The notes beneath the pieces are model-generated. The model saw only the letters and a list, made by a program, of their open reading frames with translations, did not search any database and had not been told where the DNA came from. A program made the translations under genes and the position numbers. Below, piece by piece: positions 1 through 64,000 of a stretch of DNA of 64,000 nucleotides (positions are counted from its first letter, which is position 1; each line of letters begins with the position of its first letter). Origin of the DNA: Paludibacteraceae bacterium (GTDB taxonomy: Bacteria; Bacteroidota; Bacteroidia; Bacteroidales; Paludibacteraceae); the NCBI GenBank assembly GCA_017632345.1, contig JAGBRL010000011.1, forward strand, positions 1 to 64,000. The letters are read 5' to 3'.

Positions 1-980
1 ATCAGTTGCACTTGACTTGGCAGATACAACTGATATTGGCTTGCCAAAATGGTTTTGTTATCTTCCGGAAGAGCCATCTTCACAACAGTATCGTTTTTGT
101 CGGTACCGAGCAATATGCCAATGGTAGGATTCTCGTCAGGAAGTTTCTCACATCGGTCATAATAGTTCACATACATCTGTAATTGCCCCAAATCTTGATG
201 CGTAAGTTTGCCTGTTTTCAATTCTATTACCACAAAGCATCGAAGCAAACGATTATAAAATATCAAATCAGCAAAAAACTCATCGTCTTCAAGCAGTATT
301 CTTTTCTGTCGCGCTACAAATGAAAAACCATTACCCATTTCAAGCAAGAAATCTGCTATATGTGATATTATGGCACTTTCCAAGTCCTTTTCATAATACG
401 TGGCTTTACGTTCCAATCCAAGAAACTCCAACACCATAGGGTCTTTTATAATTTCTTGGGGTGATTGCGGTATTCGTTCTTTGCGAGCAACTGCCAATAC
501 GGCATCTTTGTCATTACTTAATAACAGACGTTCGTATAACATCGAGTTTATCTGACGTTCGGTTTCTCTTGCTGTCCAGCCATTATTGACAGATTCTAAT
601 TCATAATATTCTCGTTTACTGGGATCGGGTATCTGTATAAATAGTCTATATTGTGTCCAGTTCAATTGTGAACGCAGTGCGTTCGCAATCGGGTATAATC
701 GGTAAAACTGTCGGCAAAATGATAACTGACGGGAAGAAAAACCGCTACCATATTCAGGTTCTAGGGTCAAAGCAAGGTTCTTTATCAAAAATGTTCCATA
801 ATCGGCACGTTCCTTTCCTTGCTGTTCCTCTTCAAAGATGCGCCTGCCGATGTTCCAATACATTTGAACACGACAGAAATCCACACTGCGCACTGCCGTC
901 TGACGCGCAGCGTTTATGATACCTCTCACGTCATCGACAAAGGTCTGTTTTATAATATCTTGACTGATGTTTTTGCTCAT
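1..980 (-). CDS. DUF1016/YhcG-family PD-(D/E)XK nuclease, partial (C-terminus beyond left edge)
   Basis: The reading frame is open from ATG at 980 to the window edge (326 residues, no stop). Residues about 15-165 resemble the DUF1016 N-terminal domain, and 175-326 the YhcG PD-(D/E)XK nuclease domain: D238 in FFADLIFY, then E253 and K255 in VIELKTGK, fit the catalytic triad. Family members are about 350 residues, so roughly 20-40 are missing. The ATG overlaps the TGA of the upstream gene (ATGA at 977-980), so the two are translationally coupled in an operon with hsdM. Such nucleases often sit inside type I restriction loci and are suspected of defence roles. The exact function is inferred. Confidence 0.85.
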   Translation of the reverse strand, partial: MSKNISQDIIKQTFVDDVRGIINAARQTAVRSVDFCRVQMYWNIGRRIFEEEQQGKERADYGTFLIKNLALTLEPEYGSGFSSRQLSFCRQFYRLYPIANALRSQLNWTQYRLFIQIPDPSKREYYELESVNNGWTARETERQINSMLYERLLLSNDKDAVLAVARKERIPQSPQEIIKDPMVLEFLGLERKATYYEKDLESAIISHIADFLLEMGNGFSFVARQKRILLEDDEFFADLIFYNRLLRCFVVIELKTGKLTHQDLGQLQMYVNYYDRCEKLPDENPTIGILLGTDKNDTVVKMALPEDNKTILASQYQLYLPSQVQL

Positions 981-1420
981 AAATCCTCCTTTTGCTCGTA
1001 ATAATACGAATAGTCAATACCCTTCATAAAAATGCCACTCTCAAACAGAGTATATGCTTTCTTGCGACTCTGACCATCAATAGAGTTATCAGAATAAGTA
1101 AACCAATCGAGAAAAGCAGTTGTATTCTTACTGGACAATGTTTTAACCACCTCTGAAATATCTTCTTGAGCAAAACAATCTGTTGCATAACGCTTGCCGT
1201 CAGCAGACATTAATTTCAGTTGTATACACTTTGAATACAACTCAGCATGTGTTTCTTTTTGTCGATTCTTGACTGTTCCCCAATAGACACGCGGACGAGG
1301 GCTATTGGTAATGGCTGCCACAATATCCACGATAGAGAAGTACCATTTGTTTTGCTCTTCGTTCCAAACGGCACGCACCTCCCGGTCGTTGTAGAATCGT
1401 ATGGATTGTTTTATACTCAT
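977..1420 (-). CDS. BRO-N/RhuM-like protein; apparent internally deleted Fic-family gene
   Basis: The 147-residue product has an N-terminal domain (residues 1 to about 115) like that found before Fic domains in many restriction-locus proteins, with the signature [20 protein letters not shown]. From memory of the family, full-length proteins (about 330-340 residues) continue after TLFESG with a Fic domain (HPFxxGNGR motif) and end in [12 protein letters not shown]. Here TLFESG is joined directly to [14 protein letters not shown], so the Fic catalytic domain is absent while the frame and tail are kept. Both ends overlap neighbours by ATGA (hsdM stop at 1417-1419, nuclease start at 978-980). It could be a defunct toxin or a functional short regulator. 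Confidence 0.7.
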
Positions 1421-2970
1421 ACCTGCTCCTCCAACTCCTTAATGATTCCATCTATCTCCGCGCGCAACTCATTCTCTCTCGCCACAATCTTGCGGATACG
1501 CTCATTGAGTTCCTTGATGTCGGTCTCTTGGCGCGTCTCTTTCGCCTCCACATAACTGCTGACAGAAAGATTATAATCATTCTCGGCTATAAGGGCATTA
1601 TCCACCGTTTTTGCAACGGCTTCTATATCCTCTTTCTTGTCAAAGATATTTAAGATCTTATCTATATGCTCCTCTTCGAGGATGTTGTTGTTTGTCTCCT
1701 TCTTGAAGAAGTCCGCACCGGTTGCGTCTATAAACTGCGTCTTAGTATCTGCCTTGTGCTTTGACAACACAAGTATATTCACAGCGATGGACGTTCCATA
1801 GAAAAGATTGGGAGCTAAAGCTATAACAGTCTCCACAAAGTTGTTATCTACCAAGTATTTTCTGATTTTCTGCTCCGCACCGCCACGGTAGAAGATACCC
1901 GGGAAACATACTATAGCCGCCCTTCCCTTGCCTGAAAGATAGCTCAATGCGTGCAACACAAAAGCGAAGTCGGCTTTAGACTTAGGCGCCAGCACTCCTG
2001 CCGGCGCAAAACGTTCGTCATTAATCAGTGTCGGGTCGTCAGAGCCTATCCAGCTTACGGAGTAAGGCGGATTGGAAACAATCGCATCGAAAGGTTTGTC
2101 ATCACCAAACTGAGGTTTCATCAGGGTATTACCCAATGCTATATCAAACTTGTCATAATTGATATTATGCAAGAACATATTCATACGGGCAAGGTTGTAT
2201 GTGGTATGATTAATCTCCTGACCGAAGAAACCCTCTTCGATGATATGTTCGTCAAACTGTTTCTTCGCCTGCAGAAGCAACGAGCCGGAACCTGCCGCAG
2301 GGTCGTAAATCTTATTGATAGTACTCTGATTGTGTATAGCCAAACGAGCAATAAGCTTCGAGACGCACTGAGGGGTGAAGAACTCGCCACCGGACTTACC
2401 GGCATTTGCGGCATAGTTGTGAATCAGGAACTCGTAGGCATCGCCAAAGAGGTCTATGTGGTTGTCCTCGAAGTTGCCGAAGTTCAGCCCCTCCACACCC
2501 TTTATGACCGCCGCCAGACGGCTGTTCTTGTCCTCCACAGTGTTGCCGAGCCGGGTGCTTGTGGTGTCAAAATCGGCAAACAGTCCTTTGATGTCCTTTT
2601 CTGAGTCATAACCATTGGCAGAGGCTTCTATTGCCGTAAAAATAGCCTTTAGGTCTGTGTTCAGATTGGGGTTCTTGCTTGCGTTTTTTGCGACATTCAC
2701 AAAAAGCTGACTTGGGTAGATGAAGTAGCCTTTTGTTTTGATTGCATCGTCCTTAATATCGGGAGTGATAACATCATCCGACATACTTGCATAATCAACC
2801 TCATCGTCTCCACCTTCGATGTAATTGGTGAAGTTTTCACTGATGAAACGGTAAAACAATGTGCCAAGGACAAACTGTTTAAAGTCCCACCCGTCAACTG
2901 CGCCACGCACCTCGTTGGCGATTTTCCATATTTGAGCCTGCAATTGCGCTCTTTGTGTATTACTTATCAT
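1417..2970 (-). CDS. hsdM: Type I restriction-modification DNA methyltransferase subunit M
   Basis: 517 residues, the normal HsdM length. An N-terminal helical HsdM_N region (about 5-150) is followed by an N6-adenine methyltransferase domain. The SAM-binding motif DPAAGSGS is at 223-230 and the catalytic NPPY at 300-303. The C-terminal helical tail (about 470-517, rich in E, R and I) resembles the segment that contacts HsdS. HsdM forms the modification complex with HsdS and methylates adenine in a bipartite target. hsdS and hsdR are not in the window and probably lie left of position 1 on the same strand. It is the first gene of a tight operon; its upstream region holds a dispersed inverted repeat (2983-3080). 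Confidence 0.95.
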
Positions 2971-2982
2971 AAAAAAAACTTT

Positions 2983-3080
2983 CAGGTGGGTTATATAAAT
3001 TCATTTCGATAAATAAAAGTTTATCAACCCACAATTTGTACTTTTTGATTATAAACGATGAATTTATAGAACTCACCTTA
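2983..3080. repeat. Dispersed inverted-repeat element, copy 1 (type A arms)
   Basis: The left arm AGGTGGGTTATATAAATTCA (from 2984) is mirrored by the right arm TGAATTTATAGAACTCACCT (3059-3078), a near-perfect terminal inverted repeat enclosing about 55 bp. The interior holds GTACTTTTTGATT, also present in the copy at 52798. It lies in the divergent gap between hsdM and the next gene. Confidence 0.75.
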
Positions 3081-3156
3081 ATGCTGTGGTAAAGTTACGT
3101 ATTTTTTATTATTTTCGTCATAAATTCAGTTTCTTATGTTTTAAAATTATAAGTAA

Positions 3157-3699
3157 ATGAAAATCGCAGTGATAGGATATAGTGGTTCAGGCAAATCGAC
3201 GCTCAGCAGAAAGTTGGGCGAAAAATACGGCTTGCCGGTTCTGCATATAGACACGGTAGAATTTAAGCCTAACTGGGTGATTCGAAGTCTGCCGGAAAAG
3301 CAGCGGATTGTTGCAGAGTTCCTTTCGCAAAACGACTCATGGGTCATCGACGGCAACTATGGCAAACTACATTTTTGGGAACGTATGGAGCAGGCGGACA
3401 AAATCATCATGCTGCGGTTCAGCAGACTGCAATCACTTTTGAGAGTCATAAGACGTTACCAAACGTACAAGGGCGAAAGCAGCCGCCCAGACATGGCTAA
3501 AGGATGCCCTGAAAAGCTTGATTTTGAATTTATCTGGCGGGTAGTGTACGGCGGACGAAAAAAAGAGTTGCTCGACCGCTACAAAAAGGTCATAGACCTA
3601 TATTCTCACAAAACTATTCACCTAAACACCCAAAAGCAAATTGACGCTTTCTGGAAAGAGGAGGAGCAAGCAAGGCTGTTCTCATCACTATATCTCTAA
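3157..3699 (+). CDS. P-loop kinase-like protein (FlaR / DNA topology modulation family)
   Basis: 180 residues with a Walker A motif GYSGSGKST at residues 7-15 immediately after the first beta strand. The layout matches small adenylate-kinase-like proteins annotated as topology modulation protein FlaR. After the P-loop, the segment HIDTVEFKPNW (about 31-41) and then DSWVIDGNYG (about 61-70) are typical of this group. Members are probably small-molecule or nucleotide kinases; the historical DNA topology label is not strongly supported biochemically. It is an isolated gene between hsdM (divergent) and manC (same strand, 160 bp downstream with its own promoter). Confidence 0.75.
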   Translation: MKIAVIGYSGSGKSTLSRKLGEKYGLPVLHIDTVEFKPNWVIRSLPEKQRIVAEFLSQNDSWVIDGNYGKLHFWERMEQADKIIMLRFSRLQSLLRVIRRYQTYKGESSRPDMAKGCPEKLDFEFIWRVVYGGRKKELLDRYKKVIDLYSHKTIHLNTQKQIDAFWKEEEQARLFSSLYL

Positions 3700-3744
3700 A
3701 TGAAAAGAGCCTGTACTAAAATCCTTTTTTTTGATTTTTAACTT

Positions 3745-3773
3745 TTTGTTTACCTAAAATTAATTTATCTTTG
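3745..3773 (+). promoter_or_regulatory. Bacteroidota-type promoter for the manC gene
   Basis: TTTG at 3745-3748 and TATCTTTG at 3766-3773 fit the Bacteroidota -33/-7 consensus (TTTG, TAnnTTTG) with 17 bp between. The start codon follows about 85 bp downstream. Confidence 0.6.
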
Positions 3774-3859
3774 CTGAGTAAACTAAAATTTACTGGCAAT
3801 CTTTTTTGCCCAATAAACATTAAACAAAATATAACTAATATAAAAAACTGTTTTACTTT

Positions 3860-4939
3860 ATGAAAAACAATTTTTGCGTAATCATGGCTGGCGGTGTAGG
3901 CAGTCGGTTCTGGCCTTTCAGCACTAACGAAAGACCTAAGCAGTTTCTTGATTTGTTTGGAACTGGACGCACTTTGCTGCAAATGACTTTTGACCGATTC
4001 AAAAGAATCATGCCGGTGGAAAATATTTACATAGCTTCTAACACTCTTTATAAAGACTTGATTCTTGAACAGTTGCCAGAAATTACTGAAAATCAGGTAC
4101 TTCTTGAGCCTGCTCGACGCAACACGGCTCCGTGTATCTGCTATGCAGTGAACAAAATAATGGCTCTGAACGAAAACGCTAACATAGTGGTTTCGCCTTC
4201 TGACCACCTTATTTTGAAAGAAGACGAGTTTGTTGAAATTGTGAAGCGCGGACTTAATTTTACTGAAAATAATGATTGCCTTCTCACTCTTGGTATTAAA
4301 CCAAGCCGTCCGGAAACAGGTTACGGTTATATCCAAGTGGACGGAAACGACGGCAAGAAAGATTTCTACAAAGTAAAGACTTTCACTGAAAAGCCTAATT
4401 TGGAACTTGCAAAGGTGTTCTTGGAAAGCGGCGAGTTTTTATGGAACTCAGGTATGTTCTTGTGGAACGGAAAAACTATTTCTGAGGCGTTCGACCTTTA
4501 CGCAATAGAGATGTCTAATAAATTCAAGTCCGGAAAAGAATTTTACAATACAGACAAAGAGCAAGATTTCATAAACAACATATATCAGTCTTGCACAAAT
4601 CTCTCTATAGATTACGCAATCCTCGAAAAGGCTAAGAACGTGCACGTCATAGCTGCCGAATTTGGATGGTCCGACCTTGGCACATGGGGTTCTTTGTACG
4701 AACTTTCAAACAAGGACGAAAATAACAACGTTACACTGAAAGGAAAGTCTCTGCTTTACGAAAGCAAAAACAACATAATAGCTATTCCTGAAGGTAAACT
4801 TGCTGTTGTGCAGGGTCTTGACGATTATATCATAGCGCAGGCTGACAATGCTCTGCTTATTTGCCAGAAGTCTGAAGAGCAGAGAATCAGACAGTTTGTA
4901 AACGATACAAAAGTGAAGATAGGAGAGGAGTACATATAG
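3860..4939 (+). CDS. manC: Mannose-1-phosphate guanylyltransferase
   Basis: Makes GDP-mannose from mannose-1-phosphate and GTP, the donor for mannose- and fucose-containing surface glycans. The nucleotidyltransferase signature MAGGVGSRFWPFS at residues 9-21, followed by RPKQF at 25-29, is diagnostic, and FTEKP near residue 175 is the sugar-phosphate binding region. At 359 residues it is the short form without a fused phosphomannose isomerase domain. It is a single-gene unit with a consensus promoter upstream and a strong terminator at 4962-4995. No other GDP-sugar genes are adjacent. Confidence 0.93.
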   Translation: MKNNFCVIMAGGVGSRFWPFSTNERPKQFLDLFGTGRTLLQMTFDRFKRIMPVENIYIASNTLYKDLILEQLPEITENQVLLEPARRNTAPCICYAVNKIMALNENANIVVSPSDHLILKEDEFVEIVKRGLNFTENNDCLLTLGIKPSRPETGYGYIQVDGNDGKKDFYKVKTFTEKPNLELAKVFLESGEFLWNSGMFLWNGKTISEAFDLYAIEMSNKFKSGKEFYNTDKEQDFINNIYQSCTNLSIDYAILEKAKNVHVIAAEFGWSDLGTWGSLYELSNKDENNNVTLKGKSLLYESKNNIIAIPEGKLAVVQGLDDYIIAQADNALLICQKSEEQRIRQFVNDTKVKIGEEYI

Positions 4940-4961
4940 TTTTAAAGTCCTTTAAAATAAA

Positions 4962-4995
4962 AATGCTGAGTGTTTTTAACACTCAGCATTTTTTT
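4962..4995 (+). terminator. Rho-independent terminator after manC
   Basis: A 13-bp perfect stem (4962-4974 with 4978-4990, AATGCTGAGTGTT and its complement), a 3-nt loop, then a T run to 4995. It can also act on the minus strand for the convergent antiporter gene. Confidence 0.85.
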
Positions 4996-5018
4996 ATCCT
5001 TCTTACTTAAGGATATTT

Positions 5019-6449
5019 CTAAAATCCTAAGGCCGGAAATAAAATTTCTTCCTGCAATATGAAGAACAAAGCTCCGCCTAAATATCCCAACAAGGCAAGC
5101 AACGATATGTTTTTGAAATACCAGCCGAAACTTACCTTTTCGAGACCCATCACAACAACTCCCGCCGCAGAGCCTATTATGAGCATAGAGCCTCCAACAC
5201 CTGCACAGTATGTAAGGAACAACCAGAATGTTCCGTCCTGAGTGTAAGGAATCATTTCAGCCGTAGCTCCAACTGCCGGAATTATGTCATACATACCCAT
5301 CGCTCCTGCCACAAGAGGCACATTGTCAACAACAGAAGACAAAGCCCCGATTATTACGTTTATCACATATATATTGCCAACTTTTTCATCCAAGAACATA
5401 GAAAGGCTATCCAATATTCCGGCACATTTCAAAGCGGAAACACTCATCAATATTCCCATGAAGAAAAGGATAGTTACAAAGTCAACTCTTCCTAACACAT
5501 TTGAAATACGCGCTTTGCATGACTCCGGAACATGAACCTTCTTGCAATACAATATTTCAGTGTATATCCACACAACACCAAGACCTAAAAGTATTCCTAT
5601 AAAAGGAGGCAGATGAGTTATGGACTTGAATATAGGCACAAAAATCAAACTGCCTACACCAAGCGCGAATATAATTTTCTGCTCTTTTTTTGTTATTATT
5701 TCAGAGGCTTTTATATGATTGCTTGCCAAATTAGTTTCTTTAGAAACCCTCGATGTTATTTCTCCCTTCAACAGTCTGGAAACTATGAATACAGGAATCA
5801 AGGTTGATATTAACGAAGGTATTATCAAATTAGGTATAAGACCTCCTGTCGTAACGTTTCCGTTCACCCAAAGCATTATGGTTGTAACGTCTCCTATAGG
5901 CGAGAACGCTCCGCCGCTGTTAGCGGCTATTATTATAACTGAGGCGAAAAGCCATCTCTCTTTATAGTTGGAGATAAGCTTTCTGAGGAGCATAACCATA
6001 ACTATTGAAGTTGTCAGGTTGTCCAGTATTGCAGACATTATAAATGTGATTCCGGACAAGATCCAAAGCAGTTTCTTTTTGTTTCTTGTGTTTATTCTGT
6101 CCGTTATTATAGAGAAACCTCCGTGAATATCTATAATCTCCACTATGGTCATGGCGCCCATAAGGAAGAACAGAATTTCGGCAACATCTCCTACAGACTC
6201 TATTATCTGAACTTTCGTCACAAAAGAAACTATTCCTTCTTCCTGACTTGCAAACGAACTTGCTTTTTTTGATAAATAATCTAAAAATTCTTCTGAAGAC
6301 GGAAGAATTTCAGGCGCATAAAATATGTACGCCGTCCATAGCGTTGAACAAAGTATCAACGCAGAAGCTGCTTTGTTTACTTTAAGCGGATGTTCCAAGG
6401 CGATTGCAGCATAACCTATGAGGAACATAGCCACCATTAATACGACCAT
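5019..6449 (-). CDS. nhaD: NhaD-type sodium:proton antiporter
   Basis: An ArsB/NhaD-superfamily inner-membrane antiporter exporting Na+ in exchange for protons. The 476-residue protein is almost wholly hydrophobic with about 12 membrane spans. It carries ALEHPLKVNKAASAL near the N-terminus, the conserved ILDNLTTSIVMVMLLRKL segment, ANSGGAFSPIGDVTT, and a second repeat with SSVVDNVPLVAGAMGMYD, all typical of NhaD. Start: the frame also opens at a TTG at 6491, but the first ATG at 6449 gives MVVLMVAMFLIGY, matching the usual NhaD beginning. It converges with manC and shares its terminator region. Confidence 0.9.
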   Translation of the reverse strand: MVVLMVAMFLIGYAAIALEHPLKVNKAASALILCSTLWTAYIFYAPEILPSSEEFLDYLSKKASSFASQEEGIVSFVTKVQIIESVGDVAEILFFLMGAMTIVEIIDIHGGFSIITDRINTRNKKKLLWILSGITFIMSAILDNLTTSIVMVMLLRKLISNYKERWLFASVIIIAANSGGAFSPIGDVTTIMLWVNGNVTTGGLIPNLIIPSLISTLIPVFIVSRLLKGEITSRVSKETNLASNHIKASEIITKKEQKIIFALGVGSLIFVPIFKSITHLPPFIGILLGLGVVWIYTEILYCKKVHVPESCKARISNVLGRVDFVTILFFMGILMSVSALKCAGILDSLSMFLDEKVGNIYVINVIIGALSSVVDNVPLVAGAMGMYDIIPAVGATAEMIPYTQDGTFWLFLTYCAGVGGSMLIIGSAAGVVVMGLEKVSFGWYFKNISLLALLGYLGGALFFILQEEILFPALGF

Positions 6450-6491
6450 AAAACTGTATTTTTTAAAATAAAAATCTATAAAAACAAACAA

Positions 6492-6970
6492 AAATAATAA
6501 AAAGGTTTTGAATAATAGTCTTTTGGTTTAATTAATTTTTTTATCAACTTAAAAACACTGTTGAAAAACATTGTTGAAAACTCTTTTTTAGGTATGGATA
6601 AATTCTAAAAAATAAATTTTTAAAATCCAGTTTTTTGTATAATGGAATCTACTTATGAACTTTCAAAATTTTTTGACCTCTTTTTTTCTTTAATCATTCA
6701 ACCTAATTTATAACACTTATCAATACTTTTGAATGCTTTTTATCATTAACTTTGCATTGTTGTTAATAATGTTGATAACTATAGTTTTTGACTTGTTTTC
6801 AGTATTTTACGAAAAGGGTTTCTTTTGATAAGTTGTTTCGTATTTCTTAATACTGAATTTTGCAAGAAAAAAATGAATTTTTTTTCAACCTTATTAACAG
6901 GCTATTATCATCATCATATAAGTTTATTTAAATTTAAAGATTATTTATATTTATAATAAAAAGTTGAAAA
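6492..6970. other. AT-rich intergenic gap with DnaA-box-like words (candidate oriC)
   Basis: About 480 bp, very AT-rich, between divergently transcribed genes. It contains 9-mers close to the DnaA box TTATCCACA. One mismatch: TTATCCATA on the minus strand at 6593-6601 and TTATCAACA on the minus strand at 6770-6778. Two mismatches: TTATCAACT at 6541-6549 and TTATCAATA at 6717-6725. TGTTGAAAA occurs twice between 6559 and 6580. TAACTTTG at 6747-6754 may be a -7 element for nadA. The origin call is speculative. Confidence 0.3.
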
Positions 6971-7915
6971 ATGGAGAAAATGGATTTGATAAACGAAATA
7001 AACAGACTGAAGATTGAGAAGAACGCTGTGATCATGGCCCACTATTACCAAAGAAAGGAGATTCAGGATATTGCTGACTGCATCGGCGATAGCCTTGCTC
7101 TGGCTCAATGGGCTGCAAAAACTGATGCGGACATAATCGTGCTTTGCGGTGTGCACTTCATGGGAGAGACTGCGAAAATCCTCTCGCCAAACAAAAAGGT
7201 GCTGGTTCCGGACGTTGCGGCGGGATGCTCTTTGGCTGATAGTTGCAAGGCTGCCGAGTTTGCCGAGTTTATTAGGAAAAATCCGGGTCATAAGGTTATT
7301 TCTTATGTAAATACTACTGCTGAGGTGAAGGCTCTGACTGATGTTGTCGTGACTTCGACTAACGCAAGGCAGATTGTGGAGAGTTTTCCTGAAGATGAGA
7401 AAATAATTTTTGGACCTGACAGAAATCTCGGAAATTATATAAATAGCGTGACTGGCAGGAATATGTTGCTGTGGAACGGCGCTTGCCATGTGCATGAACA
7501 GTTTTCGGTGAGGAAAATTGAAAAGCTGAAGGAGGTTTATCCTGATGCTAAGGTGCTTGTGCATCCTGAGTGCAAGGGTAGTGTGGTGAGTCTTGCGGAC
7601 AAGGTCGGCTCTACTGCGGCTCTGCTTAAATTTGCTGTGAATTCGGACAGCAATGTGTTTATTGTTGCTACCGAAAGCGGTATATTGCACGAAATGCAGA
7701 AACAGGCTCCGGAAAAGACTTTTATTCCTGCTCCTCCTGAAGATTCTTCTTGTGCGCTTAACGATTGCAATTATATGAAAATGAATACTTTAGAAAAGGT
7801 TTATAATGCTTTGAAGAACGAAACTCCGGAAATTATAATTGATAAGGAGCTTTCTGAAAAGGCTGTTAAGCCTATAGCGAGGATGCTTGAGATTAGTGAA
7901 AAACTTGGCCTTTAA
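6971..7915 (+). CDS. nadA: Quinolinate synthase
   Basis: Condenses iminoaspartate with dihydroxyacetone phosphate to quinolinate for NAD synthesis, using a 4Fe-4S cluster. 314 residues, normal for the short NadA form. The motif IMAHYYQRKEIQDIADCIGDS (from residue 21) and FMGETAKILSP are diagnostic. Likely cluster ligands are C86 (AAGCSLADSC), C172 (NGACHVHE) and C266 (CNYMKMN). nadB and nadC are not adjacent. It is followed 12 bp later by the MazG-like gene and then deoC, all on the plus strand, probably one transcription unit ending at the 9175-9210 hairpin. Confidence 0.96.
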   Translation: MEKMDLINEINRLKIEKNAVIMAHYYQRKEIQDIADCIGDSLALAQWAAKTDADIIVLCGVHFMGETAKILSPNKKVLVPDVAAGCSLADSCKAAEFAEFIRKNPGHKVISYVNTTAEVKALTDVVVTSTNARQIVESFPEDEKIIFGPDRNLGNYINSVTGRNMLLWNGACHVHEQFSVRKIEKLKEVYPDAKVLVHPECKGSVVSLADKVGSTAALLKFAVNSDSNVFIVATESGILHEMQKQAPEKTFIPAPPEDSSCALNDCNYMKMNTLEKVYNALKNETPEIIIDKELSEKAVKPIARMLEISEKLGL

Positions 7916-7927
7916 TTATTTTTTGAC

Positions 7928-8254
7928 ATGACTTTGGACGATTTGCAGACGCGCGTTGACGATTGGATCAGGGTGTACGGCGTGCGTTATTTCAGCGAGC
8001 TTACTAATACTGCTGTGCTGATGGAGGAGGTAGGAGAGCTTGCTCGTGTGATGGCAAGGAAGTATGGCGACCAGTCTTGCAAGGAGAGCGACCTGAACAA
8101 GTCGCTCGAAGATGAGATGGCCGATGTGCTTTGGGTTCTCGTGTGCCTTGCTAATCAGACTGGCGTGAATCTTACCGAGGCTTTTGAAAATAATATTAGG
8201 AAAAAGACGGAAAGGGATTCTGAACGTCATATCAATAATATCAAACTTGTATAG
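7928..8254 (+). CDS. MazG-like nucleotide pyrophosphohydrolase
   Basis: A small all-alpha NTP pyrophosphohydrolase, 108 residues. It has the metal-binding pattern of the family: EEVGEL (E33, E34, E37) and, one helix later, LEDEMADVLW (E61, D62, D66). Such proteins hydrolyse nucleoside triphosphates to monophosphates, often as housecleaning enzymes; the substrate cannot be read from sequence. It sits between nadA and deoC with short spacers (12 and 18 bp). In related genomes a MazG-like gene often lies beside dtd, uvrC and deoC, all of which are within 10 kb here. Confidence 0.88.
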   Translation: MTLDDLQTRVDDWIRVYGVRYFSELTNTAVLMEEVGELARVMARKYGDQSCKESDLNKSLEDEMADVLWVLVCLANQTGVNLTEAFENNIRKKTERDSERHINNIKLV

Positions 8255-8272
8255 ATTTAAATTTTTTATAGA

Positions 8273-9151
8273 ATGAACGACAAATTTCAAGAACTTTTTG
8301 AACAGTATGATTTTTCTTTGACCGACGCTAAGGTCAAGGCTGCTGTTGATAAGATTGTTTCTGATAACTTTGACAGAAATAACGAAAAGGCTGTTTATAG
8401 CAAGATTCTCAGTTTTATAGATGTAACTTCTTTGAATTCAACTGATTCTGCTGATAGCATAGTTGAATTTACTGAAAAGGTTAATAATTTTGACGACAAT
8501 TTTGAAATATTGCCTCACCCGGCTGCTATATGTGTTTATCCTTCTATGGTTCCTGTTGTTCGTGACACTTTAAGTGAGGACATAGAGATTGCGGCTGTGG
8601 CAGGTTTTCCTCATTCGCAGACTTTTCTCGAAGTTAAGGTTGCGGAGGTTGCAATGGCTGTGATGGAAGGCGCTACTGAAATTGATGTCGTTTTTCCGCT
8701 CGGAAAATTCCTTTCAGGTAATTATGAAGAGGTTTATGATGAGATTAAGGAGATTAAGGATGCTTGTCGTTCAGCTAAATTGAAGGTGATTTTGGAAACA
8801 GGCCTTTTTAAGACTTCTGAGGCTATTAAAAAGGCTTCTATAATATCTATGGTTGCAGGAGCGGATTTCATTAAAACATCGACGGGAAAAGTGGGTCAGG
8901 GGGCTTCTCTTGAGGCTGCTTATGTCATGTGTTCTGCGATTAAGGAATTTAACTCTAAAAATAAGGCTGAAGTTGGATTTAAAGCTGCCGGCGGAATTTC
9001 TGAAACTTCTGATGCCGTGAAGTATTATTCTGTTGTTGAGAGCGTGTTGGGTGAAAAGTGGCTTTCGCCTGAACTTTTCCGCATTGGCGCAAGCAGGCTC
9101 GTGAACAGTCTGCTGTCTTCTTTGGTCGGAGATGAGGTCAAATATTTTTGA
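8273..9151 (+). CDS. deoC: Deoxyribose-phosphate aldolase
   Basis: Cleaves 2-deoxyribose-5-phosphate to glyceraldehyde-3-phosphate and acetaldehyde in deoxynucleoside catabolism. Class I aldolase TIM barrel, 292 residues (the longer Bacteroidota form). The Schiff-base lysine is K201 in DFIKTSTGK. The second conserved lysine is K237 in GFKAAGGI, and D138 in EIDVVFPLG completes the proton relay. Last gene of the nadA-mazG-deoC cluster; a bidirectional hairpin follows. Confidence 0.96.
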   Translation: MNDKFQELFEQYDFSLTDAKVKAAVDKIVSDNFDRNNEKAVYSKILSFIDVTSLNSTDSADSIVEFTEKVNNFDDNFEILPHPAAICVYPSMVPVVRDTLSEDIEIAAVAGFPHSQTFLEVKVAEVAMAVMEGATEIDVVFPLGKFLSGNYEEVYDEIKEIKDACRSAKLKVILETGLFKTSEAIKKASIISMVAGADFIKTSTGKVGQGASLEAAYVMCSAIKEFNSKNKAEVGFKAAGGISETSDAVKYYSVVESVLGEKWLSPELFRIGASRLVNSLLSSLVGDEVKYF

Positions 9152-9174
9152 CGAATTTTTTTCATGGTTATAAA

Positions 9175-9210
9175 GAAAAATGACGGTTTTTTAAAGACCG
9201 TCATTTTTTT
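9175..9210. terminator. Bidirectional terminator between deoC and the polyprenyl synthase gene
   Basis: The stem AAATGACGGT / ACCGTCATTT (9178-9187 with 9197-9206) is flanked by A-rich sequence on the left and a T run on the right, so it can terminate both converging genes. Confidence 0.8.
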
Positions 9211-10172
9211 CTTTGTATGGTATGCTCGAGCGTCATTATCAGCGATTTTTTTATGTCGCTGTCTTCAAAAGTGTCGAGCGTTTTTATCGCTTCATTTTTG
9301 AAGTCGTTCATTCTTTTTTCCGCATACTCTATACCTTTGTTTTTTATTGAGAAATCTATAATTCTTTCTATATTCTTTTTACTGAAGTCTTTGTCTTTCA
9401 ATATTTTAATATATTCGTCAGCATCTTCTGAATTTTTAAGTGCGTAGAGCAGAGGCAGCGTTATCTTGCCTTCGCGTATGTCGTTTCCGACAGGTTTTCC
9501 TATCTCTTTTTCTGATGAAATATAGTCGAAAATATCATCTTTTATTTGAAAGCATATTCCGTAAAGCTCGCCAAAAAGTCTCAGTTTTTCTATATTTTCG
9601 TCGCTCGCATTTACAGATATTGCTCCGGATTTTGTGCATGTTGAAAAAAGCATAGCCGTCTTTTTTCTTATCACTTGCAAATATTTTTCTTCGTCAACTA
9701 TAATATTTTTTGTATTGCTTATCTGCAAAAGTTCTCCTTCAGAGAGTTCTTTTCCCAGATTTGTTATTTCGTTCAGTATTTTAAGATTCTGTGTTTTATT
9801 TGCTATTGACAAAGACTGCGAAAGTAAATAATCTCCTACGAGCACGCTAATTTTATTTTTCCAAATAGCGTTAACAGACTCTTTTCCGCGTCTTTCGTAA
9901 GTGTCGTCAACTATGTCGTCATGAACGAGGCTTGCGGTGTGCAGCAACTCCAGCGCTATTGCGCTGTTTATGGTCGCGTCATTTGTTTTGCCGCAAATTT
10001 TTCCTGCCAGAAAAGTCATGATAGGGCGTATCTGTTTTCCTTTGTTATCACGCAAATAACCGTTGACAACACTAAGAAGTTCATTTTCAGTCTGAAAAGC
10101 CTCTTCAAAATATTTGTCAAATAACTTAAATTCTTCTCTGATAGGATCTTTTATTTGCTCAATTGAAATCAT
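9201..10172 (-). CDS. Long-chain polyprenyl diphosphate synthase (octaprenyl-type)
   Basis: A trans-isoprenyl diphosphate synthase extending farnesyl diphosphate, probably for the menaquinone side chain. About 323 residues. The first Asp-rich motif DDIVDD is at 85-90 and the second, DDIFD, at 212-216. Small residues before the first motif (LLHTASLVHDD) leave a deep pocket, consistent with a long product. LVGDYLLS and GKQIRPIM are also conserved. Start: the frame opens at a TTG at 10190, but ATG at 10172 gives MISIEQIKDPI, like relatives. The exact chain length cannot be read from sequence. Confidence 0.9.
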   Translation of the reverse strand: MISIEQIKDPIREEFKLFDKYFEEAFQTENELLSVVNGYLRDNKGKQIRPIMTFLAGKICGKTNDATINSAIALELLHTASLVHDDIVDDTYERRGKESVNAIWKNKISVLVGDYLLSQSLSIANKTQNLKILNEITNLGKELSEGELLQISNTKNIIVDEEKYLQVIRKKTAMLFSTCTKSGAISVNASDENIEKLRLFGELYGICFQIKDDIFDYISSEKEIGKPVGNDIREGKITLPLLYALKNSEDADEYIKILKDKDFSKKNIERIIDFSIKNKGIEYAEKRMNDFKNEAIKTLDTFEDSDIKKSLIMTLEHTIQRKK

Positions 10173-10366
10173 CTTTTTATTTATTTTCAATCAGTCTAAA
10201 ATTCCTACAAATATAGTGATTTATCGTAAATATTTAGTTTTACTTGATATTTTATTATTTCATAAATTTGGCTTTTATTTCTTGTTTGTTCTTTTTTGTC
10301 TAAAATATTAAGATTTTTGTTTTTGTAAAACGTTATTATGAAATCTCTTTTTCTTACTTTTGTTAA

Positions 10367-10411
10367 TGCAATTTTATGTAATTTATAGCTCGTAATTTAT
10401 ATAGGTTGCTT
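10367..10411. repeat. Possible degenerate copy of the dispersed inverted repeat
   Basis: TGCAATTTTATGTAATTTA (10367-10385) is imperfectly mirrored by TAATTTATATAGGTTGCTT (10393-10411), resembling the type B arms (GCAACTTCTATAAATTA). It lies directly upstream of polA. The match is weak in this AT-rich context. Confidence 0.35.
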
Positions 10412-10440
10412 CGGTTTAAGAAATATTTGAAATTTTGTAT

Positions 10441-13206
10441 ATGAAAGAAAAAAAATTGTTTTTGATTGATGCTTATGCATTGATTTACAGGGCTTATTAT
10501 GCACTTATAAAGAATCCGAGAATTAATTCAAAAGGTTTCAACACTTCGGCTATTTTAGGTTTTGTAAATATTCTTGAGGATATTCTTAAAAGTCAGTCGC
10601 CAACTCATATAGCGGTTTGTTTTGACCCTTCGGGTCCGACTTTCAGACATGAGGCTTACCCGCAGTACAAGGCTCAGAGGGAGGCTACTCCGGAAGATAT
10701 AAGGGCTTCTGTTCCAATTCTTAAGGATTTGATTTCGGCTTACAATATACCAATTTTGGAGGTTAGCGGATTTGAGGCTGACGATGTTGTAGGAACTGTC
10801 TCGAAGATTGCCGAAAAAAATGATTTTACCGTTTTTATGCTGACTCCTGACAAGGATTATGCTCAGCTTGTTTCTGAAAATATTTTTATTTACCGTCCGA
10901 AGCATGGTGGCGGTTACGAAACTCTTGGTGTTGAGGGTGTGAAGGAGAAGTGGGGACTTTCGTCTCCGGAGCAGGTTATCGACCTGCTTGGTCTGATGGG
11001 AGACTCTTCTGACAATATTCCAGGTTGTCCGGGAGTGGGGGAGAAAACTGCTGCTAAATTGCTGGACGAATTTGGGTCTATCGATAATTTGTTAAAAAAT
11101 ACAGATTCTCTTAAAGGAGCTTTGAAAAAGAAAGTGGAGGAGAATGTGGAGCAAATTAAGTTTTCAAAATTTTTAGCAGAGATTCGTCAGGATGTTCCTA
11201 TCGAGTTTAATGAAGATGAACTTTTGCTAAAATCTCCTGATTTAGAAAAATTGAAAAATATATTTACGGAACTTGAATTTAAGAATTTGCTTAAGAAATA
11301 TTTTTCTGCTCCTAAAGTGGAAAAAAAATCATCTCTTCAACCGTCTCTCTTTGAAGAATATGTGGACGAGCAATCGGGCAAAATAAAATATTCAAATCTC
11401 AGCGACTTAAAATCGACTCCTCATACGTATCAACTTATTGATAATGAGGAAAAAATAACTGATTTTTTGGCTAAAATTTCATGTCAGAAATTTTTCTGTT
11501 TTGACACAGAAACTACAGGAATTGACTATTTTTCGTCAGATTTGGTAGGTTTTTCATTTAGTTGGAACGAAGGAGAGGCTTTTTATGTTCCTGTTCCTGA
11601 AAAACGTGAAGATGCTCAAATTTTAGTTAATCGTTTCAAATCTGTTTTTGAAGATGAGTCTATTTTTAAAATAGGACAGAATTTAAAATTTGATATTTTG
11701 ATTCTTCGCAATTATGGCATAGAAGTTAAGGGCAAAATGTTTGACACTATGATAGCTCATTATTTGATTCAGCCTGAACTTCGTCATGGTATGGATTATC
11801 TTGCAGAAATTTATCTGAATTATAAAACTATCACTTATGAAGAACTTTGCGGAAAAGGCAAAGAGTTGCGACCTATTCGTTCTGTTGAACTTTCTCGAAT
11901 TTGTGACTATGCTGCCGAAGATGCGGACATAACTTTAAAGCTTAAAAATATTCTTGAAAAAGAGCTTAAAGAAAATAATCTTGAAAAATTATTTTACGAG
12001 ATAGAGATGCCTTTGATGGAGGTTCTTGTGCAAATGGAATATGACGGAGTTTGTATCGATACAGATTCTTTAAAGCAATCTTCGGTTATTATATCTGAAA
12101 AACTTATAAAAATAGAAAATGACATATTTGCTCTTGCTGGTACTGAATTTAATATAAGTTCTCCGAAGCAGGTAGGCGAAATTATTTTCGAAAGATTAAA
12201 AATTAACGAAAAGGCTCGTAAGACAAAAACTGGGCAGTATTCTACATCAGAAGAGGTGCTTGAGTCTCTTCGCGGAAAACATCCTATAATAGACAAAATA
12301 CTTGAATTTAGAAGTTTGAAGAAATTGTTATCTTCTTATATAGAGGCTTTGCCTTCTTTGATAAATTCAAAGACAGGACGCATACACACTTCTTACAATC
12401 AGACTGTAACTGCTACAGGTCGTTTGAGTTCAAGTAATCCTAATTTACAGAATATTCCAATTAGAGATGAACTTGGCAAGGAAATTCGTAAGGCTTTTGT
12501 AGCAAGTGAAGATTGTCTATTTTTCTCTGCCGACTATTCTCAGATAGAACTCAGAATAATGGCTCATCTTAGCAATGACGAAAATATGATAGAAGATTTT
12601 AAAGCAGGTTATGATATACATTCCGCAACAGCTTCTAAAATATATAAAGTTTCTATAGATGATGTTACAGAAGATATGAGACGTAAAGCCAAAACAGCTA
12701 ACTTTGGAATAATATATGGAATTTCAGTTTTTGGTCTTGCAGAACGTTTAGGTATAACTCGCGGCGAAGCAAAAGAACTTATTGAAGGTTATTTTGAATC
12801 ATATCCGTCTATTAAAAAATATATGGATAAATGTGTAGAAGATGCTAAGGCAAATGGTTATGTAGAAACTTTGCTAAATAGAAAAAGATTTTTGGCAGAT
12901 ATAAATTCTCAAAATAGTGTAGTAAGAGGCTTTGCCGAACGAAATGCAATCAATGCTCCTATACAAGGAACAGCTGCCGATATTATTAAAATAGCTATGG
13001 TAAATATTTATAGAAGGATTAAAAAACAAAATTTAAAATCTCAGATGATTTTGCAGGTGCATGACGAATTGAACTTTAATATTTATAAAGATGAAATAGA
13101 AGTGATGAAAAATATAATAGTAGAAGAAATGGAATCTGCTTTTAAACTTTCAGTACCTCTTAAAGTTGATTATGGTATGGGCGAAAATTGGCTTATTGCT
13201 CATTAA
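10441..13206 (+). CDS. polA: DNA polymerase I
   Basis: Replication and repair polymerase that removes RNA primers and fills gaps. 921 residues in three domains: 5'-3' exonuclease (about 1-290, with GDSSDNIPG and GEKTA), 3'-5' exonuclease (about 325-510) and polymerase (about 530-921). The proofreading site looks intact: D355 and E357 in DTETTG, then IGQNLKFD and DYAAEDAD. Polymerase motifs: DYSQIELR with D698, KTANFGIIYG, and QVHDEL with D875. Start: a TTG lies six bases upstream, but ATG at 10441 is preferred. A 13-bp-stem terminator follows. Confidence 0.97.
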   Translation: MKEKKLFLIDAYALIYRAYYALIKNPRINSKGFNTSAILGFVNILEDILKSQSPTHIAVCFDPSGPTFRHEAYPQYKAQREATPEDIRASVPILKDLISAYNIPILEVSGFEADDVVGTVSKIAEKNDFTVFMLTPDKDYAQLVSENIFIYRPKHGGGYETLGVEGVKEKWGLSSPEQVIDLLGLMGDSSDNIPGCPGVGEKTAAKLLDEFGSIDNLLKNTDSLKGALKKKVEENVEQIKFSKFLAEIRQDVPIEFNEDELLLKSPDLEKLKNIFTELEFKNLLKKYFSAPKVEKKSSLQPSLFEEYVDEQSGKIKYSNLSDLKSTPHTYQLIDNEEKITDFLAKISCQKFFCFDTETTGIDYFSSDLVGFSFSWNEGEAFYVPVPEKREDAQILVNRFKSVFEDESIFKIGQNLKFDILILRNYGIEVKGKMFDTMIAHYLIQPELRHGMDYLAEIYLNYKTITYEELCGKGKELRPIRSVELSRICDYAAEDADITLKLKNILEKELKENNLEKLFYEIEMPLMEVLVQMEYDGVCIDTDSLKQSSVIISEKLIKIENDIFALAGTEFNISSPKQVGEIIFERLKINEKARKTKTGQYSTSEEVLESLRGKHPIIDKILEFRSLKKLLSSYIEALPSLINSKTGRIHTSYNQTVTATGRLSSSNPNLQNIPIRDELGKEIRKAFVASEDCLFFSADYSQIELRIMAHLSNDENMIEDFKAGYDIHSATASKIYKVSIDDVTEDMRRKAKTANFGIIYGISVFGLAERLGITRGEAKELIEGYFESYPSIKKYMDKCVEDAKANGYVETLLNRKRFLADINSQNSVVRGFAERNAINAPIQGTAADIIKIAMVNIYRRIKKQNLKSQMILQVHDELNFNIYKDEIEVMKNIIVEEMESAFKLSVPLKVDYGMGENWLIAH

Positions 13207-13214
13207 AAAAATAT

Positions 13215-13244
13215 AAAGGGACGTAAATTTTACGTCCCTTTTTT
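13215..13244 (+). terminator. Terminator after polA
   Basis: AAAGGGACGTAAA (13215-13227) pairs with TTTACGTCCCTTT (13229-13241) and runs into a T tract. The first parS-like palindrome begins at 13244. Confidence 0.8.
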
Positions 13245-13259
13245 GTTCCACGTGGAACA
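13244..13259. promoter_or_regulatory. parS-like centromere site 1
   Basis: TGTTCCACGTGGAACA, a perfect 16-bp palindrome matching the parS sequence bound by ParB in several bacteria (consensus TGTTTCACGTGAAACA). It is downstream of dusB and polA, which converge here. Confidence 0.8.
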
Positions 13260-13262
13260 TTA

Positions 13263-14246
13263 TTATACATCGAAATTTTCTTTTATGCTGTCCATAATTT
13301 TAAACAGTTCTTCTTTTGTTTCTGCTTTTAGCATAGCTATTTTTGTTTGTTTAAAATTATCTATACCTTTAAAGAGTGGGGAAGCGGCTATATGTCTTCT
13401 TGAGTGTGTTATGCCTCTTCGTTCATCAAGCCACTTTACATTATTTTCTACCTGTTGTTTTAAAATATTTAAATAAAATTCAAATGGCTTTTTATCTATT
13501 TTTTTACCTGTTTCAAGATAATATTTAATATCTTCAAATATCCATGGCTGACCTATACTTCCGCGTCCTATCATTACAGCATCTACACCATAAATTTCAA
13601 AACACTCTTTTGCACGTTCTGGAGTAGTTACATCTCCGTTTCCTATTATCGGAATTTTTATTCTTGGATTAGCTTTCACTTCGCCTATAAGAGTCCAGTC
13701 TGCTTCTCCTGTGTACATTTGAGAACGAGTTCTTCCGTGTATTGCTAAAGCTTTAGCTCCGCAGTCTTGTATTTGTTCTGCTAAAGTTGTTATGATTTTA
13801 CTGTTTTCATCCCATCCTAGACGAGTCTTTACAGTAACAGGTTTATTTACTGCTTTTACTACTGCCTTGACTATTTCTAATAATTTTGGAACATCTTTTA
13901 AAAGTCCTGCACCTCCGCCTTTACCAGCAACCTTTTTAACAGGACAGCCAAAATTTAAATCTATTATATCAGGATTAGCCTCTTCTGCACGTTTAGCTGC
14001 TTCGGCTATTGGTTCTGGTTCTCTGCCATATAATTGTATTACAACCGGACGTTCTTCTTCGTGTATAGTAAGTTTTTCTTTTGTTCTTTGTATATCTCTA
14101 ATTAGAGCATCTGCAGAAATAAATTCTGAATATACCATATCTGCCCCGAAACCTTTACATAATAATCTAAAAGCAGGGTCAGTAACATCTTCCATTGGTG
14201 CTAAAAATAGAGGATGTTTATTAAATTTTATATTATCTATTTGCAT
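13263..14246 (-). CDS. dusB: tRNA-dihydrouridine synthase
   Basis: An FMN-dependent enzyme that reduces specific uridines in the tRNA D-loop. 327 residues, TIM barrel with a C-terminal helical domain. MEDVTDPAFRLLC near residue 18 is the Dus signature, the catalytic cysteine is C101 in DLNFGCPVKK, and GNGDVTTPE and AVMIGRGSIGQPWIF form the phosphate-binding part. Which uridine is modified cannot be read from sequence; dusB is the common name in this phylum. Flanked by parS-like palindromes on both sides. Confidence 0.92.
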   Translation of the reverse strand: MQIDNIKFNKHPLFLAPMEDVTDPAFRLLCKGFGADMVYSEFISADALIRDIQRTKEKLTIHEEERPVVIQLYGREPEPIAEAAKRAEEANPDIIDLNFGCPVKKVAGKGGGAGLLKDVPKLLEIVKAVVKAVNKPVTVKTRLGWDENSKIITTLAEQIQDCGAKALAIHGRTRSQMYTGEADWTLIGEVKANPRIKIPIIGNGDVTTPERAKECFEIYGVDAVMIGRGSIGQPWIFEDIKYYLETGKKIDKKPFEFYLNILKQQVENNVKWLDERRGITHSRRHIAASPLFKGIDNFKQTKIAMLKAETKEELFKIMDSIKENFDV

Positions 14247-14259
14247 ATTTTATAAGATA

Positions 14260-14275
14260 TGTTCCACGTGGAACG
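14260..14275. promoter_or_regulatory. parS-like centromere site 2
   Basis: TGTTCCACGTGGAACG, with the same 14-bp palindromic core GTTCCACGTGGAAC as site 1. Located just upstream of dusB. Confidence 0.78.
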
Positions 14276-14300
14276 TGTTAATATTTTATATAATTTATTT

Positions 14301-14316
14301 TGTTCCACGTGGAACG
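14301..14316. promoter_or_regulatory. parS-like centromere site 3
   Basis: TGTTCCACGTGGAACG again, identical to site 2 over 16 bp and 41 bp from it start to start. Located between dusB and the U32 peptidase gene. Confidence 0.78.
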
Positions 14317-14324
14317 TTATGTTT

Positions 14325-15593
14325 TTATTGATTATTTGGTACTTCTGAAGCATCTACTAATTTATATAATTTATCAGAAGGTCTTATTTTGCAAGGAACT
14401 GCAATAGAAAATAATTCACCTCTTTCACATCTGTCAGCTTCTTTATAATCTACTTGCATATTTTCGGCTTTTAATTCTATTACTCCTGTTGTTGGTCCCA
14501 TTATTAGTAATTCGTCTCCTTTGTTAACTCCGAATTTAGTTTCTACTAAAAATTCAGCAACTCCAAGTTTTGAAAAATATTTCATTCCTTTTCCTATATA
14601 TACTTTTCTTTTTGTAGCTTCAGAACCGTAAGTGGAACTCCATTCTCCTAATCGTTGACCTAAATAATAACCATTCCAGAAACCTCTGTTGAATACAGTC
14701 TTTAATCTTTCGTCCCAATTATTTATTTTTTCTTCGCTGAAAGTTCCGTCTATGTATGAATTAATCGCTTCGTTGTAACATTCCACAACTGTCTTCACAT
14801 ATTCAGGTCCTCTTGCTCTTCCTTCTATTTTTAATACTCTTACTCCAGAATCTATTAGTTTATTTAGAAAATGGATAGTTTTTAAGTCTTTAGGCGACAT
14901 TAAAAATTTATTGTCAACTTTTATTTCTATATCTCTTTCATCATCTATAAGTCTGTAACTGTGTCTGCATACCTGATAACATGCTCCTCTGTTTGCAGAA
15001 GCGTTTAGTTCGTGCAGACTCATATAACACTTGCCGGAAATAGCCATGCATAAAGCTCCGTGACAGAACATTTCTATTTTTATCAATTCTCCCTTTGGAC
15101 CTTTAATTTGCTCTTCGTTTATGGCTTTGTATATAGCTGCTACTTGATCCATGTTGAGTTCGCGAGCCAAAACAACTACATCTGCAAATTGAGCGTAAAA
15201 TTTTAAGGCTTCAACATTAGAAATGTTTAACTGGGTCGAAAGATGTACCTCTACACCTTGCTGAAAAGCGTAAAGCATGGCGGCTACGTCTGCCGCTATT
15301 ATCGCTGATACCGCAACCTCTTTTGCAGTGTCTATGATTTCACGCATAAGAGCAAGGTCGTCGTTATACATTACCGTGTTTAATGTCAAATAACTTTTAA
15401 CTCCGTTCTCTTTGCAAATTTTTACTATTTCACGCAAATCGTCCGTTGTGAAATTACTTGCTGAACGTGAACGCATATTCAGTTTTTCTATACCGAAATA
15501 GACTGAATTGGCTCCTGCCTGTATGGCTGCTTGCAGACTTTCGTATGAGCCTACAGGAGCCATAATTTCAAATTCTTCTCTTTTATAGTTCAT
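14325..15593 (-). CDS. Peptidase U32-family RNA hydroxylation protein (TrhP/RlhA-like)
   Basis: 422 residues. Family members once called collagenase-like peptidases act as prephenate-dependent RNA hydroxylases (TrhP on tRNA wobble uridine, RlhA on 23S rRNA). Seen here: the N-terminal barrel start EIMAPVGSYESLQAAIQAGA, and a cysteine-rich stretch (C177, C182, C189, C205, C209) within MFCHGALCMAISGKC and RGACYQVCRH that fits an Fe-S cluster site. A C-terminal beta-barrel follows (about 335-415). At 422 residues it is nearer the short TrhP form than RlhA. Which RNA it modifies is not decidable here. Confidence 0.85.
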   Translation of the reverse strand: MNYKREEFEIMAPVGSYESLQAAIQAGANSVYFGIEKLNMRSRSASNFTTDDLREIVKICKENGVKSYLTLNTVMYNDDLALMREIIDTAKEVAVSAIIAADVAAMLYAFQQGVEVHLSTQLNISNVEALKFYAQFADVVVLARELNMDQVAAIYKAINEEQIKGPKGELIKIEMFCHGALCMAISGKCYMSLHELNASANRGACYQVCRHSYRLIDDERDIEIKVDNKFLMSPKDLKTIHFLNKLIDSGVRVLKIEGRARGPEYVKTVVECYNEAINSYIDGTFSEEKINNWDERLKTVFNRGFWNGYYLGQRLGEWSSTYGSEATKRKVYIGKGMKYFSKLGVAEFLVETKFGVNKGDELLIMGPTTGVIELKAENMQVDYKEADRCERGELFSIAVPCKIRPSDKLYKLVDASEVPNNQ

Positions 15594-15705
15594 ATATTGA
15601 TATTTTTATTATTTTCTAAAATAGGGTAGTGCAAACCTATTTTTAAAAAGCACTTTGCAAAGGTATTACTTTAATTGTGATTTTATAGAGATTGTAAAAG
15701 CAAAA

Positions 15706-15737
15706 AAATAAAAGACAACGTCAATCGTTGTCTTTTC
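15706..15737 (-). terminator. Terminator of the uvrC-dtd unit
   Basis: AAAAGACAACG (15710-15720) and CGTTGTCTTTT (15726-15736) form an 11-bp stem with a 5-nt loop. On the minus strand a T-rich run follows, so it ends the transcript from dtd. Confidence 0.8.
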
Positions 15738-15768
15738 TCTATCTTTTTTTATATTTTCAAGGAAAATT

Positions 15769-16221
15769 TTATTCTCTGTTCTGTGAATCTATCCATATCG
15801 TGGTAGGACCGTCATTAAGAAGTTCTACTTTCATGTCTGCCCCGAATACTCCTGTTTTAACTTCTTTTCCTAAATTTTCGCTTACTTTCTTACAAAACTT
15901 TTCATACATAGGAATGGCAAAGTCAGGTTTTGAAGCTTTTATGTAAGATGGCCTGTTTCCTTTTTTTGTTAGTGCATGAAGCGTGAATTGACTTACTACT
16001 AATATTTCTCCGTCCATATCTATAACAGACTTGTTCATCACGCCGTTTTCATCTTCAAAAATTCTGATGTTGACTATTTTGTTAGCGAGCCAGTCTATAT
16101 CATCGTCATTGTCTCTATCTTCTATTCCTACAAAAACTAGAAGACCTTTTTTTATTTCAGATTTAATTTTGCCATCTACAGTAACAGAAGCATGCGTTAC
16201 TTTTTGAATTACAATTCTCAT
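15769..16221 (-). CDS. dtd: D-aminoacyl-tRNA deacylase
   Basis: Hydrolyses D-amino acids (and glycine) mischarged on tRNA. 150 residues, full length. The N-terminus MRIVIQKVTHASVTVDG, the SQFTLHA motif near residue 80 that contributes the catalytic Thr, and the C-terminal LLNDGPTTIWID loop (the GP-motif region) are all present. It overlaps the uvrC stop by 4 bp and is translated from the same minus-strand message. Confidence 0.96.
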   Translation of the reverse strand: MRIVIQKVTHASVTVDGKIKSEIKKGLLVFVGIEDRDNDDDIDWLANKIVNIRIFEDENGVMNKSVIDMDGEILVVSQFTLHALTKKGNRPSYIKASKPDFAIPMYEKFCKKVSENLGKEVKTGVFGADMKVELLNDGPTTIWIDSQNRE

Positions 16222-18029
16222 ATTTCGTTATTAAAATGTTTATAAACTATATTTGCTTTAGAAATTCCGATTTCATCGGCTATTTCTTCTATCGTAAGTT
16301 CTTTTATACGCTTTACGCTTTTGAATTTTTTAAGAAGTATTTCTTTTGTTTTTGGACCTATGCCTTTTATGTCAAGTTCAGATTTAATCTGACTTTTGCT
16401 TCTTTTTTCTCTGTGAAATTTTATTGCAAATCGATGAACTTCATCTTGCATATTTGCAAAAAACTTGAAAAGTTGGTCGCTGGGATCTAATCCTATTACC
16501 ATCGGCGGAAATCCGAAAAGAATCTCTCTTGTCTTATGTTTTGAATCTTTTGCAAGTCCGGCTATAGGTATGTTGAGTTTTAATTCATCTTCTACAACCT
16601 GACGTATGATTTCCATCTGTCCTATGCCGCCGTCCGCCACAATCAAGTTTGGAAGTTTTTCTCCCTCGTCCATCATTCTCCTGTATCTTCTGAAAACAAC
16701 CTCACGCATGGAGGCGTAGTCGTCAGGACCTTCCACAGTTTTTATTATATATTTTCTGTAATCTTTTTTCGATGGTTTCGCCATTTTGAAAACAACGCAC
16801 GCAGCCACCGCATCAGAACCTTGTATGTTTGAATTGTCAAAACATTCTATATGTGCCGGAAGCTCTTCAAGTCTAAGCCTGTTCTGAATCTCTTTCATGA
16901 GTTTTGTGGCACGTTGCTCAGGATTAAATTTTTCCATCTGCTTCATCCTGTCAAACTTATACTGTTTAACATTTTGCTGAGACAATTCTAAAAGCTTCTT
17001 TTTATCGCCTCTCTGAGGTATTGTGAACGATACATTTTCTATATCGAAACCAATTTCAAAAGGAACTATTATCTCTCTGGACTTGCTTCCGAACCTTTCT
17101 CTCATTTCTACAACTGCGCTTGCAAGTATTTCCTCTTTCTCTTCGTCTGTTCTTATCTTATATTCGAAAGTGTAGGCCTGTGATATAGTTCCGTTTGTCA
17201 CTTTCAGAAAATTCACAAATGCTTCGTCGTCATCTATCTCTATTGCGAACACGTCTATATTTGTGAGAGCAGGATTTACGATAGTGGATTTAGAACGATA
17301 TTTTGCGATGGAATCGAGTTTTTCTTTTGCAATCTGCGCATCTTCAAAACGTAATTCTTCTGCGGCTTTCATCATCTCTTTTGTGAGATAATCTTCTATA
17401 ACTTCAATTTCTCCCTTGAGTATATATTTAATCTCGCTTATGTTCTTGTTGTATTCCTCTTCGCTTTGCAATCCTTCACAGCATCCCTTGCATTTTTTTA
17501 TGTGGTACTGCAGACAAACTTTATGTCTTTTTTGTCCGATGGATTCGGGAGAAAGATTCAAATTGCAAGTTCTGAGAGAGTATAAGTTGTGTATAAGTTC
17601 TAGCACTGTCTTCATTGCCGGAATGTATGTGTAGGGTCCGAAATATCTTGAACCGTCTTTCACTACATTTCTGGTTTTAAATACTCGCGGAAAGTGTTCG
17701 TTCTTTACGCATATCCATGGATAGGTTTTGTCGTCCTTCAGCAATATGTTGTAACGAGGCTGATGTTTTTTTATCAGGCTGTTTTCAAGAAGAAGCGCGT
17801 CTTGTTCTGTTTGGACAACTATGTATTTTATGTCCGCTATTTGTTTCACAAGCACACGTACTTTTGGCGAATCATGAAATTTGTTAAAGTACGAAGAGAC
17901 ACGTCTTTTCAAATTTTTTGCTTTGCCTACATAAATAATCTCTTCTTTACTGTTCAGATATTGATATATGCCCGGACTTTCTGGAAGAGAGAGTACAATC
18001 TCTTTTATGCGAGTATTTTCTTTTTCCAT
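16218..18029 (-). CDS. uvrC: Excinuclease ABC subunit C
   Basis: The nuclease of nucleotide excision repair; it incises on both sides of a lesion bound by UvrB. 603 residues. An N-terminal GIY-YIG nuclease (GIY at 20-22, YVGKAKNLKRR from 33) makes the 3' cut. A UVR motif lies near 215-245 (LRFEDAQIAKEKLDSI), then the RNase H-like domain with HIECFDNSNIQGSDAV and VADGGIGQ for the 5' cut, then a C-terminal helix-hairpin-helix pair (IKGIGPKTKEILLKKF). First gene of the uvrC-dtd unit. Confidence 0.97.
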   Translation of the reverse strand: MEKENTRIKEIVLSLPESPGIYQYLNSKEEIIYVGKAKNLKRRVSSYFNKFHDSPKVRVLVKQIADIKYIVVQTEQDALLLENSLIKKHQPRYNILLKDDKTYPWICVKNEHFPRVFKTRNVVKDGSRYFGPYTYIPAMKTVLELIHNLYSLRTCNLNLSPESIGQKRHKVCLQYHIKKCKGCCEGLQSEEEYNKNISEIKYILKGEIEVIEDYLTKEMMKAAEELRFEDAQIAKEKLDSIAKYRSKSTIVNPALTNIDVFAIEIDDDEAFVNFLKVTNGTISQAYTFEYKIRTDEEKEEILASAVVEMRERFGSKSREIIVPFEIGFDIENVSFTIPQRGDKKKLLELSQQNVKQYKFDRMKQMEKFNPEQRATKLMKEIQNRLRLEELPAHIECFDNSNIQGSDAVAACVVFKMAKPSKKDYRKYIIKTVEGPDDYASMREVVFRRYRRMMDEGEKLPNLIVADGGIGQMEIIRQVVEDELKLNIPIAGLAKDSKHKTREILFGFPPMVIGLDPSDQLFKFFANMQDEVHRFAIKFHREKRSKSQIKSELDIKGIGPKTKEILLKKFKSVKRIKELTIEEIADEIGISKANIVYKHFNNEI

Positions 18030-18404
18030 TTTTTATATTTTTAGCAAAACTAAGAAAAATTAAAAAATCATGAAAATTTTAATTTTTTGTCAATTTTTTT
18101 AAGAAATGTGAAATTTATAGCAAAGAGTTAAAATTATTCGATGAAATGGGACTTTTTTGTCTATTTTGATATTTTTTCTGTATGTAATTTTTATATATTT
18201 TTGTCAATTTAAATAATTGATTTATAGTGAGTTAATTAGATAAAATAATCATTTTTAACTTTTTTAGACTTATTTAGATTCTAATATCCTGATTGAGTGT
18301 GTTGACTTCAAAAAAAATATCGCAAGGATTTTAAGTTGAGTTTAAAATTATTAGATTTGCGAATCTTATTAAAAATTGAATTTAACTTTATAAGTATAAA
18401 AATA
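18030..18404. other. AT-rich intergenic spacer between uvrC and the Cys-rich gene
   Basis: About 375 bp of very AT-rich sequence between divergent genes. No convincing promoter, hairpin or RNA gene was found; TGATTTATAGTGAGTT near 18220 faintly resembles a repeat arm. Confidence 0.5.
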
Positions 18405-18662
18405 ATGTCTTATAAATTTTTCAGTAATAAAGATTGTGAGTTTTTTCCTTGTCATAAAAATGATGATTTGAACAATTTTAATTGTCTCTTCTGTTATTGT
18501 CCGTTGTATATGTTGGGCAGTGATTGCGGCGGTAATTTTGTTTATCTTGAAAACGGTATTAAAGATTGTTCATCGTGCGACATTCCGCACAGAAAAGATT
18601 TTGGATACGAATATGTGCAGAAAAAACTCAGGCTTTATGCAGAAAGTGTAAAAAATGTATAG
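18405..18662 (+). CDS. Cysteine-rich small domain protein (putative metal-binding)
   Basis: 85 residues, starting at ATG 18405, where MSYKFFSNKDCEFFPCHK matches the conserved beginning of the PF04071-type cysteine-rich small domain. An in-frame start at 18336 adds only low-complexity residues. Eight cysteines lie in pairs or clusters: C11, C16, C27, C30, C32, C41, C55, C58, with histidines nearby (PCHK, IPHR), suggesting Zn or Fe-S binding. The family is often found near cobalamin genes, but none are here. Function unknown. Confidence 0.82.
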   Translation: MSYKFFSNKDCEFFPCHKNDDLNNFNCLFCYCPLYMLGSDCGGNFVYLENGIKDCSSCDIPHRKDFGYEYVQKKLRLYAESVKNV

Positions 18663-18963
18663 AAATTGTCTTAAGGCAGCTTTCAAATGAAAGAGTCATT
18701 TTCATTAATTAAGTCAACTGAAAAAAGTGATTTATCATCTTTGAAGAGACTTAAATGAACCTATCTTTTTCAAAAAAAACACTTTTATGTGAAAAATAAC
18801 GCACAACAAATAGCAGATTTTGAATTTTAATCTTAAATTTGTGCAATTTCGCAGATTGTGGGCATTGACGGAGTTAAAAAAGCCGTCTTTGCATATTTTT
18901 TGCGTCTTAAAAAAAACAGAGTAAATAATTTAAAAGTAATTAATAAATTTAACAAATCAGATT
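18663..18963. other. Intergenic leader region of the cellobiose phosphorylase gene
   Basis: About 300 bp. TAAATTTG at 18834-18841 fits a -7 element but has no properly spaced TTTG. A small hairpin GACGG/CCGTC (18867-18887) follows with a T-rich tail, which could serve as an attenuator. Neither is strong. Confidence 0.35.
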
Positions 18964-21462
18964 ATGAAGTTTGGACATTTTGATGACCAACGTCGTGAGT
19001 ATGTTATCACGAATCCACGCACTCCGTGGCCTTGGATCAACTATTTGGGTAACGAAGATTTCTTCGGATTGATTTCTAACACCGGTGGGGGTTATGACTT
19101 TTACAAAGATGCTAAGTTCCGCCGTCTTACTCGTTACCGTTACAACGGTGTGCCTATGGATGCAGGCGGTCGTTATTTCTATATAAACGATAACGGAACT
19201 ATTTGGAATCCAGGTTGGAAGCCAACTAAGACTGAGCTTGACAAGTATGAGTGCCGTCACGGTATGAACTATACTATCATCACTGGCGAAAAGAACGGAA
19301 TTGAAGCGTCTGCTTTGTTCTTTGTTCCGTTGAAAACTCATGCAGAAGTTACTAAGTTGACTCTTACAAACAAGTCTGACGCTAAGAAGAGCATCAAATT
19401 GTTCTCTTTCTTGGAATGGTGTTTGTGGAATGCGGCTTCTGATATGGAAAACTTCCAGAGAAATTTCTCTACAGGAGAAATCGAAGTGGATGGTTCTACT
19501 ATTTATCATAAGACTGAGTACAAGGAACGTCGCGACCACTATGCTTTCTACGGTGTGAACGCTCCTATCAACGGATTTGACACTGACCGTGAGTCTTTCC
19601 TTGGACTTTACAACGGTTTTGACGAACCGCAGGTTGTTGAAGCCGGAAAACCAAGCAATAGCGTTGCAATGGGTTGGTCTCCAATCGCTTCTCACTATAT
19701 CGAAGTTGAATTGAACCCTGGTGAAAGCAAAGATTATGTATTCACTCTTGGTTATATCGAAATGGAACAGAATGAAAAGTTCCAGGCTACTACTCAGGAA
19801 GATATCAAGAAAATAGTTGACGGAGGATTGAAGGTTTCTACAATGGCTTCTCCTATCATCAACAAATATAAGGCTCAGGAAGTTCTTAAGAAATTCGACA
19901 CAGCGGCTAAGGTTGATGCTGCATTTATGGAACTTCGCGCATACTGGGATAACTTGCTGAACATCTACACAGTTAATTCTGGAAACGATAAGCTTGACCG
20001 TATGGTTAACATCTGGAACCAGTATCAGTGTATGATCACGTTCTGTTTCTCTCGTTCTGCTTCTTTCTTCGAAAGTGGTATAGGACGTGGTATGGGATTC
20101 CGTGACTCTAACCAGGACTTGGTTGGTTTCGTTCATCAGGTGCCTGAACGTGCTCGTCAGCGTATCATCGACATCGCTTCTACTCAGTTCCCTGATGGTG
20201 GATGCTATCACCAGTACCAGCCATTGACTAAGCGCGGTAACAACGATATAGGTGGTGGTTTCAACGACGACCCTATGTGGCTGATTTTCGGTACAGTAGC
20301 TTATATCAAGGAAACAGGTGATTTCTCTATCCTTGACGAGCCTGTTCCATTTGACAATAAGGAAGGTTCTGAAGTTAGCTTGTTCGAACACTTGACTGTC
20401 TCTTTCAACCACGTGGTTGAAAATCTTGGTCCTCACATGTTGCCGCTTATCGGTCGTGCAGACTGGAATGACTGCTTGAACTTGAACTGCTTCTCTTGGG
20501 ACCCTAACGAATCGTTCCAGACTACTGAAAACAACTCTGAAGGCAGCAAGGCTGAATCTTTGATGATTGCTGGTCAGTTCGTTGTTTATGGTCGCGATTA
20601 TATCGAACTTTGCCGTCAGATTGGCAAGAACGATGAGGCTGCTCGTGCAGAAAAATTCGTTAACGATATGGTTGAAGCTGTTAAGAAACATGGTTGGGAC
20701 GGCGACTGGTACTTGCGTGCTTACGACTTCTACGGTAAGAAAGTTGGTAGCAAGGAAAACAAGGAAGCTAAGATCTTCATCGAGTCTCAGGGATGGTGTA
20801 CAATGGCAGGTATCGGTTTGGAAGACGGTATGGTTAAGAAGTCTTTGGATTCTGTTAAGGAAATGCTTGACTGCGAACATGGTATCGTTCTTAACAACCC
20901 TGCATTTACTGAATATGTTGTTGAATACGGAGAAATCTCTACTTATCCTGCTGGTTACAAAGAAAATGCAGGTATCTTCGCTCATAACAACCCTTGGGTG
21001 ATTATTGGTGAAACTGTGCTTGGTCGCGGTGACTACGCTTGGGATTACTACAAGAAGATTTGTCCTGCTTATGTAGAAGAAAAGAATTCAGAATTGCATA
21101 AAGTAGAACCATACGTATATGCACAGATGACAGCCGGTAAGGATGCTCGTAAACCGGGTGAAGCTAAGAACTCTTGGTTGACTGGTACTGCTGCTTGGAA
21201 CTGGTACGCTATCACTCAGTTCATCTTGGGTATCAAGCCTGCTTACACAGGTTTGGAAGTGAATCCTTGTATTCCTGCTGATTGGACTGGTTACAAGGTT
21301 TCTCGTAAGTTCCGTGGTGCAAGTTACGAAATTACTGTTAAGAACAACGGCGTGATGAAGGGTGTTAAGAAGTTGGTTGTTAACGGTAAAGAGGTTGAAG
21401 GTAACATAATCCCTATGCAGCCTGCTGGCAGTGAAAATACTGTAGAGGTTATTATGGGATAA
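18964..21462 (+). CDS. GH94 cellobiose phosphorylase
   Basis: Phosphorolyses cellobiose to alpha-glucose-1-phosphate and glucose in the cytoplasm, saving ATP. 832 residues, no signal peptide. N-terminal beta-sandwich (about 1-270), helical linker, (alpha/alpha)6 barrel (about 330-760) and C-terminal beta-sheet. The N-terminus [21 protein letters not shown] and the barrel motif [10 protein letters not shown] match cellobiose phosphorylases; D503 in that motif corresponds to the catalytic aspartate region. [16 protein letters not shown] and [19 protein letters not shown] are also conserved. Codon use is strongly biased, suggesting high expression. Cellodextrin phosphorylase is less likely given length and motifs. 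Confidence 0.9.
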
Positions 21463-21474
21463 TCTATAAAGTTT

Positions 21475-21503
21475 GAGACACAGGGCACTGCCTTGTGTCT
21501 CAG
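21475..21503 (+). terminator. Hairpin after the GH94 gene
   Basis: GAGACACAGGG (21475-21485) pairs with CCTTGTGTCTC (21491-21501). The following tract is short (TTTTA), so it may be a weak terminator or a processing and stability hairpin between GH94 and GH5. Confidence 0.5.
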
Positions 21504-21598
21504 GCTTTTATGAAATTTGGAGTTTTTATTTAGTACAAGTAATAGATTTCTTGAGATATAAGATATTAGGTTTATTGCTTAAAAAAAGAAATAGAATA

Positions 21599-22843
21599 AT
21601 GAAAAAGTTATTTTTAGCAGTTTTTTCGGCAGCTCTTTTGGGTATGTTCTCCTGTGGTGGGGGTTCTCAAAAGGTAGAAGATGTTGGCTCTTTTGACAGC
21701 ACTGCTGTTAAGTTCACATATCCTGAAGGTTCTCCTGTCGCAAAATGGGGAGCTCTGCAGGTAAAAGGTTTGCAGCTTTGCGATAAAAACGGCAATCCTG
21801 TTCAGCTTGCCGGTGTCAGCACTATGGGATGGCACTGGTGCGGAGATTGCTACAACAGAGAGTCTTTCGAATACTTGAAAGAAAAGTGGAACATCAATGT
21901 TTTGCGTCTCGCTATGTATGTTGAAGAGGGTGGTTATAATGCTACTCCTGAAGAAACTTTTAAGAAAATGTGCGATTTCATCGATATTTGCGGTGAAATG
22001 GGTATATATTGTATTGCTGACTGGCATATACTTACTCCGGGTAATCCTTTGGATCCTAAGTACTCTGGAGCTGAAGATTTCTTTAAGAGACTTTCTTCTA
22101 AATATGCAGGTGCTGATCATATAATCTATGAGATATGTAATGAACCAAACAACTGTATGGAGAAAAACAATCCTGAAAAGCCTTGGGAATGTACTAAAAA
22201 TGGTTGCGTGACTTGGGATACTATCTCTGCTTATGCTAACAAAATTATACCTATCATTCACGCTTCTGCTGACAGCGTGGGAGCTACTCATCCTATCGTT
22301 ATCGTGGGTACTCCTCAGTGGGACCAGCTTGTGGATGCTTGCTTGAAGGTTGGTATGTGTCAGGGTAATGGCAAGGATTTGAGCGACCCGCTCCCAGAAA
22401 GAGATGCTCGTCTGAAGTTCGACAATATCATGTACGCCTTCCACTTCTACGCTCTTGAACATAAGGAAGGTTTGGACGAAAAACCTGGTTATTATAACTT
22501 CTATTCGTACATGTACGATGTGCTTGGAAAACTTCCTGTTTTCTGCTCTGAATATGGTGTGACTTATGCCGACGGTGACCGTGGTATAGACCTTCCGCGC
22601 ACAGATAAGTGGATGCTTATGTTCCAGGGTAACAACTCGGGTAAACAGCTGGTAAGTAGCTGTAACTGGAGCTTCTCTGATAACGAACGTTTGTCTTCTG
22701 CTCTTAAACCTGGTTCTTGCGCTAAAAAGCAGTGGGACAGCACTACTGTGTCTGGAGAATACATAAAGAAGATTATAACTTCTATTAATACTGGTGTCAG
22801 AGATTCTTCTGTTTTGAAGCCTGAACATCTTTACACAAAGTAA
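21599..22843 (+). CDS. GH5 endoglucanase-like lipoprotein
   Basis: Probable cell-surface cellulase (endo-beta-1,4-glucanase). The start is ATG 21599: it gives MKKLFLAVFSAALLGMFSC, a lipoprotein signal with cysteine at residue 19; an earlier in-frame ATG at 21473 would bury this signal. 414 residues in total, one GH5 (beta/alpha)8 barrel. The acid/base E182 is in IYEICNEPNN and the nucleophile E318 in VFCSEYGV; GWHWCGDCYN and DWHILTPGNP are typical of the bacterial GH5_2-like group. It lacks a carbohydrate-binding module and a T9SS tail. Followed by a GH3 lipoprotein and a sugar symporter. Confidence 0.88.
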   Translation: MKKLFLAVFSAALLGMFSCGGGSQKVEDVGSFDSTAVKFTYPEGSPVAKWGALQVKGLQLCDKNGNPVQLAGVSTMGWHWCGDCYNRESFEYLKEKWNINVLRLAMYVEEGGYNATPEETFKKMCDFIDICGEMGIYCIADWHILTPGNPLDPKYSGAEDFFKRLSSKYAGADHIIYEICNEPNNCMEKNNPEKPWECTKNGCVTWDTISAYANKIIPIIHASADSVGATHPIVIVGTPQWDQLVDACLKVGMCQGNGKDLSDPLPERDARLKFDNIMYAFHFYALEHKEGLDEKPGYYNFYSYMYDVLGKLPVFCSEYGVTYADGDRGIDLPRTDKWMLMFQGNNSGKQLVSSCNWSFSDNERLSSALKPGSCAKKQWDSTTVSGEYIKKIITSINTGVRDSSVLKPEHLYTK

Positions 22844-22853
22844 TTTATAATTA

Positions 22854-22896
22854 AGACAAAGGCGCTGTAAGTCTATAAGGCGTCTTTGTTTTTAAT
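22854..22896 (+). terminator. Terminator-like hairpin between GH5 and GH3 genes
   Basis: ACAAAGGCGC pairs with GCGTCTTTGT (one mismatch) and is followed by TTTTT. Only about 10 bp before the GH3 start, so it may be a partial terminator. Confidence 0.5.
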
Positions 22897-22905
22897 GTTT
22901 AAAGT

Positions 22906-24672
22906 ATGAAGAAAAGTCATAAATTTCTATTAGGAGTGGCTGCTTTAGGCTTGGCGTTTGTTCAATGTTCAGGTCCTAAAGATGGAAATGTTTCCTCTCA
23001 GTCTGTATCTGCTGAAAAGTTTAAATTCGAGGCAAAAGATACTTCTTGGAAAAGTTTGAGTGTCCGTGAAAAAATCGGACAGACAATGATGGTGAATGCT
23101 ACATATTTCAATCACCTCAAGATGGGTGACGGAGATATGAAGAAGTTCATGGAAAAATATCCTATTGGTAGTATTTTCATTCCCAATTGGTATTACAATG
23201 AAAATGGAGGAAAAGATGGTGATATCTATGCCTTAATTGCCAAGGCTATAAAGGATTATAATGACGCGGCAAAATACCCTGTTCTCGTCTCTGAGGATTT
23301 TGAACGTGGTATGGGCGAGACTTACTCTAAATATACGCACATGCCTGCCGGAATGTCTCTCGGCGCGGCTAACGACGAGGAACTGGCTTACAACTTCGGT
23401 AAGTCAATCGCTATGGAGTCAAAGGAGATGGGCTACAACTGGTTGCTTCATCCGGTGTGCGACTTGAACATGAATCCGCTTCAGGAACTGGTTATCGAAC
23501 GTTCGGTTTCTGACAGCGCTGAACTGGCGATTCCTTTGCTGAAAAAGCAGATGAAGGGATTGCATGACCAGAACGTCATCTCTACTGTAAAACATTTTCC
23601 TGGAGACGGTGTTACAATGCGTAACCAGCACCTTGTGACTACTGCCAACAGCTTATGCGAAAAAGAGTGGCGTGCCACTTTCGGTAAGTTGTTCCAAAGC
23701 ATGATTGACGAGGGTGCGGCTTCCATTATGGTGGGTCATATCCAGCTGCCTTTCTATCAGAAAGAGAAAATTAACGGTTTGCTGCCTCCGGCTACATTGT
23801 CTAAGGAACTGATGGTAGATTTGCTGAAGGGTGAGATGGGCTTCGAGGGTGTTGTCATCACCGACGCGCTCAACATGGGCGGCTGTGCAGGTTATTATCC
23901 TACTGAATTGGAGGTTTCTGTACAATGTTTCATTGCGGGAGCCGATGTCGTGCTTTGGCCGTCTTTGGCTTATATGGATACTGTTGAGGCTCGCATCAAC
24001 CGTGGAGAGATACCAATGTCTCGTCTGGACGATGCTGTTAAACGTGTTTGGGCTATGCGCGAGCGTTTCAACTTTATTAAGAAAAGCGACTCTTTGTTCA
24101 CTGAAATGACGCAGGCTGACAAGGATTTGGTGTTTGAGACAGGTAATAAGCTGGCTGAAAAGGCTGTGACTTTGTTGGAAGACAGAAACAGCGACATTCC
24201 GTTGAAAGCGGAAAAGAGCAAGAAGATTCTGCTGATGCCTATCAGTTACGAAGACAAGGGCAAGACTTTTGAATTTACAAAGAAGGAGTTGGAAAAACGT
24301 GGCTTCGAGGTGGATATGTTAGTAAGTCCTCACTTCTATCAGTGGGGTTGGAGGATAGACTCTTTGTACACTTACGACAAAGTCTTCATCTGTTTTGAAA
24401 ACAGATATTTCCACCCGATTGGAACGCCGTTCTTCAAAGAACACGAGGCGTATGGCGTTTGGACTGCCAATATGCTCGACCCTAACAAGCGTATTGCGGT
24501 TTCGTACAGCAATCCGTACTTGGTGAATTTCTACGAAGAAATCGCTTCTATGAAGGTGAATGCGTACAGTTGCGACTCATTCTCACAGAGAGCGGTGGTG
24601 AAGGCACTTTGCGGAGAGATTCCTTTCAGCGGAAAATCTCCAGTCAGATTGAATCCTGAAGAATTGAAATAA
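22906..24672 (+). CDS. GH3 glycosidase lipoprotein (NagZ-like/beta-glucosidase group)
   Basis: 588 residues. The lipoprotein signal MKKSHKFLLGVAALGLAFVQC has C21 as the lipidation site. GH3 N-terminal TIM barrel (about 45-385): the nucleophile is D320 in VVITDALNMGG; KHFPGDGVTMRNQH (232-242) is the catalytic-loop region. A shorter C-terminal alpha/beta domain (about 400-588) follows. In the NagZ-like branch the loop usually carries an Asp-x-His dyad; here it reads N240-Q-H242, so the Asp is replaced by Asn. Context (GH5, GH94, GPH transporter) suggests trimming of gluco- or xylo-oligosaccharides rather than peptidoglycan, but specificity is not readable. Confidence 0.83.
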   Translation: MKKSHKFLLGVAALGLAFVQCSGPKDGNVSSQSVSAEKFKFEAKDTSWKSLSVREKIGQTMMVNATYFNHLKMGDGDMKKFMEKYPIGSIFIPNWYYNENGGKDGDIYALIAKAIKDYNDAAKYPVLVSEDFERGMGETYSKYTHMPAGMSLGAANDEELAYNFGKSIAMESKEMGYNWLLHPVCDLNMNPLQELVIERSVSDSAELAIPLLKKQMKGLHDQNVISTVKHFPGDGVTMRNQHLVTTANSLCEKEWRATFGKLFQSMIDEGAASIMVGHIQLPFYQKEKINGLLPPATLSKELMVDLLKGEMGFEGVVITDALNMGGCAGYYPTELEVSVQCFIAGADVVLWPSLAYMDTVEARINRGEIPMSRLDDAVKRVWAMRERFNFIKKSDSLFTEMTQADKDLVFETGNKLAEKAVTLLEDRNSDIPLKAEKSKKILLMPISYEDKGKTFEFTKKELEKRGFEVDMLVSPHFYQWGWRIDSLYTYDKVFICFENRYFHPIGTPFFKEHEAYGVWTANMLDPNKRIAVSYSNPYLVNFYEEIASMKVNAYSCDSFSQRAVVKALCGEIPFSGKSPVRLNPEELK

Positions 24673-24700
24673 TAGTATTAAGTAATAAAAATTTTTATTT

Positions 24701-26359
24701 ATGAGTAATAATCAAAAACTCTCTGTATTGGAGAAATGCGCCTATGGTGCAGGAGACTTGGCGTGCAACCTCTTCTGGGGTATTGTCTGTATCGCCGGTA
24801 TGTTCTACTCGGACATTTTCGGAATTGAGCCGGCTGATGCCGCAACAATGATGATGATTGTCAGTTTTTTGGATATCGTAATTGATATTTTCATCGGAGG
24901 TGCTTCTGATAGATGTAATACCAAATACGGAAAGTTCCGTCCTTGGATTCTCTACGGATTTGTTCCGTTCTGTATTGCTGGTGTTGCAGCCTTCTTCACT
25001 CCTGAAGGATTCTCAATGGGTGGAAAATTAGTTTATGCGTATATCTCGTTCTTCTTGTTCAGAATTCTTTACGCTGTTGTAAACGTTCCTTACGGAGCTT
25101 TGCTTGGTGTGCTTTCTGAAAGTCCAGAAGAAAGAGATTCAGTTTCTGCCTACAGAAACATCGGTGCTCAAATAGGATTCTGGTTAAGTTTCTCTATGGT
25201 TATGAAGTTTGCTCAGTACATGAAGGAAGCTACAGGAACTACTACTCCAACTTCATTTTTCTATGTAATGTTCATCTATGGAGTGGTTGCATTAATTTTG
25301 CTCTTCTTCACATTTAAGTTTACAAAAGAACGTGTGAAACCAGTTAAGGAGCAAAACAACAGTTTGGCAGAAGACCTTGGAGACCTTGTTAAAAACCGTC
25401 CATGGTGGTATCTTTCAATTGCTGGTATCGCATTGATTCTATTTACAGCGTGCCATAACTCTGCTGCAGCCTTCTACGCTAAATACTTCTTGGCAGATAT
25501 AGAGGTTGTTGAGCAAGGTGGTAAGATTTTGGAAATTTCTGAAACTAACGACAATAAGAAAACTCCTATTTACATTCTTGAAAATGGTAGAATAGATACT
25601 GCTTCTGTTGGTGTATTTAACATAGGTGGAGAAAAAGTAGCAATCGAAAGATGTTTTGAAGTGGTTGGACCTGATGGAAATCGTGTAAATATTAAAGTTG
25701 CAAGAGGTGAAGATGCGGCTCCGAAAGTGGGCGATAATTTAAGTTTCTTCAAATATAAAGTAGAGGGTCAAATTTTCGGGTTCAAACTTGATTGGGAAAC
25801 ATTCTATATGTTGTTTAGCTCTTTAGGTACACTGTTTACTATTTTGGGTACTCTGCTTATCAAACCGATTGTTTCAAGATTCGGTAAAAAGTGGACTTGG
25901 TTTGCTTGCTTCTTGTTGGCGGCAGCAGAATCTGTGTTATTTATGTTTATACCTAAGGATGGACTTGCTACTATTATCCTGTTGAACTGTCTGTTCACCC
26001 TTATTATAGGTTCTACTGGATTTATCATGTGGAGTATGTATGCAGACGTTGCTGACAACGCTGAAGTTGAAACTGGTCGTCGTGCAACAGGCTTGATTTA
26101 CACTTCTGCGACAATGGCCCAGAAATTAGGTTATGCAATTGCAAATTCACTTCCATTGTTCGGACTTGCGATGGTTGGTTTTATTGCAAATGATGTGAAC
26201 ATTACGCCTGATATTAAGGAGTCTGTAAAGACCATTTTCGTATTCGTTCCGTTGTTTGGTGCGGCTTTAGGTGCGCTTGCGGTATTCTTCTACGACATCG
26301 ATGAAAAGAAAATCGCAGAAAACTCAAAGAAACTTGCTGAAATGAAGAAGAACAATTAA
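24701..26359 (+). CDS. GPH-family sugar:cation symporter with extra periplasmic domain
   Basis: Inner-membrane MFS transporter of the glycoside-pentoside-hexuronide (MelB/XylP) family, probably importing cellobiose, xylobiose or similar. It has the N-terminal motif YGAGDLACNLFW and the GPH signature SDRCNTKYGKFRPWILYG (residues 69-86). 552 residues versus about 450-480 usual: residues about 267-362 form a hydrophilic insert after the predicted seventh span (ILFTACHNSAAAFYAKYFL) and before the eighth. By MelB topology this loop faces the periplasm. The rest matches the family in length. Last gene of the GH94-GH5-GH3-transporter series; a terminator follows. Confidence 0.88.
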   Translation: MSNNQKLSVLEKCAYGAGDLACNLFWGIVCIAGMFYSDIFGIEPADAATMMMIVSFLDIVIDIFIGGASDRCNTKYGKFRPWILYGFVPFCIAGVAAFFTPEGFSMGGKLVYAYISFFLFRILYAVVNVPYGALLGVLSESPEERDSVSAYRNIGAQIGFWLSFSMVMKFAQYMKEATGTTTPTSFFYVMFIYGVVALILLFFTFKFTKERVKPVKEQNNSLAEDLGDLVKNRPWWYLSIAGIALILFTACHNSAAAFYAKYFLADIEVVEQGGKILEISETNDNKKTPIYILENGRIDTASVGVFNIGGEKVAIERCFEVVGPDGNRVNIKVARGEDAAPKVGDNLSFFKYKVEGQIFGFKLDWETFYMLFSSLGTLFTILGTLLIKPIVSRFGKKWTWFACFLLAAAESVLFMFIPKDGLATIILLNCLFTLIIGSTGFIMWSMYADVADNAEVETGRRATGLIYTSATMAQKLGYAIANSLPLFGLAMVGFIANDVNITPDIKESVKTIFVFVPLFGAALGALAVFFYDIDEKKIAENSKKLAEMKKNN

Positions 26360-26387
26360 TTTTTTCAACTTTCATAATTTCTTTTTT

Positions 26388-26424
26388 AGGAGTTAGTCAT
26401 TTATTGGCTAACTCCTTTTTTTTC
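26388..26424 (+). terminator. Terminator after the GPH transporter
   Basis: AGGAGTTAG (26388-26396) pairs with CTAACTCCT (26408-26416), followed by eight T residues. It closes the cellodextrin gene series. Confidence 0.85.
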
Positions 26425-26546
26425 GATGAAATCATATTTTTTTACTGCATTTACCTGTTTTTGATATTTTTTTTATAGTTTTTTGAAAGAAAAGTCAAAA
26501 TTAGATAGTGGTTTCTTGCATAATTTTGCGTCGTTATTGAACATGT

Positions 26547-26641
26547 GGGAGGTGAATCTTATTTTTTTAGGGCAATTTCTGTAAAGTTGCTTTAAGTCTA
26601 ATACACAAGAAAACATTTATTTACGTAGTGATTCGCCTCGG
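26547..26641. repeat. Inverted repeat upstream of the xylanase gene
   Basis: GGAGGTGAATC (from 26548) is mirrored by GATTCGCCTC (26630-26639) across about 70 bp. Inside lies GGCAATTTCTGTAAAGTTGC (26571-26590), like a collapsed type B copy of the dispersed repeat. It ends about 25 bp before the xylanase start, so a regulatory role is possible. Confidence 0.45.
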
Positions 26642-26666
26642 TTTGTAAATTAAAATTTTATGTACT

Positions 26667-28715
26667 ATGGTAAGATTTTTTAGATTTTCGATGTTGGTCA
26701 TCGGATTGTTTTGTGTTAACTTTAGCATCAACGCCCAGTTGGCTAAGGATAACAAGTGTAAATTTTTGGGTAATATTACAACTTCCTACAATTGGCAAGA
26801 ACAAGCTGATGCACAGGGAGTAGATGAGAAGTATTACCAGCTTTGGAACCAAATCACGTCAGAAAACGGTAGTAAATGGGGCTCTATCCACAAAGGATGG
26901 GGTAAGTTTGATTGGTCAAATTCTGACCGCGCATATAACTATGCGAAACAGCACGGCTTTCCTTTCAAGTTCCACTGTCTAATATGGGGTAGCCAATATC
27001 CTTCTTGGATTGAAAGTCTAAGTGCGGCGGATACTTACAAGGCAATTGAAGAGTGGATGGATGCGGTAAAAGAGCATTATCCCGATCTTGAATTGATCGA
27101 CGTGGTGAATGAAGCTATTTATGCGGGTGGAAAATATCACTCAAGCTACGAAAAGACAAAAATCATTGAAGCGTTGGGCGGTACAGGTAAAACTGGTTAT
27201 GACTGGATTATTAAGGCATTCCACATGGCACGCGAACGCTGGCCTAATGCAAAATTGATTTATAACGACTACAACACTTTTCGTTGGCAGAAAAACGAGT
27301 TCATAGCTTTGGTTAAAGCTTTGATTGACGGTGGTGCTCCGATTGATGCGTATGGTGCTCAGTCTCATGACCTTACGGATATGGAGTTCGACGAGTTCAA
27401 AAGAGCAATGGACGAAACTCAGCAAAAATTGAAAATTCCTATGTACATCACTGAGTACGACATAGGTACAGACGATGATAATTTGCAGTTGCAGCGTTAT
27501 AAAGAGCAGATTCCTTATATGTGGGAGGCTGATTATGTTGCAGGTGTGACTCTATGGGGTTGGATTTATGGTAAAACTTGGACTACAAACGGTAACTCTG
27601 GTATCATTAAGAACGGTCAGGACAGACCTGCGATGAAGTGGTTGCGTGAGTACATGGCTACTGATGCTGCAAAGAACGCTAAGGGTCCTTTCTGTGGTGC
27701 AGGAAATAAAATCACTGCAGACTTCGAACTCTCTGTTAGCACTGCGGTTGTCGGGGATGAAGTTAAAATTTCTGTCTCTGCTTCTGTTAAGGAAGGTAGT
27801 GTTGACCATGTGGATATGTTTATAGGTGATTCGTTGCTGGTAAACAAATATGTGGCTCCTTATGAATGGTCTTTTGCTCCTGCTAATCCGGGTTCTTTCA
27901 CTATAAAGATTGTTGTTTACGATAAGGAAGGCAATACTCTTGAAAAAACGGCTAAACTGACTGTCTGCGATGAGAGAAAACCGTATTCAGGTTCTGCAAT
28001 AGAATTGCCTGGAACTCTTGAATTGGAAGATTTTGACAGAGGTTGCAATGGTCTTGCTTACAGCGATTCTGATGACGAAAATGAGGGAGATGGCGAATAT
28101 CGTAAAGAAAGTGGTGTGGATGTTGTTAAAGGTAACGGCGGACTTGCAATCGGTTACACAAGCGCGGGCGAGTGGATGGAATATACTGTGAATGTTAAGA
28201 GCGCGGGTAATTACTCTTTTGTTGCTGATGTAGCTTCTGGCTCTGACAATTCAGGTTTCCATATAAGTCTGATGAATGGCGGTGAAGAGATTGAACTGAC
28301 CGACAAGTTGGATGTTCCTAATGGCGGAGACTGGGATACTTACACTCAGATAGAAGGAGAGTTGTCAAAATCTTTGGAAGAGGGAGAACAGATTCTGAGA
28401 GTTACAATCGACGGTCCTTATGTGAATATAGACAAAATAGTGTTCACTTGCACTGATTGCAAGGAAGAAACTACTTCTGTAGAGAGCATTTACGCCGATG
28501 AAATCGTTGTTTCTCCAAATCCTGCGAAAGATTTCATAGAGTTGAAAACTGATGATTTTGAATATGCGGAGATTATTGATTTGGCAGGAAAGATTGTAAA
28601 AAAGTCTGACGAGAAAATTATAAATATATCTAATATACCAATAGGTTCCTATATTATTAAGGTTTATAGCATCAATAATCCTGTTATATCCAGAATTTTT
28701 GTAAAGATGGATTAA
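26667..28715 (+). CDS. Secreted GH10 xylanase with Ig-like, CBM6 and T9SS sorting domains
   Basis: 682 residues. Signal peptide about 1-23 (ending SINAQ). The GH10 barrel (about 30-330) has acid/base E149 in DVVNEAI and nucleophile E263 in ITEYDIG; GVTLWGW is also typical of endo-beta-1,4-xylanases. An Ig-like domain (about 350-440) is followed by a CBM6 (about 445-595: LELEDFD at its start, GYTSAGEWMEYTVNV) and a C-terminal type A sorting domain (about 605-682: VVSPNPAKDF, GSYIIKVYS) for T9SS export. It probably attacks xylan outside the cell. It is monocistronic, with a terminator at 28739-28773. Confidence 0.93.
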   Translation: MVRFFRFSMLVIGLFCVNFSINAQLAKDNKCKFLGNITTSYNWQEQADAQGVDEKYYQLWNQITSENGSKWGSIHKGWGKFDWSNSDRAYNYAKQHGFPFKFHCLIWGSQYPSWIESLSAADTYKAIEEWMDAVKEHYPDLELIDVVNEAIYAGGKYHSSYEKTKIIEALGGTGKTGYDWIIKAFHMARERWPNAKLIYNDYNTFRWQKNEFIALVKALIDGGAPIDAYGAQSHDLTDMEFDEFKRAMDETQQKLKIPMYITEYDIGTDDDNLQLQRYKEQIPYMWEADYVAGVTLWGWIYGKTWTTNGNSGIIKNGQDRPAMKWLREYMATDAAKNAKGPFCGAGNKITADFELSVSTAVVGDEVKISVSASVKEGSVDHVDMFIGDSLLVNKYVAPYEWSFAPANPGSFTIKIVVYDKEGNTLEKTAKLTVCDERKPYSGSAIELPGTLELEDFDRGCNGLAYSDSDDENEGDGEYRKESGVDVVKGNGGLAIGYTSAGEWMEYTVNVKSAGNYSFVADVASGSDNSGFHISLMNGGEEIELTDKLDVPNGGDWDTYTQIEGELSKSLEEGEQILRVTIDGPYVNIDKIVFTCTDCKEETTSVESIYADEIVVSPNPAKDFIELKTDDFEYAEIIDLAGKIVKKSDEKIINISNIPIGSYIIKVYSINNPVISRIFVKMD

Positions 28716-28738
28716 TGAAAATGTCTAATAGTTTGATG

Positions 28739-28784
28739 AATCGGGGTTGCTGTGTTAGCAATCCCGATTTTTTTATTATATTTG
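28739..28784 (+). terminator. Xylanase terminator overlapping a promoter-like element
   Basis: A 13-bp near-perfect stem (28739-28751 with 28757-28769) is followed by a T run. TATATTTG at 28777-28784, which fits a Bacteroidota -7 element, lies directly after the T run and may start the next gene. Confidence 0.8.
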
Positions 28785-28817
28785 CAATAATATTTTTATG
28801 ATTCGTCATGTTTTTTT

Positions 28818-28873
28818 ACGGCAACTTTTATAACTATGGCGAATTTTAAATGTGACTTATGAAAGTTGCCTTA
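28818..28873. repeat. Dispersed inverted-repeat element, copy 2 (type B arms)
   Basis: ACGGCAACTTTTATAACT (from 28818) is mirrored by ACTTATGAAAGTTGCCTTA (28855-28873). It lies 23 bp before the acetyltransferase-like gene. Confidence 0.7.
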
Positions 28874-28896
28874 TATCCTAATTAACAGGAAATAAA

Positions 28897-30012
28897 ATGG
28901 TGGAGATTAAACTGGTATCAACAAAAAAAGAGCTTAAGGAGTTTATCCGTTTTCCTCATGATTTGTTCAGGGGCAACGAATATTGGGTGCCGCCGCTCGA
29001 CAGTGACGAGATGGACACTTTGAGAAAGGATAAGAATCCTGCGTTCGAACATTGCGAAGCGGAATACTGGCTTGCCTACAAAAATGGTAGAATTGCTGGT
29101 AGAATTGCTGGTATCATCAATCATACCGCAAATAAGAAATGGGGTAAGTTTGTGCGCTTCGGATGGGTCGATTTCATCGACGATATTGAGGTGGTTGAGG
29201 CTCTTTTCAGAACTGTCGAGGAGTGGGGCAAAAGTAAAGGAATGGAGAAAATCCAAGGTCCGCTCGGATTTATTGACATGGACAACGAGGGTATGCTCGT
29301 GGAGGGCTTTGACAAAATGCCTACGATAGCTAATATTTACAATTATCCGTATTATCCGCAGATGATGGTCAAATTGGGCTACGAGGGCAAGGAAGACTGG
29401 ATACAGTTCAAAATGAAGGCTTCTCAGTCTATCCCCGAAAAAATGGAGAGAATAAACAATCTTATAAAGGAGAAATATAATCTGAAGGTTCTATCTTTTA
29501 AAAAGAAGAAGGAACTGCTGCCTTACGCAAAGCCTTTGTTCAATACTCTTAATCTGGCTTTTTCTAATCTCTACGGTTATTCTGAACTTACGGAAAAGGA
29601 GATAGACAGGCTTGTGAAGAATTATTTCACTTTCATAAATCCGGAGTTAGTGTGCATTGTTGTCGATGAAAAGGACGAAGTTGTGGCTTTCGGCATATCT
29701 ATGCCAACTCTTTCCAAGGCTTTTCAGAAGGCTAAGGGAAAACTTTTCCCTTTTGGTTTTATTCACATACTTAAGGCTCTTAAAAATATGGACGAGATAG
29801 ATCTCTATCTCAACGGCGTGCATCCTGACTGGCAGAAAAAAGGTGTTCATTCCCTCTATTATGTGGAAATGAACAAGGCTTTCATAAGAAACAACATAAA
29901 GGTAGCAATCACCAATCCGCAACTTGAAAACAACATTAATGCGGTGAACGTATGGAGCAACTATGAGAACGAACCTTATTTGCGCAGGCGTTGCTACGAA
30001 AAGGTTCTATAA
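28897..30012 (+). CDS. GNAT-like N-acetyltransferase-fold protein
   Basis: 371 residues, cytoplasmic. The N-terminal half (MVEIKLVSTKKELKEFIRFPHDLF, then EAEYWLAYKNGRIAGRIAGI) and C-terminal part (CIVVDEKDEVVAFGISMP, HPDWQKKGVHSLYYVEM) look like two degenerate GNAT folds. Similar proteins in Bacteroidota are annotated YghO-like or GNAT acetyltransferases of unknown substrate. A perfect 12-bp tandem duplication (29086-29109) gives the repeated residues GRIA-GRIA. The stop codon lies in a sequence (GGTTCTATAA) that matches a repeat arm. Function unknown. Confidence 0.7.
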   Translation: MVEIKLVSTKKELKEFIRFPHDLFRGNEYWVPPLDSDEMDTLRKDKNPAFEHCEAEYWLAYKNGRIAGRIAGIINHTANKKWGKFVRFGWVDFIDDIEVVEALFRTVEEWGKSKGMEKIQGPLGFIDMDNEGMLVEGFDKMPTIANIYNYPYYPQMMVKLGYEGKEDWIQFKMKASQSIPEKMERINNLIKEKYNLKVLSFKKKKELLPYAKPLFNTLNLAFSNLYGYSELTEKEIDRLVKNYFTFINPELVCIVVDEKDEVVAFGISMPTLSKAFQKAKGKLFPFGFIHILKALKNMDEIDLYLNGVHPDWQKKGVHSLYYVEMNKAFIRNNIKVAITNPQLENNINAVNVWSNYENEPYLRRRCYEKVL

Positions 30013-30077
30013 GCAACTTCTATAGGTGGGTTCTATAAATTTTTTGAGTAATCTCTGAATTTATAGAACTCACTTTT
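30011..30077. repeat. Dispersed inverted-repeat element, copy 3 (composite, type A plus B arm)
   Basis: AGGTGGGTTCTATAAATTTT (30024-30043) is mirrored by CTGAATTTATAGAACTCAC (30055-30073). A type B half-arm GCAACTTCTATAGG precedes it (30013-30026). It fills the whole convergent gap and abuts the stop codons of both neighbours. Confidence 0.78.
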
Positions 30078-30990
30078 AACATCCGTACACTTTGCTAAAT
30101 TTCTTCAATTGCTCTTCTATGTATTTTTTTAGTTCCGGAGAGTCTATTATCTCTACCTCGTCCAGCAGCCCCATTACGAAGCGTCCGACCCCTTTGAAAT
30201 TGCTTATTTGCGTGTCGAGCAGCCAGTGATTTTCGTCGGTTTTCGACAGGTAATCTTCCGCAAGCGGAAACTCTTCTACAAGCAGATTGCGCGCCATAAC
30301 GGAGAGTTTCAGTCTGACCCTTTTCGGCTCGCTGTAGTCCGACGTTCTGAAAATGTCTATGTTGCCCTTTTGGTGCATACTTTCAAACTGCCAGTCTGTC
30401 TCCTGAATTTCCACGCTATCCACCCTGGTTACATTGAACAGCTTGTTTTTCATATCTTCCACATCAAAGCACCACATTTGCATATGATTTGGAGTCAGGT
30501 CCAAAACCTCCACAAGTCTGTCCCGAACCTTGCCGGAGTGCGACGAGGCGTAATTTTTCAACATAACCAGTTTCTTTTTTTTCTTAGACTCGTTTAGCAA
30601 CCTCACATTCTGCGAAAGCTGAGTGTTTATTGCGCTTTTTTCTATAGAAGTGCAGTTATATACTGCTGACAATTTTTTGCGGAGATTTCTTTTCAGCACA
30701 TTAGTTTCGCTTAGTCCGTCGAGAAGTTGGTTAAAGATAAGAGCCTCTTCGTCTGTAAAATAAATCACCTTTGAGATGTCTTTAAAGAAATTGTTCTTCT
30801 TTCCAAACTTGGGCACGCTCTTTTGCACTTCCTCAACATAGAAGCCAGCCTCTTTCAGCGTTTCTACGTATCGGTAAATGGTGCGCCTGTTCACGTTGAG
30901 TTTTTTAGCCATATCGGCTATAGTGTACAAATGAGGTTCCATCATGAACATCATCACTTTCAGCAATCTTTCTATTTTTGGTTGGTCCAT
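30076..30990 (-). CDS. HTH plus WYL-domain transcriptional regulator
   Basis: 304 residues. N-terminal DeoR/HTH_11-type winged helix (about 1-60: YTIADMAKKLNVNRRTIYRYVETLKEAGF), linker, then a WYL domain (about 130-235: LVMLKNYASSHSGKVRDRLVEVLDLTPNHMQMW), and a C-terminal WCX-like extension. WYL proteins sense ligands such as single-stranded nucleic acid or small molecules and often regulate defence or stress genes. It is bracketed by two dispersed repeats (30011-30077 and 31102-31158) and convergent with the acetyltransferase-like gene. Target unknown. Confidence 0.85.
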   Translation of the reverse strand: MDQPKIERLLKVMMFMMEPHLYTIADMAKKLNVNRRTIYRYVETLKEAGFYVEEVQKSVPKFGKKNNFFKDISKVIYFTDEEALIFNQLLDGLSETNVLKRNLRKKLSAVYNCTSIEKSAINTQLSQNVRLLNESKKKKKLVMLKNYASSHSGKVRDRLVEVLDLTPNHMQMWCFDVEDMKNKLFNVTRVDSVEIQETDWQFESMHQKGNIDIFRTSDYSEPKRVRLKLSVMARNLLVEEFPLAEDYLSKTDENHWLLDTQISNFKGVGRFVMGLLDEVEIIDSPELKKYIEEQLKKFSKVYGC

Positions 30991-31056
30991 ATCTCTTCCT
31001 TAAATTTAAACGGGCTCAATTTACAACAAATCTTCTTAAGAAAAGGAGGGGAGAGA

Positions 31057-31093
31057 CAAAAAAATTCCGCAGAACTGTAAAACTCTGCGGAAT
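31057..31093 (-). terminator. Terminator of the PepSY-like gene
   Basis: ATTCCGCAGA (31064-31073) pairs with TCTGCGGAAT (31084-31093). On the minus strand a run of T follows. It lies between the PepSY-like gene and the WYL regulator. Confidence 0.78.
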
Positions 31094-31101
31094 CTGCAAT
31101 A

Positions 31102-31158
31102 ACGGCAGCTTCTATGAATTAGGTTGCTATGATTTTGAATTTTTATAGAAGTTGCCTA
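31102..31158. repeat. Dispersed inverted-repeat element, copy 4 (type B arms)
   Basis: CGGCAGCTTCTATGAATTAGG (from 31103) is mirrored by TGAATTTTTATAGAAGTTGCC (31136-31156). It lies 16 bp after the PepSY-like gene stop and before that gene's terminator. Confidence 0.75.
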
Positions 31159-31173
31159 ATAATATATGAAAAA

Positions 31174-31611
31174 TTAGTCGTCCATCTTGAAAAGTCTGTT
31201 CTTCTTGTCAAATTTTAGGTCTCTACCATCAGAAAGTTCAATTTCGTGTCCGTACATATCTTTCTCTATCTTTCTGATTTGCTGACCCTTAAACATGCTG
31301 TCAACTAACTTCTGAATATCAGATGGTATAAAGGTTGCAGGCACGGAGCTTTTGTCAAATTCAATCTCTGTCCATTCACCTTTGTTATTGAAAGCTACCT
31401 CGTTGCCGCTCACAAACTGAACTTCGTATGACTTTCTTATGAAATCTCTGTCAATCTTGATGAAAGAGACCTCTTCGTTAGAGAACTGCTCCTTCAGAGT
31501 AGTCCTTGCCTTTTCCGGCAACTCATTTACATTTTGTGTAATGATGTCTCTGCCAGCGTTTGCTATAGAAAAACTAGACAAACCTAATAGTATTATAAAA
31601 GCTTTCTTCAT
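31174..31611 (-). CDS. Periplasmic PepSY-like domain protein
   Basis: 145 residues. Cleavable signal peptide about 1-19 (SIANA). The rest resembles PepSY-like (DUF2874) proteins of Bacteroidota: two alpha-beta repeats, the first with LPEKARTTLKEQFSNEEVSFIKIDRD and KSYEVQFVSGNEVAFNNKGEWTEIE, the second with IRKIEKDMYGHEIELSDGRDLKFDK. Exported and probably periplasmic. The function of such proteins is not established. Transcribed alone. Confidence 0.8.
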   Translation of the reverse strand: MKKAFIILLGLSSFSIANAGRDIITQNVNELPEKARTTLKEQFSNEEVSFIKIDRDFIRKSYEVQFVSGNEVAFNNKGEWTEIEFDKSSVPATFIPSDIQKLVDSMFKGQQIRKIEKDMYGHEIELSDGRDLKFDKKNRLFKMDD

Positions 31612-31850
31612 AACGTAAAAATTTAATTGTTTATCATTCTATTATTTATCGACTGCAAGATATTAATAATTTATAATAATTACAAATTTATTACGATTTA
31701 ATTTATGAAATTAACATAAATTAACATTTTTTACATATATAACGTTCTGAAAATAATAAATGTTCACAAAAACAGAGTGTTTAGAAGTTGTTATAATTTT
31801 ATATATTTGTGCACAGCTCCTTTATTTAAAAATTCAGAAATTGTAAAGTC

Positions 31851-34025
31851 ATGAGAAGAATAGTTGCATTTATATTGTTTATGTCTCTTTTTTGCAATGT
31901 GCCTGCGGAGATGATAAACAGCACAGATTTTGAGGCGTTAGATTGTGTTCCTGCTACGCGTGATTTATGGAAGGCGGAGGGTTTCTTGCCTGGCACGTGG
32001 GATAATGGTCTTGCTGACCGTACTATGGTTGATGATTCGGCGGTTGCGGTTTCCGGCACAAAGTCGCTAAGAGTTCTTTATCCTAAAGGTAAATATGGCA
32101 CGTCGGACAACGGAGCGCAGGTGGAACTGAAGTTTGATCCGCGCAGGGAGGCTTTCGCTTCTTACTGGCTGCGTTTCTCGGAGGATTTCAGTTTTGGCTC
32201 TGCAAGCGAGGGCGGAAAATTGCCGGGTCTTACGGGTGGCGACAATTGTTCTGGCGGCTCGGCGTGCGACGGCACTAATGGTTTCTCCGCTCGGCTGATG
32301 TGGAGAACGGGCGGAAGTTTGGTGCTCTATCTTTATCATATGGATAAGCCTGATAAGTATGGAGAGGATTATGAACTTGCTTATCCCGACGGCTCTGCGG
32401 TGATTGTCGAAAGGGGAGAGTGGATTCATGTGGCTGAGCGAGTGAGGATTAATACGGATGGAGAGTCTTACGACGGCGAGGTGGAAATATGGGTGAATGG
32501 TGTGCGGACGCTCCTCCTCGACAGTCTGCGTTTCACTTCTAATGGTGATATGGTTGACAAATTTTATATCTCAACTTTTCATGGAGGCTCTTCGGCTGAT
32601 TGGGCTCCGGAGAATGATTGCCATATATGGTTCGATGATATACGTATCGGAACTGTTTATGGAGATGTGGCTTTCAGAGAATGTTCTAAGCCGGATTTGG
32701 GCGCCGACCGTGCTCTTTGTGCTGAAGAGACCGTGGTTTTGAAGACTGAAGAAAAGAAGGGAGAGAGATACTCTTGGTCAAAAGACGGCTCGCTCATTGG
32801 CAATGGGGCTTCTTTGCAACTTTCGGAGGCTGGCTTGTATGTGCTGACCGTGGATAGTGCGTGGTGCTCTAAAAGGGATACTGTTGTGGTTTCTGAAAAA
32901 ATTTTGACGGATCTGGGCAACGACAGGTCTATTTGTTCCTCTTCTTTCTTGAAAATTTCTTCTAATGTGCAGGGTGAAGGTCTCTCATACGCATGGGAGA
33001 AAGATGGCGCACCGGCTGGAGAAGGGGAGTGCCTGATGGTAAAGGACGCGGGTGTTTATAGACTTACGGTTTCGGCAGAGGGTTGTGAACCGTCTGCTGA
33101 TGAGGTGAAACTCTCTTCCGGTCTGCTTTCTGTGGCAGATGTAAATGGCGCTGTGGGAGAACCTTTCACGCTGAAGGTGACGGATGGTGGTTCTAATTAT
33201 GGCTGGTATAGTGAGGAGGGCGATTTGCTGAATGTGGGCGCGGAATATGACGCTGTTTTAGAAGAGGGCAGACATCTTTTATTTGTGAAGGATATGGATG
33301 CGTTTTCTGGAAGTGTTGGAATGAAGAAATTAACTGTGGCTAAGTCTTATACTTCTGCGGCTTTGGACAGAAAGATGAAGTTTGAAGTTTTCAGATTTCT
33401 CTCGGTAGATTCTGTTTCTGTCTATTTGGTAGATGAGCAGGATGTGGTAATTCGTGTGCTGGACTCAGACGAGACGGTTCTGTATCAGACGGAGAGCAAA
33501 CGGCTTAAAGCGGGCGTTAACAGGATTGCGGTGAATGCGGAGCTTCTGCCGGGAATCTATTTTATGGATGCGTATGGCTCTACTGGAAAACTTCGCCATT
33601 CCAACGAACTTGATGATGTTAAGTTCCCTTACGAGATAGAGGGCGTAATCTCTCTTCTTGGTTCTAACTTGACGTGGATAGACAATAAGCCGTGGTATCT
33701 GTTTTTTTATGACTGGAAGGTCTCCGCAGGTAATAATTGTGCCGCCGCTCCTGTCTTTGTGGAGGGAAAGGCAGATACAGATGTGCGGAATGTGAAGGAG
33801 AGCGGACTGAAAGTCTTTCCTTCGTTAACTAATGATTTCACAAAGGTTTGCGGATTGTCTGGCTCTGAGATAATAGAGGTTTTTGACGAATTGGGTAATT
33901 TGATTCGCTGCAAGATTGATAAGGAGGCTGATTGCGCTACTGTCAGTTTTGAATATGCAGGTGTTTATTTCTTAAAAATATCTGATAAAGGTATGACGCA
34001 AATATTTAAAATAGTGAAAGTGTGA
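31851..34025 (+). CDS. Secreted PL14-like polysaccharide lyase with Ig-like repeats and T9SS tail
   Basis: 724 residues. Signal peptide about 1-19. Residues about 22-285 resemble PL14 (alginate-lyase-type jelly roll): SYWLRFSEDFSFG, GGKLPGLTGGDNCSGG, NGFSARLMWR, LYLYHMDKPDKYGED and KFYISTFHGGSSADWAPE in the family order. Two or three Ig-like segments follow (about 290-500), each with a Gly-rich turn and YVLTV or YRLTV, then a C-terminal sorting domain (about 645-724: LKVFPSLTNDF, GVYFLKIS). Probably exported by T9SS. Substrate (alginate, glucuronan or another uronic polymer) is not decidable. TATATTTG at 31802-31809 is a possible -7 element. Confidence 0.8.
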   Translation: MRRIVAFILFMSLFCNVPAEMINSTDFEALDCVPATRDLWKAEGFLPGTWDNGLADRTMVDDSAVAVSGTKSLRVLYPKGKYGTSDNGAQVELKFDPRREAFASYWLRFSEDFSFGSASEGGKLPGLTGGDNCSGGSACDGTNGFSARLMWRTGGSLVLYLYHMDKPDKYGEDYELAYPDGSAVIVERGEWIHVAERVRINTDGESYDGEVEIWVNGVRTLLLDSLRFTSNGDMVDKFYISTFHGGSSADWAPENDCHIWFDDIRIGTVYGDVAFRECSKPDLGADRALCAEETVVLKTEEKKGERYSWSKDGSLIGNGASLQLSEAGLYVLTVDSAWCSKRDTVVVSEKILTDLGNDRSICSSSFLKISSNVQGEGLSYAWEKDGAPAGEGECLMVKDAGVYRLTVSAEGCEPSADEVKLSSGLLSVADVNGAVGEPFTLKVTDGGSNYGWYSEEGDLLNVGAEYDAVLEEGRHLLFVKDMDAFSGSVGMKKLTVAKSYTSAALDRKMKFEVFRFLSVDSVSVYLVDEQDVVIRVLDSDETVLYQTESKRLKAGVNRIAVNAELLPGIYFMDAYGSTGKLRHSNELDDVKFPYEIEGVISLLGSNLTWIDNKPWYLFFYDWKVSAGNNCAAAPVFVEGKADTDVRNVKESGLKVFPSLTNDFTKVCGLSGSEIIEVFDELGNLIRCKIDKEADCATVSFEYAGVYFLKISDKGMTQIFKIVKV

Positions 34026-34131
34026 TGCAGTTCATGACTCTTTTATGGAAATTCACAGCTCTTTCATACAAATTATTTAGGACAATATGTGCTTTTATTA
34101 TTTTTTATGTCAAAATTTAAACATAATCTTC

Positions 34132-34162
34132 TTTGATATTGCGCATTTAAAATATATCTTTG
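34132..34162 (+). promoter_or_regulatory. Bacteroidota-type promoter for the rdgB-porZ-tsaE operon
   Basis: TTTG at 34132-34135 and TATCTTTG at 34155-34162 with 19 bp between, a textbook fit to the Bacteroidota consensus. The rdgB start lies 40 bp downstream. Confidence 0.75.
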
Positions 34163-34202
34163 CCTATTGGAGAATAAAAATGTAGAACCATTTTGAAAAA
34201 AG

Positions 34203-34781
34203 ATGAAAAATTTAGTATTCGCGACTAATAATGCTCATAAAGTGGAAGAGGTGCAGCAGAAGCTAAACGGTCTGTTCACTCTTAAAACTTTGTCTGAAGT
34301 AGGGTGTAACGAAGATATTCCGGAAACGTCAGACACGATAGAGGGCAATGCTTTGCAAAAGGCTCGTTACCTTTGGGAACATTATGGTTGCGACTGCTTT
34401 GCCGACGACACAGGGCTTGAGGTTGAGGTGCTTGGCAATGCTCCTGGTGTGCATTCTGCACGTTATGCAGGAGAGGCAAAAGACTCTGAGGCGAATATGG
34501 ACAAACTACTGTCCGAACTTGATGGCAAAGAGAACAGAAAGGCTCGTTTTCGTACTGTTATCGCATTGATAATAAATGGAGAAGAACATCTGTTTGAAGG
34601 AATAGTCAACGGCAGAATATTAACAGAACGGCATGGAGGCAAAGGTTTTGGTTATGACCCTATATTTGCTCCGGAAGGAAAAAATCTCTCTTTCGCGGAA
34701 ATTTCTATGGAAGAGAAGAACTGCATAAGCCACCGAGGCCGTGCCGTAGAAAAACTTTTAGAGTTTCTTAAAAATTCATGA
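34203..34781 (+). CDS. rdgB: XTP/dITP diphosphatase (non-canonical purine NTP pyrophosphatase)
   Basis: Removes ITP, dITP and XTP from the nucleotide pool. 192 residues, Ham1/RdgB fold. Family motifs in order: [11 protein letters not shown] (6-16), [25 protein letters not shown] (about 65-89) and [12 protein letters not shown] (about 148-159), plus SHRGRA near the C-terminus. The stop codon overlaps the porZ start (34778-34781), so translation is probably coupled. First gene of the rdgB-porZ-tsaE operon. Confidence 0.95.
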
Positions 34782-37069
34782 TTATGAATAAGATAAAATG
34801 TCTCATCTCGTCGCTTTCTTTGCTTTGCCTGATGCAATTATGCTACGGACAGGTGGCTATGCACAGTTGGGCTTCGCACTTTTCGTACAGCAACACAAAA
34901 CAGGTTGCTATTACTAACGATAAGGTGTACGGGCTGTCTTATGGAGCTTTGTATTCTGTGGACAAAAAGCATGAAAGCATAGAAACTTATTCTAAGATTA
35001 CCGGACTTTCTGACGGAACAATCGACCTAATAAAAGGAAATGGCAACACGTTAATCGTTGTTTATGCAAACATGAACATAGATTTGATTGTTAAAGATGA
35101 GGTTTTTAATATATCTGACCTTAAACGTAAAGATATTTCGGGAAAAAGGGTCTATGATATCTGTTTTCATGACAGATATGCGTATCTCTCTTGCGGCTTC
35201 GGAATAGTGGCTCTTAATCTTGATAAAAAGGAAATAGCAGATTCGTATTTTATCGGTGAAAACGGAAGTATGGCTGCCGTGCTGTCTTCTACTATTGCAG
35301 GGGATTCTATTTATGCGCTTATGAGCGACAAGACAATAAAGGCGGCAAATGTAAATTCTAATCTTCTGAATTTTGAAAACTGGAAAGTTTTGTCTTCTGA
35401 TGATGTTGAGACTGACTCGCCTTCCAAAATTGTCTCTTTCGGCAAAAATAATATGTTCTTGATCGACTCGGATGTGGTGTATAATCGTCAAGATGGCAAT
35501 TGGAAGGTCTTTTTGAATGGAAAATTCTCTAATATTGAGATTTGGAACGATTATGTGACGATCTCTTCCACGAAAGAGAATTTGATAAAAATCTTTGACA
35601 AGGATTTGAAAATTTGTGACAGTATAAACGTTGCGAATTTCAACGTCATTTATGATAATGCATCTAAATGCGCATGGAGCGCGCACGGTTGCTTATACAA
35701 GATAGAGAACGGGGCTATAAGCAACAGTTATATACCTAACGGACCTACTTATAAGGATATGCTTTTTGCGAAAGTCCGTAACGGACGTCTTATAACTGGG
35801 TATGGAGAAGGTTTTTCGACGGCCGGCATTCTTCAGATTTATGATGGTAATAATTGGAAAAACATTACGCAGGCGAATATAGGTGAGGAGTACGCGCCGT
35901 ATTTTTTCACGCTGCTGGATGCGGAGGTTGACCCTAGGGACCCTCGCAGAATGTATCTCGCTACTTGGAGGTCTGTCTTTGAACTTTATGATGATGTTGT
36001 AGTGAAACGATATCTCACCGGAGAGTCGTCTCTCGAATTGTGCACCGCGGTTGGTGACCCTAACGTTATTTTGATTGACGGATTGACATTTGATAAAGAC
36101 AATAATCTTTGGATGCTGAATATGCAGGCTGGAGACTTGATTCATGTTAAAGACACTGACGGTAACTGGCATCACACATCTTATAACAATTCAAAACTGC
36201 AGAACACGGCAACTGCTCGTCCTCCTTTTATCTCTTCTGACGGGAAAAAGTGGATATTGTTTCCTCGTTTGGGAGTGGGTGTGTTTGTCATTGAAGATAA
36301 CGGCACTCCGCTTAATTTCAGCGATGACAAAACAAAATTGTTCACATCTTTCAGCGACGGCTCTCCTGAAACTATCGTGCCGAGCACATACCGCTGCATT
36401 GCAGAGGATAAGAACGGCGATATATGGTTAGGTACTGACGTCGGTCCGCTAATATTTAAAAATACTGAAGAGGTGATGAATAGCGGCTATACTGTTGAAC
36501 GCATCAAAATAACTCGTGAGGATAATGCCGCATTCGCAGATTATCTGCTTGCAACGGAACAAATAAACGCGATTGCTGTCGATGGTGCAAATCGTAAGTG
36601 GATAGGAACTGCCTCTTCTGGTGTTTATCTGCTTTCTGATGACGGACAAGAGACTATATATCATTTCACTACGGAAAATAGTCCTCTGACTTCTGACATT
36701 ATCACAGCTATTGACATTGACAAAGAAAATGGTATTGTCTATATAGTGACTTCTGAAGGACTTTTCTCTTTTGGTAGCGACGCTTCTGAGGGCAGAGAAA
36801 CTTACGACGATGTTTATGTATATCCTAACCCTGTGCGTCCGGACTTTTACGGAGATATAACCGTGACAGGGCTGATGGAGAACAGCGAAGTTAGAGTGAC
36901 AACTTTGAACGGAGAGCTGATTTATCACGGACTTTCAAATGGTGGAACGTTTATATGGGACGGCAAGTCGGTGTCTGGCAGACGTGTGGCTTCTGGCATA
37001 TATCTGATATTTGCCACAACATCAGACGGAACAGAAAAAATGGTTTCTAAGATTGCATTTGTCAAATGA
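34778..37069 (+). CDS. porZ: T9SS component PorZ
   Basis: 763 residues. Signal peptide about 1-25 (QLCYGQ). The start [32 protein letters not shown] and the pattern [16 protein letters not shown] match PorZ, the attachment-complex protein of the type IX secretion system that presents A-LPS to the sortase. Two beta-propeller regions (two-component-regulator-propeller-type repeats such as [17 protein letters not shown]) are followed by a C-terminal type A sorting domain (about 685-763: [21 protein letters not shown]), which PorZ characteristically keeps. An ATG at 34784 is an alternative start. A plain propeller protein is the main alternative. Confidence 0.85.
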
Positions 37070-37082
37070 TTATAGTTAGATT

Positions 37083-37499
37083 ATGAAGATAGATTCTTTA
37101 GACAAAATAAATGACACTGCAAAAGAGTTTGTTTCTATTATGGGAGAACACAAAGTGTTTGTTTTTTACGGATCTATGGGTGCCGGAAAGACAACGTTCA
37201 TAACGGCTTTGTGTAAGGAACTGGGTGTGACTGATGTTATAAGCAGTCCGACGTTTGCTATTGTCAACGAGTATGAGACGGTTTCTGGAAATTCAATTTA
37301 TCACTTTGATTTTTACAGAATTAACAAAGTGGAGGAGGCTTTCGACTTTGGATATGAAGATTATTTTTACAGCGGAAATTTATGTTTTATAGAGTGGCCT
37401 GAAAAGGTTGCGGATCTTATTCCGGACAATGCTGTGAAAGTTTTTATAACAGAAAAAGAAGACGGCTCTCGTGAAATTGAATGTCAGGGAATTTCTTAA
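37083..37499 (+). CDS. tsaE: tRNA threonylcarbamoyladenosine biosynthesis ATPase TsaE
   Basis: An ATPase that resets the TsaBD complex making t6A37 in ANN-decoding tRNAs. 138 residues. Walker A GSMGAGKTT at residues 30-38, then SSPTFAIVNEY and YHFDFYRI, and FIEWPEK near residue 106, all diagnostic. It is 13 bp after porZ in the same operon. The stop codon TAA (37497-37499) overlaps the start of a dispersed repeat. Confidence 0.95.
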   Translation: MKIDSLDKINDTAKEFVSIMGEHKVFVFYGSMGAGKTTFITALCKELGVTDVISSPTFAIVNEYETVSGNSIYHFDFYRINKVEEAFDFGYEDYFYSGNLCFIEWPEKVADLIPDNAVKVFITEKEDGSREIECQGIS

Positions 37500-37540
37500 G
37501 GCAATTTCTATAAATTAGGTAGAGATAATCTTGAGAGGAT
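37498..37540. repeat. Dispersed inverted-repeat element, copy 5 (type B, one arm clear)
   Basis: AAGGCAATTTCTATAAATTA (from 37498) followed by GGTAGAGATAATCTTGAGAGG, the same interior as the copy at 42366 read in reverse. It begins inside the tsaE stop codon. Confidence 0.65.
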
Positions 37541-37735
37541 TTTTCTTTTAGGTTGGAAATATATTGGCGAAGAAGCGATGTGTGTGCATCGTGACTGGAC
37601 AAATTAGAACGAATTTCAGAAAATATAAGGGAGGCTTATCTTATCGCTCTATCAGATAACTCTTCTAATTATGTAAAAAAAATAGAATATGAGCGAAAAC
37701 CCGGACCGTGATGGGTACGAATATGTTATAAGAAG

Positions 37736-39235
37736 ATGGCACAAAAAAAGATTATCATAATAGGAGGAGGCGTGGCAGGTTTGTCGGCTGGCATCTATGC
37801 GCGACTTAATGGTTTTGACTCTGAGATTGTTGAAATTCATTCCTTGGCAGGCGGGCTTTGTACTGCGTGGTACAGAAAACAGTATAGGTTTGACTATAGT
37901 GTTCAATGGCTTGTGGGAACTCGTTACGGAACGTTTTTCAACACTTATAAGGAGACTAACGTAATAAACGACGATGTTAAAATTCTTAATGCAGATTTTC
38001 ATACGCGAATGGTGCTTCCTGACGGATCTGATTTTCTTGTTTATGCCAATATAGACAAATGGCAGGAGTATTTGCTTGAAAAGGCTCCGGAAGATGAAAA
38101 AGCAATAAAGAAAATGTGCAAGGATATGCACAGCTGCCGTTATCTGAACTCTTTCGACCTTGCGCCTTCTTTAAGAAATCCGCTTCACTACATAAAGGCT
38201 CTTTTTGATAGTTTCCCTACTCTTATGACTATTGTGAAGTACAGAAAGAAATCTTTTTATGATTATGTTTCAAATTTGAAATTTAAAAATGACTGGCTAA
38301 GAAACTCGTTGCTGAGTCTGTACGGAAACACTGACTTTTCGGCGGTTGCTTTTCTCCTGATTTTAGGATGGTACACAAATAAGAACGCAGGCTATCCTAT
38401 CGGCGGCTCTCTGGCTCTTGCTGAACGAATGTACAAGCGATACACAGACTTGGGCGGTAAATTCACTTTCAAAAAAGAGGTTAAAGACATTATAGTGGAA
38501 AATAACGTCGCAAAGGGTGTCGTGCTTGATGATGGCACTGTGCTGGAGGCTGACTATGTGATAAGTGCAGGAGATGGTTACAACACTATTTTTAATTTGC
38601 TTAAAGGTAAATACACATCTTCTAAGGTTAAAAGCAGTTACGAAAAATGGAGCCCGTTCTGCTCGTTTGTGCAGGTCTCTTTTGGTGTGAACAAAAAACT
38701 TGAAACTAAATATCCTGTTCAGTTGGTTCTTGCTACCGGACGAAAAATAGGTAGCACGGTGTTGTCTCAGTTTTACAGAATTTTGAACTATAACTTTGAC
38801 AACACAATGGCGCCAGAAAACAAAACGTGTATTGTGATACGTTTTGACAGCCCTTATGACCAATGGAAAAACATGGACAGAAACAGCGAAGAGTATAAGC
38901 AGGAAAAGGAACGTATTAAAGCTGACGCTCTGAAGATTTTGGATGAAAACTATCCTGGAAGCTCTGAATTTGTGGAGATATGCGATATTGCTACACCTCT
39001 TACTACGGTTCGGTACACAAAGGCTTGGAAAGGTTCTTACGAAGGGTTCAGACCTACATCAAAAAACATTACAGATCAGTTAAGTCTGACTCTTCCGGGA
39101 CTTGACAAATTTTACATGGTAGGGCACTGGCTCTTTCCTGGAGGCGGTATTCCGCCTTCCATACAGTCAGGCAAATGGGCGATTCAGATGATATGTAAAA
39201 AAGAGAAGGTTAAGTTCATCAATAATGACAAATAA
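37736..39235 (+). CDS. FAD-dependent phytoene-desaturase-like oxidoreductase
   Basis: 499 residues. N-terminal dinucleotide-binding motif IIIIGGGVAGLSAGIYARLNGF (GxGxxG at 9-14), then GGLCTAWYRKQYRFDYSVQWL, typical of the CrtI/phytoene desaturase and related amine-oxidase-like flavoproteins. The C-terminus has FYMVGHWLFPGGGIPPSIQSGKWA, the second FAD-binding segment. It stands alone with a terminator at 39241-39276, and no carotenoid genes are near, so a carotenoid role is uncertain; retinol-saturase-like reactions are another option. Confidence 0.8.
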   Translation: MAQKKIIIIGGGVAGLSAGIYARLNGFDSEIVEIHSLAGGLCTAWYRKQYRFDYSVQWLVGTRYGTFFNTYKETNVINDDVKILNADFHTRMVLPDGSDFLVYANIDKWQEYLLEKAPEDEKAIKKMCKDMHSCRYLNSFDLAPSLRNPLHYIKALFDSFPTLMTIVKYRKKSFYDYVSNLKFKNDWLRNSLLSLYGNTDFSAVAFLLILGWYTNKNAGYPIGGSLALAERMYKRYTDLGGKFTFKKEVKDIIVENNVAKGVVLDDGTVLEADYVISAGDGYNTIFNLLKGKYTSSKVKSSYEKWSPFCSFVQVSFGVNKKLETKYPVQLVLATGRKIGSTVLSQFYRILNYNFDNTMAPENKTCIVIRFDSPYDQWKNMDRNSEEYKQEKERIKADALKILDENYPGSSEFVEICDIATPLTTVRYTKAWKGSYEGFRPTSKNITDQLSLTLPGLDKFYMVGHWLFPGGGIPPSIQSGKWAIQMICKKEKVKFINNDK

Positions 39236-39240
39236 AAAAA

Positions 39241-39282
39241 CAGGCTAAACGTCGAAATCACAGATGTTTAGCCTGTTTTTAT
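39241..39282 (+). terminator. Terminator after the FAD oxidoreductase (bidirectional)
   Basis: CAGGCTAAAC (39241-39250) pairs with GTTTAGCCTG (39266-39275), preceded by a run of A and followed by T residues. It can serve the convergent DUF4384 gene as well. Confidence 0.8.
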
Positions 39283-39296
39283 TTATAAGTGCCTAT

Positions 39297-40169
39297 TTAC
39301 TGTACAACAAAAACTTTTCTATAAAGTCCAACCGCGCACTTTGCAGAAGGCTCAATTCCCTTAGTCTGAAGCATTTTGTTCACAAGCCTCAAGTCGTAAG
39401 GCTCTTCCATCGCGATAAGAACCATGCAGTCTGTGCCTTTCGGCTCTGCAAATTCTATAGGAAACTCCTTCAAATCTACTGTTGAGTTGGCAGGAATCAT
39501 CAGATGAGATAAAGTGTGAGCCTCGTCAATAGGAAGACAGTCGAAAAGGTTGCCATTTGCATCAATATCGATAACATTCACGTAAAGCATCTTGTCGCTG
39601 TTATTCTTAATGCGGAAAAAAGCCTGGTCGCCCAGTTTCACGTTAGGAGCAGCAATCTTGCCTGTAGCCCTTTCTATCACTTCAAATGTGACCGCATAAT
39701 CCGTATTGGCGTTATTTATGGCAGCAAGCTTATCACCCTTCTGCTTTGCGAGAATAGTTTTCGCAATGTCATTCTCTATAATATCTCCGCGATAGGTACA
39801 ACCTGCAGCCTCATGGCTTATCTTGTCAGAACCGCCGTTAAAAAGAGATTTTGAGGCATGAGCCATAAACTGAGAAGTTGCAGATTTCTGATTGCCTTTG
39901 ACGTTGTCAATTACCGCGCTAACCTTCTTGGCGTCGCTTTTACCCACGGAATAGACCTTTTCCGCCTTTCTGTCCAATATGGAAAGAGCCGAATTTTCAG
40001 CAACCTTAATCACGTCATCAGCAGAAAGCTTCATACGTTTCTGTAATTGAGACCAAGAACCGTCTTTTTGAACCTCAACTTTCCCTATCACAGAATACAC
40101 ATATAAGTCCTGCGCTGTCGCAACCATAGCGAAAAGAGCCGCATATACTAAAAAAATCAATCGTTTCAT
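39297..40169 (-). CDS. Secreted DUF4384-type protein (partner of the caspase gene)
   Basis: About 290 residues. Signal peptide at the N-terminus (MKRLIFLVYAALFAMVATAQ); an ATG 12 bases earlier (40181) is also possible. Residues about 20-75 resemble a FecR-like start (YVYSVIGKVEVQKDGSW). The C-terminal half (about 155-285: VTFEVIERATGKIAAPNVKLGDQAFFRIKN, YVNVIDIDANGNLFDCLP) resembles DUF4384, which often accompanies caspase-like peptidases. It lies 36 bp after the WG-caspase gene on the same strand and is probably co-transcribed. Role unknown; a cofactor or substrate of the protease is an inference. Confidence 0.72.
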   Translation of the reverse strand: MKRLIFLVYAALFAMVATAQDLYVYSVIGKVEVQKDGSWSQLQKRMKLSADDVIKVAENSALSILDRKAEKVYSVGKSDAKKVSAVIDNVKGNQKSATSQFMAHASKSLFNGGSDKISHEAAGCTYRGDIIENDIAKTILAKQKGDKLAAINNANTDYAVTFEVIERATGKIAAPNVKLGDQAFFRIKNNSDKMLYVNVIDIDANGNLFDCLPIDEAHTLSHLMIPANSTVDLKEFPIEFAEPKGTDCMVLIAMEEPYDLRLVNKMLQTKGIEPSAKCAVGLYRKVFVVQ

Positions 40170-40205
40170 AACATTAATCATTTTAAACTGTTAAACAAAA
40201 ATTCA

Positions 40206-42221
40206 TCATTTGCCGAACAAAATAAAGTTGCCCTGCTTGTTTTCGAAAATAGGCATCTGCTTGCCGTTAGTCGCTTTACGAACTGTTTCGCGTATATATT
40301 TTTCAAGATTATCGAGAGTGATGTTGCCATCCGCGTCAACAGCCTTTCCTTTAAGACCTTCGATAAGCGCCTTGGTAAATATTCCGTTAGACCATTTTTC
40401 GCTTTCGTTAGACTTCTGACTTTCTGTGCTTGAGTAGAAACCTATCACGCCAGGTTCAGAGAAAGCGAAGTTTTCTGTAGTTGACTTCTGTCCGTACAAA
40501 GCTCCTGAATGGCACGCGTCCATAAAGATTAGCACCTTGCATTTCTTGTCTTTAAGACGTCTTGTAGCAGAACGAATATCGTCAAAATTCACGGCAGAAG
40601 AGAACAAGTCGTCACTTTCCGCATTCACAGAAAGGAAATAAGTGTCGTTGCCCTCTTTGCTTCCGTGTCCTGAGAAAAAGAGCATCACCACATCACCCTG
40701 TTCCACAGAATTTACAATATTAGATAGCCCCTTCTTGATGTTTTTGTCGGTCGCCATCTTATCCGTTATAAGCACCGGCTTTTTCAGCGTCTGATAATGT
40801 TTCTGCACATTGCAAGCAGAGATAGCATTGATAAAATCATTAGCGTCCTTAGAAGCGTGCTGAAGTTTCAAGTCTGCCTGATTATAGTCGCTTACCCCGA
40901 CTGCCATAACGTGCAAATTAGGCTTTGGCATGTTTCCTTTGTAGTGCAGCAGCACCACAGCGGGGTCGCTGTTCTGTCCGTTAGCATCTTTAGCTATAAG
41001 CTGAACACGGCAATCCTCCACATTTCTCGGAAGGGTGAGTGACATTTGGTTCCCTACTCGCTTGACACCCTTTGTTCTTGGCTGAAGCTCGCCGTTGATG
41101 TATGCGATAATCTCTGCAGGCTTTCCGTCAGCAGTCTTTGCCTCGTACGTGAACGTAACGTTTGATGCTGTATAAGAATCTCCGTTCTTAGGAGTCAAAA
41201 TATTAATAGTTGGAGGTTTTGTTCCTACACCTGCATTGTTATACACCGGAGCATTATAGGCAGGCTCTGTATTCTGAGCCAAATTGCTGTTAGACCCCGA
41301 CGCAAGAAGCGACTGTTTATGCTTTCCGTCATCATAGTTCGCCAAAGTATTAGCCGCAGGTAATTTGCTATTGGACTTGCTCTGCCAAGCAAAACCGGCA
41401 GACTTAGCGGCGGCAGCCTTTGCATAAGACGGTTTAACGATATATTTGCCCAGCCTGTTTATACAGCCCCATTTAGCTCCGTACTTCACAACTGCAAATG
41501 GGTGGTTGTCGCTGAATGTGTAAGAAGGGTCATATCCTGTGAAATTGGGCTTCACTACCCAATTACCGACAGAATTAACGAAACCGTATTTCTTTAACTG
41601 CACATCGTATCCCACATATATGCTCTTTCCGAGAGGAGTGTAGGCAGCCCATTCCGTTCCGGCATTTTTGGCCTCGTTCTTATCAACAAAAACAGGCTTC
41701 ACAACAAACTTGCCCTTCTTGTCTATGCATCCCCATACTCCTTGATACTTCACTAGGGCGTATTTCTTGTCCTTTTCCAAATCCATCTCAGAATCAACGT
41801 CATCAAAAAGAGGCTTGATGACCCAGTCTCCGTAATAGTTAACAAAACCCCACTTCTGAGAAGGAATGTCAAAACCGCAGAAGATGAAGTTCGAGACAGC
41901 GCTTTTTTTCTTCATCTCTAATGCGGCAGTAACCGCGCTCGCTGAACTCTTAAAGACAGGTTTAGAGATGAAATTGCCCTTTTCATCGATGCTGCCCCAA
42001 TATCCATCTTTCTTTACTATGGCGTAATTACGCACTCTTGAGAAAGAATTGTATCTGTCACAATCATCAAAAGTAGGTTTTATCACCCACACACCTTTAG
42101 AGACAAATCCCCATTTTTTTGTTTTATTGTCCTGCATTGCCTGATGTTGAGAAAAAACAGAGAAGCAAAAAAACATCATAACAAATAATAACGGGATCTT
42201 TATATAACCAACCTTTATCAT
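40206..42221 (-). CDS. Secreted WG-repeat plus caspase-like (peptidase C14) protein
   Basis: 671 residues. Signal peptide about 1-24 (FCFSVFSQ). Six WG/YG-type repeats follow (KWGFV at 36, YWGSI at 74, KWGFV at 123, VWGCI at 163, KYGFV at 211, KWGCI at 250), arranged as three alternating pairs. A low-complexity linker (about 280-335) leads to an Ig-like segment (about 336-428: PPTINILTPKNGDSY) and a C-terminal caspase fold (about 435-671). The catalytic dyad appears intact: H519 in FFSGHGSKEG and C570 in FMDACHSGALYG. The enzyme should be exported; no membrane anchor or T9SS tail is seen. Co-transcribed with the DUF4384 gene. Confidence 0.88.
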   Translation of the reverse strand: MIKVGYIKIPLLFVMMFFCFSVFSQHQAMQDNKTKKWGFVSKGVWVIKPTFDDCDRYNSFSRVRNYAIVKKDGYWGSIDEKGNFISKPVFKSSASAVTAALEMKKKSAVSNFIFCGFDIPSQKWGFVNYYGDWVIKPLFDDVDSEMDLEKDKKYALVKYQGVWGCIDKKGKFVVKPVFVDKNEAKNAGTEWAAYTPLGKSIYVGYDVQLKKYGFVNSVGNWVVKPNFTGYDPSYTFSDNHPFAVVKYGAKWGCINRLGKYIVKPSYAKAAAAKSAGFAWQSKSNSKLPAANTLANYDDGKHKQSLLASGSNSNLAQNTEPAYNAPVYNNAGVGTKPPTINILTPKNGDSYTASNVTFTYEAKTADGKPAEIIAYINGELQPRTKGVKRVGNQMSLTLPRNVEDCRVQLIAKDANGQNSDPAVVLLHYKGNMPKPNLHVMAVGVSDYNQADLKLQHASKDANDFINAISACNVQKHYQTLKKPVLITDKMATDKNIKKGLSNIVNSVEQGDVVMLFFSGHGSKEGNDTYFLSVNAESDDLFSSAVNFDDIRSATRRLKDKKCKVLIFMDACHSGALYGQKSTTENFAFSEPGVIGFYSSTESQKSNESEKWSNGIFTKALIEGLKGKAVDADGNITLDNLEKYIRETVRKATNGKQMPIFENKQGNFILFGK

Positions 42222-42365
42222 ATTTTTACTGTATTTAAATTTATTAGTTCACTTCAATTTCACAAATATAAATTTTTTATGTGATTCTTTGTAAGAAAGA
42301 ACGTTCTTTTTCACAATATATTTTGTTTAATGTTTCAAAACAAATGCTAAAATATAGCCTTAATT

Positions 42366-42414
42366 TAAGGCTACTTCTCAAAATCATCTCGACCTAATCT
42401 ATAAGGACTGTTTT
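42366..42414. repeat. Dispersed inverted-repeat element, copy 6 (type B)
   Basis: AAGGCTACTTCTCAAAATCATC followed by GACCTAATCTATAAGG (42368-42405). The interior (AAATCATCTCGACCTAATCTATAA) matches the reverse of copy 5 and part of copy 7. It lies in the 400-bp divergent gap between the WG-caspase gene and the LruC-like gene. Confidence 0.6.
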
Positions 42415-42529
42415 AAATTGTCAAATTTTATATTCGAAAAATGCTGAACAAGCCTTTAAATAAGGCTTATTCAGAAAAATTACCAATCGGTAAAATATTC
42501 TAAATTAGAAAATTAATTAATAAAGTTGT

Positions 42530-42559
42530 TTTGTATAACAATTAATTTGTTTAACTTTG
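42530..42559 (+). promoter_or_regulatory. Bacteroidota-type promoter for the LruC-like lipoprotein
   Basis: TTTG at 42530-42533 and TAACTTTG at 42552-42559 with 18 bp between. The start codon lies about 70 bp downstream. Confidence 0.7.
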
Positions 42560-42627
42560 CGCCGAGTATGTTAGGAGTCTCTAATTAAGAGACAATCCTT
42601 ATTTTTAATTTATCTAATTACAAAAGA

Positions 42628-43815
42628 ATGAAAAAATTATTTTTTTTGGCTTCTTTGGCTGCGTTAGTTGCTTGTAACAAGGAAGAAGGTTTAGAAAATG
42701 AACAGAACAACGATGTTCAGTTGAAAGAGTCAAATTGGGCAACAATGTCTGAGTTTAAGTTGGGTCATGTGGGCAAGGACTCTATGGTAGTTGTTAAACT
42801 TAACGGTGAAGTTGTTCACACTGAAGCGGGACCTACAGAAAACGCTTCTTTCCTAGGTGCTTCTTGGGGTAATTTGTCTAACGGAACTCGTGCGTCTTAT
42901 GATTTGAACGACTTTAACTATACAGTTGAGTATGTTCCGATGACGGGTAACTTTGACTTCACACACTATGAGAATGCGGTTCTTGCATTCGAAGATTTGC
43001 GCAAAGGCATTGACGCAGACTATAATGACTTTGTTGTGAAGGTGCAAACTGCTATGTTTGAACAGCAGACTTACGACACTACTTATGTGAAGGTAAATGG
43101 TAAGAAGAACGACAAATGTAAAGGTCATAAGAATGACAAAAACAAGACTCAGTGTGTTATCACTCCTGAGAATGTTGAGATTAAAGTAGCTTTCCAAAAC
43201 ATAAAGCCTATTGCTATGGGTGCTGAGTACAACATGGCTTTCGGTTGCCAGATTGTTGCTTTGCAGAAATGTTCAAACAAGGTTTTGGGTGTTAAGGAAG
43301 TTATCTTGTCTAAGGATGTTCGTAGCGAATACTTTAACGGCACTAAGGGTATGCTTAACACTGTTAACGAAAGTTCAGCTAAGAAGTTCAACATCAAGGG
43401 TTATGAAGTTGAAACAGATGTTTATTCTAAGAAAGACACTGTTATCGCTACTTTCGAAAACATGTTGCAGTGCGAAGTTAAGTTCCAGTTGATTTATTTC
43501 ATCGAAGTATATCCTTCTGACGGTTCTGCATCTTACAGAAACTATTCTGTTATCGTTAAAGACGAATGTTTCTTTGAAAACTTTGTAGACTTCATCAACG
43601 GTACAAACGGAGCTGCTTTGGGTCATGACAACTATGCTTTGGGTATCTATTTGCCTTACGGATGCGGATTTAAGTATCTTGCAGAAAAGGAAAGCGTTTT
43701 CGACGCTTATCCAGAGTTTAAAAATTGGTTGAATGGAAAATACAGTAAAAATCCTTTCGTTAACCCTAAGGAAGAATACATTTACAACGCTCCTGCAAAC
43801 AACGAAAATCTTTAA
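42628..43815 (+). CDS. LruC/DUF4842-like surface lipoprotein
   Basis: 395 residues. Lipoprotein signal MKKLFFLASLAALVAC with C16. The segment VLAFEDLRKGIDADYNDFVVKV (about 114-135) is the acidic FEDL..DxDYNDFVV motif of LruC/DUF4114-type calcium-binding domains. The C-terminal part (GHDNYALGIYLPYGCGFKYLAEKESVFDAYPEFKNWLNG) also fits LruC. A lysine/asparagine-rich loop (NGKKNDKCKGHKNDKNK, about 158-174) is unusual. Codon use is biased and the promoter is strong, suggesting abundant expression. Function unknown. Confidence 0.72.
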   Translation: MKKLFFLASLAALVACNKEEGLENEQNNDVQLKESNWATMSEFKLGHVGKDSMVVVKLNGEVVHTEAGPTENASFLGASWGNLSNGTRASYDLNDFNYTVEYVPMTGNFDFTHYENAVLAFEDLRKGIDADYNDFVVKVQTAMFEQQTYDTTYVKVNGKKNDKCKGHKNDKNKTQCVITPENVEIKVAFQNIKPIAMGAEYNMAFGCQIVALQKCSNKVLGVKEVILSKDVRSEYFNGTKGMLNTVNESSAKKFNIKGYEVETDVYSKKDTVIATFENMLQCEVKFQLIYFIEVYPSDGSASYRNYSVIVKDECFFENFVDFINGTNGAALGHDNYALGIYLPYGCGFKYLAEKESVFDAYPEFKNWLNGKYSKNPFVNPKEEYIYNAPANNENL

Positions 43816-43838
43816 AAATCAGTAAGATTTGTGCATAT

Positions 43839-43878
43839 ATTAAAGGCTGCCCACGAAATGAGCAGCCTTTAATTTTTT
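43839..43878 (+). terminator. Terminator after the LruC-like gene
   Basis: TTAAAGGCTGC pairs with GCAGCCTTTAA (right arm 43862-43872) and is followed by six T residues. Confidence 0.82.
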
Positions 43879-43936
43879 TAAGGTGTGTTCTGTAAATTCA
43901 AAATCATATAGACCTAACTTATAAAACTCTCCTAAA
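43879..43936. repeat. Dispersed inverted-repeat element, copy 7 (type A arms, type B interior)
   Basis: AAGGTGTGTTCTGTAAATTC (from 43880) is mirrored, imperfectly, by AACTTATAAAACTCTCCTAA (43917-43936). The interior AAAATCATATAGACCTAA resembles copy 6. The right arm supplies the TAG stop codon of folK on the minus strand. Confidence 0.68.
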
Positions 43937-44405
43937 GTTTCTTTTCCAAGTTCTTCAACATTTCGTTCACGCTGACCTTCTTTTCCGGGTGAACCAAATC
44001 TGGAGCTATTTCAGCAAGAGGCTTAAGAACAAAATCTCTCTCCGCCAATAACGGATGAGGCACAGTCAACTCTTCAGTTTTCACGATTTCATCGGCATAA
44101 AACAGTATGTCTATATCGATGATTCTGTCGTGATAAACTCCGTCAGAACTTTTTTGAGTTCTGCCCATCTCCCTTTCGATAGCCTTTGTCATCTCAAGGC
44201 AGACATGAGGCGAGTGGTTAGTCTCTATGCAGATAGCCGCGTTCAGAAAAGTGCTGTCAGACTCAAAGCCCCACGGTTTGGTTTCGTACAATGAAGACAG
44301 AGACACAATATCACCCAGCAATGAACCGCAAATAATCGTTGCGTTAGTTATGTTCTGCTTCTTATCGCCAAGGTTAGAGCCGAGTCCAAGATACAGTTTC
44401 GGCAT
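43932..44405 (-). CDS. folK: 6-hydroxymethyl-7,8-dihydropterin pyrophosphokinase
   Basis: Transfers pyrophosphate from ATP to the pterin in folate synthesis. From ATG 44405 the product is 157 residues, the normal HPPK length, starting MPKLYLGLGSNLGDK; an in-frame upstream ATG at 44441 lies inside purE and is less likely. Motifs: LYETKPWGF (pterin pocket), FLNAAICIET, and DRIIDIDILFY followed by VPHPLLAERDFVLKPLAEIAP. It starts one base after the purE stop, so the two are translationally coupled. Confidence 0.94.
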   Translation of the reverse strand: MPKLYLGLGSNLGDKKQNITNATIICGSLLGDIVSLSSLYETKPWGFESDSTFLNAAICIETNHSPHVCLEMTKAIEREMGRTQKSSDGVYHDRIIDIDILFYADEIVKTEELTVPHPLLAERDFVLKPLAEIAPDLVHPEKKVSVNEMLKNLEKKL

Positions 44406-44406
44406 C

Positions 44407-44913
44407 TTAATTTGTTTTGAATTTATATTTGACTTCGGCAAGTTCAGCGTTAGCCTTTACAATTTTATCCTTCAGCCCGGATTTGTACACCTGCAGTTTC
44501 TGAGCAAGAGAATCATCGGCAAGAGCTATCATCTCGGCGGCGAGGATTCCGGCGTTCAATGCTCCGTTTACACCAACTGTGGCAACAGGAATGCCCGGAG
44601 GCATTTGGATAATTGAAAGCATGGCGTCCAGACCATCCAGCATCCCTTTGATAGGCACTCCAATGACTGGCAATGTAGTGCTTGCAGCCACTACACCCGG
44701 AAGAGCCGCAGCCATGCCCGCACCTGCTATAATAACCTTCACTCCGCGGTCCTTCGCTCCTTTGGCAAAAGCTTCAACCTCGTCAGGTGTGCGGTGTGCC
44801 GAAAGAGCGTTTATCTCGAACGGAATCTCCATCTCATCTAAAAACTTCGCAGCCTTCTCCATCACCGGAAGATCCGATGTGCTGCCCATAATGATACTTA
44901 CGATAGGTTTCAT
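44407..44913 (-). CDS. purE: N5-carboxyaminoimidazole ribonucleotide mutase
   Basis: Rearranges N5-CAIR to CAIR in purine synthesis. 168 residues, class I PurE. The N-terminal IIMGSTSDLPVMEKA holds the substrate-binding Ser/Asp, and SAHRTPDEV the catalytic His. GAGMAAALPGVVAA, LPVIGVPI and GIPVATVGVNGALNAGILA complete the family signature. Upstream partner of folK on the minus strand. Confidence 0.96.
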   Translation of the reverse strand: MKPIVSIIMGSTSDLPVMEKAAKFLDEMEIPFEINALSAHRTPDEVEAFAKGAKDRGVKVIIAGAGMAAALPGVVAASTTLPVIGVPIKGMLDGLDAMLSIIQMPPGIPVATVGVNGALNAGILAAEMIALADDSLAQKLQVYKSGLKDKIVKANAELAEVKYKFKTN

Positions 44914-45107
44914 AAAAAGAAAATATTTTGTTTACATAAAAAGCGTGAATCCGCAGTGTGCAAAGATAGCAATATGCTGAAGAGAAAGAAAAATAAATCG
45001 AGTCAAAAATAGAAGAAAAAGAATGTTGGAGGTAATCTATAATTACAAAAAAAGCAATACGGCGATAAAAAACCGTCAAGCAAATAAAATTTTAGCAATA
45101 AATTTTA

Positions 45108-45115
45108 TATCTTTG
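45108..45115 (+). promoter_or_regulatory. -7 element of the pckG promoter
   Basis: TATCTTTG fits TAnnTTTG, about 90 bp before the start codon. No clear TTTG at the expected -33 spacing. Confidence 0.5.
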
Positions 45116-45205
45116 CACGTCTGATTTAAGATGGAAAATGTCAGGTTCTGTCAATCAGTTACAAATCAGAAAATTAGTTAAATATCAAATTATAAATAAT
45201 TTTTT

Positions 45206-47041
45206 ATGATCAACACTAAAAATGCAAAATTGAACGCATGGGTGAAGATGTGGGCTGATATTTGCCAGCCAGAAAACATCTACCTTTGCAACGGTTCTGA
45301 CGAAGAGTTCACTCGTTTGATGGACGAGTGTGTGGCTAACGGTTTGGCTCGTAAGTTGGACGAAAAGAAACGTCCTAACAGCTACTATTTCCAGTCTGAC
45401 CCAAGTGACGTGGCTCGTGTAGAAAACCGTACATTCATCTGTTCTAAGAAGCAGGAAGATGCAGGTCCTACAAACAACTGGATGGATCCTAAGGAGATGA
45501 AGAAGATCCTTATCAACAAGTATAACGGTTGTATGAAGGGTCGTACAATGTACGTTATCCCTTTCTCAATGGGTCCTCTTGGCGGTCCTATCTCTCAGCT
45601 TGGTGTTGAAATCACTGACTCTGCATACGTTGTTGGTTCAATGAAGATCATGACTCGTATGGGTGACGCTGCTTTGAAGTTGATCGAAGAAAAGGGAGAT
45701 TTCATCCCTTGTATCCACTCTGTAGGTAAACCATTGCCAGACGGATTGAAGGATGCTAAGTGGCCTTGTGCTCCAATCGAAGATAAATATATCGTTCAGT
45801 TCCCTGAAGAACGCGAAATCTGGACTTACGGTTCTGGTTACGGAGGTAACGCTCTTCTTGGTAAGAAGTGCTTCGCTTTGCGTATCGCTTCTAAGATGGC
45901 TCAGGAAGACGGATGGTTGGCAGAACACATGCTTATCCTTCGCCTTACTAAGAAAGCTACAAACGAAACTAAGTACGTTTGCGCTGCGTTCCCTTCTGCA
46001 TGTGGAAAGACAAACTTGGCTATGTTGATTCCTACAATCCCAGGATGGGAAGTTAAGACTGTAGGTGACGACATCGCTTGGATGAAGTTCGACGAAGAAG
46101 GTAACCTTCGTGCTATCAACCCAGAGGCTGGATTCTTCGGTGTTGCTCCTTTCACTTCTGCTAAGACAAACAAGAACGCTCTTGACTCTTGCTGCAAGAA
46201 CACTATCTTCACTAACGTAGGTTATACTCCTGATGGTGACATTTGGTGGGAAGGTATCGGATACGATTGTCCAGAAGGAACTATCGACTGGAAGAACCGT
46301 GTTTACAACCCAGAGTCAGGCGAACCTTGCGCTCACCCTAACTCTCGTTTCGCAGCTCCAGCAAGCAACTGTCCTGCTATCGACCCAGATTGGGAATCTC
46401 CAAAGGGTGTTAAGGTTGATGCTATCCTGTTCGGTGGACGTCGTCCTAACACTGTTCCATTGGTACACGAAGCTGAAGACTGGGCACATGGTGTGTTCAT
46501 GGGATCTATCGTAGGTTCTGAGGTTACTGCTGCTGCTATCGGTTTGAAGGCTGGTGTTCGTCGTGACCCATTCGCTATGTTGCCATTCTGCGGTTACAAC
46601 ATGGGTGACTACTTCCAGCACTGGATCGACATGGAAAAATTGCCACAGGCTAAGGGTGGTAAGAATATGCCTAAGATCTTCTTCGTAAACTGGTTCCGTC
46701 GTGATAAGGAAAATCCAGCTCTTAAGAGCGAAGGCGGATTCTTGTGGCCAGGTTACGGTGATAACAGCCGTGTTCTTGCTTACATCTTCGATCGTTGCAA
46801 CGGTCAGGGTGAAACTGTTGACACTCCAATCGGAAAGGTTCCTGCTGCAGGCCAAATTAACATCGAAGGCTTGAAGAGCTGCTACACTGAAGAAACAATG
46901 AAGCAGGTTCTTGCTGTTAACGTTGATGAGTGGAAAGATGAAGTTGAACGTATCGAAGAGCACTTCGCTAAGTTCGGCAAGAACCTTCCTAAGGAACTTG
47001 TTGCTCGTCTTGACATTCTTAAACAGCGTCTTGGTATGTAA
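45206..47041 (+). CDS. pckG: Phosphoenolpyruvate carboxykinase (GTP type)
   Basis: Interconverts oxaloacetate and phosphoenolpyruvate with GTP/GDP; in fermentative Bacteroidota the enzyme often runs toward oxaloacetate for succinate formation. 611 residues. The class is clear from GRTMYVIPFSMGPLGGPISQLGVEITDS, the kinase-1 motif FPSACGKTN with active-site C266 and K268, and KTVGDDIAWMKFDEEGNLRAINPEAGFFGVAPFTS. The ATP-type enzyme, usual in this phylum, would carry GLSGTGKTT instead. Codon bias suggests very high expression. Monocistronic, with a strong terminator. Confidence 0.95.
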   Translation: MINTKNAKLNAWVKMWADICQPENIYLCNGSDEEFTRLMDECVANGLARKLDEKKRPNSYYFQSDPSDVARVENRTFICSKKQEDAGPTNNWMDPKEMKKILINKYNGCMKGRTMYVIPFSMGPLGGPISQLGVEITDSAYVVGSMKIMTRMGDAALKLIEEKGDFIPCIHSVGKPLPDGLKDAKWPCAPIEDKYIVQFPEEREIWTYGSGYGGNALLGKKCFALRIASKMAQEDGWLAEHMLILRLTKKATNETKYVCAAFPSACGKTNLAMLIPTIPGWEVKTVGDDIAWMKFDEEGNLRAINPEAGFFGVAPFTSAKTNKNALDSCCKNTIFTNVGYTPDGDIWWEGIGYDCPEGTIDWKNRVYNPESGEPCAHPNSRFAAPASNCPAIDPDWESPKGVKVDAILFGGRRPNTVPLVHEAEDWAHGVFMGSIVGSEVTAAAIGLKAGVRRDPFAMLPFCGYNMGDYFQHWIDMEKLPQAKGGKNMPKIFFVNWFRRDKENPALKSEGGFLWPGYGDNSRVLAYIFDRCNGQGETVDTPIGKVPAAGQINIEGLKSCYTEETMKQVLAVNVDEWKDEVERIEEHFAKFGKNLPKELVARLDILKQRLGM

Positions 47042-47062
47042 TTCTGTAAGAATTTATAATAT

Positions 47063-47096
47063 TAAAACCGCATCTTCGGGTGCGGTTTTTTTTGTG
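47063..47096 (+). terminator. Terminator after pckG
   Basis: AAACCGCA pairs with TGCGGTTT around a CTTCGGG tetraloop-type turn, followed by a run of T. A very strong hairpin. Confidence 0.88.
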
Positions 47097-47203
47097 TTTA
47101 GAAAATTATATTCAATCAGAAGGAGTTTTTAATCTATTTTTATTTGTATCTTCGTCACGTTTTATATGTTATCAGGAAAAGTGCAAATCAAATAGAAATA
47201 AAG

Positions 47204-48208
47204 ATGAACAGTTCTGTTAAAAAAAAGAAAAATGAAATTTCATTAAAACTGCTGTTGGCAGTGTCGATTTTATTCACATTCTTCTCTTGTGAAAAAGAAG
47301 ATTACCTAGAGAAACGCTATTTGTCTCGCGGTTATAAAGATACATTAGTTCTGTACGATACCCTGATTACTCATGACACTATAGTGCAGCGAGATACAAT
47401 TGTAAATTTAGACACATTGATGCAACATGACACGATTGTTGTTTTTGACACTGTAGTGGTGCACGACACTGTGTTGCTCAAATATTTTAAAGTTCCTCGT
47501 TATATAGCTCATGCAGGAGGAGAAATAGATGGCTATACTTATACTAATTCGTTAGAAGCGTTGAACCATAGTTATGAACTTGGATTCCGTAGCTTTGAAA
47601 TAGATTTTGTGGAAGATAAAAACGGAAAGATATTAGGTGCGCACGACTGGGAGCTTTGGGCTCAGCTAACAGGCTGCGATAGTACATTGCCAGTTACAGA
47701 GGAACATTTCTTGACTCATCAAGTTTTCGATAAATTTACTCCTATGAGTATGGATATGATAAACCAGTGGTTTGCAGAGCATCCTGATGCAATTTTGGTG
47801 ACAGACAAGATTAATTCGCCTAAAAAAATGGTAAGCCAGTTTGTGGATAAGTCAAGGCTTATAATGGAGTTGTTTTCTTTCGATGCTATAAAGGAGGCAA
47901 AAGAGTGCGGAGTGGAGGTTATGATGGCAGAAAATGTGTTGAATGAGATTGATGGCGATTATATAGACAAACTGATTTATATCTTAAATGAAGATATTGA
48001 ATACATATCTATTTCACGGCGAAGCATAGAAAAATATAAGAATTTGTTGGTGAAGTGTAAGAAAAGTGGCGTAAAAGTTTTTGTTTATCATGTCAATTTT
48101 GACGAAGGCAAAGACGAAGAATACGTTTACTACAATGAACTTCAGTATGTTTACGGAATGTATGCAGATAGTTGGATTGGCGAGTTTTCGGACGATCAGT
48201 TGGATTGA
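47204..48208 (+). CDS. GDPD-like lipoprotein with eight hexapeptide repeats
   Basis: 334 residues from ATG 47204 (upstream in-frame ATG at 47144 would hide the signal). Lipoprotein signal with C29 in FTFFSC. Residues 45-92 are eight consecutive hexapeptides of form x-D-T-(I/L/V)-x-x (for example HDTIVQ, RDTIVN, HDTIVV). Then comes a glycerophosphodiester phosphodiesterase barrel (about 98-334): IAHAGGEIDGYTYTNSLEAL and FEIDFVEDKNGKILGAHDW contain the usual His, Glu, Asp and His. The canonical HRG is HAG here. Surface-exposed hydrolase; the substrate is uncertain. The stop codon overlaps a 25-bp perfect hairpin. Confidence 0.8.
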   Translation: MNSSVKKKKNEISLKLLLAVSILFTFFSCEKEDYLEKRYLSRGYKDTLVLYDTLITHDTIVQRDTIVNLDTLMQHDTIVVFDTVVVHDTVLLKYFKVPRYIAHAGGEIDGYTYTNSLEALNHSYELGFRSFEIDFVEDKNGKILGAHDWELWAQLTGCDSTLPVTEEHFLTHQVFDKFTPMSMDMINQWFAEHPDAILVTDKINSPKKMVSQFVDKSRLIMELFSFDAIKEAKECGVEVMMAENVLNEIDGDYIDKLIYILNEDIEYISISRRSIEKYKNLLVKCKKSGVKVFVYHVNFDEGKDEEYVYYNELQYVYGMYADSWIGEFSDDQLD

Positions 48209-48260
48209 CTTTACAGACGAGGGGATTGAAATATGATTTCAATCCCCTCGTCTGTAAAGT
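48208..48260. other. 25-bp perfect-stem hairpin at the GDPD stop codon
   Basis: Bases 48208-48232 are perfectly complementary to 48236-48260 with a 3-base loop (the stem includes ACAGACGAGGGGATTG). The stem contains GC-rich blocks and starts on the last base of the stop codon. No long T tract follows (ATTTTGG), so it is a terminator only in part. Confidence 0.85.
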
Positions 48261-48357
48261 ATTTTGGTTAATTTATAGAGTTTCTGACAGGAGAGCGTCA
48301 AAACTTCCATAATTGAAAATATGCCTCCGAAAGAAGTGATTTTGTCGGATTTATTTG

Positions 48358-48475
48358 TACCTTTGCCATAATAGATTCCGTGTCAATAGAAAAATTTTTT
48401 CAAGCAACACTAAGATAAGTGAATTTTTCTGATACGACAAAATCCTGAGTAACTTTTTGTTGCTCAGGATTTTAA
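48358..48475 (+). ncRNA. Possible small structured RNA or leader upstream of the CotH gene
   Basis: TACCTTTG (48358-48365) could be a -7 element. About 80 bp later a hairpin AATCCTGAGTAAC/GTTGCTCAGGATT (48441-48453 with 48459-48471) runs into TTTT. Between them GTGTCAATAGAAAAATT can pair with AATTTTTCTGATAC. The -33 box is badly spaced, so this is tentative. Confidence 0.3.
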
Positions 48476-48582
48476 AAAGTTTTTATAAATGTGGTGTTGC
48501 GGATATAAGGTATACAAAATTAGAACTTATGCGAATCGGGTTGAAAAAGATTGGAAATTTGGTATGGAAACGACATATAAAC

Positions 48583-50022
48583 ATGTACAATAACAAATTG
48601 TTATTATGCATGTTTACATTTGTGTTTATTCCTTTTTACGTTGAAGCATTTACAGAATCTGAATTGAATGAACTGAAAGGCTTGAACATTCCATTGTTTA
48701 TAATAGAGACAACGGATGGTGTAAATCCTAGTTGTGAATACATATCGCCACCAGAAGGGTGTATTGGCGAAACAATACAGAATAATGAGTATGTTACCGG
48801 TAGTTTGATTGTTATTTTGGAAAATGACACTGTGTATAATAGTGGTCGATATGTTGAAAATAAAGGAGGAATGAAACTCAAAATAAGAGGCAATACTAGT
48901 GCGTATACAGCGTATCCTCCTTATAAATTAAAACTTGAAAAAAAAGAAAATTTGTTTTTCCTGCATGAAAAGCCGAAAGAGAAAGAGTATGTCTTATTAA
49001 GAACAGCGTCATCCAACAGACTTAATCCTTTTTTAGGAAATAAAGTTGGAGAATTGTTAGGTGCTGATTGGCAACCTAAAAGTCAATTTGTAAACATAAT
49101 ACTCAACAATGAATATAGGGGGCTGTATTTGCTGTCTGATGTTATAAAAAAAGGCAAAAGTCATTGTGATATTTCTGCGTCGGGCTATCTTATGGAAAAC
49201 GATGCGTATTGGTGGGCAGATGAAGGGAAAACATTTCAAGGAAACTATCTTGCACGTTCATTAGGATATACATTTAAATATCCAGAAACTTTGAGCAATG
49301 AGGAGTTTGATTACATCAAAAATTATGTAATTTCTTTTGAAGAGGATTTGTATGCAGGTAAACCTGTGACAAAATGGATTGACTATGAGTCATTTGCAAT
49401 TTGGGTCCTGGCTCATGATCTTTTGGGGTCTGTTGACGGTGCGGGTTCAAACATATATATAACTAAATATGATAATACAGAAAACTCAAAACTTAGAATG
49501 GGGCCATTATGGGACTTTGATGGAATATTTCAGGAAGAAAACCTTTCTTCTATACACTTTAGTACCGGGTGTTTCTATTATCCTAAATTGTTCAAGTTGC
49601 AAGAGTTTTGCGGCATTTACTCAAGAAAGTGGCAAGAAATTAGGAATGTGTTATATGATGATATAATGAGCATGACTGATTCTATAGTGTCTAATTATGG
49701 AACTGCTATTGATCTAAGTCGTGATTATACTAGACGAATATGTGGAGTTAATTCTCCTAGCATAGAGTCGAATGTGACTGAAATTAGTGAATGGTTCTCG
49801 GAACGGATTAGTTTGATTGATGAGCTATCTGTAGATGTTGGTATTACGGCAGAAGAACCAATATGTGAAGAAATGAGAATATATGATTTTTCTGGTCGTT
49901 TATTGAACGTGGTTTCTGTAGATTTTTGTATTGAAAAACTTCAACTTTCTCCAGGGTTATATATTATGTGTTTTTATAACAATAATAATATTGTAGGTCG
50001 AAACAAAATTGTTATTTATTGA
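48583..50022 (+). CDS. Secreted CotH kinase family protein
   Basis: 479 residues from ATG 48583, where MYNNKLLLCMFTFVFIPFYVEAF gives a signal peptide; an earlier in-frame start at 48457 would remove it. The core (about 85-400) is a CotH-type atypical kinase: GGMKLKIRGNTSAYTAYPPYKLKLEKK is the N-lobe signature, and LRMGPLWDFDGIF with D311 and D313 the metal-binding motif. The C-terminus (about 425-479: MRIYDFSGRLLNVVSVD, SPGLYIMCFYNNNNIVGRNKIVIY) looks like the end of a T9SS sorting domain. Related proteins phosphorylate secreted proteins, but the substrate is unknown. An IS remnant begins one base after the stop. Confidence 0.82.
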   Translation: MYNNKLLLCMFTFVFIPFYVEAFTESELNELKGLNIPLFIIETTDGVNPSCEYISPPEGCIGETIQNNEYVTGSLIVILENDTVYNSGRYVENKGGMKLKIRGNTSAYTAYPPYKLKLEKKENLFFLHEKPKEKEYVLLRTASSNRLNPFLGNKVGELLGADWQPKSQFVNIILNNEYRGLYLLSDVIKKGKSHCDISASGYLMENDAYWWADEGKTFQGNYLARSLGYTFKYPETLSNEEFDYIKNYVISFEEDLYAGKPVTKWIDYESFAIWVLAHDLLGSVDGAGSNIYITKYDNTENSKLRMGPLWDFDGIFQEENLSSIHFSTGCFYYPKLFKLQEFCGIYSRKWQEIRNVLYDDIMSMTDSIVSNYGTAIDLSRDYTRRICGVNSPSIESNVTEISEWFSERISLIDELSVDVGITAEEPICEEMRIYDFSGRLLNVVSVDFCIEKLQLSPGLYIMCFYNNNNIVGRNKIVIY

Positions 50023-50023
50023 G

Positions 50024-50416
50024 AAGTTGTTTAAATTTAATTCAAAACTAATTTGAGAGACGCGTCATGTTAGGGCGTGCAAAAAGTTCCAGTTTGGGAC
50101 TGAACGATTCTAGAAGTGAAAACATCGCACCATGTTGATAGGTGCAGAGTCATTGATGGAAACAAGAAAAGTCCGACACTCTAAAAGCCACTTTGGGGTG
50201 TGAGTTGGAGGTGGCACTTTGTCCTGACGAGTGCCTCACGAAATTCCAAGTAGTGCCAAAACGATGGATTGTAGAAAGGTCCTTCGTTTGGTTGGAAAAC
50301 TTTAGAAGGTTGGCTATAGACTATGAGTCTCATGCGGAAACTGCAGTGGACATGATTCAATTAGACTTCTGTTTTCTGATGCTTAACAAAATATTTTAGA
50401 AAAATTTAAACAACTT
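50024..50416 (+). mobile_element. Internally deleted IS5-family element (393 bp)
   Basis: Bounded by a perfect 15-bp terminal inverted repeat: AAGTTGTTTAAATTT at 50024-50038 and AAATTTAAACAACTT at 50402-50416. It contains only fragments of a DDE transposase C-terminus. No clear target duplication was seen. Too short to be autonomous, so a MITE-like derivative. Confidence 0.8.
50160..50399 (+). pseudogene. Transposase remnant, IS5-family C-terminus
   Basis: The frame ending at 50399 reads KSDTLKATLGCELEVALC then PKRWIVERSFVWLENFRRLAIDYESHAE, the C-terminal DDE-E helix of IS5/IS427-type transposases (typical form RWVVERTFAWL). There is no proper start; upstream the frame is stopped, and a piece resembling CRVIDGNKKS lies in another frame, so the gene is truncated and frameshifted. 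Confidence 0.8.
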
Positions 50417-50483
50417 ACTTCCACTAAACAAATATTTTTCATAAAAATGCATTTAATATTGAACTTCACGTTTTATTTTGTTG

Positions 50484-50491
50484 TACCTTTG
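50484..50491 (+). promoter_or_regulatory. -7 element of the suf operon promoter
   Basis: TACCTTTG fits TAnnTTTG, 47 bp before the sufB start, with TTGA near the -33 position. No IscR- or Fur-like operator could be identified with confidence. Confidence 0.5.
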
Positions 50492-50538
50492 TAGGCAACT
50501 AAGGAGCGGTAGGGCTTCGTTATATTCCATAAACTAAA

Positions 50539-51978
50539 ATGGCAAACAGTATAGTTGATAAAGTTACAAACGAGGAGTATAAGTACGGATTCGTTACAGA
50601 CATTGAAACTGAGATTATACAGAAGGGTCTGAACGAGGACGTGGTTCGTTTGATTTCACAGAAAAAGGGTGAGCCGGAATGGCTGCTTGAATTTCGTCTG
50701 GAAGCGTATCGTTACTGGACTACTTTGGATATGCCTGAGTGGGCGCATCTGAATATTCCGGAGATAGATTATCAGGACATCTATTACTATGCGGCTCCAA
50801 AACAGAAGAAGGGACCTCAGAGCATGGACGAGGTTGACCCTGAACTTATCAAGACCTTTGATAAACTTGGTATCCCGCTGGAAGAGCGTGCCGCTTTGTC
50901 GGGCATTGCCGTGGATGCGGTGATGGACAGTGTTTCTGTCAAAACCACATTCAAAGAAAGCCTTGCGGAGCTGGGTATAATTTTCTGCTCGTTCAGCGAG
51001 GCGGTTGCTAATTATCCGGACCTTGTCCGCAGATATTTAGGGTCGGCTGTCCCTTACAAGGATAATTTCTTCGCCGCATTGAACTCGGCTGTTTTTAGTG
51101 ATGGATCTTTTGTCTATATTCCTAAAGGTGTGAGGTGCCCGATGGAACTATCTACTTATTTCCGTATAAATGCGGCAAATACAGGTCAGTTTGAGAGAAC
51201 TCTCATTGTGGCGGATGATGATAGTTACGTCTCTTATCTGGAAGGTTGTACTGCTCCTATGAGAGATGAGAATCAGCTGCATGCCGCAATTGTTGAACTG
51301 ATTGTTCACGATAGGGCTGAAATCAAGTATTCTACGGTTCAAAACTGGTATCCTGGAGATAAAAACGGCAAGGGTGGTATATACAATTTTGTAACTAAGC
51401 GCGCTCTTTGTAAGGGCGACAGCTCTAAGGTGTCGTGGACTCAGGTCGAGACAGGGTCCGCTATTACGTGGAAGTATCCGAGCTGTGTGCTGATGGGCGA
51501 CAATTCTGTGGGCGAGTTTTATTCTGTGGCGGTTACCAACAACTATCAGCAGGCGGATACAGGAACAAAGATGATTCATATTGGCAAGAACACGCGCAGT
51601 CATATAATTTCTAAAGGCATTTCAGCTGGATTTAGCCAAAATAGTTACCGAGGATTGGTTAAGGTGACGAAAAACGCTGACAATGCGCGAAATTTTTCTC
51701 AGTGCGACAGCCTTTTGCTTGGCGACAAGTGTGGTGCTCATACATTTCCTTATATGGACATAAATAATGACACTGCAATTGTTGAACATGAGGCTACCAC
51801 GTCCAAAATTAGCGAAGATCAAGTATTTTATTGCAATCAGCGAGGCATTAGCAACGAAGATGCTGTTGGCCTGATTGTGAATGGATATGCGAAAGAGGTT
51901 ATAAATAAACTTCCGATGGAGTTTGCTGTTGAGGCTCAAAAGCTTCTGATGGTTTCTCTTGAAGGTAGTGTCGGTTAA
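50539..51978 (+). CDS. sufB: Fe-S cluster assembly scaffold SufB
   Basis: Core scaffold of the SufBCD complex that builds Fe-S clusters. 479 residues, full length. Family features: [26 protein letters not shown] at the N-terminus, [48 protein letters not shown] and [24 protein letters not shown], the last holding the conserved Cys region, followed by [23 protein letters not shown]. First gene of sufB-sufC-sufD; sufS and sufE are not seen in the window. Confidence 0.97.
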
Positions 51979-52006
51979 TTGTATTTAAAGATATAAGATA
52001 AAGATA

Positions 52007-52759
52007 ATGTTAGAGATAAAAAATTTGCACGCAAATATTAACGGCAAGGAAATTCTGAAAGGGATAAACTTGACTGTTCGTCCGGGCGAGGTTCACGCTA
52101 TAATGGGTCCTAACGGTTCTGGAAAAAGCACGTTGTCTTCTGTGCTTGCCGGTCATCCTTCTTTCACGGTGACAGAGGGCGAGGTTAATTTTTATGGTAA
52201 AAATCTTTTGGAACTTTCGCCAGAAGACCGTTCGCGTGAAGGTGTATTCCTCAGTTTTCAGTATCCTGTCGAGATTCCGGGCGTGAGCATGGTCAATTTT
52301 ATGCGCACGGCTGTTAATGAACACAGGAAATACAAGGGGTTGGAACCGATGTCTGCTTCTGATTTCCTTAAGCTTATGCGCGAAAAGAAAGAGGTTGTGG
52401 AGTTGGATAATAAATTAGCTAACCGCTCTGTGAACGAGGGCTTTTCTGGTGGAGAAAAGAAACGTAACGAAATTTTCCAAATGGCTATGTTGGAGCCAAG
52501 ACTCTCTATTCTTGACGAGACAGACAGCGGGTTGGACATAGATGCTTTGCGTATAGTCGCAAATGGGGTGAATCGCCTGAAAAATGCAGATAACGCAAGT
52601 ATCGTTATTACTCACTACCAGAGATTGCTGGATTATATTGTGCCAGATTTTGTGCATGTGCTGTACAAAGGCCGCATCGTGAAATCTGCAGGCAAGGAAC
52701 TGGCTCTTGAGCTGGAAGAAAAGGGCTACGACTGGATAAAGAAGGAGCTGGGAGAATAA
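52007..52759 (+). CDS. sufC: Fe-S cluster assembly ATPase SufC
   Basis: The ABC-type ATPase of the SufBCD complex, soluble. 250 residues. Walker A GPNGSGKST (about 34-42), ABC signature FSGGEKKRNEI (about 146-156), and Walker B LSILDETDSGLDIDAL, the SufC-specific form with E-T-D-S-G. Starts 28 bp after sufB. A 200-bp dispersed repeat separates it from sufD. Confidence 0.97.
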   Translation: MLEIKNLHANINGKEILKGINLTVRPGEVHAIMGPNGSGKSTLSSVLAGHPSFTVTEGEVNFYGKNLLELSPEDRSREGVFLSFQYPVEIPGVSMVNFMRTAVNEHRKYKGLEPMSASDFLKLMREKKEVVELDNKLANRSVNEGFSGGEKKRNEIFQMAMLEPRLSILDETDSGLDIDALRIVANGVNRLKNADNASIVITHYQRLLDYIVPDFVHVLYKGRIVKSAGKELALELEEKGYDWIKKELGE

Positions 52760-52797
52760 TCTTGCGCGGTGCAAATGGTTTCATCTTGCTAAATGTT

Positions 52798-52999
52798 AAG
52801 GTGAGTTCTATAAATTCACCGTTATAATTTAAGAAATATAAATCAAGGGGGCGAACTTTTCGGTACTTTTTGATTTCTTTCGGTAGCTTGCTGTTTGTCA
52901 GTTGGTCACAGTGCTCGCACTGCTCCCTTCTTTCGCACAGCAATCCGCTCGAAATGAATGCAAAAATTCCGCGAAATGAATTTATAGAACCCACCTTAA
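52798..52999. repeat. Dispersed inverted-repeat element, copy 8 (long form, inside the suf operon)
   Basis: TTAAGGTGAGTTCTATAAAT (from 52796) is mirrored by TGAATTTATAGAACCCACC (52977-52995), giving TTAAGG...CCTTAA ends. About 160 bp of interior contains a GC-richer stretch (52870-52960) and GTACTTTTTGATT, shared with copy 1. No other copy in the window is this long. Confidence 0.8.
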
Positions 53000-53010
53000 A
53001 TTCGATTCAA

Positions 53011-54372
53011 ATGAGTAATATAGAGAAGTCTTATATCGACATATATAGAGATTGTTCCTCCGCAATCAAAAAGGATTGTCCTGATGTGCTTAATGCGTGT
53101 CGTGATGAGGCGATGTGCGTGTTTGAACGTATGGGATTGCCCTCTTGCGGTCTTGAAAATTACAGACATACGGATCTGAGCAAGCGTTTTGAGACGGACT
53201 TTGGGCTTGATATAAACAGGCTGGGTGTGAAGGCTAATCCGTACACTTCTTTCAGATGTGATGTGCCGGGCATTAATTCTCACCTCTTTTTTGTGGTGAA
53301 CGATATTTTTTGCGAGGAGACGGATGAGGCTAAGGCTGAGATTGAGGCTCTGCGTGAAAGCGGTGTTATTGTAGGCAGTCTTTTGAAGTGCGCGGCAGAG
53401 TATCCGGAGATTGTCGGCAAATATTACGGCAAGGCTGCTGATGTGGAAAGTGACTCCACTGTGGCTTTTAATACTGCTTTTGCGAAAGACGGCCTCTTTT
53501 TGTACGTGCCGGAAAATGTGGCGGTAGAGAAGCCTATACAGCTCGTAAACGTGATGTCGGCAAGTCTTGACCTTATGGCTAATAGCCGTAATCTTATCAT
53601 ACTTGAGAAGGGCGCTTCTGCAAAATTGCTGGTTTGTGGACATACAAACAGCAAGGTGAAGTTCCTTGCAAACAGAGTTACAGAGGTCTTTGTTGATGAA
53701 GGTGCTGTGTATGAGCATTATAAATTAGAGAATACAAATGACAGCATGACTAATATTGGCTCGCTTTTTATAGAACAGCAGGCTGCGTCTAATGTTTTGG
53801 TGAATGATATAACGCTTCATAACGGACTGACACGAAATAATGTGCGCATCAACCTGAATGGAGAGCATGCGGAGACGGTCCTTTGCGGCATGGCTATTGG
53901 CGACAAAAAGGAACATATAGATAATTTTACTTATATAAATCATGCCAAGTCCAACTGTAATAGCAGAGAGTTGTACAAATATGTGCTTAATGATGAGGCA
54001 ACGGGGGTTTTTGCAGGCAGAATTCTTGTAGATAAGGATTCGCAAAAGACAGTGGCTTTGCAGAATAATAAAAATATTTGCGGTTCTGCAACGGCTAAGA
54101 TGTACACGAAACCTCAGCTCGAAATTTATGCTGATGATGTTAAGTGCAGCCATGGTGCAACGGTAGGGCAAATCGATGAAACGGCTCTTTTTTATCTTAG
54201 AGCGAGAGGTATTTCTGAAAAAGAGGCGAAGATGCTTCTGATGCTTGCGTTTACGGACGATGTTATTGAAAATATACGTTTGGAGGCATTGAAGACTAAG
54301 ATTCGCCACCTTGTTGAGAGCCGTTTCCGAGGAGAAAGCTCAAAATGCAATGGTTGTGATATTTGCAAATAA
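53011..54372 (+). CDS. sufD: Fe-S cluster assembly protein SufD
   Basis: SufB paralogue and partner in the SufBC2D scaffold. 453 residues from ATG 53011 (MSNIEKSYIDIYRD). The frame extends upstream to 52870, but that part lies wholly inside the repeat and is not credible protein. Conserved features: SCGLENYRHTDLSKRFETD near the N-terminus, FAKDGLFLYVPENVAVEKPIQLV and the C-terminal beta-helix with VDKDSQKTVALQNNKNICGSATAKMYTKPQLEIYADDVKCSHGATVGQID. The tail CNGCDICK carries three cysteines, which is unusual and might bind metal. Confidence 0.95.
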   Translation: MSNIEKSYIDIYRDCSSAIKKDCPDVLNACRDEAMCVFERMGLPSCGLENYRHTDLSKRFETDFGLDINRLGVKANPYTSFRCDVPGINSHLFFVVNDIFCEETDEAKAEIEALRESGVIVGSLLKCAAEYPEIVGKYYGKAADVESDSTVAFNTAFAKDGLFLYVPENVAVEKPIQLVNVMSASLDLMANSRNLIILEKGASAKLLVCGHTNSKVKFLANRVTEVFVDEGAVYEHYKLENTNDSMTNIGSLFIEQQAASNVLVNDITLHNGLTRNNVRINLNGEHAETVLCGMAIGDKKEHIDNFTYINHAKSNCNSRELYKYVLNDEATGVFAGRILVDKDSQKTVALQNNKNICGSATAKMYTKPQLEIYADDVKCSHGATVGQIDETALFYLRARGISEKEAKMLLMLAFTDDVIENIRLEALKTKIRHLVESRFRGESSKCNGCDICK

Positions 54373-54409
54373 TGTGAAAGGCGTGTAATGCGTCTTTCTC
54401 TTTTTTATA

Positions 54410-54465
54410 AAGGTAGCTTCCTTAAATATGGAATTTAAAAATGTATTTTATAGAAGTTGCTAAAA
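54410..54465. repeat. Dispersed inverted-repeat element, copy 9 (type B arms)
   Basis: AAAGGTAGCTTCCTTAAATA (from 54409) is mirrored by ATTTTATAGAAGTTGCTAA (54446-54464). It fills the gap between sufD and the next gene. Confidence 0.65.
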
Positions 54466-54477
54466 GTGAATTACAAG

Positions 54478-54921
54478 ATGCGCAGATTTGTTTTTTTCAT
54501 GTTGATTGTTCTGCTCTCTTTTTCTTGCAGGGAGCGTGAGGATTCTTCGATTCCGGACAGCGAGGTTTATTTGAAACTTTCGTGGGACGATTATGTACGG
54601 TTGCGGAATCCGGGAACTTACCAGATATTTACAACTGGCAATAATGTTTATCCGGCAAATACAAAACTGGGATATGGCGGATTAGTCGTTTTTCGTGATT
54701 TTGACGGAAATGTAAGAGCGTGCGATTTGTCTTGCCCTGTTGAGGCTATGCGGTCTGTCCGTGTTGAAATAGACATGCCGTATGCGGTTTGTCCGCGCTG
54801 CGAGTCTAAGTTTGACTTGTCTTTTGGCTTTGCGGCACCGTGCGGAGGCCCTGCAACCGAGCCTCTTTACGTGTATGACCATGTGGTTGATAACGGCAGC
54901 ACCATTGTTGTTTCTAATTGA
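54478..54921 (+). CDS. Rieske-like lipoprotein lacking the cluster histidines
   Basis: 147 residues from ATG 54478. Lipoprotein signal MRRFVFFMLIVLLSFSC with C17. The core resembles the Rieske-type ferredoxin fold of Bacteroidota lipoproteins: GGLVVFRDFDGNVRACDLSCPVE, then AVCPRCESKFDLSFGFAAPCGGPATEPLYVY. A true Rieske site is CxH...CxxH; here the first motif is CDLSC and the second CPRC, without His, so a 2Fe-2S Rieske cluster is unlikely and a Zn site is possible. An earlier ATG at 54457 lies in the repeat arm. Function unknown. Confidence 0.72.
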   Translation: MRRFVFFMLIVLLSFSCREREDSSIPDSEVYLKLSWDDYVRLRNPGTYQIFTTGNNVYPANTKLGYGGLVVFRDFDGNVRACDLSCPVEAMRSVRVEIDMPYAVCPRCESKFDLSFGFAAPCGGPATEPLYVYDHVVDNGSTIVVSN

Positions 54922-54954
54922 AATAGGTAGAGGAATAAGTGTTGATGCAGTAAT

Positions 54955-55596
54955 ATGAAAAACATAGGAGTGAAAGATAATTATGTGCAGGAGCTTATTC
55001 TGCAAGGTGAGCATCAGCAGCAAGATTTTAAATTTGAAATTTCGGATGCTCGCAAGATAGCGAAGTCGCTCTCTGCATTTGCTAATACTGACGGCGGCAG
55101 GTTGCTTATTGGTGTTAAGGATAATGGGAAAATTGCCGGTGTCCGTTCTGAAGAGGAGGCCTATATGATAGAGTCTGCGGCTAATGTTTATTGCTCTCCG
55201 GAGGTCAGATTTTCTATGACTCAGCATCGTGTGGAGGGGAAGGTTGTGCTGGAGGTTTCGATTCCGGAGGCGGAGAATAAGCCTGTATGCGCAAAAAACG
55301 AAGAAAACAAACTCTTGGCATACGTGCGAATTGCGGACGAAAATATTCTTGCGTCACCGATACATCTTGAAGTGTGGAAACAGAAAAAAGGTGAGAAGGG
55401 AAAACTTATAGAATATACGGAAATAGAGAAAAAATTGCTTGGCAAACTTTCGGACGGAGATTTTTCTATGAACAGGTTTTGTAGGGAAACGGGGCTTCTT
55501 AGACGTGATGTTCAGGCTTTAATTGCGAATTTTGTGCGTTTTGGTGTTGTCAGGCTTCAGTTCTTAAATAGGAAATGGACTGTGACTGTTATTTGA
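54955..55596 (+). CDS. AlbA_2 (Schlafen-type) domain protein with C-terminal winged helix
   Basis: 213 residues. Residues about 10-135 form an AlbA_2 domain: EHQQQDFKFEISDARKIAKSLSAFANTDGGRLLIGVKDNGKIAGV is the typical start, and YVRIADENI the end. The C-terminal part (about 150-213: LLGKLSDGDFSMNRFCRETGLLRRDVQALIANFVRFGVV) looks like a winged helix. Probably a nucleic-acid-binding regulator. It lies 33 bp after the Rieske-like gene and 13 bp before ttcA, likely in the same operon. Confidence 0.8.
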   Translation: MKNIGVKDNYVQELILQGEHQQQDFKFEISDARKIAKSLSAFANTDGGRLLIGVKDNGKIAGVRSEEEAYMIESAANVYCSPEVRFSMTQHRVEGKVVLEVSIPEAENKPVCAKNEENKLLAYVRIADENILASPIHLEVWKQKKGEKGKLIEYTEIEKKLLGKLSDGDFSMNRFCRETGLLRRDVQALIANFVRFGVVRLQFLNRKWTVTVI

Positions 55597-55609
55597 TAAT
55601 TATTTTTTT

Positions 55610-56365
55610 ATGAGTCTGGAAGGTATGACAGAGAAGGAGCAGAATACGTTTTTTTATAAACTTCACCGAAAATTCAGGAAGGCGGTGGAACTTTACGGGC
55701 TAATAGAGGAGGGTGATAAGATTTTGGTGGGATTGTCTGGCGGAAAGGATTCTCTTGCTTTGGTTGAGTTCTTGGGAGAGAAGATGAAGGTGTTCAAACC
55801 TCGCTTCTCTGTTGTGGCGGTGCATGTGGTGATGTCTAACATTAAGTATGAATCTGATTTGACTTATCTGAAAAATTATGCGGAGAGTTTCGGCATTGAG
55901 CTTATTTTGCGTGAAACATCTTTCGACATGGCTACAGACTATAGAAAGTCGCCTTGCTTCCTTTGTTCATGGAACAGGCGAAAAGCTCTTTTTGAAGTTG
56001 CTAAGGAGCATGGATGCAATAAGATAGCTCTTGGTCATCATCAGGATGACATCTTGCAGACTATGCTTATGAATCTTACTTTCCAGGGTTCGTTCAGCAC
56101 GATGCCTCCGCTGCTGAAGATGGCCAAGTTTGACATATCCATAATTAGACCGATGGCTTTGATTAAGGAGGCTGATATAGAGAAGCTTGCAGAACTCAGA
56201 AATTTCGAAAAACTGAAAAAGAGCTGCCCGTATGAGAGCAGTTCCAACAGAACGGATATGAAGGAGGTTCTTGCTATGTTGGAAAAACTCAATCCAAACG
56301 CCCGCAGCAGCATGTGGGGAGCGCTGACTAACATCCAAAGCGAATATTTGCCTAAGGAGGTTTAA
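55610..56365 (+). CDS. ttcA: TtcA-like tRNA 2-thiocytidine synthetase
   Basis: ATP-dependent thiolation of cytidine 32 in tRNA. 251 residues, PP-loop ATPase with GLSGGKDSLAL (41-51). Two cysteines in PCFLC (C115, C118) and C205 in KKSCPYES fit the three ligands of the TtcA 4Fe-4S cluster; GHHQDDILQT is also conserved. Shorter than E. coli TtcA (about 310), as usual in this phylum. Ends 8 bp from the convergent ABC permease gene. Confidence 0.88.
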   Translation: MSLEGMTEKEQNTFFYKLHRKFRKAVELYGLIEEGDKILVGLSGGKDSLALVEFLGEKMKVFKPRFSVVAVHVVMSNIKYESDLTYLKNYAESFGIELILRETSFDMATDYRKSPCFLCSWNRRKALFEVAKEHGCNKIALGHHQDDILQTMLMNLTFQGSFSTMPPLLKMAKFDISIIRPMALIKEADIEKLAELRNFEKLKKSCPYESSSNRTDMKEVLAMLEKLNPNARSSMWGALTNIQSEYLPKEV

Positions 56366-56373
56366 TCTTGCTC

Positions 56374-57267
56374 TTATATTTTCAAAAAGTCACTTATGTC
56401 TTTGTATGTCAGACGTTTGCCGTGAAGAAGGATGGCTGACTTGTATATCTTGCCCGAAAGATATGTAGTGAGTATTACTGTGACCGTTAATATCAACATA
56501 GAGAGAAGCACCTCCCAGCTTTCAACGCCGTAACATAGGCGAGAGGTCATCACAATGGGCGATGTCAGCGGAATGAAAGAGCACCACATGGCAATGTCGT
56601 TGTCCGGGTAGTACGCTGTTTGTATGCTTGAATAGATGGCAAACACTATCGGAAGCATAACTGGCAATAAAAACTGCTGGGTATCTGTTTCTGGACCGGA
56701 TACTGCTCCTATTGCTGCAAATAATGATGCGTACAGCAGATAGCCTAAAAGCGAATATATGATTATGCACGGCAGCAAAGAACCCCATTCGGCATTGCTT
56801 GTTATGCTGGTGATAAAAGATATGTTGTCTGTTGAACTTATTGAGTTCAGTAAGAATAAAATTACAGCCCATGCAGCAAATTGAGTAATTCCCACTAAAG
56901 CGACGCTTATAATCTTGCCATACATCATCTCCAGTGGCTTGACAGACAGAAACATCACTTCGAGAATTTTATTGCTTTTTTCAGAAACAATGCTGCGCAT
57001 AACAAGAGATCCGTACGTGAATATGAAGATGTACAGAAGAAAGGAAAATATAATGGCAAGAGATGCGGAGGCCTCTGCCGATGTCATCTGCGTCAGTCCC
57101 GCCTGAATCATGTCTGTGCCCGGCGCGTCATTCTCCGCCTCAAAGAACAAGGAGGGCAGGGATGCGAGCAAAAACATAAAAAAAGGAGTTGCCAATGTGG
57201 TTATTATAAAAGAATTACGTCTAATTCGTGATATGTATTCTTGTTTTATAATTAAAAGGAATTTCAT
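56374..57267 (-). CDS. ABC exporter permease (NatB-like, short form)
   Basis: 297 residues, ABC-2 type. First span after IKQEYISRIRRNSFIITTLATPFFMFLL, then only about 45 residues before the second span, and five more spans. NatB-type permeases of this phylum usually have a periplasmic domain of 100-200 residues between spans 1 and 2; here it is mostly missing. The conserved cytoplasmic coupling segment MRSIVSEKSNKILEVMFLSVKPLEMMYGKI is intact. It overlaps the ATPase gene by 4 bp. Substrate unknown (Na+ export has been proposed for the family). Confidence 0.85.
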   Translation of the reverse strand: MKFLLIIKQEYISRIRRNSFIITTLATPFFMFLLASLPSLFFEAENDAPGTDMIQAGLTQMTSAEASASLAIIFSFLLYIFIFTYGSLVMRSIVSEKSNKILEVMFLSVKPLEMMYGKIISVALVGITQFAAWAVILFLLNSISSTDNISFITSITSNAEWGSLLPCIIIYSLLGYLLYASLFAAIGAVSGPETDTQQFLLPVMLPIVFAIYSSIQTAYYPDNDIAMWCSFIPLTSPIVMTSRLCYGVESWEVLLSMLILTVTVILTTYLSGKIYKSAILLHGKRLTYKDISDFLKI

Positions 57268-58178
57268 AATAAATTGACTTGTTGTTTTGTTGCTTCGATT
57301 GTTTTTATAAATATTTCATTTAGAGAACTCTCCTTTTTGTTGAATGATGTTATTTCAAAGTCTTTTGAAAGTTCCATAATCAGCTGATTAGTAGAGACTC
57401 CGCTGTTTTTCTTCACTGTAACGGAATTTCCTTTAAACTCCGTAATTGAATACAAATTGCTGTTTGAGAGAGAGACAGAGTCATTATCGTATGTTATCAC
57501 AAAAGAGTCGTCAGAGAATCTGCGTTTTATCTCTGTAATAGAACCGTTTAAGATTATTTTTCCGTCGTTTAGCAGAGCTATGTCGGAACAAAGTTCTTCG
57601 ACCGAAGCCATATTGTGCGAAGAGAATATGATTGTAGTCCCGTTGCTTCTCAGTTCTTGTATTTCGTTTTTGATCTGTTCTGAATTGATAGGGTCAAACC
57701 CGCTAAAAGGTTCGTCCAGAATCAACAGAGACGGTTCATGAATTACGGCCACAATAAACTGTATTTTTTGTTGCATGCCCTTGGATAGAGAGCCAGTTTT
57801 TCTTTTTGCAGCGTTTAGCAAATCTAATTTTTTCAGCCAGAATCTGCATCGCTCTTTAGCGACGTTTTTTGAAAGCCCTTTTAGTCTGGACAGGTAAACG
57901 ATTTGCTCTTCCACACCAAAGTCTTTGTACAGACCGCGTTCTTCGGGCAAATAGCCAATTTTCATAATCTCCTTTTCAGAGACCTCTTTTCCGTTCAGAA
58001 GAATCTGTCCGGAATCGAGTTTTGTTATGTTTGTCGCGCATCTGATAAGAGTCGTTTTCCCAGCTCCGTTTGGTCCAAGCAACCCAAAGGCGCTGCCTTT
58101 TGCGACGGAAACCGTCACTTCAGACAGGGCGTTTTTGTCTTTGAACTTTTTGCTAACGTTTATCGCTTCTAAAATCAT
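57264..58178 (-). CDS. ABC exporter ATP-binding protein (NatA-like)
   Basis: 304 residues from ATG 58178 (MILEAINVSKKFKDKNALSE); the frame opens further upstream but that part lies over the HAD gene's end. Walker A GPNGAGKTT (35-43), Q-loop region IGYLPEERGLY, signature LSKGMQQKIQF, Walker B SLLILDEPFSGFDP and H-loop SSHNMASVE. The C-terminal extension resembles DUF4162. Works with the permease encoded just downstream (4-bp overlap). Confidence 0.92.
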   Translation of the reverse strand: MILEAINVSKKFKDKNALSEVTVSVAKGSAFGLLGPNGAGKTTLIRCATNITKLDSGQILLNGKEVSEKEIMKIGYLPEERGLYKDFGVEEQIVYLSRLKGLSKNVAKERCRFWLKKLDLLNAAKRKTGSLSKGMQQKIQFIVAVIHEPSLLILDEPFSGFDPINSEQIKNEIQELRSNGTTIIFSSHNMASVEELCSDIALLNDGKIILNGSITEIKRRFSDDSFVITYDNDSVSLSNSNLYSITEFKGNSVTVKKNSGVSTNQLIMELSKDFEITSFNKKESSLNEIFIKTIEATKQQVNLL

Positions 58179-58188
58179 TTTTCTAAAA

Positions 58189-58815
58189 TTATAAGCACAT
58201 AAATCTGTCAAAAATAGAATCTTCAGATATGTTTTTAACAGTGTGATAAGTTTTGAATCCAAATTTATCAGCAGTTTGCAAATTTTGCAAATTATCATCA
58301 ATGAAAAGGCTTCGTTCCGGGTCAACTTTTGAAAGTTTCAGCACTTTTTCAAAAATTCCGTCATCAGGCTTTGCCTCTTTAAGTTCGTAAGAGAGAAAGC
58401 AGTGCTCAAAGTAGCGAGAAAGCAAATATTTTTCGTCAATAAAGTCAAAATGGATTTTATTTGTGTTGCTCAATAAAAAGATCCGTCTCTTTTTTTGTAG
58501 AAACTGCAACAGTTTAAGAGTTTTTTCTGGAATGTCCAGAAGAAAATCGTTCCATGCAGCGTCTATTTCTTCGTCTTTAAGGCTAGTGTCAGAAAATTTT
58601 CTAATCTCATCACGAAAAATTTCAGAAGAAATTTCACCTTTTTCAATCTGATAAAACATCCCTTTTTTGAAGCTATTTTCAATCAGATTTTCTATATTTT
58701 TTATGCCTAATTTGCTGAAACTCTGGATACAACGATTTTTATCCAGGTTTATAAGCACAGATCCAAGATCGAAAAAGACATTGTCAATCTCACTAAAATT
58801 TAAAAAATCATTCAT
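58189..58815 (-). CDS. HAD-superfamily hydrolase (subfamily IA, YihX-like)
   Basis: 208 residues. Motif I FFDLGSVLINLD with nucleophile D16; the second Asp of the usual DxD is G18, a substitution common in the YihX-like group (which act as sugar phosphatases). Motif II LLSNTN (about 116-121), motif III K in EAKPDDGIFEKVL and motif IV SLFIDDNLQN follow in order. It ends 10 bp before the NatA-like gene and may share its transcript. Substrate unknown. Confidence 0.88.
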   Translation of the reverse strand: MNDFLNFSEIDNVFFDLGSVLINLDKNRCIQSFSKLGIKNIENLIENSFKKGMFYQIEKGEISSEIFRDEIRKFSDTSLKDEEIDAAWNDFLLDIPEKTLKLLQFLQKKRRIFLLSNTNKIHFDFIDEKYLLSRYFEHCFLSYELKEAKPDDGIFEKVLKLSKVDPERSLFIDDNLQNLQTADKFGFKTYHTVKNISEDSIFDRFMCL

Positions 58816-58832
58816 ATTTTATGCTCTAAAAA

Positions 58833-58863
58833 TTTGTTTTTTTCGCAAAAGTGTTTACCTTTG
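58833..58863 (+). promoter_or_regulatory. Bacteroidota-type promoter for the tRNA gene
   Basis: TTTG at 58833-58836 and TACCTTTG at 58856-58863 with 19 bp between, an exact fit to consensus; the tRNA starts 38 bp downstream. Confidence 0.75.
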
Positions 58864-58901
58864 CATTCGATTTGCAAAGATAACAAAAAATCTGAGCAAT
58901 C

Positions 58902-58976
58902 GGGCCTATAGCTCAGTTGGTTAGTAGCACCTGACTCATAATCAGGGGGTCACAGGTTCAAGTCCTGTTGGGCCCA
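58902..58976 (+). tRNA. tRNA with CAT anticodon, probably tRNA-Ile2 (lysidine type)
   Basis: A 75-nt cloverleaf. The acceptor stem GGGCCTA/TGGGCCC closes fully. The anticodon arm CCTGA-CTCATAA-TCAGG gives anticodon CAT, and the T arm is ACAGG-TTCAAGT-CCTGT. The GACTCATAATC context is typical of the minor isoleucine tRNA whose C34 is changed to lysidine by TilS, rather than elongator Met; G1-C72 rules out the initiator. CCA is not encoded. The D arm has one extra base compared with the usual GGTTAGAGC (here GGTTAGTAGC), leaving a mismatch at 13-22. Confidence 0.88.
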
Positions 58977-58978
58977 CG

Positions 58979-59008
58979 AGCGCTTGCAAAACTGCAAGCG
59001 CTTTTTTT
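58979..59008 (+). terminator. Terminator after the tRNA gene
   Basis: AGCGCTTGCA (58979-58988) pairs with TGCAAGCGCT (58993-59002), a 4-base loop, then a T run. Confidence 0.88.
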
Positions 59009-59088
59009 ATGTTTGTCTTTCTTTCACTTTATTTACAAAATAGTCTATGAGACAGCTATATTTAGTGTCTGAACATCAGCCAGGCCTG

Positions 59089-59958
59089 TTAGATATTGAT
59101 GCTTTTATATTCTGGCTCCTGCCACTCTTGAACAACAGAATCCCTTTTGGTCTCTATAATTTCGCCTTTTTTATTTATCAGATACGACACATTGAAACTC
59201 TCTTTATAGTATGTTTTAGTATTTTCAACAGTATCTTTGAGCCAAAAATAGACGCAGTCAGAAGTAACAAATGTGGTGTCGGTTAAAAATGTCGAATAAA
59301 TTTCCGCCTCGTCATTCCATCTTTCGTAATCATCAACCATTATAGGCTCTTCATTCCCTATGTAACATCCTTGACTTGCTAACTCTTTAAAAGATATAAT
59401 CTCCATCTTCTCGTTAAAAATATACAGGTCTAAACTTGTGTCACAATCTCCATTATCATGGCAGATGCAATAATAGAAATCTCCAACCTTCTTCCCTTTG
59501 TTGAAAAAATAGTAAAAGTCGCAAAAATTTTCAATCATTTTCTTCCACTCTCCATCTCCAACGTCTGCTGTTAAAATATCCTTAACTTTGTCTTTTACAT
59601 CCTCGACAAGATATAAATCTTCCTCGAAGAAACGTTTCAGAGAGTCTTTCCCATCATATCCACTTCTCGCTACAAGAGGTGTGTTGATTTCAATCTCCGG
59701 CAAATTCATATCTTCAAAATAACCGGCAACTCTTTTCTCTTTAAATTTCTTCATTCTGTTGTAAACAATCTTGCTGGAATATGATTTCTCGGACTCTATC
59801 GTCTTCTCCAAAGTTTCCTTTTCATCGACAATATCAATAGTGTCTGGCTTCACAACAGGAACAATAGCAACCTCTTTCTCCTTATCTTTCAATAGCAAGA
59901 AAATAAAAAAGAAAGCTAACAGAAGAGAGAGCAGCAAAATCTTTAACTTATTATTCAT
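59089..59958 (-). CDS. Membrane-anchored hypothetical protein
   Basis: 289 residues, family not recognised. A single N-terminal hydrophobic segment (about 5-23: LKILLLSLLLAFFFIFLLL) without a clear cleavage site or lipobox suggests an anchor with the rest outside the cytoplasm. A lysine/glutamate-rich linker (about 25-75) is followed by a mixed alpha/beta part with five cysteines (FCDFYYF, CICHDNGDCD, GCYIGNE, SDCVYFW). It lies 48 bp after the A2M-like gene on the same strand and may be co-transcribed with it. Confidence 0.7.
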   Translation of the reverse strand: MNNKLKILLLSLLLAFFFIFLLLKDKEKEVAIVPVVKPDTIDIVDEKETLEKTIESEKSYSSKIVYNRMKKFKEKRVAGYFEDMNLPEIEINTPLVARSGYDGKDSLKRFFEEDLYLVEDVKDKVKDILTADVGDGEWKKMIENFCDFYYFFNKGKKVGDFYYCICHDNGDCDTSLDLYIFNEKMEIISFKELASQGCYIGNEEPIMVDDYERWNDEAEIYSTFLTDTTFVTSDCVYFWLKDTVENTKTYYKESFNVSYLINKKGEIIETKRDSVVQEWQEPEYKSINI

Positions 59959-60006
59959 AACAATACATTAATTTAAATTACGTTCTATAATTTTTCGCAA
60001 CTTGAA

Positions 60007-63000
60007 TCACTTCATCTCTACAATCTTTATCTCAAATCCGTCCGTGTTAGAGAGGAACTCTGGTGCGTAAAGACACTGGGCAGTTGCCAGACCAGAAGAG
60101 AAAATTCCGGCATGAGTCGCATACAATGAGTATTCAAATACGTACGTTCCTTTGACAAGATGGTCGAAGAAATAATAGACTGCAGCGTCTTTCGGCGAGT
60201 AATAATAGCCGATTCCATCGGAATATCTGTAGCCGGAAAGTTGCTTTTGCGGTTCTAAAGCAGCCGCACGCTGGTCTTTCAGCATTACATAATCCATATC
60301 TCGGTCCGTACGGAGCGTCAGTCGTACTGTAACCTTATCGCCGACCTTCACTGTAGTGTTTTTGTCTATCTTCTTCAAAAGAGCCGTTCCATCGACATTT
60401 TTAGTCTCAAGCATTACCATTCGCTCCACCTGCAAAGCAGTCTTGCTTTTTGGCACAGCCGCATAATCCTCTTCAAACTGCCAATAGATCGCGCCCCATG
60501 AGAGATTACCATCCTTCTCGCTCGTCAAGGTCACTTCGCCCATCGACGGTTTCACCAATTCACCCGGGATGTTTTTTTCGAAATAGCCAGTGCCGACCTC
60601 TGTTTTTTCTGGCTTTACAATCTCACCGCCTATCTTCACTTCTACGACATTGTCATTAGAAATCCAGTTTGAACCGGAAAGCAAGAAGACATTGAGGGCA
60701 TCGATGTTAGCAATTGTATTGCCCCAGTCTTGCGTGCGTTTTTGGTTCAGCAGCCAGATGCGCATATTGTCCTGCTCCTCCCTTTTAGGGTCAATCAACT
60801 CAAGAGTCTCCATGATTCGGGTATGTGTTGCGATGGCAGACTCCGACCAGAGCCAGCCACTTGTGTTTTTCTTCCAATACATGCCCATTTCATCGGTAGT
60901 AGAAGAGTGTTCGCGGAGCGATTCCACAATCTTTTTCGCCACCTCCGACTTACCACCTCTGTGCAGCGCGATAGCAGCAAGCGATTTCTCATAAAGAGAG
61001 AAGCTCACCCACTCATCCTTTTCCGCCATCAATTTGAAATAATAATCATACGCCTCTTTTGTACCCTGTTTCAGAGAGACATCAGGGAAGAGGCTTCTCA
61101 CTTGGAAGTAGTATAAAGTGGAACTGCTGCAATGAGGTGTAAGCTTCCACTTTTTCATATTATCATACACTTCTCTCAAACGACCGTCTAAATAGTGTAG
61201 CGTAGCCTTCACATTCAAACTTTTTTCAACATCTTTGGTATCCAACCCGGCCTTGCGCAGACGACCTATATTGTCAGTCACAAAAAGAGAAGTATGCAAA
61301 CTCGAATAATCGCAACCTTTAAACCAAGCGTAACCGCCATCTGCCAAACGATAGTCTGCCAGTTTTTTCACCCACACATCACTCTTTTGCTTTAAATCAT
61401 TTAAGTCAAATAGAGAGGCAAGACGCTGTTTGCGTTCTGTTTCGTTTTTCGCCTCCATCACCCAAGGGGTTTCATTCAGCAAAATGTTTTTCACCTCCTG
61501 ATTCTTCTCCAACTGGGACAACAATGTGTTAGCATCTCCGCCATTCTTTTTCCACAATTCGATCACGTTGAAGATGCGAGGATTTGAGGTGGCGATATGA
61601 TGAGCCATCAAAGAGACAAAATGGGCAGCCGATAAAGATGTCGCATTTTCATGTTCAATTGTCGCCACAGAAGGCATTGCCTGCACCGCATACCAGACCG
61701 GATTGGTAGAGAACTCCAATTTTAAGAAATTATTTCGTAATGTAGGAGATTGATTATTAAGAAGATTCTCAAAACGGCACGTTTTAGTCTGACCGCCACG
61801 CACATAGAGCGGCATGGACTGCGTCACGACAGTACGATTCGGAAGAACCGGCACCATCTTCTGCTCTGCGTCAGAAAATCCGTCACCCTTTGCGATGGTG
61901 CGGACAATCAGCGCGTCGTGCGTATCCGGCACATCAAACGAGAGCGACACCACAGCCGTCTCCTTCTGTTTCACATCAAAAGAACCGCTATTTTCAGCCA
62001 CAACCGTCTCCGTCACAGGGTCGAGCAACAGAATCCTTACAGAACCTTTTTTATCATCATCCGAAAGATTCGTCACCTTTGCCGTTAAAGCGATTTTATC
62101 ACCATCACGGAAGAAGCGAGGCAAATTAGCAGAGACCATAAACGGTTTTTGTGTTATGACCGTTGCCTTTTTCTGCCCATAATACAAATCCTTCGTATGA
62201 GAAAGCAGCATGAAGTTCCAGCGGGTGAGGCTTTCAGGAATCTGGAACGAAATTTTCACATTACCTGCGCTATCCGACTCCATGTGCGGAAAGAAGAACG
62301 CAGTTTCTGCAAAATTGGAACGCACCTTTACCTCCTCGGTCGGAACTGGCACTGGCACAGTCTCAGTAACTACAGAAATAGAACCCGTCAAATCGCTCTT
62401 CTTCATAGCTCCTTGTTCTGCCAATGTATTCCCCATCGCCAATTTAGGCGAAGCACCATGTGCTTTCATTGTTGAAACGGAATGATCATATAATTCCTCT
62501 AATTCCTCTGCTTCAGAACCCCAGCTGTTGCCATCGTCAGCCAAACTAATAGAGTACATTCTCATTTTCCTATTTAAATCACCCGACGGCAAATCCATGA
62601 AATGACATTTCACATAATGACGAGAAAAGCAATTATTTTTAAACGGAGAATAAGTTTCAAAAAACAGTGCATTGCGATTATTGCACGTTCCATAATCTCT
62701 GAAATTATAAAATTTTCTGTATTTCGGATTGAAATTCCAAGAGAGTGGAGCTAACAGATCCAGTGACGCATCATACATAGTGGCAAGCACTTCTGCCTTA
62801 CGCTCTTTCGGAACAGTTACAGTCCACGTCTCCTCCGCGCCCGGCAGAATATTGTCCCTAAACACAGCCAACTCTATCGGCATAGATTTATCCTCCTCCT
62901 TCAGATTCAAATCCATTTTCGTACTATGCAAAGAACCATTATGTACAAGATAAAAATAAACTGATTTAGCTTCACCGTCCTCTTTCTGCAACATAAGGTC

Positions 63001-64000
63001 GAAGGTTCTGATTTCGTCATTCAACTTAACCCATTTAAGTTTTTTCTCACCTTTCGCGCTGATTGAAACGACCAACAGGTGAGCATCTTTAAGCGAAGAG
63101 CCAATACGAACGGTGTGCTTTTCACCATAAGCAAGCGACACACTTTTCACATCCTCCTGCCAAAGAACAGAATAGACCGGCGGACGATTATCCTCTTTTC
63201 TGTAAAGTATCGTTTTGAAAGTTTCCTCCACATCCCTTTTTTTGTCATCCTTTGCTCTGAAAACAAACTGATAAGAACCGGACAACAAATCAGAACCGGA
63301 CAATGGCAGAGTAAATGCGCCCTCCTCATCAGATCTTACCTCACCAGACGCAACCGTGGTAACCTCCCCGTTTTTGTCTAAGCGTCCCACTTCATAGCGG
63401 ATTGGGAAATTTTTCATTCCGACACCCTCCAAATTTGACAAATGAAATTTGGCAGTCGGCAAATCCTCCACCAAACACCTTTCGCCCAACGAAGAGCGGA
63501 ATGCCATAGAGCGATCACCCACATAGACCGAAAGCAAATCCTCCTGAGACTCCCCATTCTCATCAGTCACAGTCACCTTCACCTCATACCTATAACAAGA
63601 AAGCTCCTTCATTTTGCCCCTTTCTGCCACAAATGGAATGTCAAACTTCCCATCTTTTGAAAGTTCCACTTCGCCCGAAGAGACAACCTTATCTGCTTCT
63701 GAGTTTCCAAACCATCGCCAGAACCACAATTTCCTTGTCACCACATACTTCACCATTCCTTCTGTTAGCGGCGCGCCGAACAGATAATCCGCATGACCCG
63801 AAACTGTCACAGAATCACCGAAAGAGAAGCTGGTCGTCGGTCTGTCTAACTTCACCTCAAAGGTCGGTCGCTTATACTCCTCAACCCTGAATTGTTCTGA
63901 ACTACCGCGTCCCGAAAGAATAGTATAACGACCGGACAAAGCATCCTGAGGCAAAACGAATGAACCCGAAACAGAACCAAATTCATTGGTAACCAAAGAC
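60007..64000 (-). CDS. Alpha-2-macroglobulin-like protein, partial (N-terminus beyond right edge)
   Basis: The frame is open from the window edge to the stop at 60007 (over 1,330 residues). Only the C-terminal two thirds are present. It has the bacterial A2M layout: MG-type beta domains, then AETAFFFPHMESDSAGNVKISFQIPESLTRWNFMLLSHTKD (about residues 573-613 of the visible part), then an alpha-helical toroid (about 780-1100), then a receptor-binding-like end. The thioester motif CxEQ expected at the start of the toroid is absent (region reads PSVATIEHENATS). Probably a large periplasmic or surface protein of the Bacteroidota A2M family. Confidence 0.85.
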   Translation of the reverse strand, partial: SLVTNEFGSVSGSFVLPQDALSGRYTILSGRGSSEQFRVEEYKRPTFEVKLDRPTTSFSFGDSVTVSGHADYLFGAPLTEGMVKYVVTRKLWFWRWFGNSEADKVVSSGEVELSKDGKFDIPFVAERGKMKELSCYRYEVKVTVTDENGESQEDLLSVYVGDRSMAFRSSLGERCLVEDLPTAKFHLSNLEGVGMKNFPIRYEVGRLDKNGEVTTVASGEVRSDEEGAFTLPLSGSDLLSGSYQFVFRAKDDKKRDVEETFKTILYRKEDNRPPVYSVLWQEDVKSVSLAYGEKHTVRIGSSLKDAHLLVVSISAKGEKKLKWVKLNDEIRTFDLMLQKEDGEAKSVYFYLVHNGSLHSTKMDLNLKEEDKSMPIELAVFRDNILPGAEETWTVTVPKERKAEVLATMYDASLDLLAPLSWNFNPKYRKFYNFRDYGTCNNRNALFFETYSPFKNNCFSRHYVKCHFMDLPSGDLNRKMRMYSISLADDGNSWGSEAEELEELYDHSVSTMKAHGASPKLAMGNTLAEQGAMKKSDLTGSISVVTETVPVPVPTEEVKVRSNFAETAFFFPHMESDSAGNVKISFQIPESLTRWNFMLLSHTKDLYYGQKKATVITQKPFMVSANLPRFFRDGDKIALTAKVTNLSDDDKKGSVRILLLDPVTETVVAENSGSFDVKQKETAVVSLSFDVPDTHDALIVRTIAKGDGFSDAEQKMVPVLPNRTVVTQSMPLYVRGGQTKTCRFENLLNNQSPTLRNNFLKLEFSTNPVWYAVQAMPSVATIEHENATSLSAAHFVSLMAHHIATSNPRIFNVIELWKKNGGDANTLLSQLEKNQEVKNILLNETPWVMEAKNETERKQRLASLFDLNDLKQKSDVWVKKLADYRLADGGYAWFKGCDYSSLHTSLFVTDNIGRLRKAGLDTKDVEKSLNVKATLHYLDGRLREVYDNMKKWKLTPHCSSSTLYYFQVRSLFPDVSLKQGTKEAYDYYFKLMAEKDEWVSFSLYEKSLAAIALHRGGKSEVAKKIVESLREHSSTTDEMGMYWKKNTSGWLWSESAIATHTRIMETLELIDPKREEQDNMRIWLLNQKRTQDWGNTIANIDALNVFLLSGSNWISNDNVVEVKIGGEIVKPEKTEVGTGYFEKNIPGELVKPSMGEVTLTSEKDGNLSWGAIYWQFEEDYAAVPKSKTALQVERMVMLETKNVDGTALLKKIDKNTTVKVGDKVTVRLTLRTDRDMDYVMLKDQRAAALEPQKQLSGYRYSDGIGYYYSPKDAAVYYFFDHLVKGTYVFEYSLYATHAGIFSSGLATAQCLYAPEFLSNTDGFEIKIVEMK

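Follow-up and report, generated by a model that had tools for sequence, protein, structure and literature searches.

Organization of the locus

The window (the whole stretch of DNA analysed, 64,000 nucleotides from a Paludibacteraceae bacterium; contig JAGBRL010000011.1 of assembly GCA_017632345.1) carries on its reverse strand a gene for an exported caspase, followed by a gene for a secreted DUF4384-like protein, hereafter the partner (Table 1). The coordinates (39297-42221) and the catalytic residues of the caspase (H519 and C570) given in a first-pass annotation of the DNA letters were exact; the caspase frame is 42221..40206. The gap between the two genes is 24 bases, or 36 when counted to Met5 of the partner. 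Partner homologues begin at this Met5; hence, position 40169 is probably the true partner start.

The gene upstream of the caspase gene is divergent, and a strong hairpin, which extends into the last bases of the convergent gene 37736..39235, follows the partner gene. The caspase and partner genes thus form a closed two-gene unit. In a promoter scan, sigma-70-like sites were no commoner than in shuffled sequences.

The genes around the pair are housekeeping and type IX secretion system (T9SS)-related genes; no toxin, immunity, or lysis gene adjoins the caspase gene, and no defence gene was recognised among the neighbours examined. The product of the divergent neighbour (42628..43815, plus strand), a putative lipoprotein, matches DUF4114 and DUF4842/LruC-type domains; the gene lies outside the conserved gene set described below. 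A PorZ-like T9SS component is encoded at 34778..37069 (plus strand; N-terminal beta-propeller, 129.8 bits), and a PL14-type polysaccharide lyase with a weak sorting-domain match is encoded upstream of it at 31851..34025. Given these two genes, the organism appears to run a T9SS. A CotH gene is also present in the window (48457..50022).

Table 1. Positions of the caspase and partner genes, their protein segments, and the terminator in the window.
Feature	Position	Strand	Remark
Caspase gene (exported WG-repeat / Ig-like / C14)	40206..42221	-	671-aa ORF
Signal peptide, residues 1-25, core 4-22, ...SVFSQ/HQ	42147..42221	-	Hydrophobic N-terminus kept in orthologues
Six WG repeats, residues 37-266	41424..42113	-	Three paired units in model
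Linker, residues 283-335	41217..41375	-	Mostly low model confidence
Ig-like segment, residues 336-430	40932..41216	-	Big_7 21.2 bits vs cut-off 24.1
C14 caspase domain, residues 433-671	40209..40925	-	Matches Arabidopsis metacaspase-4, MALT1, GSU0716
Catalytic His519 (SGHG)	40665..40667	-	Invariant in orthologues
Catalytic Cys570 (DACHSG)	40512..40514	-	Invariant in orthologues
Partner gene (secreted, DUF4384-like)	39297..40181	-	294 aa
Partner N-terminal beta domain, residues 26-96	39894..40106	-	Homologous to CHASE2-linked proteins across phylum
Partner loop, residues 115-134, holds GCTYRGD	39780..39839	-	pLDDT < 50
Arg131, near-invariant, candidate cleavage site (P1) or docking residue	39789..39791	-	
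DUF4384-like C-terminal domain, partner residues 181-260	39402..39641	-	
Intrinsic terminator hairpin + T-run, 3' of partner gene	39230..39280	-	-19.9 kcal/mol, z = -7.0

Domains and catalytic residues of the caspase

The signal peptide and the six WG repeats described in the first-pass annotation were both confirmed. Residues 4-22 form a hydrophobic, signal-type N-terminus, with no lipobox Cys in the signal peptide. W/YG repeat starts lie at residues 37, 75, 124, 163, 212, and 251; the WG_beta_rep match (PF14903) scored 83.6 bits against a cut-off of 25.6, five stretches passed singly, and the array was modelled confidently as beta-rich (pLDDT about 85-94). The Ig-like segment is also present, but its Big_7 match lies below the Pfam cut-off. 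The linker holds a conserved N-x-DDGK-x-K motif at residues 295-302, and the Lys-Gly of the Ig-like loop TKGVK (383-387) is invariant in all 13 Ig-containing caspases of the set. Both are possible self-processing or inhibitory elements.

The C-terminal domain belongs to Peptidase_C14 (72.8 bits against a cut-off of 21.4). Its model resembled Arabidopsis metacaspase-4 (6w8r; Z 21.7, rmsd 2.8 over 217 residues), MALT1 (3uo8; Z 19.6), and bacterial GSU0716 (PDB 3bij; Z 18.3). The dyad is intact, as claimed earlier, and in the aligned family set His and Cys are kept together with D568, two residues before the Cys, and D459 of a KDA motif. From what is known of metacaspases, D459 and D568 are presumably residues of the S1 pocket that select for Arg or Lys, and the protease is expected to prefer basic residues. 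Against the model for EACC1-associated caspases (NF047832), the protein scored 82.3 bits, below the curated cut-off of 140. The gene is single-copy and the sole C14 gene found in the window's genome.

Neither the caspase nor the partner matched the T9SS C-terminal sorting domain Por_Secre_tail at E<=1, and two neighbouring genes had weak matches in the same Pfam search. A role as T9SS cargo was rejected for this reason, and a periplasmic location is likelier than an extracellular one.

The partner protein

The partner had been described as the product of a secreted DUF4384 gene. Its signal-type N-terminus agrees with secretion, but the DUF4384 match (PF14326) reached 21.6 bits against a curated cut-off of 27, and the domain is better called DUF4384-like. 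A DUF4384 match at E<=1 was obtained for 11 of 16 members of the partner family. The partner model was weak overall (mean pLDDT 61), and a fold search with it yielded loose beta-sandwich matches only; solved structures searched with the partner sequence gave no meaningful match. FecR was considered as a label for the partner and discarded, as FecR was not among the matches listed at E<=1 for the partner or for its remote homologues. Against the LapA retention module, the partner scored an insignificant 13.5 bits (cut-off 50).

Co-occurrence of the caspase, the partner, and CHASE2

Orthologues were searched for in 358 genomes of the family, whose named records are metagenome-assembled genomes of Paludibacteraceae and other Bacteroidales. 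Several of these records are from rumen or horse faeces, and the host bacterium is of the gut type. The caspase was found in 37 genomes spread over seven genera. The reading frame is open and the H/C pair does not vary in these orthologues, which argues that the caspase gene is not a product of chance.

In the neighbourhoods of relatives, a conserved third gene of 360-450 codons adjoins the caspase or the partner; by Pfam, it encodes a CHASE2 protein. CHASE2 occurs in 55 of the 358 genomes, including all 37 with the caspase, and 36 of the 37 also have the partner; in G004, caspase and CHASE2 are present with no partner detected. Fisher p-values were about 1e-37 for caspase with CHASE2 and for caspase with partner, figures that overstate independence because the genomes are related and the caspase is confined to seven genera.

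Gene order within the set of three is not the same in g19/g27, g21, and G031. In genera g4 and g5, the partner lies on another contig than the caspase, and these unlinked partners may have other roles. In the window's genome, it is CHASE2 that lies elsewhere (C103:18559-19215, about 18 kb and 29 kb from the contig ends), which is why the first-pass annotation did not see it. Being kept together in genomes despite broken linkage, the three genes are good candidates for one system.

The CHASE2 protein of the window's genome (PF05226, 62.1 bits against a cut-off of 26.3) has transmembrane segments at residues 13-31, 287-305, and 318-336 by hydropathy. CHASE2 proteins of the set have one N-terminal and two to three C-terminal transmembrane segments, with no recognisable domain after the latter; hence, their likeliest outlets are periplasmic proteins. 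The gene has a CotH protein, a PD-(D/E)XK nuclease protein, and a nitroreductase as encoded neighbours. On this contig (G000:C103; L149 9299..10447, minus strand), the genome's only CHASE2 gene starts 2 bases after the CotH-kinase gene, whose product has a weak T9SS sorting-domain match.

The WG array had been proposed as the sensing part. The g21 caspases, which keep the partner and CHASE2, carry other or no recognisable N-terminal repeats. The array is thus not part of the module core, and the proposal was abandoned because caspases can retain the partner without retaining the array. The sensor of the module is likely CHASE2.

CHAT proteases in the place of the caspase

Eighteen genomes have CHASE2 without this caspase. 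A TPR-CHAT protease was found in 13 of them: in 12, the fetched loci place it near CHASE2 and a diverged partner, and in G251, it lies about 5 kb away. In two others (G109 and G226), another C14 gene adjoins CHASE2. Neither CHAT nor C14 was found in three: G091, which is 60% complete, and G120 and G184, in which CHASE2 lies near a contig end. TPR-CHAT genes next to CHASE2 and partner were seen in many g21 genomes and in g8 genomes, and most of the CHAT proteases keep the THG and SAC-x-TG motifs. TPR-CHAT and the caspase share the clan CD caspase fold and the place beside CHASE2 and partner, but they belong to different peptidase families.

Both kinds of locus are present in g21 (L101 and L102) and in G348, and CHAT was absent from the seven caspase genomes tested outside g21 (G000, G004, G005, G019, G027, G031, and G036). 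Of 22 control genomes, seven had CHAT but no CHASE2; CHAT alone therefore does not imply the module. At the g21 loci L101 (5695..18114) and L102 (308..8832), a caspase-partner pair lies beside a CHAT-CHASE2-partner set, together with an additional conserved gene of about 380 codons without a Pfam match. A distant operon (L211 of G503, 6941..16912) holds several C14 genes in a row by a divergent CHASE2-like gene.

The GxxxR loop of the partner

In an alignment of 37 non-redundant partner sequences (under 85% identity), R131 corresponds to Arg in 36 and to Lys in one, and only one other position of the protein is more conserved. The Gly four residues before it is near-invariant (34/36), and the residues around this GxxxR motif are variable. 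More distant partners, linked to CHASE2 in other families and classes and aligned independently, have an invariant G-x-V-x-R. Profile-profile comparison of the family with these distant partners (E 1.5e-11) aligned residues 5-134 and ended at the motif. Beyond it, the C-terminal parts differ: they are DUF4384-like in the family and weakly TPR-like in two distant partners. A conserved basic residue in a loop at the border of a constant and a variable domain, next to a protease expected to cut after basic residues, makes the partner look like a dedicated substrate. That it is the substrate and is cut at R131 is put forward as a tentative proposal, plausible but short of probable.

The motif could not be taken as simple proof of cleavage. 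At least one of C14 and CHAT accompanies it in G430, G527, G567, G541, and G630, and two distant genomes (G440 and G482) keep CHASE2 and a GxxxR partner with no C14 or CHAT detected. The arginine may thus bind CHASE2, or another protease may cut in G440 and G482. The distant CHASE2 neighbours at L201, L204, and L211 have no clear GxxxR motif, and two of these three loci are operons with caspases.

The loop may instead be a docking element for CHASE2, with the protease acting on other envelope substrates upon a signal from CHASE2 and partner. The loci of G440 and G482 favour docking, and so do Burkholderia operons free of caspase, in which a periplasmic LysM-FecR protein is paired with a CHASE2 kinase (PMC5192318); such a pairing therefore exists without a caspase. 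The BiofilmReg operon of Burkholderia resembles the present set in having a periplasmic partner with a CHASE2 sensor (a histidine kinase), but its output is a cytoplasmic kinase and regulator, and it has neither caspase nor CHAT (PMC5192318). Against docking, the motif lies in a predicted disordered loop that exactly borders the exchangeable domain, and a near-invariant basic residue fits the Arg/Lys preference reported for orthocaspases (PMC6426788). We consider docking alone somewhat unlikely.

Discussion

Judged from sequence, the caspase, the partner, and CHASE2 are likely to make up a three-part exported module with a working protease. The account that best explains the whole, to which we lean with modest confidence, is an envelope module of three parts in which CHASE2 gates cleavage of the partner. 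The three proteins would meet in the periplasm. CHASE2, whose extracytoplasmic domain is large and which lacks a cytoplasmic output domain, would sense a ligand or the state of the envelope. It would hold the N-terminal domain of the partner and control the access of the protease to it. The protease would cut after R131 and so separate the DUF4384-like domain from the N-terminal domain, and the WG and Ig parts might position the protease. The envelope proteolytic switch suggested in the first-pass annotation is partly retained in this account: the export signals, intact dyad, conserved partner, and membrane sensor fit it, but the extracellular setting that it also allowed is less likely than a periplasmic one.

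The caspase could also serve in cell death or fratricide, as a periplasmic protease that degrades envelope proteins of stressed cells or is directed against adjacent cells. Roles of this kind were proposed in a 2012 survey for those caspase homologues that have extracellular features (PMC3501461). The absence of an adjoining toxin, immunity, or lysis gene, the single copy, and the lack of a T9SS sorting domain on caspase or partner speak against these roles, and the gene is kept genus-wide with two partners even where unlinked, as expected of a regulatory set; we regard them as improbable. That the protein is a conventional intracellular caspase for defence against phage is very improbable: the caspase domain matches the PADLOC caspase model over the first 139 of 453 positions, a domain match alone with no defence context among the neighbours examined, but protease and partner carry signal peptides, the neighbours are housekeeping and T9SS-related genes, and the caspase is conserved in whole genera.

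The component domains of the gated module are all known already. CHASE2-caspase fusions are known in cyanobacteria (PMC2853523), and DUF4384 is found in some orthocaspases (PMC7475262, PMC6426788). In cyanobacterial CHASE2- or DUF4384-fused caspase homologues, e.g., a Trichodesmium CHASE2 protein, the same domains meet caspase-like domains; those proteins are fusions with a caspase part modelled as cytosolic (PMC3501461, PMC2853523, PMC7475262), whereas three separate proteins with an exported protease are encoded here. With orthocaspases and metacaspases such as GSU0716 and Arabidopsis metacaspase-4, the caspase of the window shares the C14 fold, the H/C dyad, and conserved Asp residues; it differs from them in being exported, in its WG array and Ig-like segment, and in its tie to CHASE2 and a DUF4384-like partner. 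In the LapD-LapG-LapA system, a receptor in the inner membrane governs the cleavage of an envelope protein, close to the N-terminus of the latter, by a cysteine protease of the periplasm. The mechanism proposed here may follow the same logic, by analogy only.

In the open-licence literature, we found no paper joining CHASE2, an exported caspase, and DUF4384, and no description of a three-protein set with an exported protease, of C14/CHAT exchange, or of the GxxxR loop. The set may represent an undescribed class of transmembrane signalling, in which a CHASE2 receptor without cytoplasmic output acts through an exported, interchangeable C14 or CHAT protease that cuts a dedicated partner of two domains at GxxxR in the periplasm; this generalization is doubtful at present.

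Most discussion of bacterial caspase homologues has treated them as proteases of death or defence inside the cell, and few of their natural substrates have been identified. The statement that they are usually studied as intracellular enzymes was nevertheless too strong, as many homologues in the 2012 survey had an N-terminal helix, maybe a signal peptide, and functions outside the cell were suggested there (PMC3501461). From the present set, a single substrate, cleavage residue, and regulator can be predicted for an exported caspase, and the same slot beside CHASE2 and partner is filled by two caspase-fold families, C14 and CHAT. If the proposed mechanism is true, the periplasm of these bacteria is a site of regulated proteolysis of the caspase type.
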